NCBI RefSeq assembly: GCF_014253075.1
Contig: NZ_JACLZJ010000007.1
Location: 1 to 64,000 of the forward strand
Length of the DNA stretch: 64,000 bases
DNA from: Ochrobactrum sp. CM-21-5
GTDB lineage: Bacteria > Pseudomonadota > Alphaproteobacteria > Rhizobiales > Rhizobiaceae
Reading direction: 5' to 3'
Shown: positions 1 to 64,000 of the stretch, one piece after another
How positions within the stretch are numbered: the stretch's first letter is position 1
How the letters are laid out: each line of letters starts with the position of its first letter
The notes under the pieces: model-generated
What the model saw: only the letters and a program-made list of their open reading frames with translations
Database searches by the model: none
Told to the model about the DNA's origin: nothing
Made by a program: the position numbers and the translations under genes

Positions 1-90
1 TACAATCGAAACAGACCACACTCTTCACTGGGCAACATCACACCAATTGAATTCGCAATGAAAATGGCTATGGAAAAACTGGCCGCATAA
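1..90 (+). CDS. IS3-family transposase OrfB, C-terminal end (partial)
   Basis: The first base is in frame and the reading runs 29 codons to a TAA stop at 88-90. The visible residues include YNRNRPHSSLG followed by TPIEFA. This is the typical C-terminal signature of DDE integrase-core transposases of the IS3 family, which catalyse strand transfer of the element. The catalytic DDE residues lie upstream of the window, so activity cannot be judged. The element interrupts the DUF1236 gene just downstream. Confidence 0.8.
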   Translation, partial: YNRNRPHSSLGNITPIEFAMKMAMEKLAA

Positions 91-149
91 GGCCAGATTG
101 AAAACCCCAGACTCTCCTGAAAACTGGAGGGAAGATGGGTCTCAGGTCA
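1..149 (+). mobile_element. Right end of an IS3-family-like insertion sequence (partial)
   Basis: The first 90 bases encode the tail of an integrase-core transposase. About 60 bases of non-coding DNA follow, ending in ...CTCAGGTCA at 149. After that point the reading frame becomes DUF1236-like, which places the element boundary near 149. IS3-family elements usually end in CA, which fits. The left end lies outside the window, so the inverted repeats and target duplication cannot be checked. Confidence 0.7.
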
Positions 150-344
150 GGTGTCATAACCTATATTGAGAACAACCCAATCCCTCCCGTTGAAATGGAT
201 GAAGAGATAAATGAAGGAATGATTGTTCCGCAGAATGTTCCTCTGGGAATCATCCCGGATCAGCCGAGCTATTCTTACGTTTACGTTGACGAGCAGCCGG
301 TGTTGCTCGAAACGCAAACGCGTCGTGTAATCTGGATGGAGTAA
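135..344 (+). pseudogene. DUF1236 protein, 3' remnant cut by the insertion sequence
   Basis: This open frame of 69 codons is the C-terminal part of a DUF1236 protein. Those are small exported proteins of unknown role that are common in Rhizobiales. Recognisable pieces are the ITYIENNP start of the domain, then VPLGIIPD, then YVYVDEQPVL and the terminal TRRVIW. The first five codons come from the insertion sequence end. The signal peptide and N-terminus are missing. The element does supply GGAGGG and an ATG three bases later, so a short product is not excluded, though it would stay in the cytoplasm. I treat it as a broken gene. Confidence 0.65.
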
Positions 345-386
345 GTGGCCTGAAGTCGTCCACCCGATGAGGATTGAAGCAAAAGG

Positions 387-414
387 GAGCGCCCTAAGGG
401 GCGCTTTCCATTCG
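387..414 (+). terminator. Possible rho-independent terminator after the DUF1236 remnant
   Basis: A short GC-rich hairpin (GCGCCC, loop TAAG, GGGCGC) is followed by a weak TTTCC tail. It lies about 45 bases after the stop of the DUF1236 remnant, as expected for the original terminator. Confidence 0.5.
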
Positions 415-693
415 GTTGCTGTTCCTCCCTCATTTTCAGTCGTACCACGCTCCAAATCCTGAATGTCGCTTACCCTTGAGCCTTTCCTCAACTTCCTCGT
501 GAATTGCGATCCTGTCCGGTGCAGTTTGCGCGATAGTCGACGACAGCAGCCGCCAAGATGCCACTCAGGCATGCCTGTTGGCGTTAAACATCCAAGTGGC
601 AATCTAACTTAAGCGTCACGGTAAGAAGAACGGAACGAACCGGGGCCTCTCCCGTTAGAGATATGGACACTCAATGCAAAAAGGAGAGTAGTC
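415..693. other. Intergenic stretch with no recognisable gene
   Basis: No frame here resembles a known protein. The last part carries the ribosome binding site AAAGGAGAG (about 679-688) of the PRC-barrel gene. The promoter of that gene probably lies here too, but I see no clear -35/-10 pair. Confidence 0.5.
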
Positions 694-1278
694 ATGTTTA
701 GAACAACACTTCTGACGGCAGCGTGTGCACTGTTAATCGGTGGGCCAGCGCTCGCGCAGACCGCAACCCCGGACGCAACTTCCCCGACAACCGGAGCCCC
801 GGCACAAGAGGATCTGGCCGTTTCATCCAAGAATATGTTTGGCTCCCCACCGGCAACCGATGCCAATAAAGTAGGCTTTGTGGAGCCGAAAGAGGGACAA
901 CTTCTGATTTCGAGCTTCGTCGGACGAAGCGTTTACGAAAGTGACGCCAACGACGCAAAATCAGTTGGTAAACTGAACGATCTTATCGTTAGCCCGGAAG
1001 GTAAAGTCGAAGCCGCAGTCATCGGCGTCGGCGGTTTTCTTGGCGTCGGTGAAAAGGATGTTGCGGTGAGCCCAGATCTTCTTCAGCTCGCAACGCGCAG
1101 CGACGGCAAAACCTGGCTGGTTCTGAAAGCAACCAAAGATCAGCTGAACAGCGCTTCAGCTTTCGATAGATCGAAGTTCTTCGCTGAAGGCGTGGCCGAT
1201 CCCAATGCAGCCAGCGAAACCGAAGCTCCAGCAAGCGACGGCGAAACTGCGCCTGCGTCGCCCGCACCCGCTCAGTAA
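694..1278 (+). CDS. Exported PRC-barrel domain protein
   Basis: This 194-residue protein begins with a clear signal peptide (basic MFRT, a hydrophobic core, an ALA-Q cleavage site near residue 22). A low-complexity Thr/Pro/Ala stretch follows. A PRC-barrel domain spans roughly residues 70-150, with the typical pattern of GRSVYESD, then KLNDLIV, then VIGVGGFLGVGEKDVAV. The tail is rich in Ala, Pro and Glu. PRC-barrel proteins of this exported type are common in Rhizobiales and have no settled function. A strong AAAGGAGAG site lies seven bases upstream of the ATG. The gene stands alone between the IS-damaged locus and an MFS gene. Confidence 0.9.
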   Translation: MFRTTLLTAACALLIGGPALAQTATPDATSPTTGAPAQEDLAVSSKNMFGSPPATDANKVGFVEPKEGQLLISSFVGRSVYESDANDAKSVGKLNDLIVSPEGKVEAAVIGVGGFLGVGEKDVAVSPDLLQLATRSDGKTWLVLKATKDQLNSASAFDRSKFFAEGVADPNAASETEAPASDGETAPASPAPAQ

Positions 1279-1473
1279 GCAAGACGATTAGGGGTGTCAC
1301 CGAAATGAAGCCTATCATGCTCCATGACAGTGACGCTCCTACCGCTAAAGGAGAACGTCGATGATCACCGGACGATAAAGGAGAAAAGTTTTTCAAAACC
1401 CAAGGGAATGATTTTGCAGGCAAACGAGCTTTCGGATAAAACCATCCCGTTCGTATAAAGGAAAGGGTTGGTG

Positions 1474-2670
1474 ATGTCCGACGCCATGGCCGCACAGCGC
1501 AATATTGTTGTTCTGACAATCGCACAGGCGCTAGGCGCTTCCAGCCCGCCGATCGTGATTTCCCTTGGTGGTCTGGTAGGACAAAAACTATCCTCCGATC
1601 CGGCCTTTGTGACGCTCCCCGTAAGCCTGTTCAATCTCGGCCTTGCACTCGGCACGCTGCCCGCAGCCTTTTTCATGCGCCAGTTCGGACGGCGCAATGC
1701 GTATATGCTGGGTGCACTCATTGGTGCTTCAGCGGGTGTGATCGCCGCTGCAGGTATTTTCGCAGCATCCTTCCTCACCTTCTGTCTCGGAACACTGACT
1801 GCCGGATTCTACGCTTCCTATGTTCAAAGCTATCGCTTCGCCGCCACCGATGCGGCTACCGGCGATATGAAAGCTCGTGCCATCTCCTGGGTGATGGTCG
1901 GCGGGCTCATTGCAGCCATCGTCGGGCCGCAACTTGTTATCTGGACGCGCGACACCATTCCAGATGCCATGTTCGCAGGCAGCTTCCTCAGCCAGGCGGT
2001 ATTGGGCCTTCTCGCCCTGCCCGTTTTATTCATGTTACGTGCACCCAGAGTCAGGAACGAAGTCGGAACCGCAACTGATACGGGTCGTCCTCTTAGCGAA
2101 ATACTTCGGTCACCACGTTTCGCCCTTTCTGTGGCGGCTGGCGTTTGTTCTTATGCTCTGATGACTTTCGTGATGACGGCTGCGCCCATTGCCATGGTCG
2201 GTCATGGCCATTCCGTAGATCATGCCGCGCTTGGCATCCAATGGCATGTGCTGGCCATGTTTGCGCCTAGCTTCTTCACGGGCAAGCTGATTGCGCGTTT
2301 CGGCAAGGAAAAGATTACGGCCCTCGGACTGGTTCTGATCGCCTTTTCCGCCGCAGTGGCACTTGGCGGCTTCGGCGTTGGCCATTTCTGGGGATCGCTC
2401 ATCCTCCTCGGCATCGGTTGGAACTTCGGTTTCATCGGTGCGACCACCATGGTAACGGATTGTCACACGCCCGCAGAACGCGGTAAAGCGCAGGGCGCCA
2501 ATGACTTCATCATATTCGGCACCGTAGCCTGTGCTTCGTTTTTCTCAGGGTCACTGCTTCACGCATCCGGATGGGAAGCCATCAACTGGCTGGTATTCCC
2601 CACAGTTGCACTCGTTCTTGCACCGCTCATCCTTCGCCTGAAACCGGAGAGCGCTACGGCAAAAGCCTGA
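1474..2670 (+). CDS. MFS transporter
   Basis: This 398-residue polytopic membrane protein has about 12 hydrophobic segments in two halves. The loop after the second segment reads RQFGRRNAY, a variant of the conserved MFS loop motif. The second half has a matching RFGKEK loop. The ATG at 1474 is chosen because GGAAAGGG lies at 1461-1467; an in-frame TTG six bases earlier has no suitable site. The substrate cannot be read from the sequence. The gene is monocistronic, and decayed genes lie downstream, so its original partners may be lost. Confidence 0.88.
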   Translation: MSDAMAAQRNIVVLTIAQALGASSPPIVISLGGLVGQKLSSDPAFVTLPVSLFNLGLALGTLPAAFFMRQFGRRNAYMLGALIGASAGVIAAAGIFAASFLTFCLGTLTAGFYASYVQSYRFAATDAATGDMKARAISWVMVGGLIAAIVGPQLVIWTRDTIPDAMFAGSFLSQAVLGLLALPVLFMLRAPRVRNEVGTATDTGRPLSEILRSPRFALSVAAGVCSYALMTFVMTAAPIAMVGHGHSVDHAALGIQWHVLAMFAPSFFTGKLIARFGKEKITALGLVLIAFSAAVALGGFGVGHFWGSLILLGIGWNFGFIGATTMVTDCHTPAERGKAQGANDFIIFGTVACASFFSGSLLHASGWEAINWLVFPTVALVLAPLILRLKPESATAKA

Positions 2671-2801
2671 TCTGCTTTGTCTGCCACCATTGCTGCGATC
2701 TGTAACAACGTTTCTGTCAAAGCAGCGAAAGCTTGCTCCGTGTATCCAGACCTGACACCGGGCATCACAGCTCGTACCAAATTTTTCGTCGAAATATCCA
2801 T

Positions 2802-2950
2802 TCAAACCGAACGAGTAAACTCCGGCAGGATGGTGAAGAGATCGCCGACGAGGCCGTAATCGGCGGCGCATTGTCCGCATAGATGGGACGCTTGAACATG
2901 TCGGGCGCAACCACTTCCATGATTTCCGAAAGCTGCATCGCGTCAAGCTT
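2802..2950 (-). pseudogene. Electron transfer flavoprotein alpha subunit (etfA), collapsed remnant
   Basis: Read on the minus strand, this stretch encodes SEIMEVVAPDMFKRPIYA, like the N-terminal half of EtfA (EVVAPDTFKRPIYAGNA). After a frame change near 2870 it encodes ADYGLVGDLFTILPE followed by a stop. That matches the extreme C-terminus of EtfA. Some 200 residues between these points are missing, including most of the FAD-binding domain. The gene is therefore an internal deletion relic with a frameshift and cannot be functional. Confidence 0.65.
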
Positions 2951-3175
2951 GCTTTTACCACAGATTCCGGGACTACAGCAGGGGCTGCCTCTCTTCTCGC
3001 CCTGGGTGAGACGTTTACTGCCAAACAAGTGCTGGAAGCGGGTTTGCTCTGGAAAATCGTGAACGCTGACGAAGTAGAAAAAGAAGAAATCGAGTTTAAT
3101 GAACAACTGCTGTCTAATGAAGCACGGGCTGCATTTACGCCTTCCGCGAAACAACGGATTCGAAAAGCGGATTAG
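2951..3175 (+). pseudogene. Enoyl-CoA hydratase/isomerase (crotonase) remnant
   Basis: One plus-strand frame without a start codon reads TDSGTTAG, then LLALGETFTAKQVLEAGLLW, then KIVNADEVEKEE, and ends at a TAG near 3175. This resembles the second half of PaaG-like crotonases (PDSGGTW, then G..LSAEQA..WGLIWKVVDD). The N-terminal half and the oxyanion-hole region are absent. It abuts the etfA relic, so two fatty-acid or phenylacetate-type oxidation genes may have decayed here together. Confidence 0.5.
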
Positions 3176-3310
3176 TCCCAGTTTCATATGGTCGTCGCAT
3201 TTATCGTGTCGAGACCGGCAATCCGGAAATATTCGAAATATAAAAAAGCGCTCGACAGCATTGCACAATATGCAGAACCAAATTCTGGCGACTTTTTCCA
3301 TGGCGCACGA
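3176..3310. other. Non-coding stretch between decayed genes
   Basis: No frame resembles a known protein. It lies where the missing effector domain of the truncated GntR gene should be, so it probably marks a recombination or deletion scar. Confidence 0.4.
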
Positions 3311-3601
3311 TCAACCCAAACCGCACGACGCTGCAGTCACGTAAGTTCCCGATCCGTGTCGTCGGATGATCACCCCGGCAAAGACAAGCATTCCGATTGC
3401 CTCACGCAAAGTACCGCGACTGACCTCGAATATCTTGCAGAGCTGATCCTCATTGGGAAGACGCTCTCCGGGCGACCAGTGCCCGCAGAGCACCCCAATA
3501 CGAATCTTTTCGGCAACCTGAACAGCCAGCGGCTGCTGGTCAATGGGACAAAGCCAAGGCGAAACATCCTCATTCAAGATCGCCATCCCGACCGTTTTCA
3601 T
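3311..3601 (-). pseudogene. GntR-family regulator reduced to its DNA-binding domain
   Basis: The 96 codons give a complete winged-helix GntR domain (about residues 18-90: QVAEKIRIGVL, then GERLPNEDQLC, then VSRGTLREAI, then RRHGSGTYV). They stop right after it with AASCGLG. The family normally adds 130-150 residues of ligand-binding domain. The ATG overlaps the stop of the upstream transporter gene as ATGA (3598-3601), so the two were translationally coupled. The product could still bind DNA but could not sense a ligand. The DNA where the effector domain should be looks scrambled, so I call it truncated. Confidence 0.65.
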
Positions 3602-4584
3602 TGCGATCTTGCCTGTGCAGGCTGCTCGAAGACATTGCAATTAGCATATTTGCGGGCAAGTACCGCCCCGATTAGTATCTGAATCTGATTGTAAAGCATG
3701 ATCGGCAGCACGATCATTCCAAAGCCCGGACTACCGGCGAACAGGACTTGGGCTAGCGGCAGGCCCGATGCTAGACTCTTTTTTGAACCACAGAAAACCG
3801 CAGCGATCTCATCGCCCCGGCTGAAGCCAAGACGCCGGGAAAAAATGATCGTAAAAGCGAACACTATCAGCAACAGGACTGTACACAGGACCACGGCAAG
3901 CGCCAGCGAACTTGCAGGCATGACTCTCCACAGGCCAGCCGTCACCGATTGCGAAAACGCACCGTAGATAATGACCACGATAACAGACTGATCATATTTT
4001 TCGAGCCAATCTTTACGCTCGGCGATAAACCTACCCACCAGAGGGTGTATTGCCTGACCCAGGCCGAACGGAACAAGTAATTGAAGCACGACATCCTTGA
4101 TAGTATGTGCCAGATCGGCGGTTCCCACGGCGGAGGACTTAAGAAAAAACGTCATCAGTAGTGGCGTCAGCAGCAATCCGAAAACGTTGGAGCCTGCAGA
4201 ATTACACACGGCAGCAGGAACATTCCCCTTGGCGATAGCCGTATAGGCGATGGAAGATGACACAGCCGAAGGCAACACCGCCAGATAGAGGAAGCCCAGC
4301 CGAAGGTCTTCAGGCACAAGATTCGCCGGAAGAAAAGTGATCGGCTGCACCGCAATAGGAAAAACCAGAAATGTCGTCCCGAATATAAACAGGTGCAACT
4401 GCCATTGCTTCAGCCCCGACAGCACTGCCTGACGCGACAGCGCCGCACCATGCGCAAAGAACAGAAATGAAACGCCGATCAGGCCCAGCCCATCCACGAT
4501 TTCAGCCACGTGGCCGGTTGCGGGCAAAAATGTTGCGATAATAACTGCCGCGATCATTAAAAGAAGGAAAGGATCCAGTTTCAT
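3598..4584 (-). CDS. Bile acid:sodium symporter family protein (YfeH/SBF-like)
   Basis: This 328-residue membrane protein has about ten hydrophobic segments. The pattern is FLFFAHGAALSR near residue 45, LPSAVSSSIAYT near 115, and FCGSKKSLASGLPLA near 275. These match the SBF-like (YfeH) branch of the BASS superfamily, whose members carry organic anions with sodium. I chose the ATG at 4584, which begins MKLDPF; an upstream extension would add an arginine-rich segment. It overlaps the truncated GntR gene by four bases and is divergent from a second GntR gene 94 bp away, the likely regulator. Confidence 0.88.
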   Translation of the reverse strand: MKLDPFLLLMIAAVIIATFLPATGHVAEIVDGLGLIGVSFLFFAHGAALSRQAVLSGLKQWQLHLFIFGTTFLVFPIAVQPITFLPANLVPEDLRLGFLYLAVLPSAVSSSIAYTAIAKGNVPAAVCNSAGSNVFGLLLTPLLMTFFLKSSAVGTADLAHTIKDVVLQLLVPFGLGQAIHPLVGRFIAERKDWLEKYDQSVIVVIIYGAFSQSVTAGLWRVMPASSLALAVVLCTVLLLIVFAFTIIFSRRLGFSRGDEIAAVFCGSKKSLASGLPLAQVLFAGSPGFGMIVLPIMLYNQIQILIGAVLARKYANCNVFEQPAQARSQ

Positions 4585-4643
4585 AGGTGTTCTTCGTCTC
4601 GACGTTGGTTGCACTGCGATTGTCAACCACATACAAAGCCATT

Positions 4644-4675
4644 AATTGGTCTGGAAATTGGTATGCTTGGCAATT
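4644..4675. promoter_or_regulatory. Candidate GntR operator between divergent genes
   Basis: The direct repeat AATTGGT occurs at 4644 and 4656. The second copy pairs as AATTG with CAATT at 4671-4675. The elements sit immediately upstream of the gntR start at 4679 and in front of the divergent symporter, a typical place for FadR-type GntR autoregulation. The assignment is from position and symmetry only. Confidence 0.35.
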
Positions 4676-4678
4676 ATC

Positions 4679-5344
4679 ATGAAATTGGAAGAAGCCACCG
4701 CGCGCCTGCTTGAGTATCTGGAAAACGAGCAGCCTAAACAACAGGACCGACTCAAGCCGGAACGCGAGCTAGCCGTTATTGTCGGGTGCAGCCGCGAAAC
4801 ATTGCGACGCGCGCTTGATGTGCTCGAACGCGGCGGAAGAATCTGGCGACATCACGGTAAGGGCACTTTTTACGGGCATCCGGGGGCGGAAGAACCCAGA
4901 TCAATGGACCGCATCATTGAGGCGGCGTCTCCCGAAGAACTACTAAAAGCTCGTCTGGTTCTGGAACCTGCGCTAGCCGCGCAGGCCGCACTCGCCGCGA
5001 CATCCAATGATATTGAACGGTTGACGAAACTTGCCGCCGCAACCACTGCCGCGACCGATTGGCAGCAATATGAAAAGGCCGACCGCGAGTTTCATATCGC
5101 CATTGCCCGGGCAACGCACAATTCCCTTCTGATCGGGCTTTTCCTCACGCTTTCAGCAGTTCGCGGCCGAGCACGCTGGCAAAGACAACACGTCGACGTT
5201 TTCCGGAATGGCCACAAAACCGGCTATGCGGCGAGGCAAGGAAAAATGCACAGCGATATAGTTGCCAATATTGCCCGACAAGACGGGGAATCCGCGCGTT
5301 TGGCAATGAAACAACACCTCAAATCGATCTATGATTTGCTGTGA
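4679..5344 (+). CDS. GntR-family (FadR subfamily) transcriptional regulator
   Basis: The 221-residue protein has an N-terminal winged helix (about residues 1-70: RLKPERELAVIVGCSRETL, then HHGKGTFYG). A C-terminal all-helical FCD ligand-binding domain follows (about 80-220: ARLVLEPALAAQAA, DREFHIAIARATHN, then the MHSDIV histidine). FCD proteins usually bind small carboxylates, with a metal held by Asp and His residues, which are present. The ATG at 4679 is preferred because it gives a normal N-terminus. The divergent BASS-type carrier and the downstream sodium symporter are both plausible targets. Confidence 0.9.
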   Translation: MKLEEATARLLEYLENEQPKQQDRLKPERELAVIVGCSRETLRRALDVLERGGRIWRHHGKGTFYGHPGAEEPRSMDRIIEAASPEELLKARLVLEPALAAQAALAATSNDIERLTKLAAATTAATDWQQYEKADREFHIAIARATHNSLLIGLFLTLSAVRGRARWQRQHVDVFRNGHKTGYAARQGKMHSDIVANIARQDGESARLAMKQHLKSIYDLL

Positions 5345-5830
5345 ACATACCGGACATCGACGGCATCACCGAGATTACGCGCTAATCATCGCCCACGAAC
5401 CATCAAGTTTTTCAAATCCGACCTAGATAAGCAACTCCCCCCACAATTGAAATATATAATATTCTCAGAAAAGAAAAAGTGCGGCCATATATTTCAATTA
5501 AGGATTCTATATCTACAATAATTCGTCATTAATATACATAAGTTGCCACAATAACCTTAAAACAAACCAATCGATCACACTCACCGATTCACCAAAACGA
5601 CATTCACATTTATTTGTCGTTTTCAAGGGTGGACTTCGATGTAAGAAATATATATTAAAGATAAAAATCAATCCAGCGGACGTCCTCAAGTCTGCTTATA
5701 GGCCTATTACAAACGGCCTGCGATATTCGGCAAATCAGCCATCCTTGAAACAGCGCGTCTGAACGACGGCTGCTTTGCATTGCGCGTATTCTGGCGAATA
5801 TTATCAATAACAAGAACGAAAACAGGTGAA
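5345..5830. other. Long AT-rich intergenic region before the sodium symporter
   Basis: About 490 bp without a convincing gene. It is clearly more AT-rich than the surrounding DNA. It contains the inverted repeat listed separately and presumably the promoter and control sites of the symporter gene. AACAGGTG upstream of the ATG at 5831 is the likely ribosome binding site. Confidence 0.5.
5445..5499. repeat. 13-bp perfect inverted repeat in AT-rich region
   Basis: AATTGAAATATAT at 5445-5457 is repeated inverted as ATATATTTCAATT at 5487-5499, with 29 bases between. The arms are too AT-rich and the loop too long for a standard terminator. Paired binding sites for a regulator are more likely. It lies about 330 bp before the symporter start. 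Confidence 0.6.
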
Positions 5831-7477
5831 ATGGAAATTCAACAGTTAGGAACTCCACTTACATTATTACTTCTTTTGGTTTTTTTTGGCGGAACATTTC
5901 TCATATCCCTCTCGATTAGCAAGAAGGAAGAGAACGCCGACAGTTACATGACAGCAGGTAACAATGTCGGATTCGGTATTTCCGCTGCGTCGATGACCGC
6001 AACCTGGATCTGGGCATCGTCCCTCTATGCATCGGCGTCTTCAGGTTACACATACGGCGTATCAGGACCTATCCACTACGGCCTGTGGGGCGCCTTGATG
6101 ATACTTTTCATCTACCCATTTGGAAAACGGATCCGTTTTCTGGCGCCCAAAGCGCACACGCTCGCTGAAATTCTTCACGCACGACACGGACAGTCAAGCC
6201 AGATGATATTGGCTGGCTCGAACATTCTGGGCAGCCTCTTGAGCCTGACCTCGAACTTTATTGCTGGTGGTGCGCTCATATCGATGCTCTCGCCCATCAG
6301 CTTCAGCGCAGGCATCCTGATTATCGGGAGCGGTGTGCTTTTATACACGCTCTGGTCCGGCTTCCGGGCATCGGTGCTCACCGACTTCATTCAGGTCTGC
6401 GCCATGCTGGGCGCGGTAATCATTATCGTACCTGCTGTTTTCTTCGCTGCAGGCGGCATGGACATCTTCGTGACCGGGGCCAAGAATCTGACCGTCGAAC
6501 AGCGTTCTTTCTTTTCCTCTGACGCATTCTTAAATCAGGGTGCACCTTACATCGCCGCGGTTCTTGCCTATGCAATTGGTAACCAGACGATCGCGCAAAG
6601 GCTGTTCGCCGTGCGTGAAGATATGATCAAGCGCACCTTCATCACGGCAACGGTCGGCTATGGCGCAACTGTCATCGGAGTCGGTATACTGGGTGTGATT
6701 GCCCTTTATCTCGGCGTACAGCCTGATGGCGGCGACGTTAACAACCTTATCCCGCAACTCGCATCGACTTATCTCGGAAAGGGGCTGCTCTGCATCTTCT
6801 TTATCATGGTGATCGGCTCGCTGGCCTCGACAGCCGACTCGGATCTGGCCGCACTTTCTTCCATCGTGATGACCGATCTTTACGGCAGAAGCGTCTCCAA
6901 AACGTCGAAGGCCAACCTTCGTCTAATGCTGTTTATCGGGCGGATCACAATGGTTGCGGCAACGGCTTTGGCCCTTTTCTTTGCCAGCAATCAATTTAAC
7001 ATTCTGGACCTTCTGGTCCTGGTCGGTGCAATCTGGGGCGCGCTGGTGTTCCCCGTCATTGCCAGTTTCTATTGGGATCGAGTGACGAACAGGGCATTTA
7101 CCACCGCCGTCATCGTTGCGCTGCTGGTCTTTTTCCCGGTCCGCTTTGGTTACATTCCCCTCGTCGGAACCACGGCCATTATCGCCGACATACTGGCAAC
7201 CTTTGGCGTTGGCGTCGTCGCCGGCCTGATGGCTTTCGGATTCTTCGGGATCAGAGTGGCTTTGGTCGTCGGCGCCATCGCATCGTTAGTCGTGGCACCT
7301 TTCGCCATTGGTTCGATCAGCCAGTACATCGTTCTTACAGCTTCGCTGCTGGCTTATGCCGTCAGTACCCTGCTCTGTGTCGGTATTTCATGGGGCAACA
7401 AATCCCGTTTCGATTTCGCAACCATTGCGATGAAAACGGGGCAGTTCGACAACTGCGCAGATACAAATAAAATATAA
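5831..7477 (+). CDS. Sodium:solute symporter (SSS family, urea/acetate-like branch)
   Basis: This 548-residue protein has about 13 transmembrane segments. SSS hallmarks include SYMTAGNNVGFGISAASMTATWIWASSLY (residues about 38-66, split here across two conserved blocks), GLWGALMILFIYPF, and STADSDLAALSSI near residue 335, the sodium-site helix. The family couples sodium entry to uptake of urea, carboxylates or similar small solutes; this branch resembles DUR3-type carriers. The ATG at 5831 gives a periplasmic N-terminus as usual for the family. A 43-codon gene starts 11 bases after its stop, forming a two-gene unit that ends in a strong terminator. Confidence 0.9.
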   Translation: MEIQQLGTPLTLLLLLVFFGGTFLISLSISKKEENADSYMTAGNNVGFGISAASMTATWIWASSLYASASSGYTYGVSGPIHYGLWGALMILFIYPFGKRIRFLAPKAHTLAEILHARHGQSSQMILAGSNILGSLLSLTSNFIAGGALISMLSPISFSAGILIIGSGVLLYTLWSGFRASVLTDFIQVCAMLGAVIIIVPAVFFAAGGMDIFVTGAKNLTVEQRSFFSSDAFLNQGAPYIAAVLAYAIGNQTIAQRLFAVREDMIKRTFITATVGYGATVIGVGILGVIALYLGVQPDGGDVNNLIPQLASTYLGKGLLCIFFIMVIGSLASTADSDLAALSSIVMTDLYGRSVSKTSKANLRLMLFIGRITMVAATALALFFASNQFNILDLLVLVGAIWGALVFPVIASFYWDRVTNRAFTTAVIVALLVFFPVRFGYIPLVGTTAIIADILATFGVGVVAGLMAFGFFGIRVALVVGAIASLVVAPFAIGSISQYIVLTASLLAYAVSTLLCVGISWGNKSRFDFATIAMKTGQFDNCADTNKI

Positions 7478-7488
7478 GGAGTATTAGA

Positions 7489-7620
7489 ATGTCACCTGAA
7501 TTAATGACAGCTTATGTATTGATCTGGCCTGCAATCGTTGCATGCGTTCTGTTCTATCTTCTTAAGGCGTTCTTCTCCGAATGGATTGAAGCAAAACGTG
7601 CGAACAAACCTTTGATCTAA
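7489..7620 (+). CDS. Small single-span membrane protein, putative symporter small subunit
   Basis: The 43-residue product starts at an ATG with AAGGAG seven bases upstream. It has one hydrophobic helix (about residues 8-28: AYVLIWPAIVACVLFYLL). An amphipathic basic tail follows, ending EWIEAKRANKPLI. Small proteins with this layout are found directly after SSS symporter genes in proteobacteria and are annotated as transporter small subunits. It lies 11 bases after the symporter stop and just before the shared terminator, so the two are almost certainly co-expressed. No enzymatic motif is present. Confidence 0.8.
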   Translation: MSPELMTAYVLIWPAIVACVLFYLLKAFFSEWIEAKRANKPLI

Positions 7621-7628
7621 ATACAAGA

Positions 7629-7656
7629 AAAGGCGACCTATTGGTCGCCTTTTTCA
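7629..7656 (+). terminator. Strong rho-independent terminator
   Basis: AAAGGCGACC and GGTCGCCTTT form a 10-bp stem with a four-base TATT loop and a T-run. It closes the symporter operon. Because the A-run mirrors the T-run, it can also serve the convergent merR gene that ends at 7664. Confidence 0.93.
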
Positions 7657-7663
7657 GCCAACA

Positions 7664-8104
7664 TTAAGCCAGCCGGGATAGAATGGTGCGCAGTTCAGCT
7701 ACCGACTGATCCAGTTCGAGCTGCTTGCGTTCCAGTTCGTCAAGCTTTTCAGTAAATTTCTCACACATCACACGCAGCCGATCGGTGTCACCAGCGCCGT
7801 TTTCCCATAAATCAATCAGCTGGGCTATTTCGTTCAGTGTGAAACCAATGCGGCGCCCAAACAGAATAAGCCGGAGGCGCGAGTGATCATTGCTATCATA
7901 AAGACGCGTCACGCCCGCCCTGCGCGGGTGGAGTAGCCCTTTATCCTCGTAAAAGCGCAAGGCACGTAGCGAAAGGCCAAACTCCCGCGCGAGTTCTCCA
8001 ATCCGGAACAACGACGTACGCAGTTGCTGATCCGGTCTCGCCCTTGCGTTATTTCCAGTCAGTAAATCTGATATTCTTGTGAGCTCACCGGCCTCGTTGC
8101 GCAT
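7664..8104 (-). CDS. MerR-family transcriptional regulator
   Basis: The core is a MerR winged helix (FRIGELAREFGLSLRALRFYEDKGLLHPRR in two adjoining blocks, about residues 32-62). A dimerisation helix follows (ERKQLELDQSVAELRTIL) to the C-terminus. There is no C-terminal metal or drug-binding extension and no obvious cysteine ligands, so the signal is unknown. With the ATG at 8104 the product has 146 residues and a 30-residue tail before the DNA-binding domain. A longer frame to 8212 would translate an 11-C tract; I consider it less likely. Confidence 0.85.
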   Translation of the reverse strand: MRNEAGELTRISDLLTGNNARARPDQQLRTSLFRIGELAREFGLSLRALRFYEDKGLLHPRRAGVTRLYDSNDHSRLRLILFGRRIGFTLNEIAQLIDLWENGAGDTDRLRVMCEKFTEKLDELERKQLELDQSVAELRTILSRLA

Positions 8105-8154
8105 ATTCCATCCCGTTTCCGCCCCCAGCAATGCCCGCAAGCCGCACCGTAACG

Positions 8155-8165
8155 CCCCCCCCCCC
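8155..8165. repeat. Homopolymer of 11 C upstream of merR
   Basis: Eleven consecutive C on the plus strand (G in the merR sense) lie about 50 bases before the chosen merR start. Such tracts slip readily during replication. Here the tract could change promoter spacing, or the frame of an N-terminally extended MerR. It could equally be a sequencing-length error. Confidence 0.9.
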
Positions 8166-8452
8166 GATGTATCGACGTGCAAAAGCGCCGACCGACATTT
8201 CATCGCTCCCACAATACTTCCGTTCTTCCAAACCGATGAACGCGCTCCCCGAACGGCGCGTGCTTAGATAGCGACGCTTCTCGCCGATTTTGCGAACGAA
8301 ACCTACGACCGCCGCTAAAACCACTACAAAACCGCATATATTAACGACTTGTTTACCACGTTTGTACGAATGTTAGCAGAGCAAATAGTTGCGATCGCGT
8401 GCTTGTCGAATTTGTTTGTGGCTATCTCTATCATTGGAAAAGTGAATTTCTC
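8166..8452. other. Intergenic region between merR and podJ
   Basis: No gene is recognisable. The stretch must carry the promoters for both divergent genes. The ribosome binding site for podJ is weak (GGAAAAGTG around 8438-8446). Confidence 0.45.
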
Positions 8453-11400
8453 ATGGCAAATCCAGATCTGGCATCAGGTTCACAATCCATAATAGAGGAG
8501 CTCAACGCACGCCGCGAACGCCGCCCGGCCTCCACTGCTATGGACGAGTTGAATCGCACACTTGCCGGACTGGAAAGGCGCTTGACGGAACTGGGACAAG
8601 ATATGCCCCCCGCTCCTCATCACGACACACGCAAATCCGCCAATGACAGCATAGCAAGCCTCGCAGAAATCGCCGATCATTTGCGCCGAATGCAAAACAC
8701 CGCACACGAGCAGATACCGCCGCGCAGCTACAGGCCTGACATGGAACGCGCTGCAAACGAGGGGGCTTTTTCGCAGCGTATGCGCGACGATATGGACCGT
8801 ATTGGCGATAGTGTCCGCCGGCTCGCAGCGCAAAGCGGCGACACCACTACGCTTGGCGTCATCGAAGATACGCATTCGCAGCAGAACCCCACATCGCCGG
8901 ACGGGGATATACTGCGCCAGATCGACGACCGGCTCAATGAAATCAGCCGCGCCATCATTGTATCGAACAGGACCTCGCAACCCGATCAGGATGAAGGCAG
9001 ACGGCTGGAACGCATCGAAGACCAGTTGCTGGAACTGTCCGAGCAGCTGAACAGCTCCGCCGTTCAGCTGCATTCAGATGCGCTGTATCGCAAGCTCGGC
9101 GAGTTGTCGCAGCGGATCGAAGTGCTTGGTGCAAACGCAAGCCTACCGGACCGGGTTGTCGAGCAGTTGGCCCAGCAGGTCAACCTTCTTGCCAATCAGG
9201 TCGGTAAGGTGATGGAAAATCTCAGCCAGTCGGAATATTGCGCGGTCGACGCTCGTCTGGAGGCCATCAACCATAAGCTTGAAGCTGCGGAAAAGCGTGC
9301 CGAGGAACCGCACCCGTCCGTTCTCGACAAGATCGACCGTCGCTTTGCCGAGCTGACCGAACGGCTCGATGCGCAATACGTGCATAGCAGCCAGCATGTC
9401 GATACCCAGGCCATACACACGCTGGAGGGGCGCCTGGACGATATTTCACAGCAGATTTCACTCGGCCTCCTGCAAACAGCCCAGTATGAGAATTCAGGCC
9501 TGGCCGACAACGAGGCAATCCGTAGCCTCGAAAACCAGATCGCCAATATCGCACGCCATCTGGCGGAGCCGGTTGCCGAGCTGGCGCAGATCAGGCCGCG
9601 CCTCGATTCTATCGAGCGCTCCATCACGTCAAACAAGGAAGCCGTTCTTGACGCGGCGCGCGAGGCCGCCGAAAGCGCGGTTGCCCGCGTGTTGCAGCAC
9701 GGTTCACAAAACGATACCGCAATCGCCCGCCAGCTTGCAGATGACATGAAGTCACTCGAAGTCCTGGCTCGCAACGCGGACGAACGTAACGGCAAGACGT
9801 TCGAAGCAGTGCACGATACGCTGGTGAAGATTGTCGATCGGCTGGCGAAACTGGAACGGGATCTGGGTTCAAAAGGCGAAACCGGTTCTGACGCCGAAAA
9901 TTTGTCGAGCCTGACAAATCCGGTTGCCGCCCAGCGTTCGGCCCCGCCGCGTTCCCCCGCTACCGCCGCAGCTCAGGCCGCTTTCGCCACCATACAAAGC
10001 GAGAGCGCGACAGCAGGCAAGCTGAATATCGAAACGACAGGAAAACCATCACTTTTTGGCGGATTTGCCAAAACAATTTGCGGGCAGCGCGTCGGGAAGA
10101 CCGAATCTGGAACCGGCAATGCACCCGAAGCCCGCAGCGTAGATAACCTGGGATCGCCGTCATTTGAAAGCGATCTTGCCGCCATTGATCCCATCATCCG
10201 TACCGAGCCGGAGCGGGCGCCGGAGCAGAGCGGCGAAGGCATGCCGGACCTCAACTCCATCATGCGTCGCGTGCGCGAAGAGCGCCGTCAGCGAGAGGAT
10301 GCCGCCGATGCGGCCCTAGCCACCAACGGCAAGGTAGACTTCATCACCGCAGCCCGACGTGCCGCCCAACTTGCTGCAACAGAATCCGAACAGCTGCAAA
10401 AGGGCGCCGTCAAAGGCACCGGCAAAAAGAAGTCCTCGGTTGGAGACGTCCTTCAGCGCCAGCGGAAACCGATCCTCATGGCCATCGGCGCGATTATGAT
10501 TGCAATGGCTGGTCTTCAGATCGGATCCGCATTCCTTAAACGTGACAAATCGGTAGAAACGACCATCGATGCCGCACCGCAAGAAGCGGAAGTTCCGGTT
10601 TCCAGCGCCGCTATCACGCCGGTCGATGAGGTAGGGGCACAGAATGTGACGCAAGCTCCCGAAGTCTTGCAAGAAGCGGCTCCAGCGCCGCAAATGGTCG
10701 AACCGCGTCATGAGAACGTGCAAACGGAAAACACTGCCACTGCAGCGTCAACCAGCGAACTGGAAACAACCCCAGCACCAGAGCGGACAGGTGCTCCGGC
10801 TGAATCTGCCGCGCTGGAAGCCCCATCGACATTGACTGCAATTCCCGCCATCCCAAAAGAAGCCGGGCCAGCCGCATTGCGGGAGGCTGCAGCCAAGGGC
10901 GACACGCGCGCATTGTTTGAGATCGGCAATCGCTACATGGAAGGTCGCGAGGTGACGGCCGATTTCGCCAAGGCTGCAAAATGGTACGACTATGCCGCCG
11001 CTCAGGGCTTTGCACCGGCGCAGTATCGTCTCGGCAATTTCAACGAGAAGGGGCTCGGCATGCCCCGTGACCTGAAAAAGGCAAAAACCTGGTATCAGCT
11101 CTCTGCCCAGCAAGGCAATGCCAGCGCCATGCATAATCTCGCGGTTCTGTTCGCCTCCGGTGCAAATGGAACACCCGACAACACATCCGCTGTACGCTGG
11201 TTTACCGACGCTGCCGAACTCGGTGTGAAGGACAGCCAGTTCAATCTTGGCATTCTGGCCGCCAAAGGTATAGGCATGCCGGTTAGCCTGGAAGAAAGTT
11301 ACAAGTGGTTCGCTCTTGCCGCCAAGGCGGGTGACACGGATGCCGCCGAAAAACGTGACGAGATCGCCAAGGCCATGAAACCGGAACAGCTTGAACGCGC

Positions 11401-11701
11401 GAAGGCTGCGGTTGAACTGTGGAAAGCCAAGCCGCTTAACGAGGCGACCAACTCCATCGACGTTCCGGATGCGTGGACCGAAGACAAGGTAATGACCACC
11501 GGCTCGGTGGATATGAAGAAAGCGGTTCGCAATATCCAGCTTATCTTGCAAAAAAACGGTTACGATGTGGGCACCGCCGACGGCCTGATGGGCGTCAAGA
11601 CCCGCAGTGCGATTTCTGCTTTCCAGAAAGCAAACGGTCAGAAACCGACCGGCGAGGTGGATCAGAAGCTGGTGCAACTGCTGCTCGAAAAGAACAAGTA
11701 A
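8453..11701 (+). CDS. podJ: PodJ-like polar localization protein with Sel1 repeats and a peptidoglycan-binding domain
   Basis: The 1082-residue protein has a long cytoplasmic coiled-coil half (about 30-470) rich in Glu, Leu, Gln and Arg. A low-complexity linker and one transmembrane helix follow (about 673-695, KPILMAIGAIMIAMAGLQIG). After a Pro/Ala/Glu-rich periplasmic stretch come Sel1 repeats (about 815-960: AKAAKWYDYAAAQGFAPAQY and later copies). A C-terminal PG_binding_1 domain ends the protein (about 1022-1080, AVRNIQLILQKNGYDVGTADG). This order is that of PodJ, which organises the cell pole in Caulobacter and Rhizobiales. The ATG at 8453 is chosen over an upstream TTG-type start because it begins the conserved region. 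Confidence 0.83.
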   Translation: MANPDLASGSQSIIEELNARRERRPASTAMDELNRTLAGLERRLTELGQDMPPAPHHDTRKSANDSIASLAEIADHLRRMQNTAHEQIPPRSYRPDMERAANEGAFSQRMRDDMDRIGDSVRRLAAQSGDTTTLGVIEDTHSQQNPTSPDGDILRQIDDRLNEISRAIIVSNRTSQPDQDEGRRLERIEDQLLELSEQLNSSAVQLHSDALYRKLGELSQRIEVLGANASLPDRVVEQLAQQVNLLANQVGKVMENLSQSEYCAVDARLEAINHKLEAAEKRAEEPHPSVLDKIDRRFAELTERLDAQYVHSSQHVDTQAIHTLEGRLDDISQQISLGLLQTAQYENSGLADNEAIRSLENQIANIARHLAEPVAELAQIRPRLDSIERSITSNKEAVLDAAREAAESAVARVLQHGSQNDTAIARQLADDMKSLEVLARNADERNGKTFEAVHDTLVKIVDRLAKLERDLGSKGETGSDAENLSSLTNPVAAQRSAPPRSPATAAAQAAFATIQSESATAGKLNIETTGKPSLFGGFAKTICGQRVGKTESGTGNAPEARSVDNLGSPSFESDLAAIDPIIRTEPERAPEQSGEGMPDLNSIMRRVREERRQREDAADAALATNGKVDFITAARRAAQLAATESEQLQKGAVKGTGKKKSSVGDVLQRQRKPILMAIGAIMIAMAGLQIGSAFLKRDKSVETTIDAAPQEAEVPVSSAAITPVDEVGAQNVTQAPEVLQEAAPAPQMVEPRHENVQTENTATAASTSELETTPAPERTGAPAESAALEAPSTLTAIPAIPKEAGPAALREAAAKGDTRALFEIGNRYMEGREVTADFAKAAKWYDYAAAQGFAPAQYRLGNFNEKGLGMPRDLKKAKTWYQLSAQQGNASAMHNLAVLFASGANGTPDNTSAVRWFTDAAELGVKDSQFNLGILAAKGIGMPVSLEESYKWFALAAKAGDTDAAEKRDEIAKAMKPEQLERAKAAVELWKAKPLNEATNSIDVPDAWTEDKVMTTGSVDMKKAVRNIQLILQKNGYDVGTADGLMGVKTRSAISAFQKANGQKPTGEVDQKLVQLLLEKNK

Positions 11702-12020
11702 CCTCAATAGAATTGCGCCCTATCGTTGCGGTGCCGGATATTTTGATCCCGCATCGCAATTCGTCGCTCAAAAATGATCTCTGGCGTCAAATTTTATTTT
11801 AAAGCCATAGACTTGGGCTAATTGCTTGCCACAGTTGTTCAGGTGTGGCCGCCAGAACGATGATTGCAGGAAAGTTACACTTCTTCCGCAAGGTAACTCT
11901 ATCGGCAATCGACATTTGACTTCACGCCTGCGACGGAGCAAGACCATATCAGACAGACCTTGCGGAAGAGCGCAACCGCAAGTGGACTGCTTGTCATGCG
12001 TTGTAAAACCGGGCTCGGAA
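11702..12020. other. Intergenic region between podJ and the TauE/SafE gene
   Basis: About 320 bp. One frame stays open through it into the permease gene but has no family resemblance, and I treat it as non-coding. No terminator with a T-run is visible after podJ. Confidence 0.45.
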
Positions 12021-12941
12021 TTGGGTATTTATCTTCCCATTGCGGAATTGTCGGTCAACATGCTGGTTCTGCTCGGCATGGGCGCAGCTGTGGGCTTTCT
12101 CTCAGGCTTGTTCGGGGTCGGCGGCGGTTTCCTCATCACACCGCTGCTGATATTTTATAACATCCCACCTGCCATCGCGGTCGCCACCGGCGCCAATCAA
12201 GTTATAGCGTCGTCTGTCTCCGGTGCGCTTGCCCATTTCAAGCGGCGTACACTGGATATCAAGCTCGGGCTTTTTCTGGTCGCCGGCGGCATATTGGGTG
12301 CGCTTATCGGCATATTCGTCTTCTCGTGGCTGCGCGATCTCGGCCAGCTCGACCTGATCGTCTCCATTTTGTACGTTTTCTTTCTCGGCACCGTCGGCGG
12401 CCTGATGCTGGTGGAAAGCCTGCGTGCATTGCGACGTGTGAAGAAGGGGCAGGCAGGCCCGGCCAGACGCTCCGGGCAGCACACCTGGATACACCGCCTG
12501 CCCTTCAAAATGCGGTTTCGGACCTCCACCATCTATGTCAGCATCATCCCGGTACTAGGTATCGGCTTTTTCATCGGCCTTCTGTCGTCGGTGATGGGTG
12601 TCGGCGGCGGCTTCATCATGGTTCCGGCGCTGATCTATCTCCTGCACGTGCCTACGAATGTTGTCGTTGGAACTTCGCTGTTCCAGATTACATTCGTGAC
12701 CGCCTTCACAACTGTCATGCAGGCGACCACCAACCAGTCCATCGATATCGTACTTGCTTTTCTATTGATGGTGGGCGGCGTGATCGGCGCGCAATATGGC
12801 GCGCGCGCGGGCCAAAAGCTGCGCGGTGAGCAATTGCGCCTGCTGCTGGCGTTGCTGGTCCTGTCCGTAGGTCTACGACTGGCTTTCGGGCTATTTGTAC
12901 GACCCGACAATCTGTTCTCGATCTCGATTGCGGATATGTGA
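12021..12941 (+). CDS. TauE/SafE-family sulfite exporter-type permease
   Basis: This 306-residue membrane protein has two homologous halves. Each begins with the family motif: GFLSGLFGVGGGFLITPLLI near residue 25, and GLLSSVMGVGGGFIMVPALI near residue 190. TauE/SafE proteins export sulfite, sulfoacetate or related organosulfur anions. The TTG at 12021 gives the start MGIYLPIAELSVN seen in rhizobial relatives. The ATG at 12060 is an alternative that would trim 13 residues. The next gene begins one base after its TGA, so the pair is translationally linked. Confidence 0.9.
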   Translation: MGIYLPIAELSVNMLVLLGMGAAVGFLSGLFGVGGGFLITPLLIFYNIPPAIAVATGANQVIASSVSGALAHFKRRTLDIKLGLFLVAGGILGALIGIFVFSWLRDLGQLDLIVSILYVFFLGTVGGLMLVESLRALRRVKKGQAGPARRSGQHTWIHRLPFKMRFRTSTIYVSIIPVLGIGFFIGLLSSVMGVGGGFIMVPALIYLLHVPTNVVVGTSLFQITFVTAFTTVMQATTNQSIDIVLAFLLMVGGVIGAQYGARAGQKLRGEQLRLLLALLVLSVGLRLAFGLFVRPDNLFSISIADM

Positions 12942-12942
12942 G

Positions 12943-13767
12943 ATGCGGAGTTTGCCCCTCCTCTCCGCATTGCTGCTTTCCCTGATGATGGGCACGACCT
13001 CAGCGCAGATCAACGCGAGCGGCGAAGGCAACAGTGTCCCGCAATTGCAGAACCCCGCCGACGAAACCATCGAAATCGGACTTTCCACGGAAACCATTGC
13101 CATTACCTCCAATTTTGGCGGCACGGATCTCACCATTTTCGGCGCGCTCGACAATGCGGACCCAATGATTCAACGGCAGGGTCGCTACGACATCGTCGTT
13201 GTACTACAGGGTCCGTCCCGCGATCTGGTAGTTCGCAAGAAGGAACGCTATCTCGGTGTCTGGGTGAATGCGGATTCCGAAACCTTCCTGGGCGTTCCGC
13301 TGTCCTATGCGTTGGCGTCAACTCGCAACTTGCAGGACATCGCAGATGAAAAACTCTACCGGCAGCTATCAGTCGGCGTGCATAATTTCTATCTGAACCC
13401 GGAAGACCCAACCAGTCTTTCCAGCAATATTCAAAGGTTCGGCGAAGAATTGCGGGCGGCGAAAATCCGTCAGGGGCTCTATAGCCAGCGTGTCGGCGGC
13501 GTGGAATTCGTTTCGCGCACGCTGTTTCGCGCCACCTTGACCCTGCCCGCCAATGTGCCGGTGGGGCGGCATCGTGCGCGCGCCCTGCTTTTCCGCAATG
13601 GCGTTTTCCTGCGCGAGGCTAACGCCAGCCTCGAAATCGTCAAGGCCGGACTGGAACAAAGCGTCTATGACGCCGCGCATCAGCAGAGCTTCCTCTACGG
13701 TCTGTTTGCTGTTTTCCTCGCCGTGTTCACTGGCTGGTTCGGGCGCTTGTTGTTCAGAAAAGATTAA
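12943..13767 (+). CDS. Alph_Pro_TM (TIGR02186) family membrane-anchored protein
   Basis: The 274-residue protein has a signal peptide (MRSLPLLSALLLSLMMG, cleavage near TSAQ). A periplasmic domain follows (ETIAITSNFGGTDLTIFGAL, then DIVVVLQGPSRDLVVRKK). It ends in one C-terminal membrane helix (LYGLFAVFLAVFTGWFGRLLF). This is the Alph_Pro_TM family, found only in alphaproteobacteria and typically next to TauE/SafE permeases as here. The function is not established; a role as periplasmic partner of the permease is an inference from the conserved pairing and the TGA-G-ATG junction. Confidence 0.9.
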   Translation: MRSLPLLSALLLSLMMGTTSAQINASGEGNSVPQLQNPADETIEIGLSTETIAITSNFGGTDLTIFGALDNADPMIQRQGRYDIVVVLQGPSRDLVVRKKERYLGVWVNADSETFLGVPLSYALASTRNLQDIADEKLYRQLSVGVHNFYLNPEDPTSLSSNIQRFGEELRAAKIRQGLYSQRVGGVEFVSRTLFRATLTLPANVPVGRHRARALLFRNGVFLREANASLEIVKAGLEQSVYDAAHQQSFLYGLFAVFLAVFTGWFGRLLFRKD

Positions 13768-13861
13768 GCGCCGATCTAATTCGGCCAGATCGAAATGCTC
13801 CAACCATTTTTTTACACATGTCTTTACCCAAGAATCGGCTCACGCCTTTGGGAAACATACT

Positions 13862-14578
13862 CTAGCCGCCACATAGCGCGCCCCGCGCAACAGGATAGAC
13901 CTTGCCCTGCCCCAGCATGTAAGCGCGCAATCTTTCATCGATGAAAAGCCCACGAAAGGCTCGATCCAGCACATTAAGCGCACCCGTATAGGCGCCGAAT
14001 GCAGGCATGATAAGCCTTTCACCATCGCTGATGAAACACGGACGGCGCACGGAACGCCCACGCCGCACAATGCGCGCCGCCGGATGAAGGTGACCGGCGA
14101 TTTCACCCTGACCCGATTTGCGCGACGGTTCATGCCGGAACGTAAGCGAACCGACAGCCAGTTCTTCCACGCAATCGCCCGGCAGATCGACCGGTCGTTC
14201 AGGATCGTGATTGCCGGTAATCCAGAACCAATCGCGGTGTTCCACCAGTGATTTCAGCCGGATGGCATAAAGCGACGGCAGACGTTCGCTGGCCTTTGGA
14301 TCGTGAAAGCTATCGCCCAGGCTGATGACCGTCCTGGGCTGATAGCGCGCAACCGCAGACGCCAGCATATCAAGGGTGACCGCCGTATCATAAGGCGGGA
14401 TGAGCTGTCCGCGGCGCGCAAAAGACGAGCCCTTTTCCAGATGCAGGTCTGAGACGACCAACATTTGCAAATCGGGCAGGAACAGCGCGCCGGACGGATC
14501 GCAGATGGTGGCAATCCCACGCACCTCCGCATGTGCCAGGCTATACGTCTCTCCGTTTCCCCAGACCGCAGCCCTCAT
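13862..14578 (-). CDS. pdeM: Ligase-associated DNA damage response endonuclease PdeM
   Basis: This 238-residue calcineurin-like metallophosphoesterase carries the metal-binding motifs in order. They are SDLHLEKG (residue about 43), GDSFHD (about 87), TGNHDPE (about 120), and GEIAGHLHPAAR (about 159). PdeM accompanies the helicase, exonuclease and ligase of the ligase-associated DNA damage response cluster, all present here. Its ATG overlaps the helicase stop by four bases (14575-14578, ATGA), so it is translated from the same message. It acts in the cytoplasm on DNA ends or strands; the exact substrate is not defined by the sequence. Confidence 0.93.
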   Translation of the reverse strand: MRAAVWGNGETYSLAHAEVRGIATICDPSGALFLPDLQMLVVSDLHLEKGSSFARRGQLIPPYDTAVTLDMLASAVARYQPRTVISLGDSFHDPKASERLPSLYAIRLKSLVEHRDWFWITGNHDPERPVDLPGDCVEELAVGSLTFRHEPSRKSGQGEIAGHLHPAARIVRRGRSVRRPCFISDGERLIMPAFGAYTGALNVLDRAFRGLFIDERLRAYMLGQGKVYPVARGALCGG

Positions 14579-17091
14579 TGCATTGCATCCCTGATCAGGT
14601 CTTCCGCCGCCTCTTCAAGCAGCATTTCGTCACCCTCGCCCGCCACACGCTCGCGCCCGATTTCAAGCATCACCGGCAGCGCCAGCGGCGAAATACGATC
14701 CAGCGGTTTATGCAAAATATGCCCTTTCACACGTGCCAGCATGTCGCCGAGACGCCTGATATCCAGAAGTCCCGTCGCCGCGTCCGCACGGGTTGCCTGC
14801 AACAGCACGTGGTCAGGCTCGTGGCTGCGTAGCACGTCATAGATCAAATCAGTGGACACAGTCACCTGCCGTCCGGTCTTTTCCTGCCCTGGATGGCGGC
14901 GCTCAATCAGCCCGGAAATGACAGCGCAATTGCGAAATGTCCGTTTCAGAAGATAGCTTTCATCAAGCCACGCCTCTAGATCGTCACCCAGCATGTCTTC
15001 ATCAAGCAGCTGCGACAGGCTGAGTGAACCCGAGCCTATCATCGCGCCCATGTCTTTCAGACCCCAGAGTCCCAGCGAATAATCGGTGGCAACAAAACCC
15101 AAGGGGTGTGCGCCCATGCGCTCAAGGCGGCGCGTCAGCAGCATACCGAGCGTCTGATGCGCCAACCTCCCTTCGAAGGGATAGGCGACCATATAATAGC
15201 GTCCACCGCGCGGAAAACTCTCGATCAGCAGTTCGTCCGTGCGCGGCAGAACGGATTTCCATTGCTGTATTTCCAGCCATTCGCGCACCTGTTCGGGCAA
15301 AAGGCTCCAACATGTGCGGTCGGCCAGCATAGCGCGGACCTGTGAGGCCAGATAGGTGGAAAGCGGAAACTTGCCGCCCGCATAGACGGGAATTTTCGCA
15401 TCCTGCCCAGCAGCATTGGAAGCAATGCATTCGTTCTCGCGAATACCCTCGAAGCGCAGCACCTTGCCCGCAAACAGGAATGTGTCGCCCGGCGTCAGGG
15501 TTTCGAGGAAATATTCCTCGATCCGGCCAAGGACACGTCCGCCTCTGGCATTGCCGCCCTTGCCGCCGCGCGTGAGCCGGACGTTCAGCTCCGGCGCCTC
15601 AACAATTGTGCCGATGTTGAGGCGATACTGCTGCGCGATACGCGGGTTGGAAATGCGCCAGGTGCCATCGACGGTCTTGCGGATTTTTGCAAAGCGTTCG
15701 TATGTCTTGAGCGCATAGCCGCCTGTCGCCACGAAATCGAGAACCTGATCGAAACGCTTGCGTGGAAGGTTGGAATAAGGCGCCGCGCTCCGCACTTCCC
15801 CATAAAGCTGATCCGCGTTGAACGGCTCGGCGCAAGCCATGCCAAGCACATGCTGTGCCAGTACATCCAGCGCACCATCGACCAAAGGCGGCGTATCCTG
15901 CGCACCCAGATAGTTGGCGTCAAGCGCTGCGCGGCATTCCATCACCTCGAAGCGGTTCGCAGGCACCAGAATGGCACGGCTCGGTTCATCCATGCGGTGA
16001 TTGGCGCGTCCAATGCGCTGGGCCAGGCGGCTTGCACCTTTCGGTGCGCCAACGTGAATTACCAAGTCCACGTCACCCCAGTCGATACCGAGATCGAGCG
16101 TCGAAGTCGCAACAACGGCGCGCAAGCTATTGGCAGCCATGGCCTGCTCGACCTTGCGGCGCTGGCTAGCATCCAGCGAGCCGTGATGCAGCGCAATCGG
16201 CAGAGTATCCTCATTGACCCGCCACAGCTCCTGAAACAGCATTTCCGCCTGGCTGCGCGTATTGACGAAAAGCAATGTCGTGCGATGCGCGCGGATCGCC
16301 TCGTAAATATCGGGGATGGCGTAGCGCGATGAATGCCCTGACCACGGCACGCGTTCCTCGGAATCGAGAATGGTGATTTCCGGTTTCGCGCCGCCCTCCA
16401 CGGTGACGAGTCCAGCTTTCGGTCCTGTGTCGTCCTGTTCTACCAACCAACGGCGCAGCGCATCCGGTTCTGCCACCGTCGCGGAGAGACCTATAGTCCG
16501 CAATTGCGGCTGCAGGCGGCGCAGGCGCGCCAGACCGAGTGCCAGCAGATGGCCGCGCTTGGAAATGACCAGAGAGTGCAACTCGTCCAGCACCACATAG
16601 CGCAGCCCCTTGAAGAACTGTTCCGCCCCTTTGGAAGCGATGAGCAATGCGAGCTGTTCTGGCGTGGTCAGGAGAATATCGGGCGGAGCCAGTTTCTGCC
16701 GCTGGCGTTTATGAGATGGCGTGTCGCCGGTGCGGGTTTCAATCGTGACATCGAGCCCCATTTCTGCCACCGGCACGGTGAGATTGCGATGAATATCGAC
16801 CGCCAGCGCCTTCAAAGGAGAAATATAGAGCGTGTGTACGCCGCGTTTGACTAGCCCGGTTTTTGCGCGTCTTCGCCGCTCCAGATCGACCAACGCAGGC
16901 AGAAAGCCGGCCAGCGTCTTGCCTGCACCGGTTGGTGCGATCAGCAATGTCGACTGTCCGTCTTCGGCTCTTGCCAGAAGTTCTAGCTGGTGCGCGCGCG
17001 GCGACCACCCATTGGCTGCGAACCATTCGACAAAACGGTCCGAGAGGGGAGAAGAAGCGGGTGTGGCAGCGGGCTTCAGGTTCAGCGTCAC
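14575..17091 (-). CDS. Ligase-associated DNA damage response DEXH-box helicase (Lhr-like)
   Basis: This 838-residue superfamily 2 helicase has Walker A APTGAGKT (about residue 52), the Walker B DELH box (about 168), SAT motif III (LSATVAEP, about 203), TSTLDLGIDWGDVD (about 333) and motif VI QRIGRANH (about 363). An Lhr-type winged-helix and C-terminal domain follow to the end. Lhr-family enzymes translocate 3'-5' and unwind DNA or RNA-DNA hybrids. It forms an operon with pdeM (4-bp overlap) and is divergent from the exonuclease gene. All four members of the repair set lie within 6 kb. Confidence 0.95.
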   Translation of the reverse strand: MTLNLKPAATPASSPLSDRFVEWFAANGWSPRAHQLELLARAEDGQSTLLIAPTGAGKTLAGFLPALVDLERRRRAKTGLVKRGVHTLYISPLKALAVDIHRNLTVPVAEMGLDVTIETRTGDTPSHKRQRQKLAPPDILLTTPEQLALLIASKGAEQFFKGLRYVVLDELHSLVISKRGHLLALGLARLRRLQPQLRTIGLSATVAEPDALRRWLVEQDDTGPKAGLVTVEGGAKPEITILDSEERVPWSGHSSRYAIPDIYEAIRAHRTTLLFVNTRSQAEMLFQELWRVNEDTLPIALHHGSLDASQRRKVEQAMAANSLRAVVATSTLDLGIDWGDVDLVIHVGAPKGASRLAQRIGRANHRMDEPSRAILVPANRFEVMECRAALDANYLGAQDTPPLVDGALDVLAQHVLGMACAEPFNADQLYGEVRSAAPYSNLPRKRFDQVLDFVATGGYALKTYERFAKIRKTVDGTWRISNPRIAQQYRLNIGTIVEAPELNVRLTRGGKGGNARGGRVLGRIEEYFLETLTPGDTFLFAGKVLRFEGIRENECIASNAAGQDAKIPVYAGGKFPLSTYLASQVRAMLADRTCWSLLPEQVREWLEIQQWKSVLPRTDELLIESFPRGGRYYMVAYPFEGRLAHQTLGMLLTRRLERMGAHPLGFVATDYSLGLWGLKDMGAMIGSGSLSLSQLLDEDMLGDDLEAWLDESYLLKRTFRNCAVISGLIERRHPGQEKTGRQVTVSTDLIYDVLRSHEPDHVLLQATRADAATGLLDIRRLGDMLARVKGHILHKPLDRISPLALPVMLEIGRERVAGEGDEMLLEEAAEDLIRDAMQ

Positions 17092-17214
17092 ACTTGCAAT
17101 CTAATCGTAGCCACGCACCGCGCCAAGGGTTTTGTTCACTTTTGTTCTCATTTTGTCAGCAGTGATTAGCCCGCTCTCTTTTCGAGGCTGGGTGGCTGAC
17201 CTATCTTGGGCCTT

Positions 17215-18228
17215 ATGCGTTTCAACGAGCTTCTCCACTCCTCTCCCAAGGGTCTCTATTGCCCGCCTGGCGATTTTTACATCGACCCGGTGCGCCCGGT
17301 AGATCGCGCGCTCATCACACATGGCCATTCGGACCACGCCCGGGCAGGACACGCCCATGTGTTGGCAACACGCGAAACGCTCGACATCATGCAGCTGCGC
17401 TACGGCCAGGGCTTTGCGGAATCCGCGCAGTCGATCCGTTTGGGTGACACATTGACGATAAGTGGCGTTCAGGTCAGTTTTCATGGTGCGGGTCATGTGC
17501 TCGGTTCGGCCCAGATCGCGGTAGAAAAGGACGGAATCCGTATCGTCGCTTCCGGCGATTACAAGCGCGCCGCAGATCCCACTTGCATGCCCTTCGAGCC
17601 GATCGCCTGCGATGTATTCATCACCGAAGCCACCTTCGCGCTGCCGGTCTTTCGCCATCCTGAAGCAGCGCATGAAATCGCAACACTTCTCAAGTCGTTG
17701 AAACAGTTTCCCGAACGCACCCACATGATAGGCGCCTATTCACTCGGCAAGGCCCAGCGGGTGATAAAACTCATCCGCGAAGCATGCTATGATGATCCGA
17801 TATATATTCACGGAGCTTTGCAAAGACTGTGCGATTATTACGAATTACAGGGCATAGATCTCGGTCCGCTCGAACTTGCCACGCTTGGACCCAACGAAAC
17901 TCCGCCCGATTTTGCGGGGAAAATCGTTGTCGGTCCGCCAACGGCCTTTTCCGACCCCTGGGCGCGACGATTTCCCGATCCGCTGCCCGCCTTTGCATCG
18001 GGCTGGATGCGCATCCGCCAGCGCGCCAAACAGCAAGGCGTGGAACTGCCGCTCATCATTTCCGATCATTGCGATTGGGACGAACTGACAGCGACCATAT
18101 CGGAAATTGCGCCTGCAGAAGTGTGGGTAACCCATGGCCGCGAGGAAGCGCTGGTTCGCTGGTGCGAGTTGCAGAACATCCCCGCGCGACCGCTCCATCT
18201 TGTCGGCTACGAAGATGAAGGAGACTAA
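17215..18228 (+). CDS. Ligase-associated DNA damage response exonuclease (metallo-beta-lactamase fold)
   Basis: This 337-residue protein has the metallo-beta-lactamase signature THGHSDHARAGH near residue 38. It continues with GAGHVLGSAQ and SGDYKR (about 95-120), and the beta-CASP-like residues EATFALPVFRH and ISDHCDWDE. This is the SNM1-like exonuclease of the ligase-associated repair cluster. It is expected to trim DNA ends with two zinc ions. The ATG at 17215 begins MRFNELL; the in-frame TTG nine bases earlier is less likely. The ligase gene follows after 52 bp on the same strand. Confidence 0.93.
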   Translation: MRFNELLHSSPKGLYCPPGDFYIDPVRPVDRALITHGHSDHARAGHAHVLATRETLDIMQLRYGQGFAESAQSIRLGDTLTISGVQVSFHGAGHVLGSAQIAVEKDGIRIVASGDYKRAADPTCMPFEPIACDVFITEATFALPVFRHPEAAHEIATLLKSLKQFPERTHMIGAYSLGKAQRVIKLIREACYDDPIYIHGALQRLCDYYELQGIDLGPLELATLGPNETPPDFAGKIVVGPPTAFSDPWARRFPDPLPAFASGWMRIRQRAKQQGVELPLIISDHCDWDELTATISEIAPAEVWVTHGREEALVRWCELQNIPARPLHLVGYEDEGD

Positions 18229-18280
18229 AGCCTGATCCCGAACAGCTGACAGGCTCTTCAGGATCGTGCGCGAAAACGAC

Positions 18281-19900
18281 ATGAAAGCCTTTGCGGAACT
18301 TCTCGACCGATTGGTGCTGACCCCGCAGCGCAATGGTAAATTGCGCCTGCTGGTCGATTATTTCCGGTCGACGCCCAACCCGGATCGAGGGCTGGCACTT
18401 GCTGCGATCACCCGTGATCTGGAACTGCAAAGTGTCAAGCCCGCCATGCTGCGCGCGCTGATAAACGAGCGTACGGACCCGGCGCTCTTCGCCTATTCCT
18501 ACGATTATGTGGGCGACCTGGCTGAAACGATTTCGCTGATCTGGCCAGGACCGAGTGAAACGCCTGCCGGTGCCGATCTGCCATTGGGCATCGTGGTGCA
18601 CGAACTGCGCAAGGCCTCGCGTCGCGAAGGCCCGCTTCTGGTTGCGGGCTGGCTCGATGTCCTTGGCATTTCGGAACGTTATGCGCTGCTGAAGCTTGTC
18701 ACTGGCGGTCTGCGGATCGGGGTATCCGCGCGCCTCGCCAAACAAGCTCTGGCCGGTTTCGGCGGCGTCGATGTAATAGAGATTGAGGAACTCTGGCACG
18801 GCCAGTCCCCGCCTTATGAAGAGCTTTTCACTTGGCTGGAAGGCCGCGGTGAAAAGCCCGCATCCACCGCCGATGCACCCTTTCGCCCCGTCATGCTGGC
18901 CACCGCGCTCGATGAAGGAGAAATCCTCGCGCTTGACCCTGCCGCCTATAGCGCGGAATGGAAATGGGATGGCATCCGCGTGCAGGCCGTATCGGAAAAT
19001 GGCGTGCGACGGCTTTATTCACGCACCGGCGACGATATTTCCATTACCTTTCCCGATATCCTTGAGGCCATGGATTTCGAGGGCGCTATCGATGGTGAAC
19101 TGCTTGTCGGCCATCACAGCGAAACCGGGATAGAAACCGCTTCCTTCTCCGATCTGCAACAGCGGCTCAATCGCAAGACGATCAACGCAAAGCAATTGCA
19201 GGAATACCCCGCCTTCATCCGGGCCTACGATCTGTTACAGGATGGCAGCCAGCAAAGCGGGCAGGATCTGCGCTCCCTCCCCTTTTTTGAACGCCGCACC
19301 CGCCTGCAAAGCGTCGTCGGTACGCTCGATCCGCACCGTTTCGATCTGTCGCCTCTGCTGGCTTTCAACGATTTCGAAGAACTTGCAAACCTGCGCAGCA
19401 ACCCACCCCATCCGGTGATTGAGGGTGTCATGCTGAAACGCCATGACAGCCCCTATCTGCCCGGACGACCGAAAGGACCGTGGCTTAAATGGAAGCGCAA
19501 TCCCTTCACCGTCGACGCCGTCATCGTCTATGCCCAGCGCGGTCACGGCAAGCGGTCCAGCTATTATTCCGATTTCACTTTCGCGGTCTGGACGGGACCG
19601 GAGGATGAGCCGGTGCTGGTGCCTGTCGGCAAAGCCTATTTTGGCTTCACCGATGAGGAGTTAAAACGGCTCGACCGTTTCGTACGGGAAAACACGATGG
19701 AACGTTTCGGTCCAGTGCGTTCAGTCCGCGCCGAACCCGATCACGGACTAGTCGTCGAAGTTGCCTTCGAAGGGGTGAACCGCTCCACACGCCACAAATC
19801 GGGTGTCGCAATGCGCTTTCCGCGCTTTTCACGGCTGCGCTGGGATAAACCTCCCCGTGAAGCGGACCGGCTGGAAATACTGGAGAAGCTACTCTGCTGA
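18281..19900 (+). CDS. ATP-dependent DNA ligase of the ligase-associated repair cluster
   Basis: This 539-residue ligase has an N-terminal DNA-binding domain (1-190). The adenylation domain carries the nucleotidyl-lysine motif EWKWDGIR (Lys about 228). Later come SRTGDDIS, EGVMLKRHDSPY, and the motif V segment GPWLKWKRNP (about 405). The OB domain closes the protein. It belongs to the bacterial LigC/cisplatin-response type that supplements NAD-dependent LigA. It joins nicks after adenylation by ATP. It lies 52 bp after the exonuclease gene and ends one base from the convergent gene at 19901. Confidence 0.95.
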   Translation: MKAFAELLDRLVLTPQRNGKLRLLVDYFRSTPNPDRGLALAAITRDLELQSVKPAMLRALINERTDPALFAYSYDYVGDLAETISLIWPGPSETPAGADLPLGIVVHELRKASRREGPLLVAGWLDVLGISERYALLKLVTGGLRIGVSARLAKQALAGFGGVDVIEIEELWHGQSPPYEELFTWLEGRGEKPASTADAPFRPVMLATALDEGEILALDPAAYSAEWKWDGIRVQAVSENGVRRLYSRTGDDISITFPDILEAMDFEGAIDGELLVGHHSETGIETASFSDLQQRLNRKTINAKQLQEYPAFIRAYDLLQDGSQQSGQDLRSLPFFERRTRLQSVVGTLDPHRFDLSPLLAFNDFEELANLRSNPPHPVIEGVMLKRHDSPYLPGRPKGPWLKWKRNPFTVDAVIVYAQRGHGKRSSYYSDFTFAVWTGPEDEPVLVPVGKAYFGFTDEELKRLDRFVRENTMERFGPVRSVRAEPDHGLVVEVAFEGVNRSTRHKSGVAMRFPRFSRLRWDKPPREADRLEILEKLLC

Positions 19901-19911
19901 TTACTCAGCAG
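19894..19911. terminator. Hairpin spanning two convergent stop codons
   Basis: CTGCTGA and TCAGCAG pair across TTAC and include the stops of both the ligase gene and the convergent membrane-protein gene. The stem is short and has no T-run, so it is at best a weak bidirectional terminator. Confidence 0.35.
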
Positions 19912-20962
19912 CCGTAGATACGCGAATGGCGTAGATATCAACCGACTTGCCGGTGCCGTTCATATCCGAATTGATGGTAATCATACCTGCACCGCCAGCT
20001 TTCTTTCCGCCCGGAAAATCCATGTCAAACAGGAAGTCGTTGAGCGACTCGTTCACGTCATAACGTCTGCGTCCGCAATCGCCAAAACCGGCCAAATCGC
20101 AACTGACCGACATTTGCGTCATCTTGCCATCGTCATTGCGTGCAACAACGTCGAAAGTCGCCTTTTTACCGGCAAGTTGATCCAGTATCCCCTCGCCCAC
20201 ATCGAAGGTAATTGTATCATTGACTCCCGACGAGCGGATGCGCGCAAAACTATTGGTGCCTTCCCGCATGATATCCGCCGTTGCCCGGCCTTGAACGGAC
20301 ATACGGGTTGCATCGGACGGGTTGAAGATATTGATCCATTTCGTGTTGCCCGGCTCCTCGCCATCTTTCAACGGTGCAATGCTACCATCGCTGTGCAACG
20401 GGTTCGAAGATATGCGCCGGAAGTCGCCAAAACTGTTATAGAGTGAATAACCGATCATCGCTGCAACAACGAGCACCAGCGCCGGAATACCATAGCTGTA
20501 GAACGGCGAGCGGCGCTTCTTCCTACGGTCCTTGCGCGCCACACCACCCTCATAGCCGAGATCGGCTTTCCCAGGCTTTTTTTTGGTGGAAGCGCGGATA
20601 TCTCCGGTATCTATCGAAGGTGTGCTTTCCTGAATTTCGCTGCCCAGAACGGGATCGTTTCTACGTGGCGCGTCGAGCGACGGTTCGCCGCGAGTTTCAG
20701 TCTCGCGGTGCGGGGCGAATTCCTGCTCAATCCGAGAAATGGCATCCTTCAGCTTGTTGCGGCGCTGTTCCTTCTGCATATCGGACAAAGCGACATTGGC
20801 CGCAAGGGCGCGCTCGTGCGCACCCCAAGCAGATTCATAAATCCGCTGGCGGGTCGTCGGGTTGTGCGCATCCGCCTTGGCAAATGCATTTCTGATCGCG
20901 CGTTCAATACTTTCCAAAGGCCGCTCTTCCCTTGTTCGCGTTTCCCGCCTTGTACTATCCAT
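19901..20962 (-). CDS. Conserved hypothetical single-span membrane protein
   Basis: The 353-residue protein has a charged, probably helical cytoplasmic N-terminal domain (about 1-80). A hydrophilic linker ending in a basic patch (KDRRKKRRS) leads to one transmembrane helix (about 155-175, YGIPALVLVVAAMIGYSL). The C-terminal 170 residues are extracytoplasmic and beta-rich, with two cysteines spaced to form a disulfide (SCDLAGFGDCGRRR). I do not recognise a named family with confidence. The layout suggests an envelope sensor or anchoring protein. It is convergent with the ligase gene and probably not part of the repair system. Confidence 0.75.
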   Translation of the reverse strand: MDSTRRETRTREERPLESIERAIRNAFAKADAHNPTTRQRIYESAWGAHERALAANVALSDMQKEQRRNKLKDAISRIEQEFAPHRETETRGEPSLDAPRRNDPVLGSEIQESTPSIDTGDIRASTKKKPGKADLGYEGGVARKDRRKKRRSPFYSYGIPALVLVVAAMIGYSLYNSFGDFRRISSNPLHSDGSIAPLKDGEEPGNTKWINIFNPSDATRMSVQGRATADIMREGTNSFARIRSSGVNDTITFDVGEGILDQLAGKKATFDVVARNDDGKMTQMSVSCDLAGFGDCGRRRYDVNESLNDFLFDMDFPGGKKAGGAGMITINSDMNGTGKSVDIYAIRVSTAAE

Positions 20963-21212
20963 CAAGGAATCGAACTGAATTCCTTACTCTGACATTAAAT
21001 CAGCCTCAGCGAAATTAACGTCTGAATCAAGGCATTACCTATTCGGGACCCGCTTTGACCAGCCGTAATAATTGCGAGGCGGCCCAAATATTCACTTTAC
21101 TCGCAGTTTTTTGCTGTTCTCTGGCGAAATTTTGACATCGTAGACCTGATTTGCGCTGCGGTTCTTCATGCCGCTTTTCATATTGCCGTTGACGACAGTC
21201 ATGTTAGTACTA

Positions 21213-21226
21213 TTCCGTTTACGGAA
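21213..21226. promoter_or_regulatory. 14-bp palindrome before the nitronate monooxygenase gene
   Basis: TTCCGT and ACGGAA flank a central TT, 27 bases upstream of the start at 21253. The symmetry and position suit a TetR-type or other dimeric repressor, but no regulator gene is adjacent. Confidence 0.45.
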
Positions 21227-21252
21227 ACGTCAATTAAGCAGAAAGATCGAAA

Positions 21253-22221
21253 ATGGCCCTGCCGGACATCTTGAAAGACAAACTGCGCATTCCCGTCGTC
21301 GGTGCTCCACTGTTCATCATTTCCCATCCGGCTCTGGTGCTGGCCCAATGCAAGGCTGGCATCGTCGGGTCTTTTCCTGCATTGAATGCCCGACCTGAAG
21401 CACAACTCGACGAATGGCTGGCGGAAATCACCGAAAGCCTTGCCGCCCATGACAGGGCCAATCCGGATCGTCCGGCGGCTCCCTTTGCCGTCAACCAGAT
21501 CGTGCATCGGTCCAACAAGCGGCTGGAGCACGACCTCGGCCTTTGTGTGAAGTACAAGGTGCCCATTGTCATCTCGTCGCTGGGTGCAGTACCCGAGGTG
21601 AATGCGGCAATCCATTCCTATGGCGGAATTGTGCTGCATGATGTCATCAACAACCGTCATGCCAATTCGGCGATCAGAAAGGGCGCGGACGGTCTTATCG
21701 CCGTTGCGGCTGGTGCAGGCGGCCACGCCGGCGCTCTTTCACCTTTCGCGCTGGTACAGGAAATCCGATCGTGGTTCGACGGCCCGCTTCTGCTTTCCGG
21801 AGCAATCGCCAACGGCCGGTCTATCCTTGCGGCACAGGCCATGGGCGCAGACCTTGCCTATATCGGTTCCCCCTTCATCGCTACGGTGGAAGCCCGTGCG
21901 GCGGAAGATTACAAGCAGATGATCGTCAGCTCGAGCGCCACCGATATCGTTTACTCCAATTATTTCACTGGAATTGCAGGAAATTACCTCAAGCCCTCGA
22001 TAGCCAAATCAGGTCTGGACCCCGACAATCTACCCGAAGCCGACCCGTCCAAGATGGATTTTGATAAAGCTCAGCAAGAAGGCGCAAAGACCTGGAAAGA
22101 CATATGGGGCTGTGGTCAGGGCATTGGTGCGGTCGATAGAATCATGCCAACCGCATCCCTCATTGACAGACTGGAACGAGAATACAGGTACGCCCACGAC
22201 CATATCTGTGCAAGCAGATAG
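21253..22221 (+). CDS. Nitronate monooxygenase (NMO/2-nitropropane dioxygenase family)
   Basis: This 322-residue FMN-dependent TIM-barrel enzyme begins with IPVVGAPLFIISHPALVLA, the typical NMO N-terminal motif. It then has GIVGSFPALNAR, the conserved catalytic region GAGGHAGALSPFALV near residue 160, and MGADLAYIGSPFIATVEA with the FMN phosphate-binding Gly. The family oxidises propionate-3-nitronate and other alkyl nitronates. The start has GAAAGATCGAAAATGG, a modest ribosome binding site. The gene stands alone, with a possible repressor site in front and a tRNA gene behind it. Confidence 0.92.
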   Translation: MALPDILKDKLRIPVVGAPLFIISHPALVLAQCKAGIVGSFPALNARPEAQLDEWLAEITESLAAHDRANPDRPAAPFAVNQIVHRSNKRLEHDLGLCVKYKVPIVISSLGAVPEVNAAIHSYGGIVLHDVINNRHANSAIRKGADGLIAVAAGAGGHAGALSPFALVQEIRSWFDGPLLLSGAIANGRSILAAQAMGADLAYIGSPFIATVEARAAEDYKQMIVSSSATDIVYSNYFTGIAGNYLKPSIAKSGLDPDNLPEADPSKMDFDKAQQEGAKTWKDIWGCGQGIGAVDRIMPTASLIDRLEREYRYAHDHICASR

Positions 22222-22243
22222 ACCGTCACTACCTTCAAAAGCC

Positions 22244-22276
22244 AGCGGACTTTCTGTTATGAATTGTCCGCTTTCT
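22244..22276 (+). terminator. Possible terminator of the nitronate monooxygenase gene
   Basis: AGCGGAC and GTCCGCT form a 7-bp stem with a 15-base loop, about 22 bases after the stop codon, followed by TTCTG. The stem is good but the T-run is poor. Confidence 0.45.
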
Positions 22277-22405
22277 GCAGGATGTGCAACAAAGATGGAT
22301 ATTGTGTGATTTCGACCTTGCTTTCCTTTCTGCTTTTGGTTATCAGCGCACCGTCTGGTCGAAACATGATCGGTTCCTCCGGGAACTGGAACGATATGGT
22401 TCCGG

Positions 22406-22481
22406 GCCGCTTTAGCTCAGTTGGTAGAGCACATCATTCGTAATGATGGGGTCGCGTGTTCGAGTCACGCAAGCGGCACCA
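22406..22481 (+). tRNA. tRNA-Thr (anticodon CGT)
   Basis: The cloverleaf is complete. The acceptor arm is GCCGCTT with AAGCGGC, the D arm contains AGCTCAGTTGGTAGAGC, the anticodon stem is CATCA with TGATG around the loop TTCGTAA, and the T arm contains GTTCGAGTC. The CCA end is encoded at 22479-22481. Anticodon CGT reads ACG codons. The 76-nt gene borders the catabolic block that follows, and tRNA genes of this kind are common integration sites. Confidence 0.97.
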
Positions 22482-22709
22482 GTAAATTTAAATAGGTCAG
22501 TATATTATAAGGCGCTTGAGCACATAGTTTCCCCGTGCAGCTTATGCGCAGTCAATTCACGCGATACCGTTTCACCTTTTTGGCAGGCTTTAGCGATCAT
22601 ATCAGTCGCCAACGTGCCAATATCACTGGCGCAGTTCCTAATTTTCCTTCATTCGTGTGCGAAAAAACTGAAGGAAGGGCAGAATCCGATTGTCTTGCTT
22701 CATCGCTTT
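22482..22709. other. Intergenic stretch between tRNA-Thr and lysR
   Basis: No gene is recognised. I found no integrase fragment and no second copy of the tRNA 3' end in the window. Confidence 0.45.
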
Positions 22710-23615
22710 TCATAGTCGCGGCGGAAGATTCTTTGCAATTTCAACGAAGTGACGCACGGATTTCGCCCGGTTCACGCACTTCCAGACCAATATCGTCTGG
22801 ATGCGAAAATCGGGATGTATGAGAGGACGCACTTCGACATTGCGGCCAAGGAAGCCAATCAGGCTTTCCGGGTAGATGGTTACACCCAGCCCCGCCGCCA
22901 CCAACCCCAGTAACGCCAACGTATTCGATGCTTCAAGTTTGATATTGAGCAACACGCCTTCGGCGGAAAACATCTCGTTGAGCCGCCAGCGATAAGCTTC
23001 CCACTCAATCATATCGCCCAGTATCAAATCGCAATCGGCCAGATCCGTCGGCCTGATGTCAGGCTTGTGCAGAAGTGCATGATTCTTCGGCGTGACAACA
23101 TAAAGCGGATCTGATGTCAGAAGCAGGCTATGAAAATCGCTGTGCTCGAATGGGCCGATCATATAACCGATGTCGACCTCATCGTGGGCAATCGCTAGTT
23201 TCTGGCCTTGAGTGCGAATGTAGCGCAAATTGACATCCACATGCGGATAGGCAGTACGGAAACGCTGCACCGCGCTCGGCATCAACTCGGTGGCCGCAAA
23301 GGCCATATAGGCCACCCGCAGCATACCCGTCTTGCCTTCGGCAACCAGACGCGCGGCCTTCACAGAGCGATTATAATCGTAGATCAGCCGGGCATTTTCC
23401 TCGTAGAAGGCACGTCCGGCGGGCGTCAGCGATACTTCCCGGGTGGTCCGTTCAAACAGCGAAAAGCCGAGCAGATGTTCAAGCTTCTGAATACGCCGGG
23501 TCAGCGCCGACTGATCGATGTTTAGCCTCTCCGCGCTGCGACGAAAATTCAGTTCTTCGGCAACGATAAGGAAGGATTGCGTGAGCTCAAGCCCGGCTTC
23601 TGCTTCTGTTGACAC
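22710..23615 (-). CDS. LysR-family transcriptional regulator
   Basis: With the GTG at 23615 the product has 301 residues. The N-terminal winged helix (LTQSFLIVAEELNFRRSAER, then LNIDQSALTRRIQKLE, about residues 8-50) is typical of LysR regulators. The co-inducer domain follows (about 90-300), with PLYVVTPKNHALLHK and LLGLVAAGLGVTIYPESL. The GTG has GGGGAA upstream, and starting here leaves two palindromes free as operators. An ATG at 23657 is possible but would overlap one palindrome. It is divergent from the carbamoylsarcosine amidase operon, its probable target. Confidence 0.9.
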   Translation of the reverse strand: MSTEAEAGLELTQSFLIVAEELNFRRSAERLNIDQSALTRRIQKLEHLLGFSLFERTTREVSLTPAGRAFYEENARLIYDYNRSVKAARLVAEGKTGMLRVAYMAFAATELMPSAVQRFRTAYPHVDVNLRYIRTQGQKLAIAHDEVDIGYMIGPFEHSDFHSLLLTSDPLYVVTPKNHALLHKPDIRPTDLADCDLILGDMIEWEAYRWRLNEMFSAEGVLLNIKLEASNTLALLGLVAAGLGVTIYPESLIGFLGRNVEVRPLIHPDFRIQTILVWKCVNRAKSVRHFVEIAKNLPPRL

Positions 23616-23655
23616 GTGGTTCCCCGCTTTTTTCTTAATCCTTACTGATTGATGC

Positions 23656-23689
23656 ATTGCGCGCAATAGTAATTGGCAAATGACCAATT
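23656..23689. promoter_or_regulatory. LysR-type operator in the divergent promoter region
   Basis: Two dyads lie side by side. One is ATTGCGCGCAAT (23656-23667, perfect). The other is AATTGG-N7-CCAATT (23671-23689), which fits the T-N11-A rule for LysR recognition sites. They sit between lysR and the amidase operon, about 120 bp before the latter's start. Confidence 0.6.
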
Positions 23690-23806
23690 CCGTCCGCCTC
23701 GTCAAAACGACATCCTCGCGTCCAGATAACCGGCACCACTCTTTGCTGGTGGCGGTCATCGCAGCCAGATCAAGCGGCCAGCGCCGCATAGTTGAGAGGA
23801 CATTCA

Positions 23807-24529
23807 ATGAGCGATATCGACAACAAGGAACTCGACCGGATGCTGAAACAGGCCTTCGACGCGTCGACAAAAATCTATCAGGAGCGCGGCTTTCAGCGCC
23901 GTGTCGGCTTTGGCAGCCGTCCGGCGCTGGTCAGCGTCGATCTCGCCAATGCATGGACCCGTCCAGGCAATCCATTCACCTGCGATCAGGAAGCCATGGA
24001 CAATGAGATCATTCCGGGCATGCAGCGCCTGCTAAAGGCCTGCCGGGACAACGGCCATCCGGTCATTCATGTTACCACCGCCTATGAAATTACCGAGCGT
24101 GATGCCAGTTTCACCGACATGGGTTTGTGGCACTGCAAGATCCCTATCGATGTCGTCAATCTGAAGGACAAGGACCTGTGGGCGATCGACTCGCGTATTG
24201 CGCCGGTGGAGGGCGAATATACGCTGCTCAAGAAGCGGGCGAGTTCATTCCACGGCACCGAACTCGCAGGCATTTTGCGCGCCGCGGGCGTCGACACCAT
24301 CCTCGTTACAGGCGTAACCGCTACGGCCTGCGTACGCACCACCATCTGCGACGGGCTTGCTGACGGCTTCCGCACCATTGCCGTGCGCGAATGCATTGGC
24401 GACCGCGTGCCTGGTGCCGTTGCTTGGAACCTCTATGACATCGATGCAAAATTCGCCGATGTCCATAGCGTGGATGAGTGCGTGCAATATCTCAACACCG
24501 TCAACGCAACGCGCGCGGCAGCCGAATAA
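23807..24529 (+). CDS. Isochorismatase-family amidohydrolase, probable N-carbamoylsarcosine amidase
   Basis: This 240-residue protein has the cysteine-hydrolase triad: Asp in LVSVDLANAW (about residue 46), Lys in TLLKKRASSF (about 142) and Cys in TGVTATACVRTT (about 176). The family includes N-carbamoylsarcosine amidase, which releases CO2 and ammonia from N-carbamoylsarcosine to give sarcosine. The downstream hyuA-hyuB genes would make that substrate from N-methylhydantoin, so I prefer this function over other isochorismatase-like roles. GAGAGGA precedes the ATG. It is the first gene of the operon facing lysR. Confidence 0.85.
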   Translation: MSDIDNKELDRMLKQAFDASTKIYQERGFQRRVGFGSRPALVSVDLANAWTRPGNPFTCDQEAMDNEIIPGMQRLLKACRDNGHPVIHVTTAYEITERDASFTDMGLWHCKIPIDVVNLKDKDLWAIDSRIAPVEGEYTLLKKRASSFHGTELAGILRAAGVDTILVTGVTATACVRTTICDGLADGFRTIAVRECIGDRVPGAVAWNLYDIDAKFADVHSVDECVQYLNTVNATRAAAE

Positions 24530-24714
24530 TGGAACTTGCCTCCGGCAAGAGGGAGTCTGTCGGAGGCGAAGCCTGCCAGCCATAGGGAATACCGAAATGA
24601 CGTTGATGCCGGCCCCTGCCGGCACCAACCCGTTACGCCAGAAACCGACCGACAAGGCTTCGGCGTATTTTTCACCGCACTCCGGGGAAGCGTATCCACA
24701 CTGGGAGGGAATTC

Positions 24715-26067
24715 ATGCCACGTCCTTCGACGTCTGATCCATCCGACCTTCGCAAGGTCACGACGGCCGCAATCGCTGGCACCGTCATCGAATGGTTTGA
24801 TTTCGCCATATATGGCTTTACTGCTCCTATCATAGCTGTGACCTTCTTTCCGGAAGGCAGCCGTCTGGCAGGCTTGCTGCAGACTTTTGCAATATTTGCC
24901 GTCGCCTTTGCATTGCGGCCGATCGGGGGAGCCTATTTCGGAATGATGGGCGACCGGGTGGGCCGCAAACGCGTCCTGTCGCTGACGGTCATATTGATGT
25001 CCATCGCAACCGCCGGTATCGGGCTGCTGCCGACATACCATCAGATTGGTATCTGGGCGCCAATACTGCTGACTGTCGCGCGCTGCCTGCAAGGCTTTTC
25101 GGCGGGCGGTGAATATGCCGGTGCTGTCACCTATGTCATTGAGCACGCGCCGAACCACCAGCGTTCGCGCTATAGCAGCTGGATGCCGGCTGCCACCTTC
25201 GCGTCCTTCGCGCTCGCAGCCCTTGTGTCCTACATGCTGACAGTCAGCTTGTCCGAAGACGCCATGCAAAGCTGGGGCTGGAGAGTTCCGTTCCTGCTCG
25301 CCGCGCCGCTGGGCCTGGTTGCGATCTATATCCGCTACCGTCTTGAAGAAAGTCCCCTGTTTCAGGCGGTTCTCGACCGTCCGGCAACGGTGCATGCACC
25401 GCTTGGCCAAACCATCAGGGAGCAATGGAAACCGATCGTGCGGCTGGGCGCATATATCAGCCTCACGGCTCTCTCGTTCTATATCTTCTCGACCTATATG
25501 ACGACATTCCTGCGCACCGTTATCGGGATGCCCTCCGGGCAGGTCCTGGTAACAAATGTCGTCGCTCTCACCTTCGCCGCGGCGGCTGCGCCGGTCATCG
25601 GGCGTATCTGCGACCGCATAGGCCGCCGTCCTACGATGATCGCAGCCGCCTTGCTGCTCGGTTTTCTCGCCGTTCCCTCCTATATTCTGGCATCCGGCGC
25701 CACCGTTAACAGCGCACTGACAGCCCAGCTCCTGCTCGCTGTCGGCGCCGTAACCGCCAATGTGGTGACTGCGGTTCTCCTGTGCGAAGTCTTTCCGACG
25801 AGGGTGCGCTACACCGCTTCCGCAATCACCTACAATGTCAGCTATGCCGTTTTTGGCGGCACAGCCCCGTTTGTCGCAACTTATCTGATTTCAATCACGG
25901 GCAACCAACTGGCGCCAGCCATTTACATCACCATCGTCGCGGCGGTTGCCCTTCTGGTTTCGCTCCTGAGCCCGGAAACTGCTGGCCGCGACTTCGGCAG
26001 CGCGCACGCCATAGACGAAGACGATGGCCTGCAGGGCGCCGGACAGGTCGGCCCGACCCGAGCCTGA
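24715..26067 (+). CDS. MFS transporter, metabolite:H+ symporter (MHS) type
   Basis: This 450-residue 12-helix carrier contains GTVIEWFDFAIYG (about residue 22), the MFS loop GDRVGRKRVL (about 82), RCLQGFSAGGEYAGA (about 123) and a second loop DRIGRRPT (about 300). This set is diagnostic for the MHS branch, which brings in organic acids, betaines and similar compounds with protons. A GGGAGGGAATTC site precedes the ATG. It sits between the amidase and hyuA, so it most likely imports the operon's substrate. It could be N-methylhydantoin, creatinine or another hydantoin; the sequence does not settle it. Confidence 0.9.
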   Translation: MPRPSTSDPSDLRKVTTAAIAGTVIEWFDFAIYGFTAPIIAVTFFPEGSRLAGLLQTFAIFAVAFALRPIGGAYFGMMGDRVGRKRVLSLTVILMSIATAGIGLLPTYHQIGIWAPILLTVARCLQGFSAGGEYAGAVTYVIEHAPNHQRSRYSSWMPAATFASFALAALVSYMLTVSLSEDAMQSWGWRVPFLLAAPLGLVAIYIRYRLEESPLFQAVLDRPATVHAPLGQTIREQWKPIVRLGAYISLTALSFYIFSTYMTTFLRTVIGMPSGQVLVTNVVALTFAAAAAPVIGRICDRIGRRPTMIAAALLLGFLAVPSYILASGATVNSALTAQLLLAVGAVTANVVTAVLLCEVFPTRVRYTASAITYNVSYAVFGGTAPFVATYLISITGNQLAPAIYITIVAAVALLVSLLSPETAGRDFGSAHAIDEDDGLQGAGQVGPTRA

Positions 26068-26168
26068 CGGAAAAAAGCAGCCAGCGGATCTGGTGCAAGC
26101 TCGCAAAGCGGCACCAGCCGGACGCCAGAAAGAGCCGGTTTTGAAAACAACCTGGGAGGAAACTTCAG

Positions 26169-28250
26169 ATGGCAAGAATAGGCGTGGACGTCGGAGGAAC
26201 GAACACAGACCTTGTGCTCGAATGCCCCAAAGGCGTTTTTTATCACAAAATCCCGACCACCTTGAAAAACCAGTCGATTGGCGTTGTCGAAGGCGTGAAG
26301 GCGATTTGCGGGCTGGCCGGTATCGGCACCGCCGATGTCGATCTGATCGTGCACGGCACGACGACCGCAACCAACATCACCATCGAACATAATGGTGCCG
26401 AGACCGGAATGCTGACCACGCGGGGCTTTCGCGACATTCTGCATATAGGCCGCCACAAACGCCCCTATAATTTCTCGTTGCATTTCACCGTACCATGGCA
26501 GAGCCAGCCGCTGGTCAAGCGCCGCAACCGCATCGCGATATCGGAGCGTATCATTCCGCCTCATGGCGACGTGGAGACAGCGCTGGACGAGGACGAGGTG
26601 CGCGCCGCCGTCAGGCTGTTTCAGAAGCGCGGCATCAATTCGATTGTCGTCGGCTTTATGTTCGCCTTTCTTAACGATGCCCATGAGCGCCACGCCAAAG
26701 AGATCATCCTGAAGGAAATGCCGGATGCTTATGTGACACTGTCAAGCGAAGTGGCCAATGTGATGCGCGAATATGAGCGCTTTTCCACCGCTGCGATGAA
26801 CAGCTATGTCGGTCCCAAGACCGCATTCTACCTGCGCGATCTGGAGTCCAGGCTGCGGGAGGCGGGTGTGTCTTCGAGACTGCGCATCATGCAGTCGAAC
26901 GGTGGCGTATCGACGGTCGCATCCTGTGCCGCGCGCCCGATCCGCATCCTGATGTCCGGCCCTGCCGGGGGTGTTATCGGCGGCGCCTCCGAAGGCGAGA
27001 TGGCAGGGGAAAAGAACATCATTACCGTAGATATCGGCGGTACTTCCGCCGACATCAGCACGATACCCGGCGGTACCGTGAAAATCATGAACCCGCGCGA
27101 TACTTATGTCTCCGGCCATCCGGTACTGACGCCGATGATCGATCTCGTCACCATCGGGGCTGGAGGCGGCTCAGTTGCCTATGTGGATGAGGCTGGCGCG
27201 TTCAATGTAGGTCCGCGCTCTGCCGGTTCCGAACCGGGGCCGGCCTGCTATGGGCGCGGCGGCACAGAGCCGACTGTCACCGACGCTCAGATCGTTCTCG
27301 GACGCCTAGACCCGGACCTTGTCCTCGGCGGCGATCTCAGGCTCGATCCGGCGCTATCGCATAAGGCCATTGAGGAAAAGATCGCCCGGCCGCTCGGCAT
27401 GTCGGTCACGGAAGCCGCGCTCGGAATCCTCAAGATCATCAATTCAAACATGGCGCTGGCTATCCGCTCCAATTCTGTGGCGCGCGGCATCGATCCGCGC
27501 CAATTCTCCATCCTGCCCTTCGGCGGTGCGGGACCGCTGCATGGTGTGGCCTTAGCCGAAGCAGTGCACGCCAGGGACGTCGTCGTGCCTGTGGCGCCGG
27601 GCATCACCGCCGCCGTCGGCTTGCTCAAGACCGATCTACAATATGAACACACGGAAGCGGTCATCGTGGAACTGAATGGCGCGACCGATACACAGATAGA
27701 GCGGATCAATCGCACAGCCGCAGCGCTGCGCGAGCGAGTTATCGCGGAACTTGAGGATGACGGAATTCCGCGCGAGCACCATCAAGTGCAGATAGTTGCT
27801 GAATGCCGCTATCACGGTCAGGGCTTCGAGCTGCGCGCCGCAATGCCTGAGAGTCCGCTAACCCAGCTCAACAAGAAATCGGTCGTCACCAGTTTCCATG
27901 ACCAGCACCATCTCGACTACGGCTACAGTTATCGTGATGCGGAAGTGGAGCTGATTACCTTGCGCGTCATAGGCAAAGCCTCCATCGACCGGCTGAATAT
28001 ACCGAAATTGCAGGTGACCGACGGCTCAAGCATCAATCGGGCGCTGAAATTTAAGCGGCCAACGACATTCGATGACGGACAGACGCTGGAAACGCCACGC
28101 TACGATAAGTCGAAACTTTTCGCCCGCGACAAGGTCCCTGGACCGGCGATTGTGGTCCAACACGATTCCACCACACTCGTTCCGCCCGGCTACGTCGCCG
28201 AAGTGCTGGACTACGGAAACATGCGCGTGTGCGCCGCTGGCATTGCGTGA
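26169..28250 (+). CDS. hyuA: Hydantoinase/oxoprolinase family protein, HyuA type (N-methylhydantoinase A)
   Basis: The 693-residue subunit starts GVDVGGTNTDLVL, the ATP-binding motif of the actin-like fold. It has the second phosphate motif ITVDIGGTSADIS near residue 288, and the FGGAGPLHG block near residue 457. HyuA pairs with HyuB to hydrolyse cyclic amides using ATP (N-methylhydantoin, 5-oxoproline or related). The amidase at the operon start argues for N-methylhydantoin. GGGAGGAAAC lies before the ATG, and hyuB begins 17 bases after the stop. An acetophenone carboxylase-type role is less likely in this context. Confidence 0.92.
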   Translation: MARIGVDVGGTNTDLVLECPKGVFYHKIPTTLKNQSIGVVEGVKAICGLAGIGTADVDLIVHGTTTATNITIEHNGAETGMLTTRGFRDILHIGRHKRPYNFSLHFTVPWQSQPLVKRRNRIAISERIIPPHGDVETALDEDEVRAAVRLFQKRGINSIVVGFMFAFLNDAHERHAKEIILKEMPDAYVTLSSEVANVMREYERFSTAAMNSYVGPKTAFYLRDLESRLREAGVSSRLRIMQSNGGVSTVASCAARPIRILMSGPAGGVIGGASEGEMAGEKNIITVDIGGTSADISTIPGGTVKIMNPRDTYVSGHPVLTPMIDLVTIGAGGGSVAYVDEAGAFNVGPRSAGSEPGPACYGRGGTEPTVTDAQIVLGRLDPDLVLGGDLRLDPALSHKAIEEKIARPLGMSVTEAALGILKIINSNMALAIRSNSVARGIDPRQFSILPFGGAGPLHGVALAEAVHARDVVVPVAPGITAAVGLLKTDLQYEHTEAVIVELNGATDTQIERINRTAAALRERVIAELEDDGIPREHHQVQIVAECRYHGQGFELRAAMPESPLTQLNKKSVVTSFHDQHHLDYGYSYRDAEVELITLRVIGKASIDRLNIPKLQVTDGSSINRALKFKRPTTFDDGQTLETPRYDKSKLFARDKVPGPAIVVQHDSTTLVPPGYVAEVLDYGNMRVCAAGIA

Positions 28251-28266
28251 TCAGGGAGGAACTCAG

Positions 28267-30069
28267 ATGAACAGCATGACAAAGGCCGTGGCGGTGAAGG
28301 AAGTTTCCGCCGGGATCGATCCGATCACCCTTCAGGTAATCCGGGGCTCGTTCGAAACCATCGCCGAGGAGATGGCGCATGTACTCTATCGCATGTCGTT
28401 CTCCTCGATCATCCGAGAGTCGGAAGACCTCGGCGCGGGACTCTTTGACGTCCACTTCAACACTTTATGCGAGTCTGAATCGACGCCCATGCATATCGGC
28501 TCGATCCCGGGTTATTTACGCGGCATACGGGAAACGCTGGAGGACGGCGAATGGTATGAAGGCGACGTCGTCGTCCACAACCACCCCTATCACGGCTCAA
28601 GCCACACGCCCGATCTGGCCATTGTCGTGCCCGTATTTTTTCAGAACCGGCTGATAGGCTTCGCCGGAAACACGGCACATCATGTCGATATCGGGGCCGC
28701 GACGCCCGGACTCATTATCGATGTGCCCGATGTATATGCCGAAGGCATGCTGTTTGCCGGCACCAAGCTTTACCGCAAGGGCGAGCCCAATAACGCAATG
28801 TGGAATTTTATCCGCAACAACAGCCGCGCAGCCCAGCAACTGGTCAGCGACATCGAAGCACAGGTCGCCTCTGCGCGGCTCGGCGCGAGGCGCTTTGTGG
28901 AGTTGATCGAGAAGTTTGGCGAGGACACCGTCTTCCAGGCAGCAAACCAGCTTATGGACTATGCCGAGCGCATGATGCGCCAGCGCATCATGGCCATTCC
29001 GGACGGTGAGTACACAGCAGAAGGCTGGCTCGACGATGACGGTCGCAACCGTGATCAGCAACTGAAAATCAAGGTTACCGTGCGCGTGAGGCAAGACGAG
29101 CTCGACGTGGACCTGACTGGCTCCGCTGATCAGACACCCACGGCATATAATGTGCCTTTTGAAGGGTCGACCAAGGTTGCCGCCTATGCAGCATTCCGCA
29201 AACTGCTTCTTGACGCCTGTACATCGGACGTTAGGGTTCCTTCCAACGAGGGTTCGTTCCGGCCGATTAACGTGATGGCGCCACTAGGCTCCATCTTCAA
29301 CCCGAAGCCGCCCGCTTCGGCCGAAGCTCGTTTCACCCAATGCAATCGAATGATTGACCTGATTATCCGCGCACTGGCGCCAGTGATGCCAGACACGGTG
29401 ATCGCCGGCAGTTCGGCCTCGATTTCGTTTGCCGCCTATTCCGGCGTGCGGTCAAGCGGCGATTACTGGGTATTTCTGGAGGTCAATGAGGGTGCCTATG
29501 GAGGTCGCCCACGCTCGGACGGTCCAGACAGCATCGACAATCTGATGGCCAACACGCGAAACAATCCTCTGGAAGATCTGGCGATGCATATCCCGATGAT
29601 CTGCGAGCGTTACGAACTTCGCGACGACATGCCTCCGGGTGCGGGCGAATTCAGGGGTGGACTTGGCGTGGTCAAGGCACAGCGGATGCTTACCGATGGC
29701 TTCATCACCCACGAATCGGAACGTCACAAGGATGCCCCCTGGGGCATTTTCGGCGGCACCGACGGTGCAGTCGGTCGCTGCTTGATCTACAACGCAACCG
29801 CACCTGACAATGCAACAGAAATGCATTCCAAGTTCTCAGGGCTGGCGGTCAAGGCCAACGACACCATGGCCTATTACAGTCCCAATGGCGGTGGTTACGG
29901 CTCACCGCTGAAAAGGCAGGCGCAAAAGGTACTTGAGGACGTGCTAGACGGCTTTTATTCGGCCGAGCATGCGCGTGAGGCCTATGGCGTTGTCATCAAT
30001 CTTGACCAAGAAACGGTCGATGTGGAAGCGACAGCCAGACAACGAGCGGCGCTAGCCAAAGGCGGATGA
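28267..30069 (+). CDS. hyuB: Hydantoinase B family protein, HyuB type (N-methylhydantoinase B)
   Basis: This 600-residue partner subunit has the typical opening DPITLQVIRGSFETIAEEM and the block VVVHNHPYHGSSHTPDLAIV (about residue 105). Then come GFAGNTAHHVDIGA and a late glycine-rich CYYSPNGGGYG-like segment (AYYSPNGGGYGSP, about 540). Together with HyuA it forms the ATP-dependent cyclic-amide hydrolase. A GGGAGGAA site precedes the ATG. No further gene follows in the operon. About 335 bp of degraded-looking DNA separates it from the convergent aldolase gene. Confidence 0.92.
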   Translation: MNSMTKAVAVKEVSAGIDPITLQVIRGSFETIAEEMAHVLYRMSFSSIIRESEDLGAGLFDVHFNTLCESESTPMHIGSIPGYLRGIRETLEDGEWYEGDVVVHNHPYHGSSHTPDLAIVVPVFFQNRLIGFAGNTAHHVDIGAATPGLIIDVPDVYAEGMLFAGTKLYRKGEPNNAMWNFIRNNSRAAQQLVSDIEAQVASARLGARRFVELIEKFGEDTVFQAANQLMDYAERMMRQRIMAIPDGEYTAEGWLDDDGRNRDQQLKIKVTVRVRQDELDVDLTGSADQTPTAYNVPFEGSTKVAAYAAFRKLLLDACTSDVRVPSNEGSFRPINVMAPLGSIFNPKPPASAEARFTQCNRMIDLIIRALAPVMPDTVIAGSSASISFAAYSGVRSSGDYWVFLEVNEGAYGGRPRSDGPDSIDNLMANTRNNPLEDLAMHIPMICERYELRDDMPPGAGEFRGGLGVVKAQRMLTDGFITHESERHKDAPWGIFGGTDGAVGRCLIYNATAPDNATEMHSKFSGLAVKANDTMAYYSPNGGGYGSPLKRQAQKVLEDVLDGFYSAEHAREAYGVVINLDQETVDVEATARQRAALAKGG

Positions 30070-30404
30070 GCAGATGGGGCTCAAATCAGGGCTGCAGAAA
30101 CATGCCCGGATTTATCATTAGAAACGGAGAAGAACATGACAGTCACTGCGCGATACATGCATTCCGCACAATAGCGCAATGCGCTTATCGAGGATATCTG
30201 ATTGGTATTCTTGGGAAGAAACGAACCGGCACCGAAACATTACAAATGTCGTCCCTCACGAGAGAAACACTATCGCTCGGAGATTTCCATCCTACAGTTT
30301 AAAATGAGAATGGACGCGGCAAGGCTTGCGATTCAACGCTCGTTGCAAATTTTCTCGCAATCTTCACCGCAGTCCAACCTGATTTAAAGCAAAACCGACG
30401 AGGA
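30070..30404. other. Stretch without a recognised gene between convergent operons
   Basis: A good ribosome binding site and ATG (around 30123-30135) lead to only 12 codons before a TAG. Another short frame at 30304-30387 has no family resemblance. The region may hold the remains of one more operon gene. I see no clear terminator. Confidence 0.4.
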
Positions 30405-31430
30405 TTATGCCGGTCGCGCACGCGACATAGTCAATGCCAGATCCTCAATCATGTCTTCCTGACCGCCGACCATACCACGGCGACCAAGCTCAAGCAGCAA
30501 GTCGCGGGCGGGCACGCCGTAACGTTTCTCGGCACGTTCGGCAAACAGAAGGAACGAAGAATAGACGCCAGCATAGCCAAGTACCAACGAACCGCGATCT
30601 ACCCGGATTGGTCGGTCCATCATCGGTACAACCAGATCTTCGGCTGCATCCATGATCTTGAACAGGTCCACGCCCGTTTTTGCACCCATGCGTTCAAACA
30701 CGGCGGCCAGAAGTTCCGTCGCCGCATTGCCCGCTCCGGCGCCAAGACCTGCAATAGCACCGTCAATGCGGTTTGCACCGGCGGCGACAGCAGCAACCGA
30801 ATTGGCGATCCCCATGCCAAGATTGTGATGGCCGTGAAAACCAAGCTCGGTTTCAGGCTTGAGCGCCGCGCGAATGGCAGAGATGCGCACCGTTACGTCT
30901 TCAGGCAGCATATGCCCCGCCGAATCCGTGCAGTAGACGCAGTTCGAACCATAGCTTTCCATCAGCAGGGCCTGCTCCACCAGCTTTTCAGGTCCGACGC
31001 GATGCGACATCATCAAGAAACCAACGGTGTCCAGTCCGGTCTTGGCTGCATAGTTGATGTGCTGTTCCGCGCAATCGGCCTCGGTGCAATGCGTTGCAAC
31101 GCGCACCCCGGAAATTCCGCAATCGATTGCCCGCTTGAGCATATCGACCGTGCCGATGCCCGGCAGCAACAATGCCGAAACCTTAGCATTCTTCATCTGA
31201 GGAATGACCGCGGAGAGATATTCCTCATCGGTCGCAACCGAAAAGCCGTAATTAACGGAAGCGCCGCCGAGACCGTCGCCGTGAGTGACCTCAATCCATG
31301 GCACGCCCGCTTCGTCGGCAGCCTTGGCGATGGCGATCATCTGATCGGTGGAAATCTGGTGGCGCTTGGCATGCATACCGTCGCGCAGGCTCATCTCATG
31401 AAGGGTGATCTTGCGTCCTTCGATGCTCAT
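30405..31430 (-). CDS. 4-hydroxy-2-oxovalerate aldolase (DmpG/BphI type)
   Basis: This 341-residue HMGL-like TIM-barrel aldolase has [15 protein letters not shown] (catalytic Arg-Asp pair, about residues 10-23), [24 protein letters not shown], and the metal ligands HGHHN near residue 200. It ends in the DmpG communication domain. It splits 4-hydroxy-2-oxoacids to pyruvate and an aldehyde with a divalent metal. It usually works in a complex that channels the aldehyde to the acylating dehydrogenase encoded 13 bp upstream. No ring-cleavage or hydratase genes are near, so the substrate probably does not come from an aromatic compound. Confidence 0.93.
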
Positions 31431-31443
31431 TCTATTTTTCTCC

Positions 31444-32355
31444 TCAGCCGCGTGCTGGCAAGGCGAAGGTGCCGTTGGCAGCTTCTTCAGCGAAAAGTTC
31501 GGCGGTGCGCAGACCGGCCGCCGTCATGATGTCGAGATTGCCGGCATACTTCGGCAGGAAGTCGCCGAGGCCTTCGACCTCCAGGTAGACGGTGACGCGA
31601 TTGCCATCGAAAACTGGTCCGTTCACGAGCTTGTAGCCAGGAACGTATTTCTGCACCTCGGCGACCATCGCCCTGATGCTCTCCGTGATCGCAGCCTGAT
31701 CAGGCTCGTTTTCCGTCAGCACATGCACGGTGTCGCGCATGAGCAACGGAGGCTCGGCAGGATTGACGACAATGATGGCCTTGCCGCGTTTGGCACCACC
31801 GACCTTCTCGATAGCGGCAGCCGTCGTGCGGGTAAATTCATCGATGTTCTTGCGCGTGCCGGGGCCAACCGAGCGCGACGACACTGCTGCGACGATCTCG
31901 CCATATTCCACCGATTGCACGCGGGATACTGCCGCGACCATAGGAATCGTGGCCTGACCACCGCAAGTGACCATGTTTACATTCATCTCAAGACGTTTCG
32001 CATGATCAGCGAGATTCACGGGCGGGATGCAGAATGGGCCAATTGCCGCCGGTGTCAGATCGATCATGATCACGCCAAGCTCATTCAGCTTGTGGGAATT
32101 TTCCGCATGAGCATAGGCGGAGGTAGCATCGAAGGCAATCCGGATATCATCAGCCACGACATGCTCCAGCACGCCATCGACGCCCGTCGCGCAAGTCTTC
32201 ACACCCATTTCCGCTGCCCGCTTCAACCCTTCGGATGCAGGATCGATACCCACCATCCAGACCGGCTCAACCCAGCTGGAGCGCTGTATCTTCATTAGCA
32301 GATCGGTGCCGATATTGCCCGGCCCGATGATAATCGCTCTGAGTTTATTGCTCAT
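31444..32355 (-). CDS. Acetaldehyde dehydrogenase (acylating), DmpF/BphJ type
   Basis: This 303-residue enzyme has the Rossmann motif [10 protein letters not shown] (about residues 10-19), DATSAYAH, and the catalytic Cys in [14 protein letters not shown] (about residue 131). The C-terminal segment [20 protein letters not shown] is also typical. It converts the aldehyde released by the adjoining aldolase to acyl-CoA using NAD+ and CoA. The ATG at 32355, with AAGGA eight bases upstream, is chosen over a longer frame. It lies 16 bp after the TRAP large-subunit gene and is part of the same minus-strand operon. Confidence 0.93.
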
Positions 32356-32371
32356 TTCGCGTGTCCTTAAA

Positions 32372-33655
32372 TTACATTCCGAAAAGGGCGGGCAGCGCCA
32401 GCGAAAGGGCCGGCACATAAGTGATGATGAGCAGCACGACGATCATCACCAGCATTGGCGTGATCGCGCCTTTCACCACTTTTTCCAGCGACTGGCCGGA
32501 GACCCGCGAGGCGACGAATAGATTCACCCCAACGGGCGGGGTAATCATGCCAATCGCCAGATTGACGATCATCACGATACCGAAATGTTCCGCATTGACC
32601 CCCAACGCTGTGACCAGCGGCAGCAGGATCGGCGTCAGGATGATGATGGCCGCGATTGTTTCCATGAAGGTGCCGACGATCAGCAAGATCACATTGATAG
32701 CCAGGAGCAGAAGCCAGGCCTGATCGACCGTGGAGGTAATGGCATTGGCCAACATGACAGGCACACCCTCAATCGCCAGCGCGCGGCCGAAGATCGTGGC
32801 GGTGCCGACAATGAGCATAATGGTCGCCGAGGTCAGCGCGGATCCCGCGAATATCTTGTAGAGATCCTTGAGGTTCAGTTCCCTGTAGACAAAGGCACCC
32901 ACGACAAAACCGTAGATCACGCCAACGGCAGCGGCTTCAGTGGGAGTGAAAACACCACCATAGATGCCGCCGAGAATGATGACCGGCACCAGCAACGCCC
33001 ATTTGGCGTCGTTCAACACGGCCAGCATCTCCTGTTTGGAGGGGCGATAATCACCCGGCTTCTGGCCATCCTTTCTCGACTGCCACCAAGCGTAACTGAT
33101 GAGAGCGAAACCGATAAGCAAGCCCGGTATGACACCACTCATGAACATCTTCGATACGGAGACATTGGCCGAAGTCGCATAGATGACCATCGGAATGGAT
33201 GGCGGAATGATGACGCCGAGTGAGCCCGCACAGGCCACGAGACCAGATGAGAAACCGGGACGGTAGCCGTCCTTCGCCATGGCAGGCAACAGGATCGTGC
33301 CCACTGCGGCAACGGTCGCCGGTCCCGAGCCCGATATGGCCGCGAAAAAGATACAGGTGACCACCGCGATGATCGCCATGCCACCCGTATAGCGACCGAA
33401 GAACATGCGACCGACGTTGATGAGACGCTGCGACAGGCCACCCTGCCCCATCAGATCACCGGCGAGGATGAAGAATGGAACAGCCATCAGCGGGAAGCTG
33501 TCGATGGACGTCACAAGGCCCTGTGGTACATAGGAACCGGAAACCTTGCCGGAAATCAGCAGGGCCACTGTCGAGGCGATACCCAACGAAATCGCAATCG
33601 GAACCGAGAACAGCAGCAGCAGGGCAAGAAGCCCGAAAAGAATTAGTGAGATCAT
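32372..33655 (-). CDS. TRAP transporter large permease (DctM type)
   Basis: This 427-residue membrane protein has about 12 segments of the DctM family. Recognisable blocks are [14 protein letters not shown] (start), [25 protein letters not shown] (about 55-78, split in two conserved halves), [18 protein letters not shown] and [11 protein letters not shown]. It forms the translocation channel for sodium-driven uptake of carboxylates delivered by the binding protein. Its ATG overlaps the DctQ stop (ATGA, 33652-33655). The catabolic enzymes follow directly, suggesting that it imports their substrate. Confidence 0.95.
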
Positions 33656-34134
33656 CGTGCGGCTCCCTTGCGGAGCAGCCGCAAATCAACCGCCACGGCC
33701 TGAACGAGACGGAGAACCACCAACAGGAAACCCGTGAACGGGGCGAGGTAGATGATTCCCATAGGGATGCCCAGCGAAGCGGACTTTTGGCCGAAGCGGA
33801 ACGTCTTCTCCACCATGAACCAGCCCTGATACATCACGAAAAGTGCGAAAGCGCCAAAAATCAGGTGGGTCAGCACACGGACATAGGTTTGCCCATTTCT
33901 TGAAAGCATATCCGTACCCATGGTTACGCGGATATGAGCATCCTTGCGCACAGCATAGGCGATGCCGATATAGGTCATCCATATGAAGAAATAACGCGCC
34001 AGTTCTTCAGACCAGGAGAGCGATGCCCCCATCACATAACGCATGAAAATCTGCACTCCGATGAGGATCGACATCAATGCCATCAAGACAACGACGATCG
34101 CCTCCTCAAAATGCTCGTCGATAAGCTTGAGCAT
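33652..34134 (-). CDS. TRAP transporter small permease (DctQ type)
   Basis: This 160-residue protein with four membrane helices carries the DctQ marks. They are VQIFMRYVMGASLSWSEELAR (about 27-47, two adjoining blocks), YIGIAYAVRKDAHIRV and MGIIYLAPFTGFLLV. It supports the large permease in the inner membrane. It overlaps dctM by four bases. A hairpin separates it from the upstream dctP gene. Confidence 0.93.
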   Translation of the reverse strand: MLKLIDEHFEEAIVVVLMALMSILIGVQIFMRYVMGASLSWSEELARYFFIWMTYIGIAYAVRKDAHIRVTMGTDMLSRNGQTYVRVLTHLIFGAFALFVMYQGWFMVEKTFRFGQKSASLGIPMGIIYLAPFTGFLLVVLRLVQAVAVDLRLLRKGAAR

Positions 34135-34200
34135 GAGTTCCTCCGCGCCATCGGGGACTGCCCCGGACGCTTCCTACAAGTATTCCTCGACCAAGTGAAA

Positions 34201-34223
34201 GCGCCCGGCTTCAAGCCGGGCGC
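34201..34223 (-). terminator. Intercistronic hairpin between dctP and dctQ
   Basis: GCGCCCGGC and GCCGGGCGC form a 9-bp perfect stem (extendable by two A-T pairs) with a tiny loop. On the operon strand it is followed by TTTCA only. It probably acts as a partial terminator or message-stabilising loop that keeps the binding protein more abundant than the membrane subunits. Confidence 0.7.
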
Positions 34224-34229
34224 CACGCA

Positions 34230-35237
34230 TTAGTTATTGGTCGCAGCGAGTAGACGATCAACCAGATCGACACCAGCCTTCTGCTTGACCAGATCGACGA
34301 TGGGCGCAGCTTTCTCCACGAATTCTGCAAGTTCGGCATCGCTCAGAGCGGTGAATGTCACGTCCGTCATCGCTGTTTCAGCCTTGTCGTCAGCGTCCTT
34401 AGCCAGTTGGCGTTGGTAATCGGTCGCCGCCTTCACCGCCGTATCGAAGATAGCGCGATCTTCGGCGCTCAGGCCCGCCAGTTTCTCTGGGTTTCCAAGC
34501 AAGGGCCACGGCGAATAGATGTGATTGGTCTTCGAGATGTATTTCTGCACCTCGTTGAATTTCATGTCGTAAAAGAGGTTGATCGGGCCTTCCTGAGCGT
34601 CGAAAGTACCCTGCTGCAACGCAGTGAACAGCTCGTTGAATGCCAACGGTGCAGGATTCGCGCCTTCGGCGCGCCAGGTCGCGATATGTACCTCATTTTC
34701 CATGGTACGCATCTTCATGCCAGCGAGATCGGCAGGGGTGCGGATTTCCTTTTTGGCGTTGGTCAGTTGGCGAAATCCGTTTTCCCAGTAGCCGAGGCCA
34801 ACCATTCCTACGCTATTCAGAGAGGCCAGGATCTCCTTGCCGACTTCGCTATCGAGAGCAGAATAGGCCTGCACACGGTCCTTGAAGAGGAACGGGATAT
34901 CGAAGGCGAAGAACTGTGGGGCGAAGGAAGCGACAGGTGCTGACGAAACGAATGTCAGATCGACGTTGCCGAACTGGATATTCTCGACTAGCTCGCGCTC
35001 TCCGCCAAGCTGTGAATTCGGAAATATCTCAAGACCAATACGGCCACCGGTTTTCTCGCGCAGTTCCTTGTCGAGGAATTCAAAAGCCTTATGGCCGGTC
35101 GAGCTCGGCGTCGAAGCGTGAGCGGCACGGAACGTAATCTCCGGTTCAGCCTTCGCCCCGGTGGTGAAGAATGCAGCCGTTGCGAAGGCGGCAATGAAAC
35201 CTACGCGTGCCATTTGCGTGGATTTGAAAAGCGACAT
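34230..35237 (-). CDS. TRAP transporter substrate-binding protein (DctP type)
   Basis: This 335-residue exported protein has a signal peptide (residues 1-30, cleaved near GAKA-EP). DctP blocks follow: ITFRAAHASTPSSTGHKAFEF, EIFPNSQLGGERELVENIQFG, DIPFLF, and LAGMKMRTMENEVH with the carboxylate-binding Arg near residue 180. GAQEGPINL-type residues (FDAQEGPINLFYDMKF) complete the site. It captures an organic acid in the periplasm. GGAGGACAG precedes the ATG. It heads the operon and faces the FAD-linked dehydrogenase gene across 218 bp. Confidence 0.95.
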   Translation of the reverse strand: MSLFKSTQMARVGFIAAFATAAFFTTGAKAEPEITFRAAHASTPSSTGHKAFEFLDKELREKTGGRIGLEIFPNSQLGGERELVENIQFGNVDLTFVSSAPVASFAPQFFAFDIPFLFKDRVQAYSALDSEVGKEILASLNSVGMVGLGYWENGFRQLTNAKKEIRTPADLAGMKMRTMENEVHIATWRAEGANPAPLAFNELFTALQQGTFDAQEGPINLFYDMKFNEVQKYISKTNHIYSPWPLLGNPEKLAGLSAEDRAIFDTAVKAATDYQRQLAKDADDKAETAMTDVTFTALSDAELAEFVEKAAPIVDLVKQKAGVDLVDRLLAATNN

Positions 35238-35455
35238 CTCTGTCCTCCCTGGTCATGCGGAAACCATGTTCGGCTTCCTGCTCTAGCTCTATACCGGGTT
35301 TCCTCGCGGACCCACGCGCAGGCAATTGCCTCCGCTCCTACCCCAGCGGCGTGGAGATAATCAGAACTGAATTTTGTTGTCAAATAGTAAGATTAATTTG
35401 CAATATGTGAAAAATTAAGTCAGTTACGGACCAAATAGATAGCTGGGAGATTTCC
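35238..35455. promoter_or_regulatory. Divergent promoter region of the TRAP operon and the dehydrogenase
   Basis: The right half is AT-rich and carries TTAATTT (35393-35399) inverted as AAATTAA (35412-35418), a plausible site for the IclR regulator encoded beyond the dehydrogenase. The assignment is from position and symmetry only. Confidence 0.4.
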
Positions 35456-36853
35456 ATGCACGTTGAACAATCAACCACGGGCTTGCTTAAGGCACTGGAG
35501 CGCATAGTCGGCGCATCCAATATAAAAGTCGGCGATGAGGTGCCCGAAGCCGCGTTACGCGATTGGAGTGAAGAGCGCGGCGGCAAGCCATTAGCGCTTC
35601 TGACACCTCACGATACCGAAGGGGTGGCCGCGGTCATGCGCCTTTGCCACACCTATGATACTCCGGTCGTGCCACAGGGTGGGCGATCGGGTCTGGCAGG
35701 CGGCGCAGTGCCGTCCGACGGCGCCGTGCTGCTGTCGCTGGCGGGTCTTGACCAGATCGAGGAGATTGACACAGCCTCCAGTCTGATGGTGGCCGGAGCG
35801 GGATGCATCCTGCAACGCATCCAGGAAGCGGTCCTCGACGTGGGCCTGTCGTTTCCGCTCGACTTGGGAGCCCGGGGGTCTTGCCAGATCGGTGGCAACA
35901 TTGCGACCAATGCCGGTGGCAACAGAGTGATTCGCTACGGCATGGCACGCGATCTGGTGCTTGGCCTCGAAGTGGTGCTGGCCGATGGCACCGTCCTGTC
36001 GATGATGAACCGCATGCCGAAGAACAATGCCGCACTGGATCTGAAGCATCTCTTCATCGGTTCCGAAGGTACGCTTGGTGTTATCACTCGTGTTGTGCTG
36101 AAACTGCATCCGGGTGTAGCCGGAGCAAATGCAGCGCTGGTAGCGGTGCCGGATTTCGATTCTGCCGCGGTGCTGCTGCGCCATGCGCAAGGCGCGTTGT
36201 CAGGCAGGGTTACTGCATTCGAACTGATGTGGAATGACTATTATCGCGCTGTACTTGACACAACTGGACAGCGTGCGCCGATCGCGCCCGAGCACGACGT
36301 CTATGTGTTGGTGGAGATGCAGGGGGCAGACCCTGACGCCGAGCGCCCGGCGTTCGAGGCAATGCTGGAAACGGCGTTCGAGACTGGCCTGATCGTCGAT
36401 GCAGCGGTGGCGCAGTCGCAGCGCGAAGTCGAAGCATTCTGGTCGCTGCGCGACGGCATCGCCGAAATTCTTTCCCATCGTGCGCCCACGATTGCCTTTG
36501 ACGTTTCGGTGCCTCTTTCACGCATTGGTGTCTGCGTCGAGGAAATTCGGGCCGCGCTGGTTGAAACTTTCCCTGCATTGCAGGTCATTTTTTTCGGTCA
36601 CGCAGGCGACAGCAATATCCATCTTGCCGCCGGTCCCATCACGGATATCGATCCGACCGGCCATCACATTGAGAAAACGGTCTATGATATCATACGCATT
36701 TATGGCGGTTCCGTTTCGGCTGAACATGGTATCGGGTTGCACAAAAAGCCCTGGTTGGCCCATAGCCGGTCTGAAAATGAAATGGCCATGCTGCGTCAGT
36801 TAAAGAGAAGCCTCGACCCCAAGGGAATCCTCAACCCGGGAAAAGTTCTCTGA
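35456..36853 (+). CDS. FAD-binding 2-hydroxyacid dehydrogenase (GlcD/D-lactate dehydrogenase family)
   Basis: This 465-residue flavoenzyme has the PCMH-type FAD domain (about 45-225: VVPQGGRSGLAGGAVP, LDLGARGSCQIGGNIATNAGG in two blocks, then FIGSEGTLGVIT). The C-terminal substrate domain carries FFGHAGDSNIHLA (about 382) and SAEHGIGLHKKPWL (about 418), whose His residues line the active site. The family oxidises D-2-hydroxyacids such as glycolate, D-lactate or D-2-hydroxyglutarate to 2-oxoacids. Its position facing the TRAP-aldolase operon suggests a 2-hydroxy acid precursor of the aldolase substrate. Confidence 0.93.
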   Translation: MHVEQSTTGLLKALERIVGASNIKVGDEVPEAALRDWSEERGGKPLALLTPHDTEGVAAVMRLCHTYDTPVVPQGGRSGLAGGAVPSDGAVLLSLAGLDQIEEIDTASSLMVAGAGCILQRIQEAVLDVGLSFPLDLGARGSCQIGGNIATNAGGNRVIRYGMARDLVLGLEVVLADGTVLSMMNRMPKNNAALDLKHLFIGSEGTLGVITRVVLKLHPGVAGANAALVAVPDFDSAAVLLRHAQGALSGRVTAFELMWNDYYRAVLDTTGQRAPIAPEHDVYVLVEMQGADPDAERPAFEAMLETAFETGLIVDAAVAQSQREVEAFWSLRDGIAEILSHRAPTIAFDVSVPLSRIGVCVEEIRAALVETFPALQVIFFGHAGDSNIHLAAGPITDIDPTGHHIEKTVYDIIRIYGGSVSAEHGIGLHKKPWLAHSRSENEMAMLRQLKRSLDPKGILNPGKVL

Positions 36854-36885
36854 TAGCACGATCATGCCGGAAAGTGGCGTCCGCT

Positions 36886-37674
36886 TCAGCCTGTCCGGGC
36901 GCCCAATTCAGCTGATATGGCGCGCGCCACGCGCTGCACCTCGGGGATAAGTTCGCGCATGCGCTCGGGCTGCATGTATTCGAGCGTGGAAGAAACCGAT
37001 ATTGCAGCAACGATCCGCCCCGTGGCATCACGAAGGGGAACAGCAACACAGCGGATCGTTGGCGAATCCTCTCCCAGATCATAGGCAAAACCACCGGCAC
37101 GATAGCTGGCCATCTGCTCCAGCCACGCCGCTTCCGACATGTCGTCAGGAAGTAAGTGGTGATCAAGCTGGTAGAGCCGCGACAGGGTCGGTTCCGGCTC
37201 ATCCAGTATCAGCGCCTTACCGACGCCTGTGGAAATGATGGGTTTACGCCCACCGATTCGGGAACTGATTTCAACTGGTCGTGAGCCGCTCAGCTTATCG
37301 AGATAAGCCACTTCCCAGCCATCGCGTTGCGCAAGATGGACAGTATCGCGCGTTTCGCGAGATAGACCTTCGAGCCACGGTCGCGCCACGCGAACAAGGT
37401 CCGTGCGTGAATAAGCGGCAAACCCCAGCTCGATCAGCCGAGGCCCCAGCCCGAACTCACGTGCATTGTCGGCCTTGAGATAACGCTGTTCCAGCAGCAC
37501 CGATACAATACGATGCACAGTGCTATAAGTAAGCCCTGTAATGGCCGAAATTTCCTGGATCGTAGCAGAATGATCGGCGACAGCATCAATGATCTCAAGC
37601 CCACGCAGCAGGGTTTGACTCCGGGGAGCGCGCATTTTCCCCTCCATTTCAAGCTTCCCGATCTTATCCGCCAT
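36886..37674 (-). CDS. IclR-family transcriptional regulator
   Basis: This 262-residue protein has an N-terminal winged helix (TLLRGLEIIDAV, then TIQEISAITGLTYSTVHRIVS, about residues 20-62). The IclR effector domain follows (AYLDKLSGSRPVEISSRIGG, STGVGKALI, then AVPLRDATGRIVAAISVS). It is convergent with the dehydrogenase gene, its stop 33 bp away. It likely controls the dehydrogenase and the TRAP-aldolase operon from the divergent region at 35238-35455. No SD is obvious at this ATG; a start at an internal Met (MRAPRSQ) is possible. Confidence 0.9.
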   Translation of the reverse strand: MADKIGKLEMEGKMRAPRSQTLLRGLEIIDAVADHSATIQEISAITGLTYSTVHRIVSVLLEQRYLKADNAREFGLGPRLIELGFAAYSRTDLVRVARPWLEGLSRETRDTVHLAQRDGWEVAYLDKLSGSRPVEISSRIGGRKPIISTGVGKALILDEPEPTLSRLYQLDHHLLPDDMSEAAWLEQMASYRAGGFAYDLGEDSPTIRCVAVPLRDATGRIVAAISVSSTLEYMQPERMRELIPEVQRVARAISAELGARTG

Positions 37675-38129
37675 CTCATATTCCTCTTAAGTGTGCTCCT
37701 ATCTATCGTGCTATTCACCACGGTTCCAGTGAATCTGGCTCGAAGTTAAGCGAACTCTTTAGAGCCACTGTCCTTTTGGGTTTCTAAAGGAAGAAGAAGC
37801 CTTATGGGTACTGCCCGAACTTGGTCTGGCGCCTTGCTTGAATATTAACGGATGTATCGGCTGCTGAAGCGATTTACTGCACAAAAAGCCTTTCCGGCTG
37901 ACGAAGCGCTGTGCGTTCTTAAGGCCAAGTACGAAAACTGATATCAATGACCATCTTGGGCGCGCAACTCCAGCCGGGTGATCGATGCGCCTTTTTACTA
38001 TATCCAGCAAAGAAGATTTCAGTTCACCCGGACTATAAAGTTGCCTTCGCCCCATTGGCCTAGCAACGGCCTCCTTACAAGGTGCTGCATAGCGCTTCTG
38101 CAGCCCCATATTCCTTATGAACAGAGAAG
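37675..38129. other. Stretch without a recognised gene
   Basis: About 455 bp between iclR and the broken tetR. The frames that stay open here show no family resemblance, and base composition gives no hint of a lost gene. It may be residue from the same decay that damaged tetR. Confidence 0.45.
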
Positions 38130-38543
38130 GAGCTGTCGACCTTTAGGTAGCATTCTTCGCACGATGATAAGCAACCAGAGCGTTGGCATGCCCATGGCCC
38201 AAGCCGTGCCCGACGCACCGGCATAAATGGCGCCCAGCAATTCAATGAATGCTTTCCAGTCGGGTTTCCCTCTTCGTCTGTGTTGCTGAATGCTTCGAGC
38301 TGGGCGCGGACCTCTTCAAATTGGTAGTCCACTAGCGCAACGACGAGTTCTTCCTTGGACGCGAAATGATGTTGTAGAGCGCCGGAGGTCAGCCCCCGCT
38401 CTGCGCGTGACAGCGCTCGTCGTCGTACGCGCGTAGTCAAGCTCCATCAATGCCGACACCATTCCTTCAAGGAGAGCTTTCCTAGTCTCATTGCGCCTTT
38501 CTTCTTGCGTACGCTTTGGCGCGCGCCCTTGCTTTATCGACAT
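38130..38543 (-). pseudogene. TetR-family regulator, frameshifted
   Basis: Three consecutive frames give one TetR protein. Frame one runs from the ATG at 38543 (KRTQEERRNETRKALLEGM, then SAVTRRAG). After a shift near 38395, in a G-run, frame two reads LTSGALQHHFASKEELVVAL and VDYQFEEVRAQLEAFS. After another shift near 38263, frame three reads WKAFIELLGAIYAGASGTA. Together these are the helix-turn-helix and the start of the ligand domain. At least two frameshifts make it non-functional unless they are sequencing errors. A 46-bp palindrome lies 11 bases upstream of the start. Confidence 0.75.
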
Positions 38544-38553
38544 CCAGTACCCT

Positions 38554-38599
38554 GCTTGCAATATAAAACATCATGATAATGATGTTTTATATTGCAAGC
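38554..38599. promoter_or_regulatory. 46-bp perfect palindrome, probable TetR operator
   Basis: Two perfect 21-base arms (38554-38574 and 38579-38599, beginning GCTTGCAATATAAAACATCA) flank GATA. The palindrome lies immediately upstream of the broken tetR gene, where such regulators bind their own promoter. Its length exceeds a single TetR site, so two dimers may have bound. Confidence 0.8.
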
Positions 38600-38882
38600 C
38601 TTTCTTTCGAGCGAAAAGCCACTGGGCATCATCATCGTCGACAGTGCTATAGTCCGAATCCGGTACAATGAGTGACGAGATTCAAGCATTTCTTATGCGA
38701 TCAAACGCAAATCTCCGAACGCTAAGATCGCTCTCGTTCACAGACTGCCGAGCACAGACAACGCAGTACCTCAACTCATGACCGCTAGAGGCGTCGCAGC
38801 CGAATACCCTATCTAAACAACCAGTACACTGATCTGTTTTTTATAGGCCTGCGCTCTATGCATTTGGACTCGCAATCAAATG
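38600..38882. other. Intergenic stretch between the TetR palindrome and the ABC operon
   Basis: No gene recognised. The original target of the TetR regulator, if it was divergent, is missing from here. Confidence 0.4.
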
Positions 38883-38898
38883 ATGACAACGTTACCAT
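38883..38898. promoter_or_regulatory. LacI-like operator, site 1
   Basis: ATGACAACGTTACCAT is an imperfect palindrome around AACGTT, the central CG layout of LacI-family operators. Its centre is exactly 42 bp, about four helical turns, from site 2. Confidence 0.6.
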
Positions 38899-38922
38899 CA
38901 CATGATACACAGCTTAAAACGC

Positions 38923-38942
38923 CAATGGTAACGTTATCATTG
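38923..38942. promoter_or_regulatory. LacI-like operator, site 2
   Basis: CAATGGTAACGTTATCATTG is a 20-bp palindrome with one mismatched pair. It lies about 165 bp before the first permease start, and is likely bound by the LacI regulator encoded at the end of the same gene set (43311). Confidence 0.7.
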
Positions 38943-38957
38943 ATTGGAGGAAGTCAG

Positions 38958-39113
38958 TTGATATCGGAAATCGAGTTGCAGATTTTCAACCGCCATGAAC
39001 CTATTCAATCAGCATCAGACGATGCGCATCGTGTCCCGCGTCCTTTGTTCACAAAGAAGAAAGGCGCGATCAACTTTAGCCAACAACAGCGATGGCTGAC
39101 CTGCAATGCCTAG
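38958..39113 (+). CDS. Possible 51-codon leader ORF before the ABC operon
   Basis: A TTG at 38958 has GGAGG at the ideal seven-base spacing and opens a frame of 51 codons. Its stop lies eight bases inside the first permease gene. The product (ISEIELQIFNRHEPIQ..., a basic Phe-Thr-Lys-Lys-Lys patch, then NFSQQQRW) matches no family I know. Its position after the operators and its overlap with the permease suggest translational coupling. It could equally be a chance frame. No other evidence of expression is visible. Confidence 0.3.
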   Translation: MISEIELQIFNRHEPIQSASDDAHRVPRPLFTKKKGAINFSQQQRWLTCNA

Positions 39114-39774
39114 TCTGAATTTCCGTCCTATCTGGCGTTATCAGGACGCTCTGATCGAAGGTGCATACACGACGCTATTTCTGGCGATTGTCGCAGCCGT
39201 CATCGGATTACTGATCGGCATATGCGGCGCCGTTCTGATGCGAAGCGGACCGCGCCCGATCAAGCTCTTCCTGCGCGGCTATATCGAGATCATCCGCAAC
39301 ACGCCCGTTCTCATTCAGATATTCATCATCTTCTTTGTCCTGCCCAACTTCGGACTGAAGCTTGATCCTCTTGCAGCCGCCTCCATTGCGCTGGGACTTT
39401 ATTTTGGAGCTTATGCAACCGAAATCATTCGGTCGGGCATAGATTCTATTCCGCCAAGTCAGACGGAAGCTGGCATGTGCCTGGGGTTAACAAGGCTTCA
39501 GGTGCTGAAACATATTATTCTGCCGCCTGCACTTCGCAATATCTACCCGTCGATCACCAGCCAGTTCATCCTTCTCCTGTTGGGAACGTCCATCGCCTCA
39601 CAGGTTTCGGCGAACGAACTCTTTCACGTTGCCGGTATCATCGACAGCCGTACCTATCGAAGCTTTGAAGTCTATGCCCTCATCTGTGCCATCTATGTGG
39701 CCCTGTCGCTGTCTTTCAAAATGATTTTCGCGGTCCTTGGAAGTCTGTTCTTTCGCTGGCCGGTAAGACGCTAG
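39106..39774 (+). CDS. Polar amino-acid ABC transporter permease (first subunit)
   Basis: This 222-residue HisM/HisQ-type permease has about five membrane helices. The family loop EIIRSGIDSIPPSQTEAGMCLGLTR (about 105-130, two adjoining blocks) contains the EAA motif that contacts the ATPase. It opens with GAYTTLFLAIVAAVIGL, typical of this group. It forms a heteromer with the permease encoded ten bases downstream. The start overlaps the small upstream frame. It is the first clear gene of an operon that continues through 43147. Confidence 0.93.
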   Translation: MPSLNFRPIWRYQDALIEGAYTTLFLAIVAAVIGLLIGICGAVLMRSGPRPIKLFLRGYIEIIRNTPVLIQIFIIFFVLPNFGLKLDPLAAASIALGLYFGAYATEIIRSGIDSIPPSQTEAGMCLGLTRLQVLKHIILPPALRNIYPSITSQFILLLLGTSIASQVSANELFHVAGIIDSRTYRSFEVYALICAIYVALSLSFKMIFAVLGSLFFRWPVRR

Positions 39775-39784
39775 GGGGAACATA

Positions 39785-40435
39785 ATGCGCAGCTTCAATC
39801 TTCAAGATCTACTCGCATTGCTGGAAGCGCTGAAATGGACGGTAGCGCTTGTCGCCGTTGCACTGGCGCTTGGCGGTCCACTCGCATTGGCGCTTTCACT
39901 CATGCGCACAGGCAAAGCCCATGTTCCGCGCACTGTTTCCACCGCTTTTCTGGAAATCGTGCAGGGAATTCCACTGCTCGGATTGCTGATGTTCTTCTAT
40001 TTCGGCATTCCCGTTTTTCTCGGATTGGACGTGCCTGCCCTAGCGGCAGTCGGCATCGCTTATGCGATATATGCGGCGGCATTTCTGGGAGATATCTGGC
40101 GAGGTGGCATACAGGCAATCAAACATGCCCAGTGGGAGGCCGCCGCCTGTCTGGGCATCACACGGTGGCAGCAATTTCGCTATGTGATCGCGCCTCAGGC
40201 CTTTCGCATTGCCCTGCCCGCGACTGTGGGTTTCCTCGTACAGTTGATCAAGAATACATCCCTGGCTTCGGTTGTGGGCTTTGTCGAACTGGCTAGAGCC
40301 GGGCAAATTGCCAGCGCAGGAACCTTCCAGCCGCTTCTCATCTATTCGGTCGTGGCCGCAATTTATTTCGCCATCTGCTTCCCACTCACTTCATGGTCCA
40401 GAAAATTGGAGGCCAGACTTAATGGCGCTCGTTGA
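39785..40435 (+). CDS. Polar amino-acid ABC transporter permease (second subunit)
   Basis: This 216-residue permease of the same family has the EAA loop as DIWRGGIQAIKHAQWEAAACLGITR (about 100-125, two adjoining blocks). TSLASVVGFVELARAG follows. AGGGGGAAC precedes its ATG. It overlaps the ATPase gene by 14 bases, so the two are translated together. Confidence 0.93.
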   Translation: MRSFNLQDLLALLEALKWTVALVAVALALGGPLALALSLMRTGKAHVPRTVSTAFLEIVQGIPLLGLLMFFYFGIPVFLGLDVPALAAVGIAYAIYAAAFLGDIWRGGIQAIKHAQWEAAACLGITRWQQFRYVIAPQAFRIALPATVGFLVQLIKNTSLASVVGFVELARAGQIASAGTFQPLLIYSVVAAIYFAICFPLTSWSRKLEARLNGAR

Positions 40436-41150
40436 AATCAAGAATGTCCGCAAGAATTTCGGTCAGCTCGAGGTCTTGAAGGGCATATCCCTCGACATTT
40501 TCCAAGGAGAAATCGTCACCATCATTGGCAAAAGCGGTTCAGGCAAAAGCACGCTGTTGCGATGCATTAACGCGCTGGAACATATCAATGAAGGTGAAAT
40601 CCGCATTGACGGGCAACGCATGGCGACCGACATGCCCAACTTGCGCCAGATGCGACAGAAGGTTGGAATAGTATTCCAAGCCTTCAATCTTTTTCCGCAT
40701 ATGACGATTGAACGCAACGTCACTTTGGCGCCGGTTCTGACCGGCAAGACCAATGCGAAGGCAGCTCGGGCCTTGGCCCTCGACGTACTGCGACGGGTGG
40801 GACTTGCTGATAAAATCGACGCCTATCCCGAACAAATGTCAGGCGGACAACAGCAGCGTGCTGCAATTGCACGCTGTCTTGCCATGTCGCCGCAACTGAT
40901 GCTGTTCGATGAAGTGACGTCCGCGCTTGATCCCGAACTTGTCGGCGAAGTGCTGAAAGTTATGGAAGACATGGCGCGACAGGGGATGACAATGGTGCTT
41001 GTCACCCATGAGATGGGCTTTGCTCGCAATGTCGCGACCAAGCTGGTCTTCATGCATCAGGGGCGCGTCTGGGAGCAGGGAGCGCCCAAGGACCTTTTCG
41101 AAAACCCGCAAACACCGGAACTGAGAAGCTTTATCGGCGCGAGTGCCTGA
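40422..41150 (+). CDS. Polar amino-acid ABC transporter ATP-binding protein
   Basis: This 242-residue GlnQ/HisP-type ATPase has Walker A GKSGSGKS (about residue 36), Q-loop QAFNLFPHM, signature SGGQQQR (about 141), Walker B LMLFDEVTSALDPE and the H-loop VTHEM. The start at 40422 is inside the end of the permease gene. It drives the uptake system. Its usual position after the two permeases and the length are standard for the family. Confidence 0.95.
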   Translation: MALVEIKNVRKNFGQLEVLKGISLDIFQGEIVTIIGKSGSGKSTLLRCINALEHINEGEIRIDGQRMATDMPNLRQMRQKVGIVFQAFNLFPHMTIERNVTLAPVLTGKTNAKAARALALDVLRRVGLADKIDAYPEQMSGGQQQRAAIARCLAMSPQLMLFDEVTSALDPELVGEVLKVMEDMARQGMTMVLVTHEMGFARNVATKLVFMHQGRVWEQGAPKDLFENPQTPELRSFIGASA

Positions 41151-41193
41151 ACGGCATCGTTCGAAAAGAACAATCTACAAATGGGAGAATAAA

Positions 41194-41985
41194 ATGAAGA
41201 AATTGCGCACTATCTCAATCGTTGCGACCATGGTGACCGGGCTGATGACTGCCGTACCACCTGCCATGGCTGACAAGCTCGAAGACATTACATCAAGCGG
41301 AAAAATCCGTATCGGTGTTCTTCTTGATGCCGCCCCCTGGGGTTTCAAGGGAGCCGACGGCAAGGATACCGGTCTCGACGTCGCTCTTGCCGAACTAATG
41401 GCCAAGGATCTCAATGCCGATCTTGAACTTGTGCCGCTGACCGGCCAAAGCCGCATTCCAAGTCTTCTGGCCGACAAGATCGACGTCATGATCGCTGCGA
41501 CGGGCGCTACGCCCGAGCGTGCGCAGCAAGTCATGTTCTCCCAGCCATATGCTGCGGTAAACCTTGGCGTTTACGGCGCCAAGGGAACAGCCCAAACCGA
41601 AAATGTGGCAGACCTTGCTGGCAAACAAGTCGCTGTAGCGAAAGGGTCCACGCTTGATGTCTGGCTGACCGACAACGCGCCTGACGTGAAGGTTGTACGC
41701 TTCGAGGACACCCCTGCCGCTATCGCAGCCTATCTTGCCGGGCAAGTGGAAATGTTTGCCGAGAACAGCGCCATTTCCGTAAAAGTCAGTGAAGACAATC
41801 CCAACAAGGCAACAGATATTGTCTTCCTCATTCGCCAGTCCCCTGCTCACATTGCCGTTAAGCAGGGCGAGCAAAACCTGCTCAATTGGATAAATACGTT
41901 TATCTTTTACAACAGGCTTAGCGGCAAGCTTGGCGCGCTGCAGGAAGAATTCTTCAAGGAAAAACAGGACCTGCCAAATATGTAA
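41194..41985 (+). CDS. Polar amino-acid ABC transporter substrate-binding protein
   Basis: This 263-residue exported protein has a signal peptide (MKKLRTISIV..., cleavage near AMA-DK). Family 3 binding-protein blocks follow: SGKIRIGVLLDAAPWGF, DTGLDVALAELMAKDL, VPLTGQSRIPSLLADKIDVM (the amino-acid binding Arg), and KQVAVAKGSTLD. GGGAGAA lies before the ATG. It captures a small zwitterionic or acidic solute. The downstream deacylase gene suggests that the ligand may be an N-acyl amino acid, but the sequence alone does not prove it. Confidence 0.93.
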   Translation: MKKLRTISIVATMVTGLMTAVPPAMADKLEDITSSGKIRIGVLLDAAPWGFKGADGKDTGLDVALAELMAKDLNADLELVPLTGQSRIPSLLADKIDVMIAATGATPERAQQVMFSQPYAAVNLGVYGAKGTAQTENVADLAGKQVAVAKGSTLDVWLTDNAPDVKVVRFEDTPAAIAAYLAGQVEMFAENSAISVKVSEDNPNKATDIVFLIRQSPAHIAVKQGEQNLLNWINTFIFYNRLSGKLGALQEEFFKEKQDLPNM

Positions 41986-42013
41986 CTACAAGCATTGTCC
42001 ACATGATCTTTGC

Positions 42014-42035
42014 GGGTCGGAACTCGTTCCGGCCC
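42014..42035 (+). terminator. Intercistronic hairpin after the binding-protein gene
   Basis: GGGTCGGAA and TTCCGGCCC pair with one G-T pair around CTCG. There is no T-run. Like the hairpin in the TRAP operon it probably stabilises the binding-protein message or thins transcription into the next gene. Confidence 0.5.
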
Positions 42036-42142
42036 TGTAAATCTTCTATCCGGTTACGGCACAGCCTGATGGAAGGTCGGCATCACACGATTACGATATT
42101 TCTCACGGTGTGGAGCATCACGCTCCGGCAACAGGCAAACAG

Positions 42143-43147
42143 ATGCATACAGGACTGTTCCATTCGATCGATTTTTCCAGCAACGGCAAATTTGTTGACT
42201 ATCTGGGAATGCCGTTCTCAGTCGATCGCTCCCCCTATTACCATGTCAAAATTCCAATCTGCCGCATCAGGAACGGAAATGGTCCGCGTGTACTATTCAT
42301 GGCCGGCAATCATGGAGACGAATATGAAGGTGAAATTTGCCTGTCCCGGCTTATCCGCTTATTGAACCCGGAGGATATTCGCGGCGAGTTGACGATCTTG
42401 CCGTTCACCAATCTTCCAGCCGTTATGGCTGCGCGGCGTCGGTCGCCATTTGACGACGGAAATCTCAATCGCGCCTTTCCAGGCAACCTAGTCGGTTCGC
42501 CTACCCAACGTCTGGCGTATTTTCTCGAGCACGATCTCTTTCCGCGTCATGACGTGATTTTCGATCTGCATTCGGGCGGCACTTCCATGGCGCACCTCCT
42601 GACGGGCCTGATTGAGGAGTGTGACGATCCCATGCGCTTTGCCCGTGCGCAGGAACTGTTGAAAGCTATGGGGCTCCCCTTCGCCTTCATCGCCCGCAAT
42701 GGCGCCGATGCACCAACCTCCATGGCTGCCGCCGCCCGTGCAGGCGCAATCGGCATCAGCGGAGAGTTTGGCGGCGGCGGCACGGTAACGCCGGATTCGA
42801 TTGCGGGAACAGCACTGGCAATAAACAATCTACTTCAGGCAACCGGCCTTTGTGATGAGGCATTTCTACCAACCGGAAAAATCTCGGAAAGTACACAGCT
42901 TTTGCAGCTCAATTCTCACGATCAAGCCATTTACGCCACAAGACGCGGCTGGTTCGAACCAGCAGTCGATATCGGTGCCGATATAAAGGCCGGCGATCTG
43001 GCTGGCTGGTATCACGACTTTCAGCGGATCAATGAAGCTGAGGAGCCCCTTCATTTCCAGACGTCAGGAATCGTCATCTCGCGCCGCCTGCATACCGATT
43101 GCGAAGCAGGAGATTGCCTCATTCAGGTCGCAAGGAAAATCGAATGA
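42143..43147 (+). CDS. Succinylglutamate desuccinylase/aspartoacylase family deacylase
   Basis: This 334-residue zinc hydrolase has the M14-like motif MAGNHGDEYEGE (zinc His and Glu, about residues 55-66). It continues with NLNRAFPG (about 110) and the third zinc ligand in FDLHSGG (about 143), and ends in a beta-rich C-terminal domain. Members such as AspA, AstE and DoeB remove acetyl or succinyl groups from amino acids. The ATG at 42143 is chosen; a GTG at 42110 would add 11 residues. It lies about 157 bp after the binding protein, on the same strand. Confidence 0.87.
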   Translation: MHTGLFHSIDFSSNGKFVDYLGMPFSVDRSPYYHVKIPICRIRNGNGPRVLFMAGNHGDEYEGEICLSRLIRLLNPEDIRGELTILPFTNLPAVMAARRRSPFDDGNLNRAFPGNLVGSPTQRLAYFLEHDLFPRHDVIFDLHSGGTSMAHLLTGLIEECDDPMRFARAQELLKAMGLPFAFIARNGADAPTSMAAAARAGAIGISGEFGGGGTVTPDSIAGTALAINNLLQATGLCDEAFLPTGKISESTQLLQLNSHDQAIYATRRGWFEPAVDIGADIKAGDLAGWYHDFQRINEAEEPLHFQTSGIVISRRLHTDCEAGDCLIQVARKIE

Positions 43148-43310
43148 GTTACAGCAGATTACGTCATTACTCCTGAAAAAAGGCCGGTCCAGTCATGACT
43201 TTCTGCTAGGCCGCTTGGCTGTAGTGCGTGAAACGAGAAAGCGGGCTATTCTTTCAACCCGTTGCCGGAATAGTGATGTAGCAGGGCGTAACACGATCGG
43301 AGTGCGATAG

Positions 43311-44387
43311 ATGGAATTGCGGGCGGGCAGCAGCGTGGAACCGACATTCGACAGCGTCGTACGCGTGACCGGCAGTCAGGAAAAAGGCGATAGCGAACGA
43401 GCGCCTGTGTCCATCGAGGACGTGGCGCGGCTTGCCGATGTTGCACCGATTACCGTTTCCAGAGCAATACGCACGCCCGCAAAAGTAAGTCTTGAAAAAC
43501 GTGACCGCATTCAAAAAGCTATTCAAGTTACAGGCTACAGGCCGGACTCCATCGCAAGCGCGTTGCGTTCAGGGCGGACAAACATTGTTCTCGGCTTTGT
43601 CTCCAATATCTTTAGTCAGCAATTTGCGATTGCAATACGCGGGTGCGCCAAGGTGCTGGAGGAGTCGGGCTTCCAGTTTTTGATCGGGGAAACCGCCTAT
43701 TCCTATAAAAAGGAATCCGCGATTATCACCGATCTGCAACAGCTCAAGCCTGCTGCGGTCTTTTTCAGCGGGGTCATAGAGCTGGAGGAAAACCGGGAGC
43801 GTTTACGCAAACTCAATATCCCGATCATGGAGACATGGGCCTATCCGCGCGACCCCATTGATCTTCTTGTTGGAATTTCCAATACAGATGGCGGTGCTAT
43901 GGCTGCGCGCCATCTCGCGGAACGTGGCTATCGGCGTGTAGCGTTCATCGGCCGCGGCGGCGGGCGTGGCGCATTGCGCTATGAAGGCTTTGCGGCAGAG
44001 TGCAGCCGTTTGGGCTTGAAGATTGAACGAAAAATCATTTGCAAAGAAGTCCATGGGATCGAGGACGGACGCCGTGCATTTGCGGAGCTGCGGCACCAGA
44101 TGAAGGAAATCGAGGCAGTTTTCTGCGCAAACGATTTGATTGCGTCCGGCGTCTTCCTTGCTGCGCGCGACGAAGGTCTGCGCATTCCCGGCGATTTTGC
44201 GTTGATCGGTTTTGGCGATAATGACATGGCGGCAGCAGTCAGGCCCGGCATAACTACCATCGGCTTTGACAGTGAAGCATTGGGGCGCCATGCAGGCAAT
44301 ATGCTACTGACAAGCCTCAGAGGCGAAGTACTGGATCGTAAGATGCGTTGTATGGATCTGTCGATCAATGTGCGCGGCAGCACCTAA
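43311..44387 (+). CDS. LacI-family transcriptional regulator
   Basis: The 358-residue protein has an unusually long N-terminal lead of about 35 residues. The LacI helix-turn-helix follows (VSIEDVARLADVAPITVSRAIRTP in two blocks, hinge near RPDSIASALRSGRT). The periplasmic-binding-like domain contains GFVSNIFSQQFAIAIRG, CANDLIASGVFLAA, and GFGDNDMAAAVRPGITTI. It ends the operon on the same strand. The two LacI-like operators at 38883-38942 in front of the first permease are its likely targets. LacI proteins mostly sense sugars, so control of an amino-acid system is unusual. Confidence 0.92.
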   Translation: MELRAGSSVEPTFDSVVRVTGSQEKGDSERAPVSIEDVARLADVAPITVSRAIRTPAKVSLEKRDRIQKAIQVTGYRPDSIASALRSGRTNIVLGFVSNIFSQQFAIAIRGCAKVLEESGFQFLIGETAYSYKKESAIITDLQQLKPAAVFFSGVIELEENRERLRKLNIPIMETWAYPRDPIDLLVGISNTDGGAMAARHLAERGYRRVAFIGRGGGRGALRYEGFAAECSRLGLKIERKIICKEVHGIEDGRRAFAELRHQMKEIEAVFCANDLIASGVFLAARDEGLRIPGDFALIGFGDNDMAAAVRPGITTIGFDSEALGRHAGNMLLTSLRGEVLDRKMRCMDLSINVRGST

Positions 44388-44500
44388 CAGGTCAGCCCTG
44401 AATACAGAACGGGAGCGTCAATCCGATAGTATGGATCGACACCCCCCAAACGCCTTTCATGAAGGCTCAAACGGCACCGAAGCTCGGGCCGTTAACCAAA

Positions 44501-44845
44501 TTAAAGCGCTGCAACAGCCGTCATTTCAACACGCAAATCAGGATCGGCGAGCCGTGCTTCCACACAAGCGCGTGCCGGAGGGTTTTCGACATCGATCCAG
44601 GCGTCATAGACCGAGTTCATCGCATCAAAATCGACAATTGCAGGCAGAAAGACATTGACCGCAAGAAGCTTCGAACGATCTGTCCCTGCTTCCTTCAACA
44701 ATGCATCGATCTTGCCAAGCACATCACGGGTCTGCTCTTCAATGCCGGCTTTCCGGTCATTTGCGACCTGTCCGGCGATGTGAACGAGACCGCCATAGCT
44801 GACTGCCTGGCTCATCCGTGAACCCTTTTGATAGCGCATGATCAT
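44501..44845 (-). CDS. RidA-family enamine/imine deaminase
   Basis: This 114-residue RidA/YjgF/UK114 protein has QAVSYGGLVHIAGQVAND, EEQTRDVLGKIDALL, SKLLAVNVFLPAIVDF and the motif PPARACVEARL that carries the active-site Arg. RidA hydrolyses reactive 2-aminoacrylate and related enamines made by PLP-dependent dehydratases. The next gene upstream in the operon encodes such a PLP enzyme, so the pairing makes chemical sense. AAGGA lies before the ATG at 44845. It is the last gene of the minus-strand operon starting at 51644. Confidence 0.93.
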   Translation of the reverse strand: MIMRYQKGSRMSQAVSYGGLVHIAGQVANDRKAGIEEQTRDVLGKIDALLKEAGTDRSKLLAVNVFLPAIVDFDAMNSVYDAWIDVENPPARACVEARLADPDLRVEMTAVAAL

Positions 44846-44883
44846 ACTTGCATTCCTTGTCATGTTTTGGGGGCGTTTGGGCA

Positions 44884-46188
44884 TCAGCCGAAACAGGTGG
44901 GATAGGCGTTGATCACGGTCGCCGTCTCGTCGAGACCGTAAATCAATGAATGCCGGTCGAGGCATGTGCATGGATGCGAAATGCCGAATTCGATAACGTC
45001 ACCAATGGTGACATCAGCGTCCGCCGCACACTGGATGAATGCGTGTTGATCATTCAGTTTCTGCACTGTCGCATCTGCAAAGACATCGTACTTTTGACCA
45101 TTGCGATAGAGCGTGAGGGCCTTCGGAAAATCCTGATCGATAGCCACGTCACGCATGCCAAAACCACAAATCACCGTCTCGGGTTCCGGTCGCGAAAGCA
45201 CCTCCGCCCAAAGCCGCAGAGCTGGTCGAAATGCGCTGGAAGCTTGTGTTTCACCAAAGCCCCGGCGCGCATCGAGCTGCTTGATGCCGCGCTCGTAAAC
45301 ACCATGGTCGTGAAAGAAAATCGCGCCGCTGCGCAGCATAATCGTGAGGTTGCCGTCAATTTGCAGATGAGAAGCCCAGGCTGCCACCACACGATCGAAG
45401 AACAGCGAGCCACCCGCCGTCAAAAGCAATGACCGTTGCAGGCCGATGCGTTCGCGAATGAACCGATAAACCACCATTGCGTCGGAAAGGAGCGTATCGA
45501 TGCGCGCAAGCGTTTCGACGGGATCCGGAACACCGGCAGCGCCCTCATAGGCCGCGATACCAGCAAGTGTGATATTGGCGCATTCACCGGACAGGATCGC
45601 TTCCACGACAAGCTGAGCGGTTGCAGGGTTACGGGCCCCTGCCCGTGCAACGCCCAGCTCAACGAGCAATCCCAGTTTCGGCAAATCCGCCTGATCACGC
45701 CACACAGCGAGAAGACTTTCCGCCAGTGCGACCGAATCCACAAATACATACATCTCAGTATCGGGATACTGCGCCAGCAATCTGGCCAGTCGGCTGGCAG
45801 AGTTTGGTCCGCCAATCTCATTTCCCAGAATGAGTTTTCTGAAACCGGCCCGTAGCAACACCGCAGCCTGTCGCATGTCAGCGACCGTTGCGCCCCACGC
45901 GCCTTTATCGACCAACCGCTTTGCCAGAACCGGCGACATAGGCGTTTTCGCATGGGGCGCTATCTGCACGCCATGAGATTTCGCATAACCGAGCATAGCC
46001 ACTGCATTGGCATCAAAAGCCGCTTCATTGAGTGACATCAAGGGCAAGGCCATTTCACCATCGAAGGGTTTCCAGCCAAAATTCCCGATATTCCTCAGCA
46101 AAACCGGCGCATGGCCCGTTGGAAAACCACGCACACGGTCGTCAATATTGGTGTCGTTATCAGTATCGCGGAAACAAAGATCAGACAT
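44884..46188 (-). CDS. DSD1-like PLP enzyme (D-serine dehydratase/D-threonine aldolase-type, fold III)
   Basis: The 434-residue protein has an alanine-racemase-type barrel. The PLP-binding Lys lies in GVQIAPHAKTPMSP (about residue 80). The C-terminal D-ser_dehydrat domain carries the zinc motif ISHPCTC (about residue 411). Members dehydrate D-serine or threo-3-hydroxyaspartate, or cleave D-threonine, or act as amino acid deaminases. Because RidA follows directly, a dehydratase or deaminase reaction making an enamine is preferred. It begins three bases after the amidohydrolase gene ends. Confidence 0.88.
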   Translation of the reverse strand: MSDLCFRDTDNDTNIDDRVRGFPTGHAPVLLRNIGNFGWKPFDGEMALPLMSLNEAAFDANAVAMLGYAKSHGVQIAPHAKTPMSPVLAKRLVDKGAWGATVADMRQAAVLLRAGFRKLILGNEIGGPNSASRLARLLAQYPDTEMYVFVDSVALAESLLAVWRDQADLPKLGLLVELGVARAGARNPATAQLVVEAILSGECANITLAGIAAYEGAAGVPDPVETLARIDTLLSDAMVVYRFIRERIGLQRSLLLTAGGSLFFDRVVAAWASHLQIDGNLTIMLRSGAIFFHDHGVYERGIKQLDARRGFGETQASSAFRPALRLWAEVLSRPEPETVICGFGMRDVAIDQDFPKALTLYRNGQKYDVFADATVQKLNDQHAFIQCAADADVTIGDVIEFGISHPCTCLDRHSLIYGLDETATVINAYPTCFG

Positions 46189-46191
46189 GAA

Positions 46192-47130
46192 TTATCCTTG
46201 GTTGAAACCTGTTCGGTCCAACGCCAATCGGTAGGTTTGGTTTGCAGTTTCGAAGAAAAGTGCGCTTTGTTCCGCCATGCTGTAGCTGGCGACGATTTCG
46301 CGGAAAGTCGAATAAAGTTCGGGGAAAGACGCATGCAGTCCGGCCACAGGGAAATCGCTGGCGAACATGGAGCGTTCGACATCAAAACACGTAATGCAAT
46401 GCTCGATGATACCTCTCAGACTATCGATGCTCCAGTGTGGATCATAGGCAACCGGGTTGGAAATCTTGATGCGCAGGTTTTCTGCTTTTCCGAGCCGTTG
46501 CAGGCCGTCACGCCACAAGGCCATCCCCTCAGAGCTTCGATCCACCGGGCTGCCGCAATGATTGAGCACGAACATCGTGTTCGGAAAATCATGCAGCAGA
46601 CGTTCGGCTTCCGCCATCTGCCAGGGGAAAAGCATCAGATCGAACACCAGATCATGACGAGCAAGAGCGGTCAGTCCCGCACGCCATTGCGGATTACTCA
46701 TGAGCCCATCGCAAGCGGCGAAACTTTTCATCGGATCCGGATGCCAGCTGACAATATCGCGAATGCCCACGACATGGCTGTTCCGGGCTTCCTCGGCCAG
46801 CAGACCCGCAGCGTTTGGATCATCGAGAGGAACGCGCGCAACATAGCGCCGGGCAATATTGTGCCGCTTATCCAGACTGTCCAGCCAAGCTGTTTCTTCG
46901 GTTGGAAAGCGTTGATCCCAGCCCGCCTCGACATGTACGGATGCAACGATATTCTGCCCCCGAACATCAGCCAAATAACTATCCGGCATGTAATTGCGCT
47001 GGATCGCTGAAATACTGCCAGAAGCCACCTCACTTTCCGGCTCGCGCATGAGCCAGGGGTGGCGCTTCATTTCCAGATTCCACAGATGATGATGAGGGTC
47101 GATGACCGGCCCCGTATAAAGACGCGTCAT
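46192..47130 (-). CDS. Amidohydrolase-2 family protein (lactonase-like)
   Basis: This 312-residue TIM-barrel hydrolase begins VIDPHHHLWNLE, the HxH metal motif of the amidohydrolase-2 family (PF04909). It has MLFPWQMAEAERLLHDFP and the conserved FVLNHCGSP near residue 190. The metal ligand Asp lies in FASDFPVAG near residue 263. Relatives open sugar lactones (rhamnono- or fuconolactonases) or decarboxylate acids. It overlaps the ABC permease stop by four bases. In this operon it may process a lactone or amide form of the imported solute, but that is inference. Confidence 0.9.
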   Translation of the reverse strand: MTRLYTGPVIDPHHHLWNLEMKRHPWLMREPESEVASGSISAIQRNYMPDSYLADVRGQNIVASVHVEAGWDQRFPTEETAWLDSLDKRHNIARRYVARVPLDDPNAAGLLAEEARNSHVVGIRDIVSWHPDPMKSFAACDGLMSNPQWRAGLTALARHDLVFDLMLFPWQMAEAERLLHDFPNTMFVLNHCGSPVDRSSEGMALWRDGLQRLGKAENLRIKISNPVAYDPHWSIDSLRGIIEHCITCFDVERSMFASDFPVAGLHASFPELYSTFREIVASYSMAEQSALFFETANQTYRLALDRTGFNQG

Positions 47131-48092
47131 CGACGCGCCTCCCGCCCGGAAATCATCAGCAATCCGAGAATGAGCGAACCGAACAGGATGGAGCGCAGGC
47201 CCGGCGATGCATTGACCATCGTGATCAGCGCAGTGGTCGTAACGAGAAGAATAGCGCCGGGAATGGTTCCGGCATAAGTACCGCGCCCACCGAGAATGGA
47301 GGTGCCGCCGAGGACAACCGCCGCAATAGACAAAAGAACATATGGCTCACCGATGCCAACATAGCCTTGCCGGTTCATACCGAGGAGTACGATACCTGCC
47401 AGTCCGGAAAAAAATGCCGACAGAGCATAAAGCGCGACCGTATTGCGGTTGACGTTGATCCCTGACAACCGTGTAGCAACAGGGTTGGCACCCAGAGCCA
47501 GAAAGCTTGCGCCCGTTGGCGTCTTATGAAGCAGCATCAACACGACAGCAGTCACAACCAACCACAGAATGATGCTGGCCGGTACCCCGAAAGGTCGGGC
47601 CGATCCCAGAAAAATTGCGACAGGGTTATTAACCGATACTGCGCTGCCACCTGCCACGATGACCAGCAGTCCCTGAAGGAAAGTCGCCATAGCTAGCGTC
47701 ATGATAATGGGTGGTACGCGCAACCAAGCCGCTCCAATTCCATTTATAGCTCCAATAACAGCTGCAATAGCAAGAACCATAACGACGCCAAGCAGACCCG
47801 TCTGGTCCCAGTCAGGCGAGATCACCGGCAGCAGGATTGCTGTAACGGTCATCACCGCACCAACCGAAAGATCGATACCACCCACGATAATGACCAGTGT
47901 TTGTCCGGCGGCTACAATACCGATGATTGCAGCCAGTTCCAGCAGATAGCGCAAATGTCCATAAGCTCCGAAACCACGCAGGGTCAGACTGGCGATGAGC
48001 CAGACCAATGCAACCAGAAGCAAGGTCAGCAAGGGTGGGCTTCGCAACATACGACGCCCGATTGATAAGACTGCACTCATGATTTCCGCCAT
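47127..48092 (-). CDS. Sugar-type ABC transporter permease (RbsC family, second subunit)
   Basis: This 321-residue permease has about nine helices and the family segments VAAGQTLVIIVGGIDLSVGA (about 60-79) and VLGGTSILGGRGTYAGTIPGA (about 260-280). It overlaps the first permease by 16 bases and the amidohydrolase by four, so the genes form one tightly coupled message. With the other permease it forms the channel. Confidence 0.94.
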   Translation of the reverse strand: MAEIMSAVLSIGRRMLRSPPLLTLLLVALVWLIASLTLRGFGAYGHLRYLLELAAIIGIVAAGQTLVIIVGGIDLSVGAVMTVTAILLPVISPDWDQTGLLGVVMVLAIAAVIGAINGIGAAWLRVPPIIMTLAMATFLQGLLVIVAGGSAVSVNNPVAIFLGSARPFGVPASIILWLVVTAVVLMLLHKTPTGASFLALGANPVATRLSGINVNRNTVALYALSAFFSGLAGIVLLGMNRQGYVGIGEPYVLLSIAAVVLGGTSILGGRGTYAGTIPGAILLVTTTALITMVNASPGLRSILFGSLILGLLMISGREARR

Positions 48093-49039
48093 TTGCCTGC
48101 AATTTCCGGCAAAGCCACCGCACCAACGATAATCAGTCCTTGTGCGATATATTGCGCCACGGGAGGAAACCCCAAGAAAAACATCACGTTAATCATTACA
48201 GATAGAAGCAGGCTGCCGCAAATCGCACCGCGCATCGTGCCTTTTCCACCAAGAAATCCGACACCGCCCAACACGGCTGCGGCAATGGAATTGAGCGTGA
48301 ACGGCGTACCTATAACCGGATCGCCCGACCCTGTTTGGGCCGCCACGAACAGGCCTGCACAGGTAGCCAAAACACCCGACAAAGCAAAGGAGATGATCTT
48401 GACTTTTTCGACCGGAACGCCCGACCGATAGGCCCCTATCGGGTTTTCGCCCGCGGCGTAAATGCCAAGCCCCATTGGTGTGGCGAGGAACAGTTTCCAG
48501 CCTAGTATGATAAGCACCAGAATTATGAAAGCCGAAGGTGAATGACCGGCCAGGAAATCAGAAAACCAGTCAGGAATGAAACCGCCTGGTCTGGGTAGAA
48601 TAAGCAAGGCGATACCAGTGATGATGAACGATCCCGCAAGCGTTACGATAATCGCCGGCAAGCGCATGAACGCAACGATGGAACCGGTAAGCGCACCGAT
48701 AACAAAACCGCTCATGATAACAGCGACAACACCACCGAAAACACCAAAAACGCTCCCCATTGTGCTCGCCGCGATAACCGCCCCCAAACTCACGAGCGGT
48801 CCAATGGCGAGCGTTATCCCGCCATTCAACATCAAAAGCGCCTGCGCCATCGTCACCAGCGCCAAGGGCAACCAATTTTGAGTAAACTTGGAAAATCCTC
48901 CAACGCTTAGAATTCCCGGGAAAAGCCAGGCATAAAGCAAAACAAAAACACCAACGACGGCATAAAGCCCGATCAGTCCTCTGTTTCGGCTGCGTTGAAC
49001 GGACAGGTAGAGATTTCCGACCATACCCTGTTGCATCAA
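48077..49039 (-). CDS. Sugar-type ABC transporter permease (RbsC family, first subunit)
   Basis: This 320-residue permease has FTQNWLPLALVTMAQALLMLNGGITLAIGP (about 30-60, two adjoining blocks). VLGGVGFLGGKGTMRGAICG follows near residue 275. It overlaps the ATPase gene by four bases and the second permease by 16. RbsC-type transporters with two different permeases and a double-domain ATPase are common in rhizobia. The substrate is not necessarily a sugar, given the downstream PLP and RidA genes. Confidence 0.94.
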   Translation of the reverse strand: MMQQGMVGNLYLSVQRSRNRGLIGLYAVVGVFVLLYAWLFPGILSVGGFSKFTQNWLPLALVTMAQALLMLNGGITLAIGPLVSLGAVIAASTMGSVFGVFGGVVAVIMSGFVIGALTGSIVAFMRLPAIIVTLAGSFIITGIALLILPRPGGFIPDWFSDFLAGHSPSAFIILVLIILGWKLFLATPMGLGIYAAGENPIGAYRSGVPVEKVKIISFALSGVLATCAGLFVAAQTGSGDPVIGTPFTLNSIAAAVLGGVGFLGGKGTMRGAICGSLLLSVMINVMFFLGFPPVAQYIAQGLIIVGAVALPEIAGKWRKS

Positions 49040-50568
49040 ACTGCCTCTCTCGACGGTTTAAGGCCCATGGCCGCCCCTACGATTGCCTCTTCCGACAGGT
49101 TCCCATGTTCAAGTGTGGCGACTACGCGGCCCTCGCGGAAAACCATGACGCGATCACACAAGTGCACAAGCTCCGGCGTGTCGGAACTCAACAGGATGAT
49201 CAGTTTGCCTTCGTCAGCAAACCGGCGCAGCATCAGATAGATTTCCCGCTTGGTTTCGATATCGACGCCACGGGTCGGATCGTTCAGCAATAAAACAGTA
49301 GGCTCCAACGGAAGCCATTTAGCGAGCGCGACCTTCTGCTGGTTGCCGCCAGACAGCGCCTGAACCGGCCGTCTGGTATCCCCCTTGATCGTCAAGCGTT
49401 CAGCAAGTTTGGCAACAACACGCTGCTCGTTCGCCGTATCGCGCAGACCACACCGCGTATATCGGTCAAGCGATGGCAGAAGCAGATTTGACGCAATGGA
49501 ATGCGGCAGGACAAGCCCCTCTCGTTTCCGATCTGCAGGAACATAAGCAAGCCCCACAGAATTCGCGGCACCTACGGATTTGAACAAGCCGCTGCTTCCG
49601 CAAAGTTCCGCGTGACTGGCTGAGGTCGGCACGGCCCCGTAGAGGCCCAACAGGAAATCTTCCTGTCCTTGCCCGACCAGGCCGCCAATGCCGATGATTT
49701 CACCGGCATTCGCGTCCATATCGACATTCTGCACCATGCCCGCGCTCATGCCGCGAATGTGCAGCAGTCTTTCAGCAGCTGCACTGGTCCGCCATATCGG
49801 GAAAAGATCACCAGCGTCGCGCCCGACCATTAATCGAACCAGTTCTTCCGGATCAGCGCTCGACAACGACTGGTCTGCCGTCACGACGCCGTCTTTCAAC
49901 ACAGTGACATGAGAACAGAGCGAGCGAATTTCATTGAGCCGGTGCGAGATATAGAGAAGAGCGACGCCTTCATCGCGCAATTTGAGAACGAGCGATGACA
50001 GCACCCCCGCCTCATGCGCGGAAAGTGATGAGGTTGGCTCATCAAGAATAAGAACTCGGGGGTTGCGGAATAGCGCCTTGGCAATTTCAACCATTTGCCG
50101 ACGACCGAGCGATAACATGCCGACTGGTGTTTCCAGAGGTTCGGTCAGCCCGACGCGTTCGCAGACTGCCAGTGCCTCCTCATGAAGCGTCTTGTAATCA
50201 ATTAATCCAAACCGGCGCGGATAGGCGCCGAGCCCGATATTTTCTGCAATCGACAACTCCGGCGTTAGGCTGAGCTCCTGCTGAATGACCGCAATGCCAG
50301 CCTTGCGCGCCTCAGCCGGGTTTAATCTGGAAAGCGCGACGCTCTCCAGCACGATATCCCCACTGTCCGGCGACAAAGCGCCGGACAACAGATTGATGAG
50401 TGTGGACTTGCCCGCACCGTTTTCTCCAAGCAGCGCATGTACACGCCCAGGCCGCAAGGCGATACTGACGCCTTTTAGCACGGGATTACCAAAGAAACCC
50501 TTGAATACGTTGCGCGCTTCGAGCACCGGAGCCGCCGCATCCACAACAGGCTTAGACGAAACCTGCAT
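49036..50568 (-). CDS. Sugar-type ABC transporter ATP-binding protein (two nucleotide-binding domains)
   Basis: This 510-residue RbsA-type ATPase has two fused domains. The first has Walker A GENGAGKS (about residue 52), LSLGRRQMVEIAKAL and Walker B VLILDEPTSSL. The second has a degenerate Walker A (GIGGLVGQGQED), the signature LSGGNQQKVALAKWL, and Walker B LLLNDPTRGVD. This asymmetry is normal for the family. It lies nine bases after the binding-protein gene. Confidence 0.95.
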   Translation of the reverse strand: MQVSSKPVVDAAAPVLEARNVFKGFFGNPVLKGVSIALRPGRVHALLGENGAGKSTLINLLSGALSPDSGDIVLESVALSRLNPAEARKAGIAVIQQELSLTPELSIAENIGLGAYPRRFGLIDYKTLHEEALAVCERVGLTEPLETPVGMLSLGRRQMVEIAKALFRNPRVLILDEPTSSLSAHEAGVLSSLVLKLRDEGVALLYISHRLNEIRSLCSHVTVLKDGVVTADQSLSSADPEELVRLMVGRDAGDLFPIWRTSAAAERLLHIRGMSAGMVQNVDMDANAGEIIGIGGLVGQGQEDFLLGLYGAVPTSASHAELCGSSGLFKSVGAANSVGLAYVPADRKREGLVLPHSIASNLLLPSLDRYTRCGLRDTANEQRVVAKLAERLTIKGDTRRPVQALSGGNQQKVALAKWLPLEPTVLLLNDPTRGVDIETKREIYLMLRRFADEGKLIILLSSDTPELVHLCDRVMVFREGRVVATLEHGNLSEEAIVGAAMGLKPSREAV

Positions 50569-50576
50569 GATGCCGC

Positions 50577-51644
50577 TTACTGCCCCAGCAACTTATCGAA
50601 CAAAGCTCGATCATAATCCGAATAAACGTAGCCATCCGCCGGGAATTTGTCGGCGCGCGCCAGGTAGGCGTCGACATTGCTGTCGTCAATAACGGGAAGC
50701 GGAACCTTGATCGATTTCGGAACGTCCTTGCCTTCAAGAGCCTGCACAGCGGCATAAACGGAGAATGCACCAAGCCAATTGGGCTGCATAGTCGCCCACC
50801 CTTTCAAGCCTTTTTCCTTCCAAAGTTCCAGGAACTGACGGGCATTTTCACCCGTTATCGGCACCGGGTCCCGTCCCTGACGATCAAAGGCCAGAACCGC
50901 GCCGGCCGAAATGGCACCGCCCAGCGACAGGACGCCGTCGATTTCCGGATTGGCAAACAGCAAACTGGTCATCGCTTCCTGAGCGGGAGCCACGTTATAT
51001 TCCGTATTCGTCTCGGTAATGATCTCGATGTCCTTATTGGCATCGAGGACCGGCTGGGTGCCCTTGCGACGACCATCACTGACCGAAACCCCTGCGGGAC
51101 CGTTCATGATGATGATCTTGCCCTTACCACCCAGTTGGTCAACTATCCACTGAGCAGCCCGTTCGCCCCATTCGCCTGAGTCGGTGTTGATTTTTGCAGT
51201 CAGATTTTCTGTATCGACCAAGCTATCAAAGTTGATGACGGCGATACCCTTCTCGCAGGCATCAGCAATGACACGGTCGAGCGCGGAAGACGAGCCTGCA
51301 TCGATGACGATTGCATCGATATTGGCATCGATCATCGATTGAATTTGCTGAATTTGCGTCTGCGCATTGCCTTGCGCATCGGTGATCATCAGCTCCTTGA
51401 CCAGACCTTCCTTCTTTAGCTGCGCCACTTCATCGACAATCGTGGCTTCGGTCTGCTTCATCCAGGTCGGCACAGCATAGATATTTGCCCAGCCGACCGT
51501 GTAGGGCGCCTTGCGATCTCCTTTTACACAATTCGCAGCCGCTTCAGCCGAACCTGCTCCTGCCATGCACAGAAGCGCTGCGCCGCTCACTCCGGCCAGC
51601 AGCATACGGAAGCCCGATCCGGCTTTGGTCATAAAATGCATCAT
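50577..51644 (-). CDS. Sugar-type ABC transporter substrate-binding protein
   Basis: This 355-residue exported protein has a signal peptide (MMHFMTKAGS..., hydrophobic to about residue 34, cleavage near AEA-AAN). A Peripla_BP_4 domain follows, with TVGWANIYAVPTWMKQTEATI, IQQIQSMIDANIDAIVIDAGS, and INTDSGEWGERAAQW. The N-terminal pocket with its Trp/Tyr differs from classic ribose binders. GGAGGGGA precedes the ATG at 51644. It is the first gene of the seven-gene operon and faces the iclR gene across 207 bp. Confidence 0.93.
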   Translation of the reverse strand: MMHFMTKAGSGFRMLLAGVSGAALLCMAGAGSAEAAANCVKGDRKAPYTVGWANIYAVPTWMKQTEATIVDEVAQLKKEGLVKELMITDAQGNAQTQIQQIQSMIDANIDAIVIDAGSSSALDRVIADACEKGIAVINFDSLVDTENLTAKINTDSGEWGERAAQWIVDQLGGKGKIIIMNGPAGVSVSDGRRKGTQPVLDANKDIEIITETNTEYNVAPAQEAMTSLLFANPEIDGVLSLGGAISAGAVLAFDRQGRDPVPITGENARQFLELWKEKGLKGWATMQPNWLGAFSVYAAVQALEGKDVPKSIKVPLPVIDDSNVDAYLARADKFPADGYVYSDYDRALFDKLLGQ

Positions 51645-51685
51645 TGTCCCCTCCATCCAAATTTGACACATTCACAGCGCTATCA

Positions 51686-51725
51686 ATGTCTGCTATAATG
51701 TATATATGTCTGAATTATCAGACAT
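51686..51725. promoter_or_regulatory. Palindrome in the operon/iclR intergenic region, candidate IclR operator
   Basis: ATGTCTGAATTATCAGACAT (51706-51725) has perfect 8-base arms around ATTA. A further half-site, ATGTCTG, starts 20 bp away at 51686. The sites lie between the divergent ABC operon and iclR starts, next to TATAAT at 51694. Confidence 0.6.
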
Positions 51726-51851
51726 CGCAATCATAGAAATTATTTTGCTCTTGGCAAGCGAGAAACTGTTTGTGGGTTTCGAAACACACAATTGACAGCC
51801 GAGCTTGAGCTGCCCACAAAGAAACAGAGGCTGGAGACGATCGTAGAAACT

Positions 51852-52637
51852 ATGGATAAAATTCGAATAGAACCCACGGCGAAACGTTCACGCGGACTGG
51901 AGCGCGCTTTCGAGATTCTCGATTACCTGCGCGTGAGCCGCGCGCCAGCCAACCCCAACGAGATTGCCGCGCGTATCAAAGCTCCGCGCTCAACAGTCTA
52001 TGAGCTGGTCAACCTGCTGCTTAGCAATGGCGTTCTTGAGTATTCCGACAACGAGGGCCGTGTTTATCTGGGGCGGAAACTTTATTTCTTGGGCGCGGCT
52101 TACGAGGACCATTTTAACTTCATGCGCGATTGTGACCGGGCACTATCAAAAGTGGCGGAGCAAACACGGGAAACAGCCCAGTTTTGCATGCTGGACGAAA
52201 ACAAATATACCGTCGTGCGGATGCGTGAAGGAGCTCGGCCTTTTCGTATCTCATCGGATGTCGGGCAACGCGTTCCCATTCCCTGGACCGCGTCCGGAAG
52301 ACTTCTTCTGTCGCATCTCACTGATGCCGAGATTTTGTCCTTTATTCCGCCGGAGGATTTTCAGCTCCCCGATGGCCAATGGCTCGCCCCCGAGGTTTTC
52401 CTCGACGAGGTACATGCTGCACGGAAAGCCGGCGCCTTTACGTTTGACAGCATTGTCGACAGCTTTACCCATTGCTTCGCAGTCCCCGTTGAAAGCGACG
52501 ACGGTATATTCTGCGCGACTGTCTGCCTCGTCGCTCCGCGCGATGACGGCATTCGCAACCGCGACATGTATCTGCAATCTTTGCGGGAAGCTGCCCTCAA
52601 TATGAAAGGGAAAGTTTCTTCTTTTCAACGCGATTAG
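51852..52637 (+). CDS. IclR-family transcriptional regulator
   Basis: This 261-residue protein has the winged helix (RGLERAFEILDYLRVSRAP, then NEIAARIKAPRSTVYELVNLL, about residues 14-60). The effector domain follows (TAQFCMLDENKYTVVRMREG, then DVGQRVPIPWTASGRLLLS). The ATG at 51852 gives a normal start; a TTG at 51792 would add 20 residues. It is divergent from the seven-gene ABC operon and very likely controls it through the palindrome in between. It is convergent with the unassigned gene at 52668. Confidence 0.92.
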   Translation: MDKIRIEPTAKRSRGLERAFEILDYLRVSRAPANPNEIAARIKAPRSTVYELVNLLLSNGVLEYSDNEGRVYLGRKLYFLGAAYEDHFNFMRDCDRALSKVAEQTRETAQFCMLDENKYTVVRMREGARPFRISSDVGQRVPIPWTASGRLLLSHLTDAEILSFIPPEDFQLPDGQWLAPEVFLDEVHAARKAGAFTFDSIVDSFTHCFAVPVESDDGIFCATVCLVAPRDDGIRNRDMYLQSLREAALNMKGKVSSFQRD

Positions 52638-52667
52638 AACATTTCAGAAATATCGGCCGACTGCAAT

Positions 52668-53846
52668 TCAGCGCTTCAAAGCTGCACCAATCCACTCCAG
52701 TCGCTTTTGAGGAACAAGACCGTAATTGTAGAAATTTATGCCATCCACTCCGGCCCGCTTTCCTGCCTCGACGCGGGCAGTGAACTCCTCTTCTGACTTC
52801 ACAAGCGAGTAAAACAAGCTAAGACCAAGTCCGATATATTTGTCGCCGGGCAATCTAAAACGGGCATCGCGTATGGTTTGCTCGATCAGTTCCGCGCCCA
52901 TTTCGTAACAGCAAAGAATAATGCCATCACAGGCGGCAACGGCTTGTTCCAGATCAACGCCTCCCAGCCAGCCGTCCTTCAAATCAATCAGCACGATTTT
53001 ACTTGCCGGGTCTGCGGCTGCACGAATTTCACCGATCAGGCTGGTAACCGGCTCGCTCCGCCATTGCAAGAAAGCATGAAGCGACGACCAGCTGGCGAAG
53101 GCGGAAAGGCCGGCTTGCGGGAAATCGGCAAACTGTTTCTGCGGAATCTCCCGCTCGCACGCTTCCGCGATGAACTGTCTCACGACAGCCTGAGCATCAT
53201 CCGCATCAACACCAGCTGCTTTTGCCCGACTTTTGCAATGATCGCAAAAACATAAAGACATGAAAAAATCATCTTCGTCAGTGAGGCCAACACCATCCTT
53301 CTCGTGATGATGCTCATGGGCAAAACCCATGAAATTGATGCTTTCCAGTTCGACCATGTCCGGCTGATAACGTGTTGTAATGTCTGCGACTAACGTAACG
53401 ACATAATCGCGAGCAGCGGGGCTTGATGGGCAAAGATTGTAATAATTCGCATTGCCAAAGGCATTGCGGGTAACATGATCGGCATGGAGTTCTCCAAGGC
53501 GACTATTGTGCAGACCCACGGTCCAGCATGATACCCGCAATCCGTCTTTTCTTCGCCGCTCAATCAACTGGGCAAGTATATCCCCACGCTGGGCGCAATT
53601 TTTTGCAACAAGCGGACGTATCTTTTTTCCCTTCCATCGGTCGTCATCCGGTGTGTAATAAATAGTACCATCTTCAGGGAAATAAGCCTTCTGCAGAGGG
53701 CTGCGTGGCTGGAAGAAGCGACCAGCATGATAGGAAGTGGCAAGACTGATCGTATTACCGCCTACTTTCTCTCGAAGCTCAGAGCATACCGTGTCCAGCC
53801 CTAAATCCTGTATGTCCCACGGATAGGTCCAAAGCGATAACTGCAT
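52668..53846 (-). CDS. Unassigned protein, probable TIM-barrel hydrolase-like
   Basis: This 392-residue protein starts MQLSLWTYPWDIQDLG. It has no signal peptide. It resembles putative glycoside-hydrolase-like barrels, with aromatic segments (SCWTVGLHNSRLG, YYNLCPSSPAARDYV) and an acidic strand end (VELESINFMGFAHEHHHE). A Cys cluster, CFCDHCKSR, sits near residue 210 as in several putative glycosidases. Candidate catalytic acids are the Glu and Asp at strand ends. I cannot name the family. It lies between the IclR-controlled ABC operon and the carnitine genes, and belongs clearly to neither. Confidence 0.75.
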   Translation of the reverse strand: MQLSLWTYPWDIQDLGLDTVCSELREKVGGNTISLATSYHAGRFFQPRSPLQKAYFPEDGTIYYTPDDDRWKGKKIRPLVAKNCAQRGDILAQLIERRRKDGLRVSCWTVGLHNSRLGELHADHVTRNAFGNANYYNLCPSSPAARDYVVTLVADITTRYQPDMVELESINFMGFAHEHHHEKDGVGLTDEDDFFMSLCFCDHCKSRAKAAGVDADDAQAVVRQFIAEACEREIPQKQFADFPQAGLSAFASWSSLHAFLQWRSEPVTSLIGEIRAAADPASKIVLIDLKDGWLGGVDLEQAVAACDGIILCCYEMGAELIEQTIRDARFRLPGDKYIGLGLSLFYSLVKSEEEFTARVEAGKRAGVDGINFYNYGLVPQKRLEWIGAALKR

Positions 53847-53962
53847 AGTCTGTCCTCCTCATTTCCCCTGACCGAATAGCCAGCTCATGAATTGAGTGGA
53901 TTAACAAAATTGGAAGCTGGAGTTCAACTCCAAGCATCGCTCTCCGGTTACAAAATATGCTC

Positions 53963-55480
53963 CTAAGCTTTTTGTGTAACGGAAGAGGCCGATTGTCCGA
54001 CGTAACGCCCCACCACGTCTGGCCGGGGAATATTCATTTGAGTTTGCTGAATACTGTCTAATGTCGCGAGAACAGCTGAATCAGCCAAGGATGCTTTCCC
54101 CGCGGCTGTATCAACGTGCAGCAGCATCTGCTCCGCACTAGCAAGTTCCGTGTTTCCGCGTTTTAATCTATGAAAGAGATGAATGCGCTTTTCGTCGTAG
54201 GAAAGAAGTTGTGTTTCGACATGGAGCTCTTCACCTGCTCTCGCTTCCGCACGGTGCATGAGATGCGTTTCCACCGTGAAGTAACTACGCCCCGATTGCA
54301 GATACGCAGCATCAACACCGATATAAGCCAGAAAACGATCCGTCGTCTGCCCGAACACATCCAGATAGCGATGCTCCGTCATATGCCCGTTATAGTCAAT
54401 CCAATCCGGGATAACCCGGATATCCAGTAGGAGCAATACGTCAGAGGCCGGGCGCACTGGCGCATTGGATGCATTGGATGCATTGGATGCATTGAGCTTC
54501 GCCTCATAATCATTGAGAAGCGTCCCCGCACCCCAGCCTTTGCCCTGTTGCTGTTGCGCGAGCGCGCGGATGATCGCCACCAGATTGTCATCGCGAATGG
54601 ATTCAAGACCAGAGATTGAGAATCCTTCATTCTGCATATCCGACTGATCGGCGATCTGACTGATCAAAGTGTCATCAAGATCGGGAACATCCGTCAGCTT
54701 CGTCCAAGGCCATTGCAGCGCGGGACCAAACTGGGCGAGAAAATGCCGCATTCCGGCAGCCCCACCCGCGATGCGATAAGTCTGAAACAGCCCCATCTGC
54801 GCCCAGCGAAGCCCGAATGAGTAGCGGATAATGTTATCGATCTGCTCGACAGTCGCTATACCGTCGCGGACAAGCCACAGCGCTTCGCGCCATAAGGCTT
54901 CCAAAAGCCGATCACCGACAAAAGCATCGATTTCCTTTTCAAGCACCACCGGTTCCATACCCGTATGGCGATAGAGGGCGGAAGCTTTCTCGATCGTATT
55001 CGAGCTGGTCTGCGCGCCGGGTACAAGTTCGACCAGCGGCAGCAAATAAACTGGATTGTAGGGGTGAGCGATCAGGAGACGCTCTGGATGCTGCAATCCG
55101 GCTTGCAATTTGCTTGGCGGAAAGCCGGATGTTGAAGAGGCGATCAGAGCGCCATCCATGCAGGCCGCTTCGATCTCTGCAAGCACGGCAAGTTTCAGCT
55201 CCAGCCGCTCAGGCACGCTTTCCTGAACCAACACCGCACCGGCAACCGCTTCCGCCAGCGAAGCCGCAAACGAAAGCGTTCCCTCCTTCGGCAGGCGCGC
55301 TGACGTCAATGCGGCCAGGGCGCGACGGGCGTTGCCAAGTATATGCTCCGTCGTTGCCTTTGCATCGGGTGATGGATCGTAAACGACAACGTCAAACCCG
55401 TTCAGGAGAAAGCGTGCAGCCCAGCCACTGCCGATGACGCCGCCGCCGATGCAAGCAATCTTGTGAGATTGATCGCTCAT
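53963..55480 (-). CDS. Carnitine 3-dehydrogenase fused to a betainyl-CoA thioesterase
   Basis: This 505-residue bifunctional protein begins with a 3-hydroxyacyl-CoA dehydrogenase-type Rossmann domain (IACIGGGVIGSGWAARF, residues about 8-24). HPYNPVYLLPLVELVPG follows near 145. This is carnitine dehydrogenase, which oxidises L-carnitine with NAD+ to 3-dehydrocarnitine. From about residue 343 a hotdog thioesterase follows (RVIPDWIDYNGHMTEHRYL), likely releasing betaine from betainyl-CoA. The two parts are joined by an Asn-Ala-Ser repeat made by a 9-bp tandem repeat. It starts four bases after cdhC ends, in one operon. Confidence 0.92.
   Translation of the reverse strand: MSDQSHKIACIGGGVIGSGWAARFLLNGFDVVVYDPSPDAKATTEHILGNARRALAALTSARLPKEGTLSFAASLAEAVAGAVLVQESVPERLELKLAVLAEIEAACMDGALIASSTSGFPPSKLQAGLQHPERLLIAHPYNPVYLLPLVELVPGAQTSSNTIEKASALYRHTGMEPVVLEKEIDAFVGDRLLEALWREALWLVRDGIATVEQIDNIIRYSFGLRWAQMGLFQTYRIAGGAAGMRHFLAQFGPALQWPWTKLTDVPDLDDTLISQIADQSDMQNEGFSISGLESIRDDNLVAIIRALAQQQQGKGWGAGTLLNDYEAKLNASNASNASNAPVRPASDVLLLLDIRVIPDWIDYNGHMTEHRYLDVFGQTTDRFLAYIGVDAAYLQSGRSYFTVETHLMHRAEARAGEELHVETQLLSYDEKRIHLFHRLKRGNTELASAEQMLLHVDTAAGKASLADSAVLATLDSIQQTQMNIPRPDVVGRYVGQSASSVTQKA
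54462..54495. repeat. 9-bp tandem repeat in the linker of the carnitine fusion gene
   Basis: GCATTGGAT occurs three times in a row plus a partial fourth copy. On the coding strand it gives (Asn-Ala-Ser)x3-Asn-Ala between the dehydrogenase and thioesterase domains. Because the unit is nine bases, changes in copy number keep the frame. Confidence 0.92.
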
Positions 55481-55484
55481 GAAA

Positions 55485-56390
55485 TCACCAGCGTTTCGTA
55501 AGCTTGAGTTTTTCGCGGACTTCGGCAGGCGTGAGCACCTTCGCCCCCATATTGATGGCAATGTTTTTCGCTCGTTCCACCAGATCACCGTTCGAGGCGA
55601 GGATACCCTTGCCGAGCCAGATATTGTCTTCCAGACCGACCCGGATATTGCCGCCGGCAAGAACGGCCAGCGCCGCATAAGGAAGCTGGTTGCGGCCAAT
55701 GGAGAATGCCGAAAAGATCCAGTTATCGGGCAGATTGTGAAGAATTGAAACCAGTGTCGCCAGATCATCGGGCGCACCCCACGGAATACCCATGCAAAGC
55801 TGCACCAGAACCGGGTCGTCCAGCAAGCCCTGTTGATGCAGCCACTTGGCGAGCGGAAGATGACCAGTGTCGAAAATCTCGATCTCCGGTCGCACGCCGA
55901 GCCGCTGAACCTGCGCCGCCATGGCTTTTAGCATGGCCGGGGTATTGGTCATCACATAATCGCCTTCGCCGAAATTCATCGTCCCGCAATCGAGCGTGCA
56001 GATTTCAGGCAGAAGCTCCGCAACATGGGACAGTCGTTCCGTTGCCCCTGCCATATCTGTCTTGCCAGCATCGGGCGGCAGGGGCATCTCCGGCGAGCCG
56101 AAGACCAGATCGCCACCGACACCTGCCGTCAGATTAAGCACAATATCCACGTCGGATGCCCGGATATGATCGACGACCTCTCGAAACAGTTCGGGCTTTC
56201 GTGACGGCCCGCCCGTTTCCGGATCTCGCACGTGAATATGCGCGATTGCCGCACCCGCCGCAGCACTTTCGATGGCCGCATCCGCAATCTGACGCGGAGT
56301 GACAGGTACTTTGTTCGAGCGTCGTGTGGTGTCGCCTGCACCGGTGACGGCAGCGGTGATGAATATCTCGCGAGTGGGTTGTAAAGGCAT
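55485..56390 (-). CDS. 3-dehydrocarnitine cleavage enzyme (BKACE family, CdhC)
   Basis: This 301-residue beta-keto acid cleavage enzyme has ITAAVTGAGDTTRRSNKVP (start), AAIAHIHVRDPETGGPSR (zinc His pair, about residues 50-54), and LNLTAGVGGDLVFG. Later comes GNIRVGLEDNIWL near 255. BKACE proteins move an acyl group from a beta-keto acid to acetyl-CoA. Next to carnitine dehydrogenase this is the enzyme giving betainyl-CoA and acetoacetate from 3-dehydrocarnitine. It precedes the fusion gene by four bases and faces the activator gene. Confidence 0.92.
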   Translation of the reverse strand: MPLQPTREIFITAAVTGAGDTTRRSNKVPVTPRQIADAAIESAAAGAAIAHIHVRDPETGGPSRKPELFREVVDHIRASDVDIVLNLTAGVGGDLVFGSPEMPLPPDAGKTDMAGATERLSHVAELLPEICTLDCGTMNFGEGDYVMTNTPAMLKAMAAQVQRLGVRPEIEIFDTGHLPLAKWLHQQGLLDDPVLVQLCMGIPWGAPDDLATLVSILHNLPDNWIFSAFSIGRNQLPYAALAVLAGGNIRVGLEDNIWLGKGILASNGDLVERAKNIAINMGAKVLTPAEVREKLKLTKRW

Positions 56391-56416
56391 GGTTGGCTCC
56401 CTCGATTTTTACCGAG

Positions 56417-56430
56417 CTTGACAGGTCGCG
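56417..56430. promoter_or_regulatory. Candidate carnitine-regulon element, copy 1
   Basis: CTTGACAGGTCGCG here and CTTGACACTTCGCG at 58530 share 12 of 14 bases and the same orientation to the downstream minus-strand genes. They lie 27 and 53 bases from the respective starts. Confidence 0.4.
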
Positions 56431-56480
56431 ATTTATTGAGATTATCATTTTACGAAATCCATTTGGCGAAGAGCGAAACG

Positions 56481-57446
56481 GTGATTTTTGAACCATCCGA
56501 CGAAGAAGTGGACGTCACATTGCTTGTCCTCCCGGACTGCTCGCTGATGTCGCTTGCGGCCACACTTGATCCAATGCGCGGAGCAAATCGCGTGGCAGGC
56601 CGCTCGCTTTATCGCTGGCAGGTGGTTTCACCAGATGGCGAAGACCCCGTCACGTCCAGCGGTCTCAAGGTTGCGGCAGACTTAAAATTCGAGGTAAAAT
56701 CCCAGGATATTCTCATCGTCGTCAGTGCATTTCATGCGCTTGAACATGCGACACCGAAGCTCCTTGGCCTCGTACATCAGGCGGCCAAACAGTCCCGACT
56801 TGTCATCGGGGTTGAAGCAGGATCCTGGGTGCTGGCAAGGGCAGGATTGCTGAATGGTAGAAAGGCAACGACACATTGGGAAGACCTGGAAGCATTTTCA
56901 CAACGCTTCCCGGAAGTGGAAATGCGGTCTGATCGCTGGGTGCGAGACGGCGCATTTCTGACGACCGGCGGAGCAGCCCCCGCACTCGATATGATGCTTG
57001 CACTCATCCGGGCTCGGCACGGTTATTCCATCGCGCTGGACGTGGCGAGCCTCTATATTTACGATGAGGTTAAACAAGCTTCGGACTCGCAGCCTCTTGT
57101 TTCCCTCGGGCGCCTTCTGAACCGCGAGCCGCGTTTGGCCAAGGCAATCAAGGTGATGGAAGACCACATTGATTGCCCGATTCCGGTGTCGGGTATCGCC
57201 CGCAGACTCGGGCTCTCACCCCGAAGCCTTGAATTATTGTTCGCCAATATAATCGGGCAGTCGCCGGGTAGCTATTACCTTTCGCTCCGGCTGAAGGCCG
57301 CCCGGCGACTAATCCTTGATACCCATCTTTCAATGGCAGACACCGCCGAGCAAACCGGATTTTCCTCAATTAGTTCACTTTCACGCGCTTTCAAACGACA
57401 TTTCGGGCAGTCGCCAAACAAATTGCGGCTTATACCAAAGCGCTAA
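56481..57446 (+). CDS. GlxA/AraC-family activator, probable carnitine regulator (CdhR-like)
   Basis: With the GTG at 56481 the product has 321 residues. An N-terminal DJ-1/PfpI-like domain (about 10-190: VTLLVLPDCSLMSLAATLDPMRGAN in two blocks, then GVEAGSWVLARAGLLNGRKAT) is followed by an AraC-type double helix-turn-helix (about 225-315: GIARRLGLSPRSLELLFA, then TAEQTGFSSISSLSRAFKRHFG). This is the GlxA layout of CdhR, the activator of carnitine catabolism. It is divergent from cdhC. A TTG at 56418 is an alternative start with an extra 21 residues. Confidence 0.9.
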   Translation: MIFEPSDEEVDVTLLVLPDCSLMSLAATLDPMRGANRVAGRSLYRWQVVSPDGEDPVTSSGLKVAADLKFEVKSQDILIVVSAFHALEHATPKLLGLVHQAAKQSRLVIGVEAGSWVLARAGLLNGRKATTHWEDLEAFSQRFPEVEMRSDRWVRDGAFLTTGGAAPALDMMLALIRARHGYSIALDVASLYIYDEVKQASDSQPLVSLGRLLNREPRLAKAIKVMEDHIDCPIPVSGIARRLGLSPRSLELLFANIIGQSPGSYYLSLRLKAARRLILDTHLSMADTAEQTGFSSISSLSRAFKRHFGQSPNKLRLIPKR

Positions 57447-57493
57447 GATGCCAACGCATCACGCCTTAAAAGATTAATCTCCATATGAGCCTT

Positions 57494-57532
57494 AACCAAA
57501 GCTCGATGAGTGTCATCCAATGAGCTTTGGTT
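57494..57532. terminator. Bidirectional terminator between the activator and the binding-protein gene
   Basis: AACCAAAGCTC and GAGCTTTGGTT form an 11-bp perfect stem over a 17-base loop, between two convergent stops (57446 and 57542). T-rich tails are short on both sides. Confidence 0.7.
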
Positions 57533-57541
57533 ATTTCGCAC

Positions 57542-58477
57542 TTACAAACCCAGGCCAGATTTTATTACCGCCAATGCAGGCTTGCCATCGAAAGTGGTCA
57601 CGCCATCGAACCATGCATCGATCTGCGCAGGATTATCCTTGATCCATTGCGTGACGGCGGCTTTGGCTTCCATTCCGTCGTTTAGAATCATATTCATCAT
57701 GGTGCTTTCCATCTCGGTGTTGAACTTCAGATTCGACAGAAAACGTGAAACATTAGGGCAATCGGTCGCGTAGCCTTTACGCGTCAATGTTTCCACGGTC
57801 GCAGCGCCGTCGCTCGGTCCAAAAAGGTTGTCACCATTCTCAAGATAGCTAAGTTTGTAGCGGATATTCATGGGATGCGGTGTCCAGGCAAAGAACACGA
57901 TAGGCTCATCTTTCCGCACGGCATTCTGGACTTGCGAGAGCATGGCTTGCTCACTTGATTCGGCAAGCTGAAAATCCTTGAGGCCGAAATTATCTTTCTC
58001 GATCATCGATTGGATTGTAGCATTTGCGCTGCTGCCGGCCTCGATACCGTAAATCTTGCCACCAAGCTGATCCTTGAATTTTGCGATGTCGGCGTACCTC
58101 TTGATTCCAAGATCCTTCCCGGTGGCGGCAAGGCCAATCTTGGCTCCCTCCAGATTAACACCGACCCGCTCGATTTTCTTGGCGTCAAGATAGGGTTTGC
58201 GTATCTCCTCATGAAGAGGCATCCAGTTACCCAGGAAAATGTCGATCTGCCCGTTATCAAGCGACTGGAACGTCACCGGAACTGAGAGAATGGTCGTCTG
58301 AGGTTCGTAACCCGCTTTCTCCAGCAAAAGTGACGCGAGAGCTGTGGTCGCCGTAATGTCCGTCCAACCCACATCTGAGAATTTCGGCGCTTTGCAGGTT
58401 TCCTGTTCGGTCGCATTGGCCGAAGCTACGGGCAGGCTGGCCAGTCCTACGGTCAGAAAAAAACACAAGTGTTTCAT
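57542..58477 (-). CDS. Glycine betaine/choline/carnitine ABC binding protein (CaiX-like), orphan
   Basis: This 311-residue exported protein has a signal peptide (MKHLCFFLTVGLASLPVA..., cleavage near ANA-TE). OpuAC-type blocks follow: DVGWTDITATTALASLLLEKAGYEP in two parts, VPVTFQSLDNGQIDIFLGNWMP (aromatic cage Trp), GIEAGSSANATIQSM, and FFAWTPHPMN. It binds quaternary amines. GGGGAGAAG precedes the ATG. No permease or ATPase gene is adjacent, which is also the case for CaiX in pseudomonads. It probably feeds a shared transporter elsewhere and is co-regulated with the carnitine genes. Confidence 0.92.
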   Translation of the reverse strand: MKHLCFFLTVGLASLPVASANATEQETCKAPKFSDVGWTDITATTALASLLLEKAGYEPQTTILSVPVTFQSLDNGQIDIFLGNWMPLHEEIRKPYLDAKKIERVGVNLEGAKIGLAATGKDLGIKRYADIAKFKDQLGGKIYGIEAGSSANATIQSMIEKDNFGLKDFQLAESSEQAMLSQVQNAVRKDEPIVFFAWTPHPMNIRYKLSYLENGDNLFGPSDGAATVETLTRKGYATDCPNVSRFLSNLKFNTEMESTMMNMILNDGMEAKAAVTQWIKDNPAQIDAWFDGVTTFDGKPALAVIKSGLGL

Positions 58478-58529
58478 CGTCTTCTCCCCTTTTATCTGAC
58501 AGATATGATAGGGGAAACTGAAGAAGCCA

Positions 58530-58543
58530 CTTGACACTTCGCG
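58530..58543. promoter_or_regulatory. Candidate carnitine-regulon element, copy 2
   Basis: CTTGACACTTCGCG matches the element at 56417 in 12 of 14 positions. It lies 53 bases upstream of the binding-protein start, in the same orientation as copy 1 to cdhC. Confidence 0.4.
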
Positions 58544-58731
58544 TATAAAACTTGGCGTTTTGCGCAATCCATTTCAACCTTCGAAAGCTGAAAAATCCCG
58601 CTTGAACCTTTATGTATCTCAAAACCTAGCTGTCAGATCGGCTCTGAAAGCATGCTGCCGTATGTCGAATCCCCCTTGATAATCAATGCCCATGGTCGCG
58701 GTGTCGCAAAACCCGAAGTCCAGTTGGCCTT

Positions 58732-58745
58732 GATGTCGCGACATC
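58732..58745. repeat. 14-bp perfect palindrome GATGTCGCGACATC
   Basis: A complete dyad with no spacer between guaA and the carnitine binding-protein gene. It might be a repressor site, but it is far from both starts. Confidence 0.5.
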
Positions 58746-58912
58746 TTCTGTAACCCCGACACCAGCAACGTTAAAAGCTTCAGAGCCGCAAAACTATGGA
58801 TGGAAAGGTCCTATCCTCCAAAAGCAGGATGACGACAGTCAAGCATGCCGCGCGCAGTAGAATGAGAACACTGCTCAGAGAGGCACTAGTGCTGGCCTGA
58901 CCGGACGCGGGA

Positions 58913-60475
58913 TCATTCCCACTCGATGGTACCTGGAGGCTTCGAGGTCACATCATAAACGACGCGGTTAATGCCACGAACTTCATTGATGATACGAGTC
59001 GCCGCATTACCAAGGAAGTTCATGTCATAATGATAGAAATCAGCAGTCATGCCGTCCACGGACGTCACCGCGCGCAGCGCACAGACGAACTCGTAGGTGC
59101 GGCCATCACCCATTACGCCGACCGTCTGAACCGGCAAAAGCACTGCAAATGCCTGCCAGATTGCATCGTAGAGGCCAGCCTTGCGGATTTCATCCAGATA
59201 GATCGCATCCGCCTCGCGAAGAATTTCGAGCTTCTCACGCGTAATTCCGCCGGGACAGCGAATCGCTAATCCCGGTCCCGGGAACGGATGACGACCGATA
59301 AAACTATCTGGAAGACCAAGTTCCGTACCCAGCACGCGCACTTCGTCCTTGAAGAGTTCGCGCAACGGCTCGACCAGCTGCATGTTCATGCGCTCAGGCA
59401 AACCACCGACATTATGATGCGATTTGATCGTCACAGAAGGTCCGCCCGTAAACGAAACGCTTTCAATCACATCCGGATAAAGCGTGCCCTGCGCCAAGAA
59501 GTCCGCACCGCCTAGCTTCGCTGCTTCTTCTTCGAATACTTCGATGAACAGGCGCCCGATGGTCTTGCGTTTCGTTTCAGGATCGCTTTCGCCTTCAAGA
59601 GCTGTAATGAACCTGTCCGATGCGTCCACGAGGATCAGCGGCAGATTGTAATGTTCCTTGAACATAGCCACCACATCGGCAGCCTCGTTCTTGCGCATCA
59701 AGCCATGATCTACCAAAATGCAGGTCAGCTGATCGCCAACCGCTTCGTGGATCAAAAGCGCTGCCACGGATGAATCGACACCACCAGACAAAGCGCAAAT
59801 CACCTTGCCCTTGCCGACCTGCTTGCGAATGGCTTCCACCGCCTGCTCGCGATAAGCGGACATTGTCCAGTCCGGTTTGATACCAACAATATTATGGACA
59901 AAATTCTGAAGCAGTTTGGCGCCATCCGGGGTATGCACCACTTCCGGGTGGAACTGCACCGCAAAATATTTACGCTTCTCGTCCGAAATAGCCGCATAAG
60001 GTGCATTCGGCGAAGTGCCGATCACCTTGAAACCGTCCGGCAATGCGGTAACGCGATCGCCATGACTCATCCATACCTGATGGCGCGTGCCCTTGGCCCA
60101 TATGCCGGAGAACAGTGCGCTGTCCTCCTGCACTTCCAGAAATGCACGGCCAAATTCGCGGTCATGACCGCTTTCAACCTTACCGCCAAGCTGGGCGCAC
60201 ATAGTCTGCTCGCCATAGCAAATGCCAAGAACCGGAATATGGGCCTCGAAAATCGCTTGCGGCGCACGAGGACTACCAATGTCCGTCGTGGAATGGGGGC
60301 TTCCTGACAATATCACAGCCTTGGGATTGATGCGTTTGAAGGCATCTTCCGCGGACTGGAACGGAACGATTTCGGAATAAACTCCGGCCTCGCGTACACG
60401 TCGCGCGATCAGCTGCGTGACCTGGCTGCCAAAGTCGATGATCAGGATGGTTTCGGAGTGTGCGGTGGTGCTCAT
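58913..60475 (-). CDS. guaA: GMP synthase (glutamine-hydrolysing)
   Basis: This 520-residue enzyme amidates XMP to GMP in purine synthesis. The class I glutaminase domain has the nucleophile in LGICYGEQ (Cys about 86) and the His-Glu pair in QFHPEVVHT (about 175). The ATP-pyrophosphatase domain has the P-loop ALSGGVDSS (about 232), and the C-terminal dimerisation domain ends [12 protein letters not shown] at 60475 is the chosen start; an earlier in-frame start would add only three residues. It is downstream of the nucleosidase gene by about 100 bp on the same strand. Confidence 0.98.
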
Positions 60476-60573
60476 GTGCAGCATCTAGTAAAAAAGTGCC
60501 CGTGATGCAATCGGCTATATGCCGCGTTTCAACAGACTCGCTCGATTCAACGACGCCTACTGACAACACATTG

Positions 60574-61218
60574 TCAGGAAGAGGCTAATAATCCGTCGCC
60601 AATGGCCCTTTCCAGGTGAATAACCGCCTCAGCCAGTTTCTTGTCAATGATATGAAGATACTGTGTCCAATCATCAATATGATGCAAGTCTGCGACACCA
60701 TCAGAGATACCGCGCAGACCTATCAGTGGCACGCCAAAATGATGACACGAGCGCAAGCAGGCGAAACTTTCCATATCAACCATATCAGCGGCAATTGCCT
60801 TGTAAGCAGCACCCGACACGATGTTCGCCCCCGTAGAGAGCGACGCGCTTGCAATTCCCGGAATTTTGAACGGTAGCGACACCTGCGCCGGGAGATCGAG
60901 AAATGGTGTCCGCCCTTTTTCAAACCCGAGCGGCGACACATCCATATCGCGATAAGAAACGGAACTTACCTGATAGATTCCGGTCTGTTCGAGTCGGGCC
61001 GAGCCTGCCGAACCAAGCGAAACAACGACATCGGGTAAGGCGCTGCTGTGCGCGGCATCCCCAAGCACCGAGGTCAGTACGACTGCCGCTTCGACAGGAC
61101 CGATCCCAGTAAAAAGCGGACGAAAAAGCTGCTTCAGATTTGAACCATACTCGACTTCAGCGGCCATGACGAACATTACGCGTTTACCCGCAATAGTACT
61201 CATGCCTTCGCCATTCAT
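60574..61218 (-). CDS. 5'-methylthioadenosine/S-adenosylhomocysteine nucleosidase
   Basis: The 214-residue phosphorylase-type nucleosidase has FTGIGPVEAAVVL (catalytic Glu region), VVSLGSAGSARL, MVDMESFACLRSCHHFGVP (ribose-binding Met-Glu, about residue 145) and LRGISDG with the catalytic Asp. It releases adenine from methylthioadenosine and S-adenosylhomocysteine. The start at 61218 overlaps the thioesterase stop as ATGA, indicating coupled translation. A later ATG at 61203 is possible. It is slightly short for the family (about 230). Confidence 0.9.
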   Translation of the reverse strand: MNGEGMSTIAGKRVMFVMAAEVEYGSNLKQLFRPLFTGIGPVEAAVVLTSVLGDAAHSSALPDVVVSLGSAGSARLEQTGIYQVSSVSYRDMDVSPLGFEKGRTPFLDLPAQVSLPFKIPGIASASLSTGANIVSGAAYKAIAADMVDMESFACLRSCHHFGVPLIGLRGISDGVADLHHIDDWTQYLHIIDKKLAEAVIHLERAIGDGLLASS

Positions 61219-61670
61219 CCCTGTAAACCCTTCCGATCCTGTACGACCATCAAAGTCGCCGTCATCGTCGCAATCAGTCGGACTTCCGTATCGGTGACTG
61301 CAAAGGCCTGCCCGTCGCTGACCATGATGGTGCGCCCCGGTTTTGTCACTTCGCCGCGAAACAGAAAGCGATCACCCTTGCCGGGTGCAAGCAGGTTCAC
61401 CTTGAACTCGATAGTAAGTACTGCCGCGTCAGCGGGCATCAAGGTCAGGGCGGCATAACCGCACGCGGAATCGAGTGCCGCTGAAATCATGCCCGCATGG
61501 AGGATACCGTGTTGCTGAGTCAACTCGTCGCGAAATGGCATTTCCACTTCGACAATGCCGGGCTCACACCGTGTCAACTCGGCGCCGATCAATTTCATAG
61601 CTGCCTGTCGGCTGAAACTTTCCTCGACGCGCTCCCTGAATTCCGGTTCTGCTATTCGGTGCGCAGGCAT
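61215..61670 (-). CDS. PaaI-family hotdog thioesterase
   Basis: This 151-residue hotdog-fold protein has VEMPFRDELTQQHGILHAGMISAALDSACGY (about 45-75, two adjoining blocks). This region is the catalytic segment of PaaI-type acyl-CoA thioesterases. TIEFKVNLLAPGKGDRF follows. The ATG at 61670 has GGGGGAGCTA just upstream. It overlaps the nucleosidase gene by four bases and begins about 15 bases after the methyltransferase stop, so the three form an operon. The acyl-CoA substrate is not known. Confidence 0.92.
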   Translation of the reverse strand: MPAHRIAEPEFRERVEESFSRQAAMKLIGAELTRCEPGIVEVEMPFRDELTQQHGILHAGMISAALDSACGYAALTLMPADAAVLTIEFKVNLLAPGKGDRFLFRGEVTKPGRTIMVSDGQAFAVTDTEVRLIATMTATLMVVQDRKGLQG

Positions 61671-61684
61671 TAGCTCCCCCCGAT

Positions 61685-62974
61685 CTAGTTCTGTCTCTGT
61701 AAAATACTCACGTAAAATCCGTCCGTGCCGGTGGACAATGGCGAAAATACGCTGCCATGCGACGGAAAGACTGGCTTTGTTTCTCCTGCATTCGGAACCG
61801 CTGACCGCCAAAGCGGCTGTGGCGGGATTTCCGAAAAGTCGGCATGCTCCGCCAGAAAGCGCTCAATCTGCTGCGTATTCTCTTCTGCAAAGAGTGAACA
61901 GGTGATATAAGCCAAACGACCGCCCGGTTTCACATAACGTTCGGCTGATGTCAGCACTTCATGCTGGTCCTGAATGCGGCGCTCCAGTTGCTGTTCGTTT
62001 AGACGCCACTTGGCATCAGGCCTGCGGCGCCATGTACCGGACCCTGTGCAAGGCGCATCGGTCAGGACCAGATCCATCTTGCCGATAAGGGGGTCGAGGT
62101 CTTCCAGACGACCGTGCACTTGCGTGTTACGCACCCCTGCCCTTTGGAGCCGTTCATGCATCGGGGAGAGGCGCGCACGTTCCGCATCGTAAGCATGTAT
62201 CTGACCGCTGTTTTGCATAGTCGCTGCCAGAGCCAGCGTTTTACCACCAGCGCCCGCACAATAGTCCAGAATCTGCTCGCCGGGTTTTGCGCCCGCAATC
62301 AGTGCGGCAAGCTGTGAACCGAGATCCTGCACTTCGAACCAGCCATCAAGAAAAGACTGATCGGCCTGCACATTTGGATGTCGGCCAAGCCCGTCAATCG
62401 GCGGAATGCGTAGCGCCTGCCTAAGAAAAGGCGCGAACGCCGCGCCAGCTTTCTGCAAGGCTCCCAGCGTCGCTTCCGGCGTCGCCCGCAAACTGTTGAC
62501 ACGCAAATCGACCGAAGGACGTGCACCAAGCGCTTTACCTTCCTCCACCCAGCGCTCACCGAACAGTTCTTGCAAAGATGACACACACCATTCCGGCACG
62601 TCGGCCTGCACAAAGTCCGGCGCAGCAGAAATGTCGCGGTTTGTCCAAGCTTCACGGTATGCACTATTCAGGGGACGCGGAGCGAATTTGTCGCCATCCA
62701 GCATTCCATCGATAGCGGCCAGATCCATTCCGCTTTCAACCAGCAGCGCGCCATAGGCCAATGCCTGCGCGTCGTTAGCATCCATTCGCCAGGCGATAGA
62801 CAGCTTACGACGCAACGCATCGTAGACGATATTACCGATGACCGCGCGGTCACCCGCGCCTGCGAAACGATGAGCCGCTCCCCAGTCTTTCAGCACATCG
62901 GAAGCCGGGCGCTTGCCCGTCTCGATCTCGTCCAGGATCTCGATTGCCGCCTGTAGGCGTCCGCCAAGCCGCAT
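61685..62974 (-). CDS. RsmB/NOP-family RNA 5-methylcytosine methyltransferase
   Basis: This 429-residue enzyme has an N-terminal NusB-like helical domain (about 1-130). The SAM-binding domain follows, with LDYCAGAGGKTLALAA (about residue 238), DAPCTGSGTWRRRPDAKW (the resolving Cys, about 308) and ITCSLFAEENTQQIE (the nucleophilic Cys, about 359). This matches RsmB-type methyltransferases, which modify rRNA or tRNA cytosines. The ATG at 62974 begins MRLGGRLQA. It heads the operon with the thioesterase and nucleosidase genes. Confidence 0.95.
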   Translation of the reverse strand: MRLGGRLQAAIEILDEIETGKRPASDVLKDWGAAHRFAGAGDRAVIGNIVYDALRRKLSIAWRMDANDAQALAYGALLVESGMDLAAIDGMLDGDKFAPRPLNSAYREAWTNRDISAAPDFVQADVPEWCVSSLQELFGERWVEEGKALGARPSVDLRVNSLRATPEATLGALQKAGAAFAPFLRQALRIPPIDGLGRHPNVQADQSFLDGWFEVQDLGSQLAALIAGAKPGEQILDYCAGAGGKTLALAATMQNSGQIHAYDAERARLSPMHERLQRAGVRNTQVHGRLEDLDPLIGKMDLVLTDAPCTGSGTWRRRPDAKWRLNEQQLERRIQDQHEVLTSAERYVKPGGRLAYITCSLFAEENTQQIERFLAEHADFSEIPPQPLWRSAVPNAGETKPVFPSHGSVFSPLSTGTDGFYVSILQRQN

Positions 62975-63050
62975 TGTTTCTCCTTCAGTTTAAGCTCGTG
63001 TCGGGCATAGCCTTCATTGAAGGGAAAAGGCAATCATCAATTCCAAACAA

Positions 63051-63078
63051 AAAGCCGGAACCCTTCAGTTCCGGCTTT
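63051..63078 (-). terminator. Rho-independent terminator of the catalase gene
   Basis: AAAGCCGGAAC and GTTCCGGCTTT form an 11-bp stem with a six-base loop. Read on the catalase strand it is followed by TTTTGTTT, as expected for a terminator 22 bases after the stop. Confidence 0.92.
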
Positions 63079-63099
63079 CCGTCCATTGATGACGTTAGC

Positions 63100-64000
63100 T
63101 TATTCAGCGGCCGTCGCCTCTTCATTCAGAGCGATGGTGTTGGCTTCGTAGCCATGCGCCTCCTTCAAAGCCTTACGCACACCGGCTTCATAATCCGGGT
63201 GGACGAGCTTGAAGTGAGCAAGCTGACGCTCGACGATGAAACCGGGAACCCCACCCATCGCCGCAGCAATATTGGAAAACAGGCGCTGCTTCTGTCCGTC
63301 ATCGAACAGATTGAACAGCGCACGCGGCTGCGAATAATCGTCATTGCCGATACGATGGTTATAACGGTCGGCATTGCCCGTAATACGCAACGGCGGCTCC
63401 TTGGCCGTCGGCTGTTCCACCGGACCATTAAATGAATTTGGCTCGTAGTAGGCGTCCGGATTACCGGTCTTGATGCCGCCATAAACGTTCATCTGACCGT
63501 CGCGGTGATAATGATGGACCGGGCATTTCGGCTGATTGACCGGAATGGTCTCATAATGCGTGCCTAGACGATGACGGTGCGCATCCGCATAGGAGAACAG
63601 GCGCGCCTGCAACATCTTGTCAGGTGAGTAACCGATACCCGGAACAATATTCGAGGGGGAGAAGGCTGCATTCTCGATTTCCGTGAAATAGTTCTCCGGA
63701 TTACGGTTCAACTCCATGATGCCGATATCGATTGGCGGATAATCGGCATGCGGCCAGACCTTGGTAAGATCAAACGGATTGTACGTCGTCTTGTCCGCGT
63801 CCAGCTCGGGCATAATCTGCACCTGGACTTTCCACTTTGGGAAATCCCCCTTCTCGAGAGATGTAAACAGGTCCTCCTGGGTGGATTCACGAGTGCGACC
63901 GATCACTTTTTCAGCTTCGGCATTGGTCCAGTGGCGATGCCCTTGCATAGTCTTGAAATGGAACTTCACCCAATATCGCTCGCCCGCATCGTTCCAGAAG
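63100..64000 (-). CDS. katA: Catalase (clade 3, small subunit), C-terminal part, runs off the window
   Basis: The visible part is the last 300 residues of a haem catalase, which converts hydrogen peroxide to water and oxygen. It has [12 protein letters not shown], then [17 protein letters not shown], and the haem ligand region [15 protein letters not shown] with the proximal Tyr. [21 protein letters not shown] follows, then the NADPH-binding-type C-terminal segment. It lacks the long C-terminal domain of large catalases. The start and the distal His lie beyond base 64000. A strong terminator closes it. Confidence 0.95.

What the first reader, a model, noticed from the sequence alone, without database searches (positions are those of the whole stretch)
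44501..52637. Seven-gene operon joining a ribose-type ABC importer to DSD1-like PLP enzyme, RidA and an amidohydrolase
The gene ends are overlapped or separated by a few bases, so they act as one unit. The enzymes suggest ring opening or amide hydrolysis, then dehydration or deamination of a hydroxy-amino acid, with RidA clearing the enamine. I know no described pathway with this exact set.
Basis: inference. Interest (0 to 1): 0.72.

Follow-up and report, generated by a model that had tools for sequence, protein, structure and literature searches.

The report
Cluster for eating oxidised amino sugars
A soil alphaproteobacterium carries a conserved gene cluster that most likely imports oxidised amino sugars, such as the acid or lactone left when chitin is oxidised, and strips off their acyl group and nitrogen to feed central metabolism; a differently built version is known from other bacteria.

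Summary
The seven-gene operon is real, with a divergent IclR regulator. It is part of a larger conserved unit, about 39106-53846, that also holds a DoeB-like M14 deacylase, an amino-acid-type (PAAT) importer, a LacI regulator and a glycosidase-fold protein (GHL). Of 58 genome loci with the PLP enzyme, 34 carry the sugar importer (32 with the hydrolase, 29 with GHL) and 20 only the PAAT importer (0 and 0); the window has both. RidA is in 47 of 58 and M14 in 50 of 58.

The PLP enzyme is 30% identical to an OngC-type enzyme (glucosaminate deaminase of the oxidative chitin pathway, where the RidA gene is essential) and shares its catalytic Lys and HxC motif. In relatives M14 is replaced by D-aminoacylase (OngB family) or M20; two relatives have a sugar dehydrogenase and a lactonase of another fold; four have KDG kinase with PAAT importer and RidA. 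Best reading: catabolism of an (N-acyl) 2-amino-2-deoxy-aldonate or its lactone. The substrate is unproven; a small hydroxy-amino acid is the main rival. Works like the ong pathway, not a member of it: a new variant of a known kind.

The parts
50577..51671 (-). CUT2 (ribose-type) substrate-binding protein
   Evidence: PF13407 174 bits; with the ATPase, 55% or more identical in 34 of 58 DSD1 loci
49036..50568 (-). CUT2 ATPase, two fused ABC domains
   Evidence: PF00005, 2 stretches; best NCBIfam AraG 453 bits, under its cut-off of 689
48077..49039 (-). CUT2 permease A
   Evidence: PF02653 103 bits
47127..48092 (-). CUT2 permease B
   Evidence: PF02653 114 bits
46192..47130 (-). PF04909 (COG3618-type) metallohydrolase, probably an aldonolactonase
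   Evidence: PF04909 115 bits; best NCBIfam L-fucono-1,5-lactonase 96 bits, cut-off 400; H13, H15, H191 and D259 at least 97% conserved in 35 rows
44884..46188 (-). DSD1/OngC-like fold-III PLP dehydratase-deaminase
   Evidence: PF14031 and PF01168; K81 and H405/C407 at least 95% conserved in 59 rows and identical in the OngC-type enzyme
44501..44845 (-). RidA enamine/imine deaminase (start inferred)
   Evidence: PF01042 90.5 bits; start read; R89 conserved in 48 rows; only 28% identical to OngD
51792..52637 (+). divergent IclR-family regulator
   Evidence: PF01614, PF09339
51707..51724 (.). palindrome, candidate operator; perfect copy also upstream of the Brucella tritici operon, in no other of 35 upstream regions
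52668..53846 (-). TIM-barrel protein with glycoside-hydrolase-like fold (GHL); no obvious signal peptide by eye
   Evidence: AF2 pLDDT 85.9; nearest folds Cwp19, an alpha-L-fucosidase, PgaB C-terminal domain, GH42; in 29 of 34 CUT2 loci and 0 of 20 PAAT-only loci
43311..44387 (+). LacI-family regulator that goes with the PAAT form
   Evidence: PF13377, PF00356; in 23 of 23 loci with PAAT and 3 CUT2 loci without PAAT
42143..43147 (+). M14 AstE/AspA-type N-deacylase, DoeB-like (start inferred from orthologs)
   Evidence: PF24827 160 bits; DoeB model 203.5 bits, cut-off 402.7; H68, E71, H154 at least 97% conserved in 51 rows
41194..41985 (+). PAAT amino-acid-type substrate-binding protein (start inferred; ORF from 41143)
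   Evidence: PF00497 97 bits
40422..41150 (+). PAAT ATPase (start inferred)
   Evidence: PF00005; GlnQ model 316 bits, cut-off 379
39785..40435 (+). PAAT permease 2
   Evidence: PF00528
39106..39774 (+). PAAT permease 1
   Evidence: PF00528; ORF found

Best explanation
The unit takes up and catabolises an N-acylated 2-amino-2-deoxy-aldonic acid and its lactone, that is, an oxidised amino sugar such as N-acetyl-glucosaminate (GlcNAc1A). Proposed order, inferred: the CUT2 importer brings in a neutral form (lactone, or a glycoside that the GHL protein splits); the PF04909 hydrolase opens the lactone; the PAAT importer takes the open amino-acid form; the M14 enzyme removes the N-acyl group; the OngC-like PLP enzyme removes water across C2-C3 and releases an enamine; RidA speeds its hydrolysis to a 2-keto-3-deoxy-aldonate plus ammonia; KDG kinase and KDPG aldolase encoded elsewhere feed it into pyruvate. 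IclR and LacI control the two halves. Shown here: gene content, conserved linkage, conserved active-site motifs, other deacylases and lactonases in relatives. Inferred: substrate, order of steps, regulation. I put 0.85 on the PLP + RidA dehydration-deamination step, 0.55 on the aminoaldonate class, about 0.35 on GlcNAc1A itself.
For: (1) The PLP enzyme is 30% identical to the OngC-type enzyme of an ong-type cluster in Pseudoalteromonas sp. CF6-2 (identified by gene content, the ACAM 620 sequence itself was not fetched), with the same Lys and HxC motif. In ACAM 620, OngC makes KDG and ammonia from GlcN1A and the RidA gene ongD is essential for growth on GlcNAc1A (PMC9537276, passages). (2) Every one of the 54 loci with either importer has an N-deacylase: M14 in 50; OngB-family D-aminoacylase in L057 and L085; M20 in L099 and L103. 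(3) Lactonase: in L052 and L053 (44% PLP enzyme) the order is CUT2 importer, SMP-30 lactonase, SDR, PLP enzyme, the usual dehydrogenase-lactonase-dehydratase order of oxidative sugar pathways (recalled); the SDRs pass the cut-off of a broad 'glucose 1-dehydrogenase' subfamily (222 and 218, cut-off 215). In Eleftheria a PF10282 lactonase is next to the PLP gene. A 40% relative of the window's hydrolase lies in an L-rhamnonate dehydratase cluster. (4) Four loci of one proteobacterial family have PAAT importer, RidA, IclR, OngC-like enzyme and KDG kinase together (two kinases tested, 380 and 388 bits, cut-off 400). (5) The GHL protein has a glycosidase-type fold, PgaB and Cwp19 among the nearest; of 8 haloarchaeal GHL regions read, 3 hold RidA (one also KDG kinase and KDPG aldolase) and 3 hexosaminidase, chitinase or GH20 genes. 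(6) The genome holds a KDG-kinase-like gene (289 bits, under the cut-off of 400) and eda (248 bits, over its cut-off).
Against: No KDG kinase was found in any of the 58 clusters or on the window's contig, as would fit a product that is already central, such as pyruvate. OngC also deaminates D-serine and D-threonine, so kinship does not fix the substrate, and 30% identity allows others. The window's RidA is only 28% identical to OngD. L052, L053 and Eleftheria, the loci with other lactonases, show no RidA and no deacylase in the stretches held. Six loci carry a fold-II PLP dehydratase of the threonine/EutB kind beside the PLP gene, which suggests small hydroxy-amino acids or both C2 epimers. 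The hydrolase misses the L-fuconolactonase cut-off (96 against 400). No LPMO in the genome. 2 of 8 haloarchaeal GHL regions show neither RidA nor amino-sugar hydrolases, and a fold match shows no function. The SDR model is broad. No chance model was run for the enzyme swaps.
Confidence: 0.55

Rival explanations
1. The unit degrades an N-acyl or otherwise conjugated small beta-hydroxy-D-amino acid (D-serine, D-threonine or a close kin): the hydrolases free the amino acid, the PLP enzyme and RidA give pyruvate or 2-oxobutyrate.
For: The closest solved structure is called D-serine deaminase (3gwq, 180 bits); OngC takes D-serine and D-threonine; no KDG kinase in the clusters; fold-II dehydratases in 6 of 58 loci; N-deacylases in all 54 importer-bearing loci.
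Against: A sugar-type importer and a lactonase-type hydrolase are hard to explain for serine; the SMP-30 plus SDR arrangement, KDG kinase in PAAT-type OngC clusters and the glycosidase-fold protein point to sugars.
Confidence: 0.25
2. A hydroxyectoine-like or hydroxy-diaminobutyrate pathway: PAAT importer of the Ehu kind, DoeB-like deacetylase, then PLP dehydration of 3-hydroxy-2,4-diaminobutyrate.
For: The M14 enzyme is nearest to DoeB among NCBIfam models (203.5 bits; 6twl/6twm 159/157 bits) and the PAAT ATPase and permeases resemble Ehu proteins; EutB-like proteins in some relatives.
Against: All under the cut-offs (DoeB 402.7, EhuA 345.4, EhuB 190.9); the genome has an ectoine-type pair elsewhere, EutD 798 bits over its cut-off of 613 with an M14 gene next to it, and no EutD match on the window's contig; does not explain the sugar importer.
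Confidence: 0.07
3. D-threo-3-hydroxyaspartate or the beta-hydroxyaspartate (bhc) route.
For: The PLP enzyme matches the BhcC model and the regulator the BhcR model weakly.
Against: 64 bits against 690 and 56 against 350; solved hydroxyaspartate dehydratase only 27 bits; none of the conserved neighbours identified is another bhc gene, though bhc genes were not searched for as such.
Confidence: 0.03
4. Another lactone- and amide-containing plant or microbial compound (an opine-like or glycosylated amino acid) for which the same chemistry is used.
For: Both importers and the glycosidase-fold gene would fit a larger conjugate; the cluster is common on Rhizobium plasmids.
Against: None of the conserved neighbours identified is an opine or Amadori enzyme (not searched for as such); several haloarchaeal GHL contexts are of amino sugars.
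Confidence: 0.1

Closest known systems
ong cluster (oxidative chitin utilisation, Pseudoalteromonas prydzensis ACAM 620; PMC9537276, passages read)
   Same: Fold-III PLP 'D-amino acid deaminase', RidA and an N-deacylase together with an importer
   Different: Deacylase is M14 rather than D-aminoacylase (D-aminoacylase in 6 of 58 relatives); importers are CUT2 and PAAT ABC systems rather than an SSS symporter; PF04909 hydrolase and GHL protein, no GH20; IclR/LacI instead of RpiR; RidA only 28% identical; no KDG kinase in the cluster; Alphaproteobacteria, whereas the paper reports the complete pathway from Gammaproteobacteria and one betaproteobacterium
PAAT-RidA-IclR-OngC-KdgK loci L172, L174, L179, L181 (unnamed Pseudomonadota, one family; found here)
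   Same: PAAT importer, RidA and OngC-like enzyme together
   Different: No deacylase found nearby; KDG kinase in the cluster; no M14, no LacI
D-glucosaminate dehydratase of Pseudomonas fluorescens / Agrobacterium (recalled, PLP and Mn-dependent; not read here)
   Same: Would be the same reaction
   Different: No sequence or paper from a call to compare
DoeB (M14 N-acetyl-diaminobutyrate deacetylase of ectoine degradation)
   Same: Same family and zinc motif (motif roles recalled)
   Different: 203.5 bits against cut-off 402.7; genome has an ectoine-type locus elsewhere
L-fucono-1,5-lactonase and COG3618 aldonolactonases
   Same: Same Pfam family; HxH, His and Asp positions conserved in the window's clade
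   Different: 96 bits against cut-off 400; 59 bits to 4dlf

Membership tests
ong oxidative chitin pathway | OngC-type PLP deaminase | tested here: met
   Homolog, 30% identity, K81 and HxC shared; activity not tested
ong oxidative chitin pathway | RidA (OngD) in the cluster | tested here: met
   RidA family, 44501-44845; 28% identical to OngD
ong oxidative chitin pathway | OngB-type D-aminoacylase | tested here: not met
   No match in the window; M14 enzyme instead; D-aminoacylase in 6 of 58 relatives
ong oxidative chitin pathway | SSS importer, GH20 and KdgK in the cluster | tested here: not met
   No match in the window at 1e-6 and 0 of 58 loci for each at 1e-15
ong oxidative chitin pathway | LPMO in the genome | tested here: not met
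   PF03067 no match in the window's genome
ong oxidative chitin pathway | GlcNAc1A as substrate | not testable with these tools
   needs enzyme and binding assays
fold-III PLP D-serine dehydratase-like (DSD1) | PF14031 + PF01168, catalytic Lys, HxC metal motif | tested here: met
   (roles of the residues recalled)
BhcC 3-hydroxy-D-aspartate aldolase | NCBIfam NF045642 cut-off 690 bits | tested here: not met
   64.2 bits
CUT2 ABC importer | PF13407 binding protein, two PF02653 permeases, ATPase with two ABC domains | tested here: met
L-fucono-1,5-lactonase | NCBIfam NF052480 cut-off 400 bits | tested here: not met
   96.3 bits
DoeB of ectoine degradation | TIGR02994 cut-off 402.7 bits | tested here: not met
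   203.5 bits
PgaB-like glycoside hydrolase (GHL protein) | fold and catalytic residues | tested here: inconclusive

The most novel reading that the evidence does not exclude
Alphaproteobacteria, rhizobia above all, have a separate pathway for oxidised amino sugars that takes up two chemical forms of one compound by two unrelated importers (the lactone or glycoside by a sugar importer with a lactonase, the open amino acid by an amino-acid importer), has swapped deacylases and lactonases of different folds freely, and keeps the OngC-like PLP enzyme, in most clusters with its own RidA, so that RidA works there as a dedicated pathway enzyme and not as a housekeeping one.
Probability: 0.4. Interest if true: 0.65.

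Novelty: new variant of a known kind. Interest (0 to 1): 0.5.

Why it matters
It would extend the catabolism of oxidised chitin-type amino sugars from the Gammaproteobacteria in which it was described to soil and plant-associated Alphaproteobacteria, give functions to genes now called 'alanine racemase', 'amidohydrolase', 'aspartoacylase family' and 'hypothetical' on many Rhizobium plasmids, and offer a natural case in which a RidA protein is tied to one pathway, a role that the ong authors left open.

Tried and rejected
Rejected: 3-hydroxyaspartate route; ectoine route; reading the finding as only seven genes.

Led nowhere: none of nine paper searches listed a paper on this alphaproteobacterial set; searches list the ong work. 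PMC9007349 (find) holds no 'glucosaminate', 'RidA' or 'D-serine'. Palindromic operator: perfect copy only in the window and L056 of 35 upstream regions; in the window the pattern with up to two mismatches is no more common than chance, 3 found against 1.75 expected. PDB sequence search for the GHL protein found nothing convincing. The tree (45 rows) separates the window's clade from the OngC clade, but the distant outgroup rows fell in two places on long branches and the root is not usable; I draw no order of descent from it. Of the 47 places I fetched 40; not fetched: own genome, G067 (already held as L052), G404, G233, G324, two of G522. Two plasmid records and one more came without annotation. 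L085 has a 31% hydrolase relative, counted as absent at the 45% threshold; L062 has a 46% RidA, counted as absent at 50%.

The window's genes outside 39106-57446 were not studied.


Full report
Observation. The window carries on the - strand, from 51671 down to 44501, a ribose-type (CUT2) importer of four genes, a PF04909 hydrolase, a DSD1-like PLP enzyme and a RidA protein. The genes overlap or lie within 8 bases of each other, except RidA, which starts 38 bases after the PLP gene if its start is the ATG at 44845. A divergent IclR regulator (51792-52637) faces the operon.

Origin. The window lies in a 4.28 Mb genome of 28 contigs; the nearest named locus is Brucella tritici (formerly Ochrobactrum, a recalled synonym), 87% for the PLP enzyme and 98% for the binding protein. 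That the genome itself is of this genus is inferred. Within the genus, 2 of 35 genomes searched, the window's own included, have the binding protein, so the cluster is accessory. 111 of the 115 plasmid records that match the binding protein at 1e-60 are Rhizobium.

The unit is larger than the finding. In genome contigs, 58 loci encode a relative of the PLP enzyme by a pattern search for close relatives. Scored by fixed identity thresholds in all 58, 34 have the CUT2 importer; of these 32 have the PF04909 hydrolase and 29 the protein here called GHL (window 52668-53846). Twenty have only a PAAT amino-acid-type importer; of these 0 have the hydrolase and 0 have GHL. Three have both importers (L056, L065, L109), as has the window. 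Four have neither (L059, L061, L091, L113). RidA is present in 47 of 58 and the M14 deacylase in 50 of 58, in both forms. LacI goes with PAAT in 23 of 23 loci. In 8 of 34 loci of its cluster the hydrolase gene is on the other strand. The window's PAAT genes (39106-41985), M14 gene (42143-43147), LacI (43311-44387) and GHL therefore belong to the unit. R. johnstonii 3841 carries the CUT2 form on pRL10, A. fabrum C58 the PAAT form on its At plasmid.

The PLP enzyme. It has PF14031 and PF01168. Its best solved relative is 3gwq, called D-serine deaminase (180 bits); D-threonine aldolases, the hydroxyaspartate aldolase and D-threo-3-hydroxyaspartate dehydratase score 27 to 55 bits. The lysine of the PHAKT motif and the HxC pair of the SHPC motif are among the positions at least 95% conserved in 59 rows and are identical in the OngC-type enzyme. 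That HxC marks dehydratases and HxD aldolases is recalled. The OngC-type enzyme used here is that of an ong-type cluster of Pseudoalteromonas sp. CF6-2, recognised by its content (amino acid deaminase, RpiR, D-aminoacylase, RidA, symporter, sugar kinase, GH20); it is 30% identical to the window's enzyme. The sequence from strain ACAM 620 was not fetched. Passages of PMC9537276 report that OngC turns 2-amino-2-deoxygluconate into KDG and ammonia, that it also takes D-serine and D-threonine, that OngB removes the acetyl group first, and that deletion of each of the genes for KdgK, OngD (RidA), OngB and OngC abolished growth on GlcNAc1A, the role of OngD being left open. The same paper (passages) reports the complete pathway from Gammaproteobacteria and one betaproteobacterium, using at least four co-occurring homologs as the test. 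The window's RidA is of the RidA family but only 28% identical to OngD.

The deacylase slot. The window's M14 protein is closest to DoeB among NCBIfam models (203.5 bits, cut-off 402.7; 6twl 159 and 3cdx 173 bits), with its His-Glu-His positions conserved in 51 rows. Where M14 is missing from a cluster with an importer another N-deacylase is found: an OngB-family D-aminoacylase directly after RidA in L057 and L085, an M20 acetylornithine-deacetylase-like enzyme near the PLP gene in L099 and L103. So 54 of 54 importer-bearing loci have an N-deacylase. L091, without importer, has an M20 5.9 kb away; L059, L061 and L113 have none. The D-aminoacylase also stands beside M14 in four loci (L060, L063, L064, L112).

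The lactonase slot. The window's hydrolase has H13, H15, H191 and D259 conserved in 35 rows, and its only solved relative at 1e-5 is 4dlf (59 bits; recalled as an L-fuconolactonase of COG3618). A 40% identical relative in Caulobacter rhizosphaerae lies between an SDR gene and rhaT in an L-rhamnonate dehydratase cluster. Two 37-38% relatives lie at the end of CUT2/TRAP importer operons; a fourth record had no annotation. In L052 and L053, whose PLP enzyme is 44% identical, the hydrolase is absent and the order is binding protein, CUT2 permease, ATPase, SMP-30 lactonase, SDR, PLP enzyme (binding protein and permease read in L052); the SDRs pass the cut-off of a broad 'glucose 1-dehydrogenase' subfamily (222 and 218 bits, cut-off 215). 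In Eleftheria terrae a PF10282 lactonase precedes the PLP gene. No RidA and no deacylase was found in the held stretches of L052, L053 and Eleftheria, so these show the lactonase link but not the full set. Three lactonase-type families, counting the window's, thus accompany this kind of PLP enzyme. No chance model was run for these swaps.

Wider survey. Of 398 proteobacterial genomes, 46 have a match at 1e-30 to the L052 enzyme. Of 47 places I fetched 40; 39 are of the OngC type: RidA within 9 kb in 32, D-aminoacylase in 27, symporter in 16, KDG kinase at 30% or more in 11, GH20 in 9, PAAT importer in 6, M14 and CUT2 in 0. Seven of the 39 have no RidA nearby (L156, L165, L169, L171, L173, L190, L191). 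Four loci (L172, L174, L179, L181) have PAAT importer, RidA, IclR, OngC-like enzyme and KDG kinase in a row without a deacylase within reach; the two kinases tested score 388 and 380 bits against the KdgK cut-off of 400. This is the closest parallel to the window's PAAT form and suggests that the product is KDG.

Downstream steps. No KDG kinase was found in the 58 clusters, and no PfkB kinase on the window's contig. In the window's genome the best KdgK match has 289 bits, under its cut-off of 400, and one eda has 248 bits, over its cut-off. There is no LPMO_10 match, so the organism would be a scavenger.

Against the reading. OngC kinship at 30% does not fix a substrate, and OngC itself is broad. 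Fold-II dehydratases of the threonine/EutB kind lie beside the PLP gene in 6 of 58 loci (L092-L095, L099, L103), which would fit small hydroxy-amino acids, or the two C2 epimers of an aminoaldonate. The lack of KDG genes in the clusters fits a pyruvate-forming route as well. The ectoine reading is weakened by a separate EutD-type gene (798 bits, cut-off 613) with its own M14 gene on contig C12.

What is in print. Nine paper searches in a library of open PubMed Central papers found the ong papers (PMC9537276, and PMC12017989: passages; PMC11653859: listing only) and no description of this alphaproteobacterial set; subscription journals are mostly not held, so this is weak evidence of novelty. 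The old biochemistry of D-glucosaminate dehydratase (PLP and Mn, Pseudomonas and Agrobacterium) is recalled, not read.

Verdict. A real, conserved and enlarged unit; most likely a pathway for oxidised amino sugars, working like the ong pathway but not a member of it, since several defining parts were tested and not met. New variant of a known kind; interest 0.5. On re-checking, facts were mended (RidA is not constant in all relatives; the haloarchaeal counts were split) and the odds left as they were.

Noticed in passing
53963-57446: Neighbouring genes of carnitine type: a carnitine 3-dehydrogenase/thioesterase fusion over its NCBIfam cut-off (790 bits, cut-off 592), a BKACE enzyme and a GbdR-like AraC regulator; not part of the conserved unit.
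   Followed up: no
52668-53846 and L124, L125, L131-L134: The GHL family spans Alphaproteobacteria and haloarchaea and in some haloarchaea sits with RidA, creatininase-type hydrolase and enolase-superfamily genes or with NagZ/GH18/AnmK, a possible archaeal amino-sugar-acid pathway.
   Followed up: partly
L092-L095, L099, L103: A fold-II PLP dehydratase (threonine/EutB-like) lies close to the fold-III enzyme; in L092-L095 there is also a second, 33-36% M14 gene on the other strand. Perhaps one pair for each C2 epimer.
   Followed up: partly
51707-51724: Perfect palindrome TGTCTGA-N4-TCAGACA between the IclR gene and the operon, shared only with the Brucella tritici locus among 35 upstream regions.
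   Followed up: partly
L128 3236-3628: The RidA of the Agrobacterium fabrum C58 PAAT cluster is 45% identical to OngD, whereas the window's RidA is 28% identical to OngD, so two kinds of RidA serve these clusters.
   Followed up: partly
L112 13015-18550: A second, 31-40% CUT2 importer with a phosphotriesterase-family (PF02126) gene lies next to the cluster.
   Followed up: no
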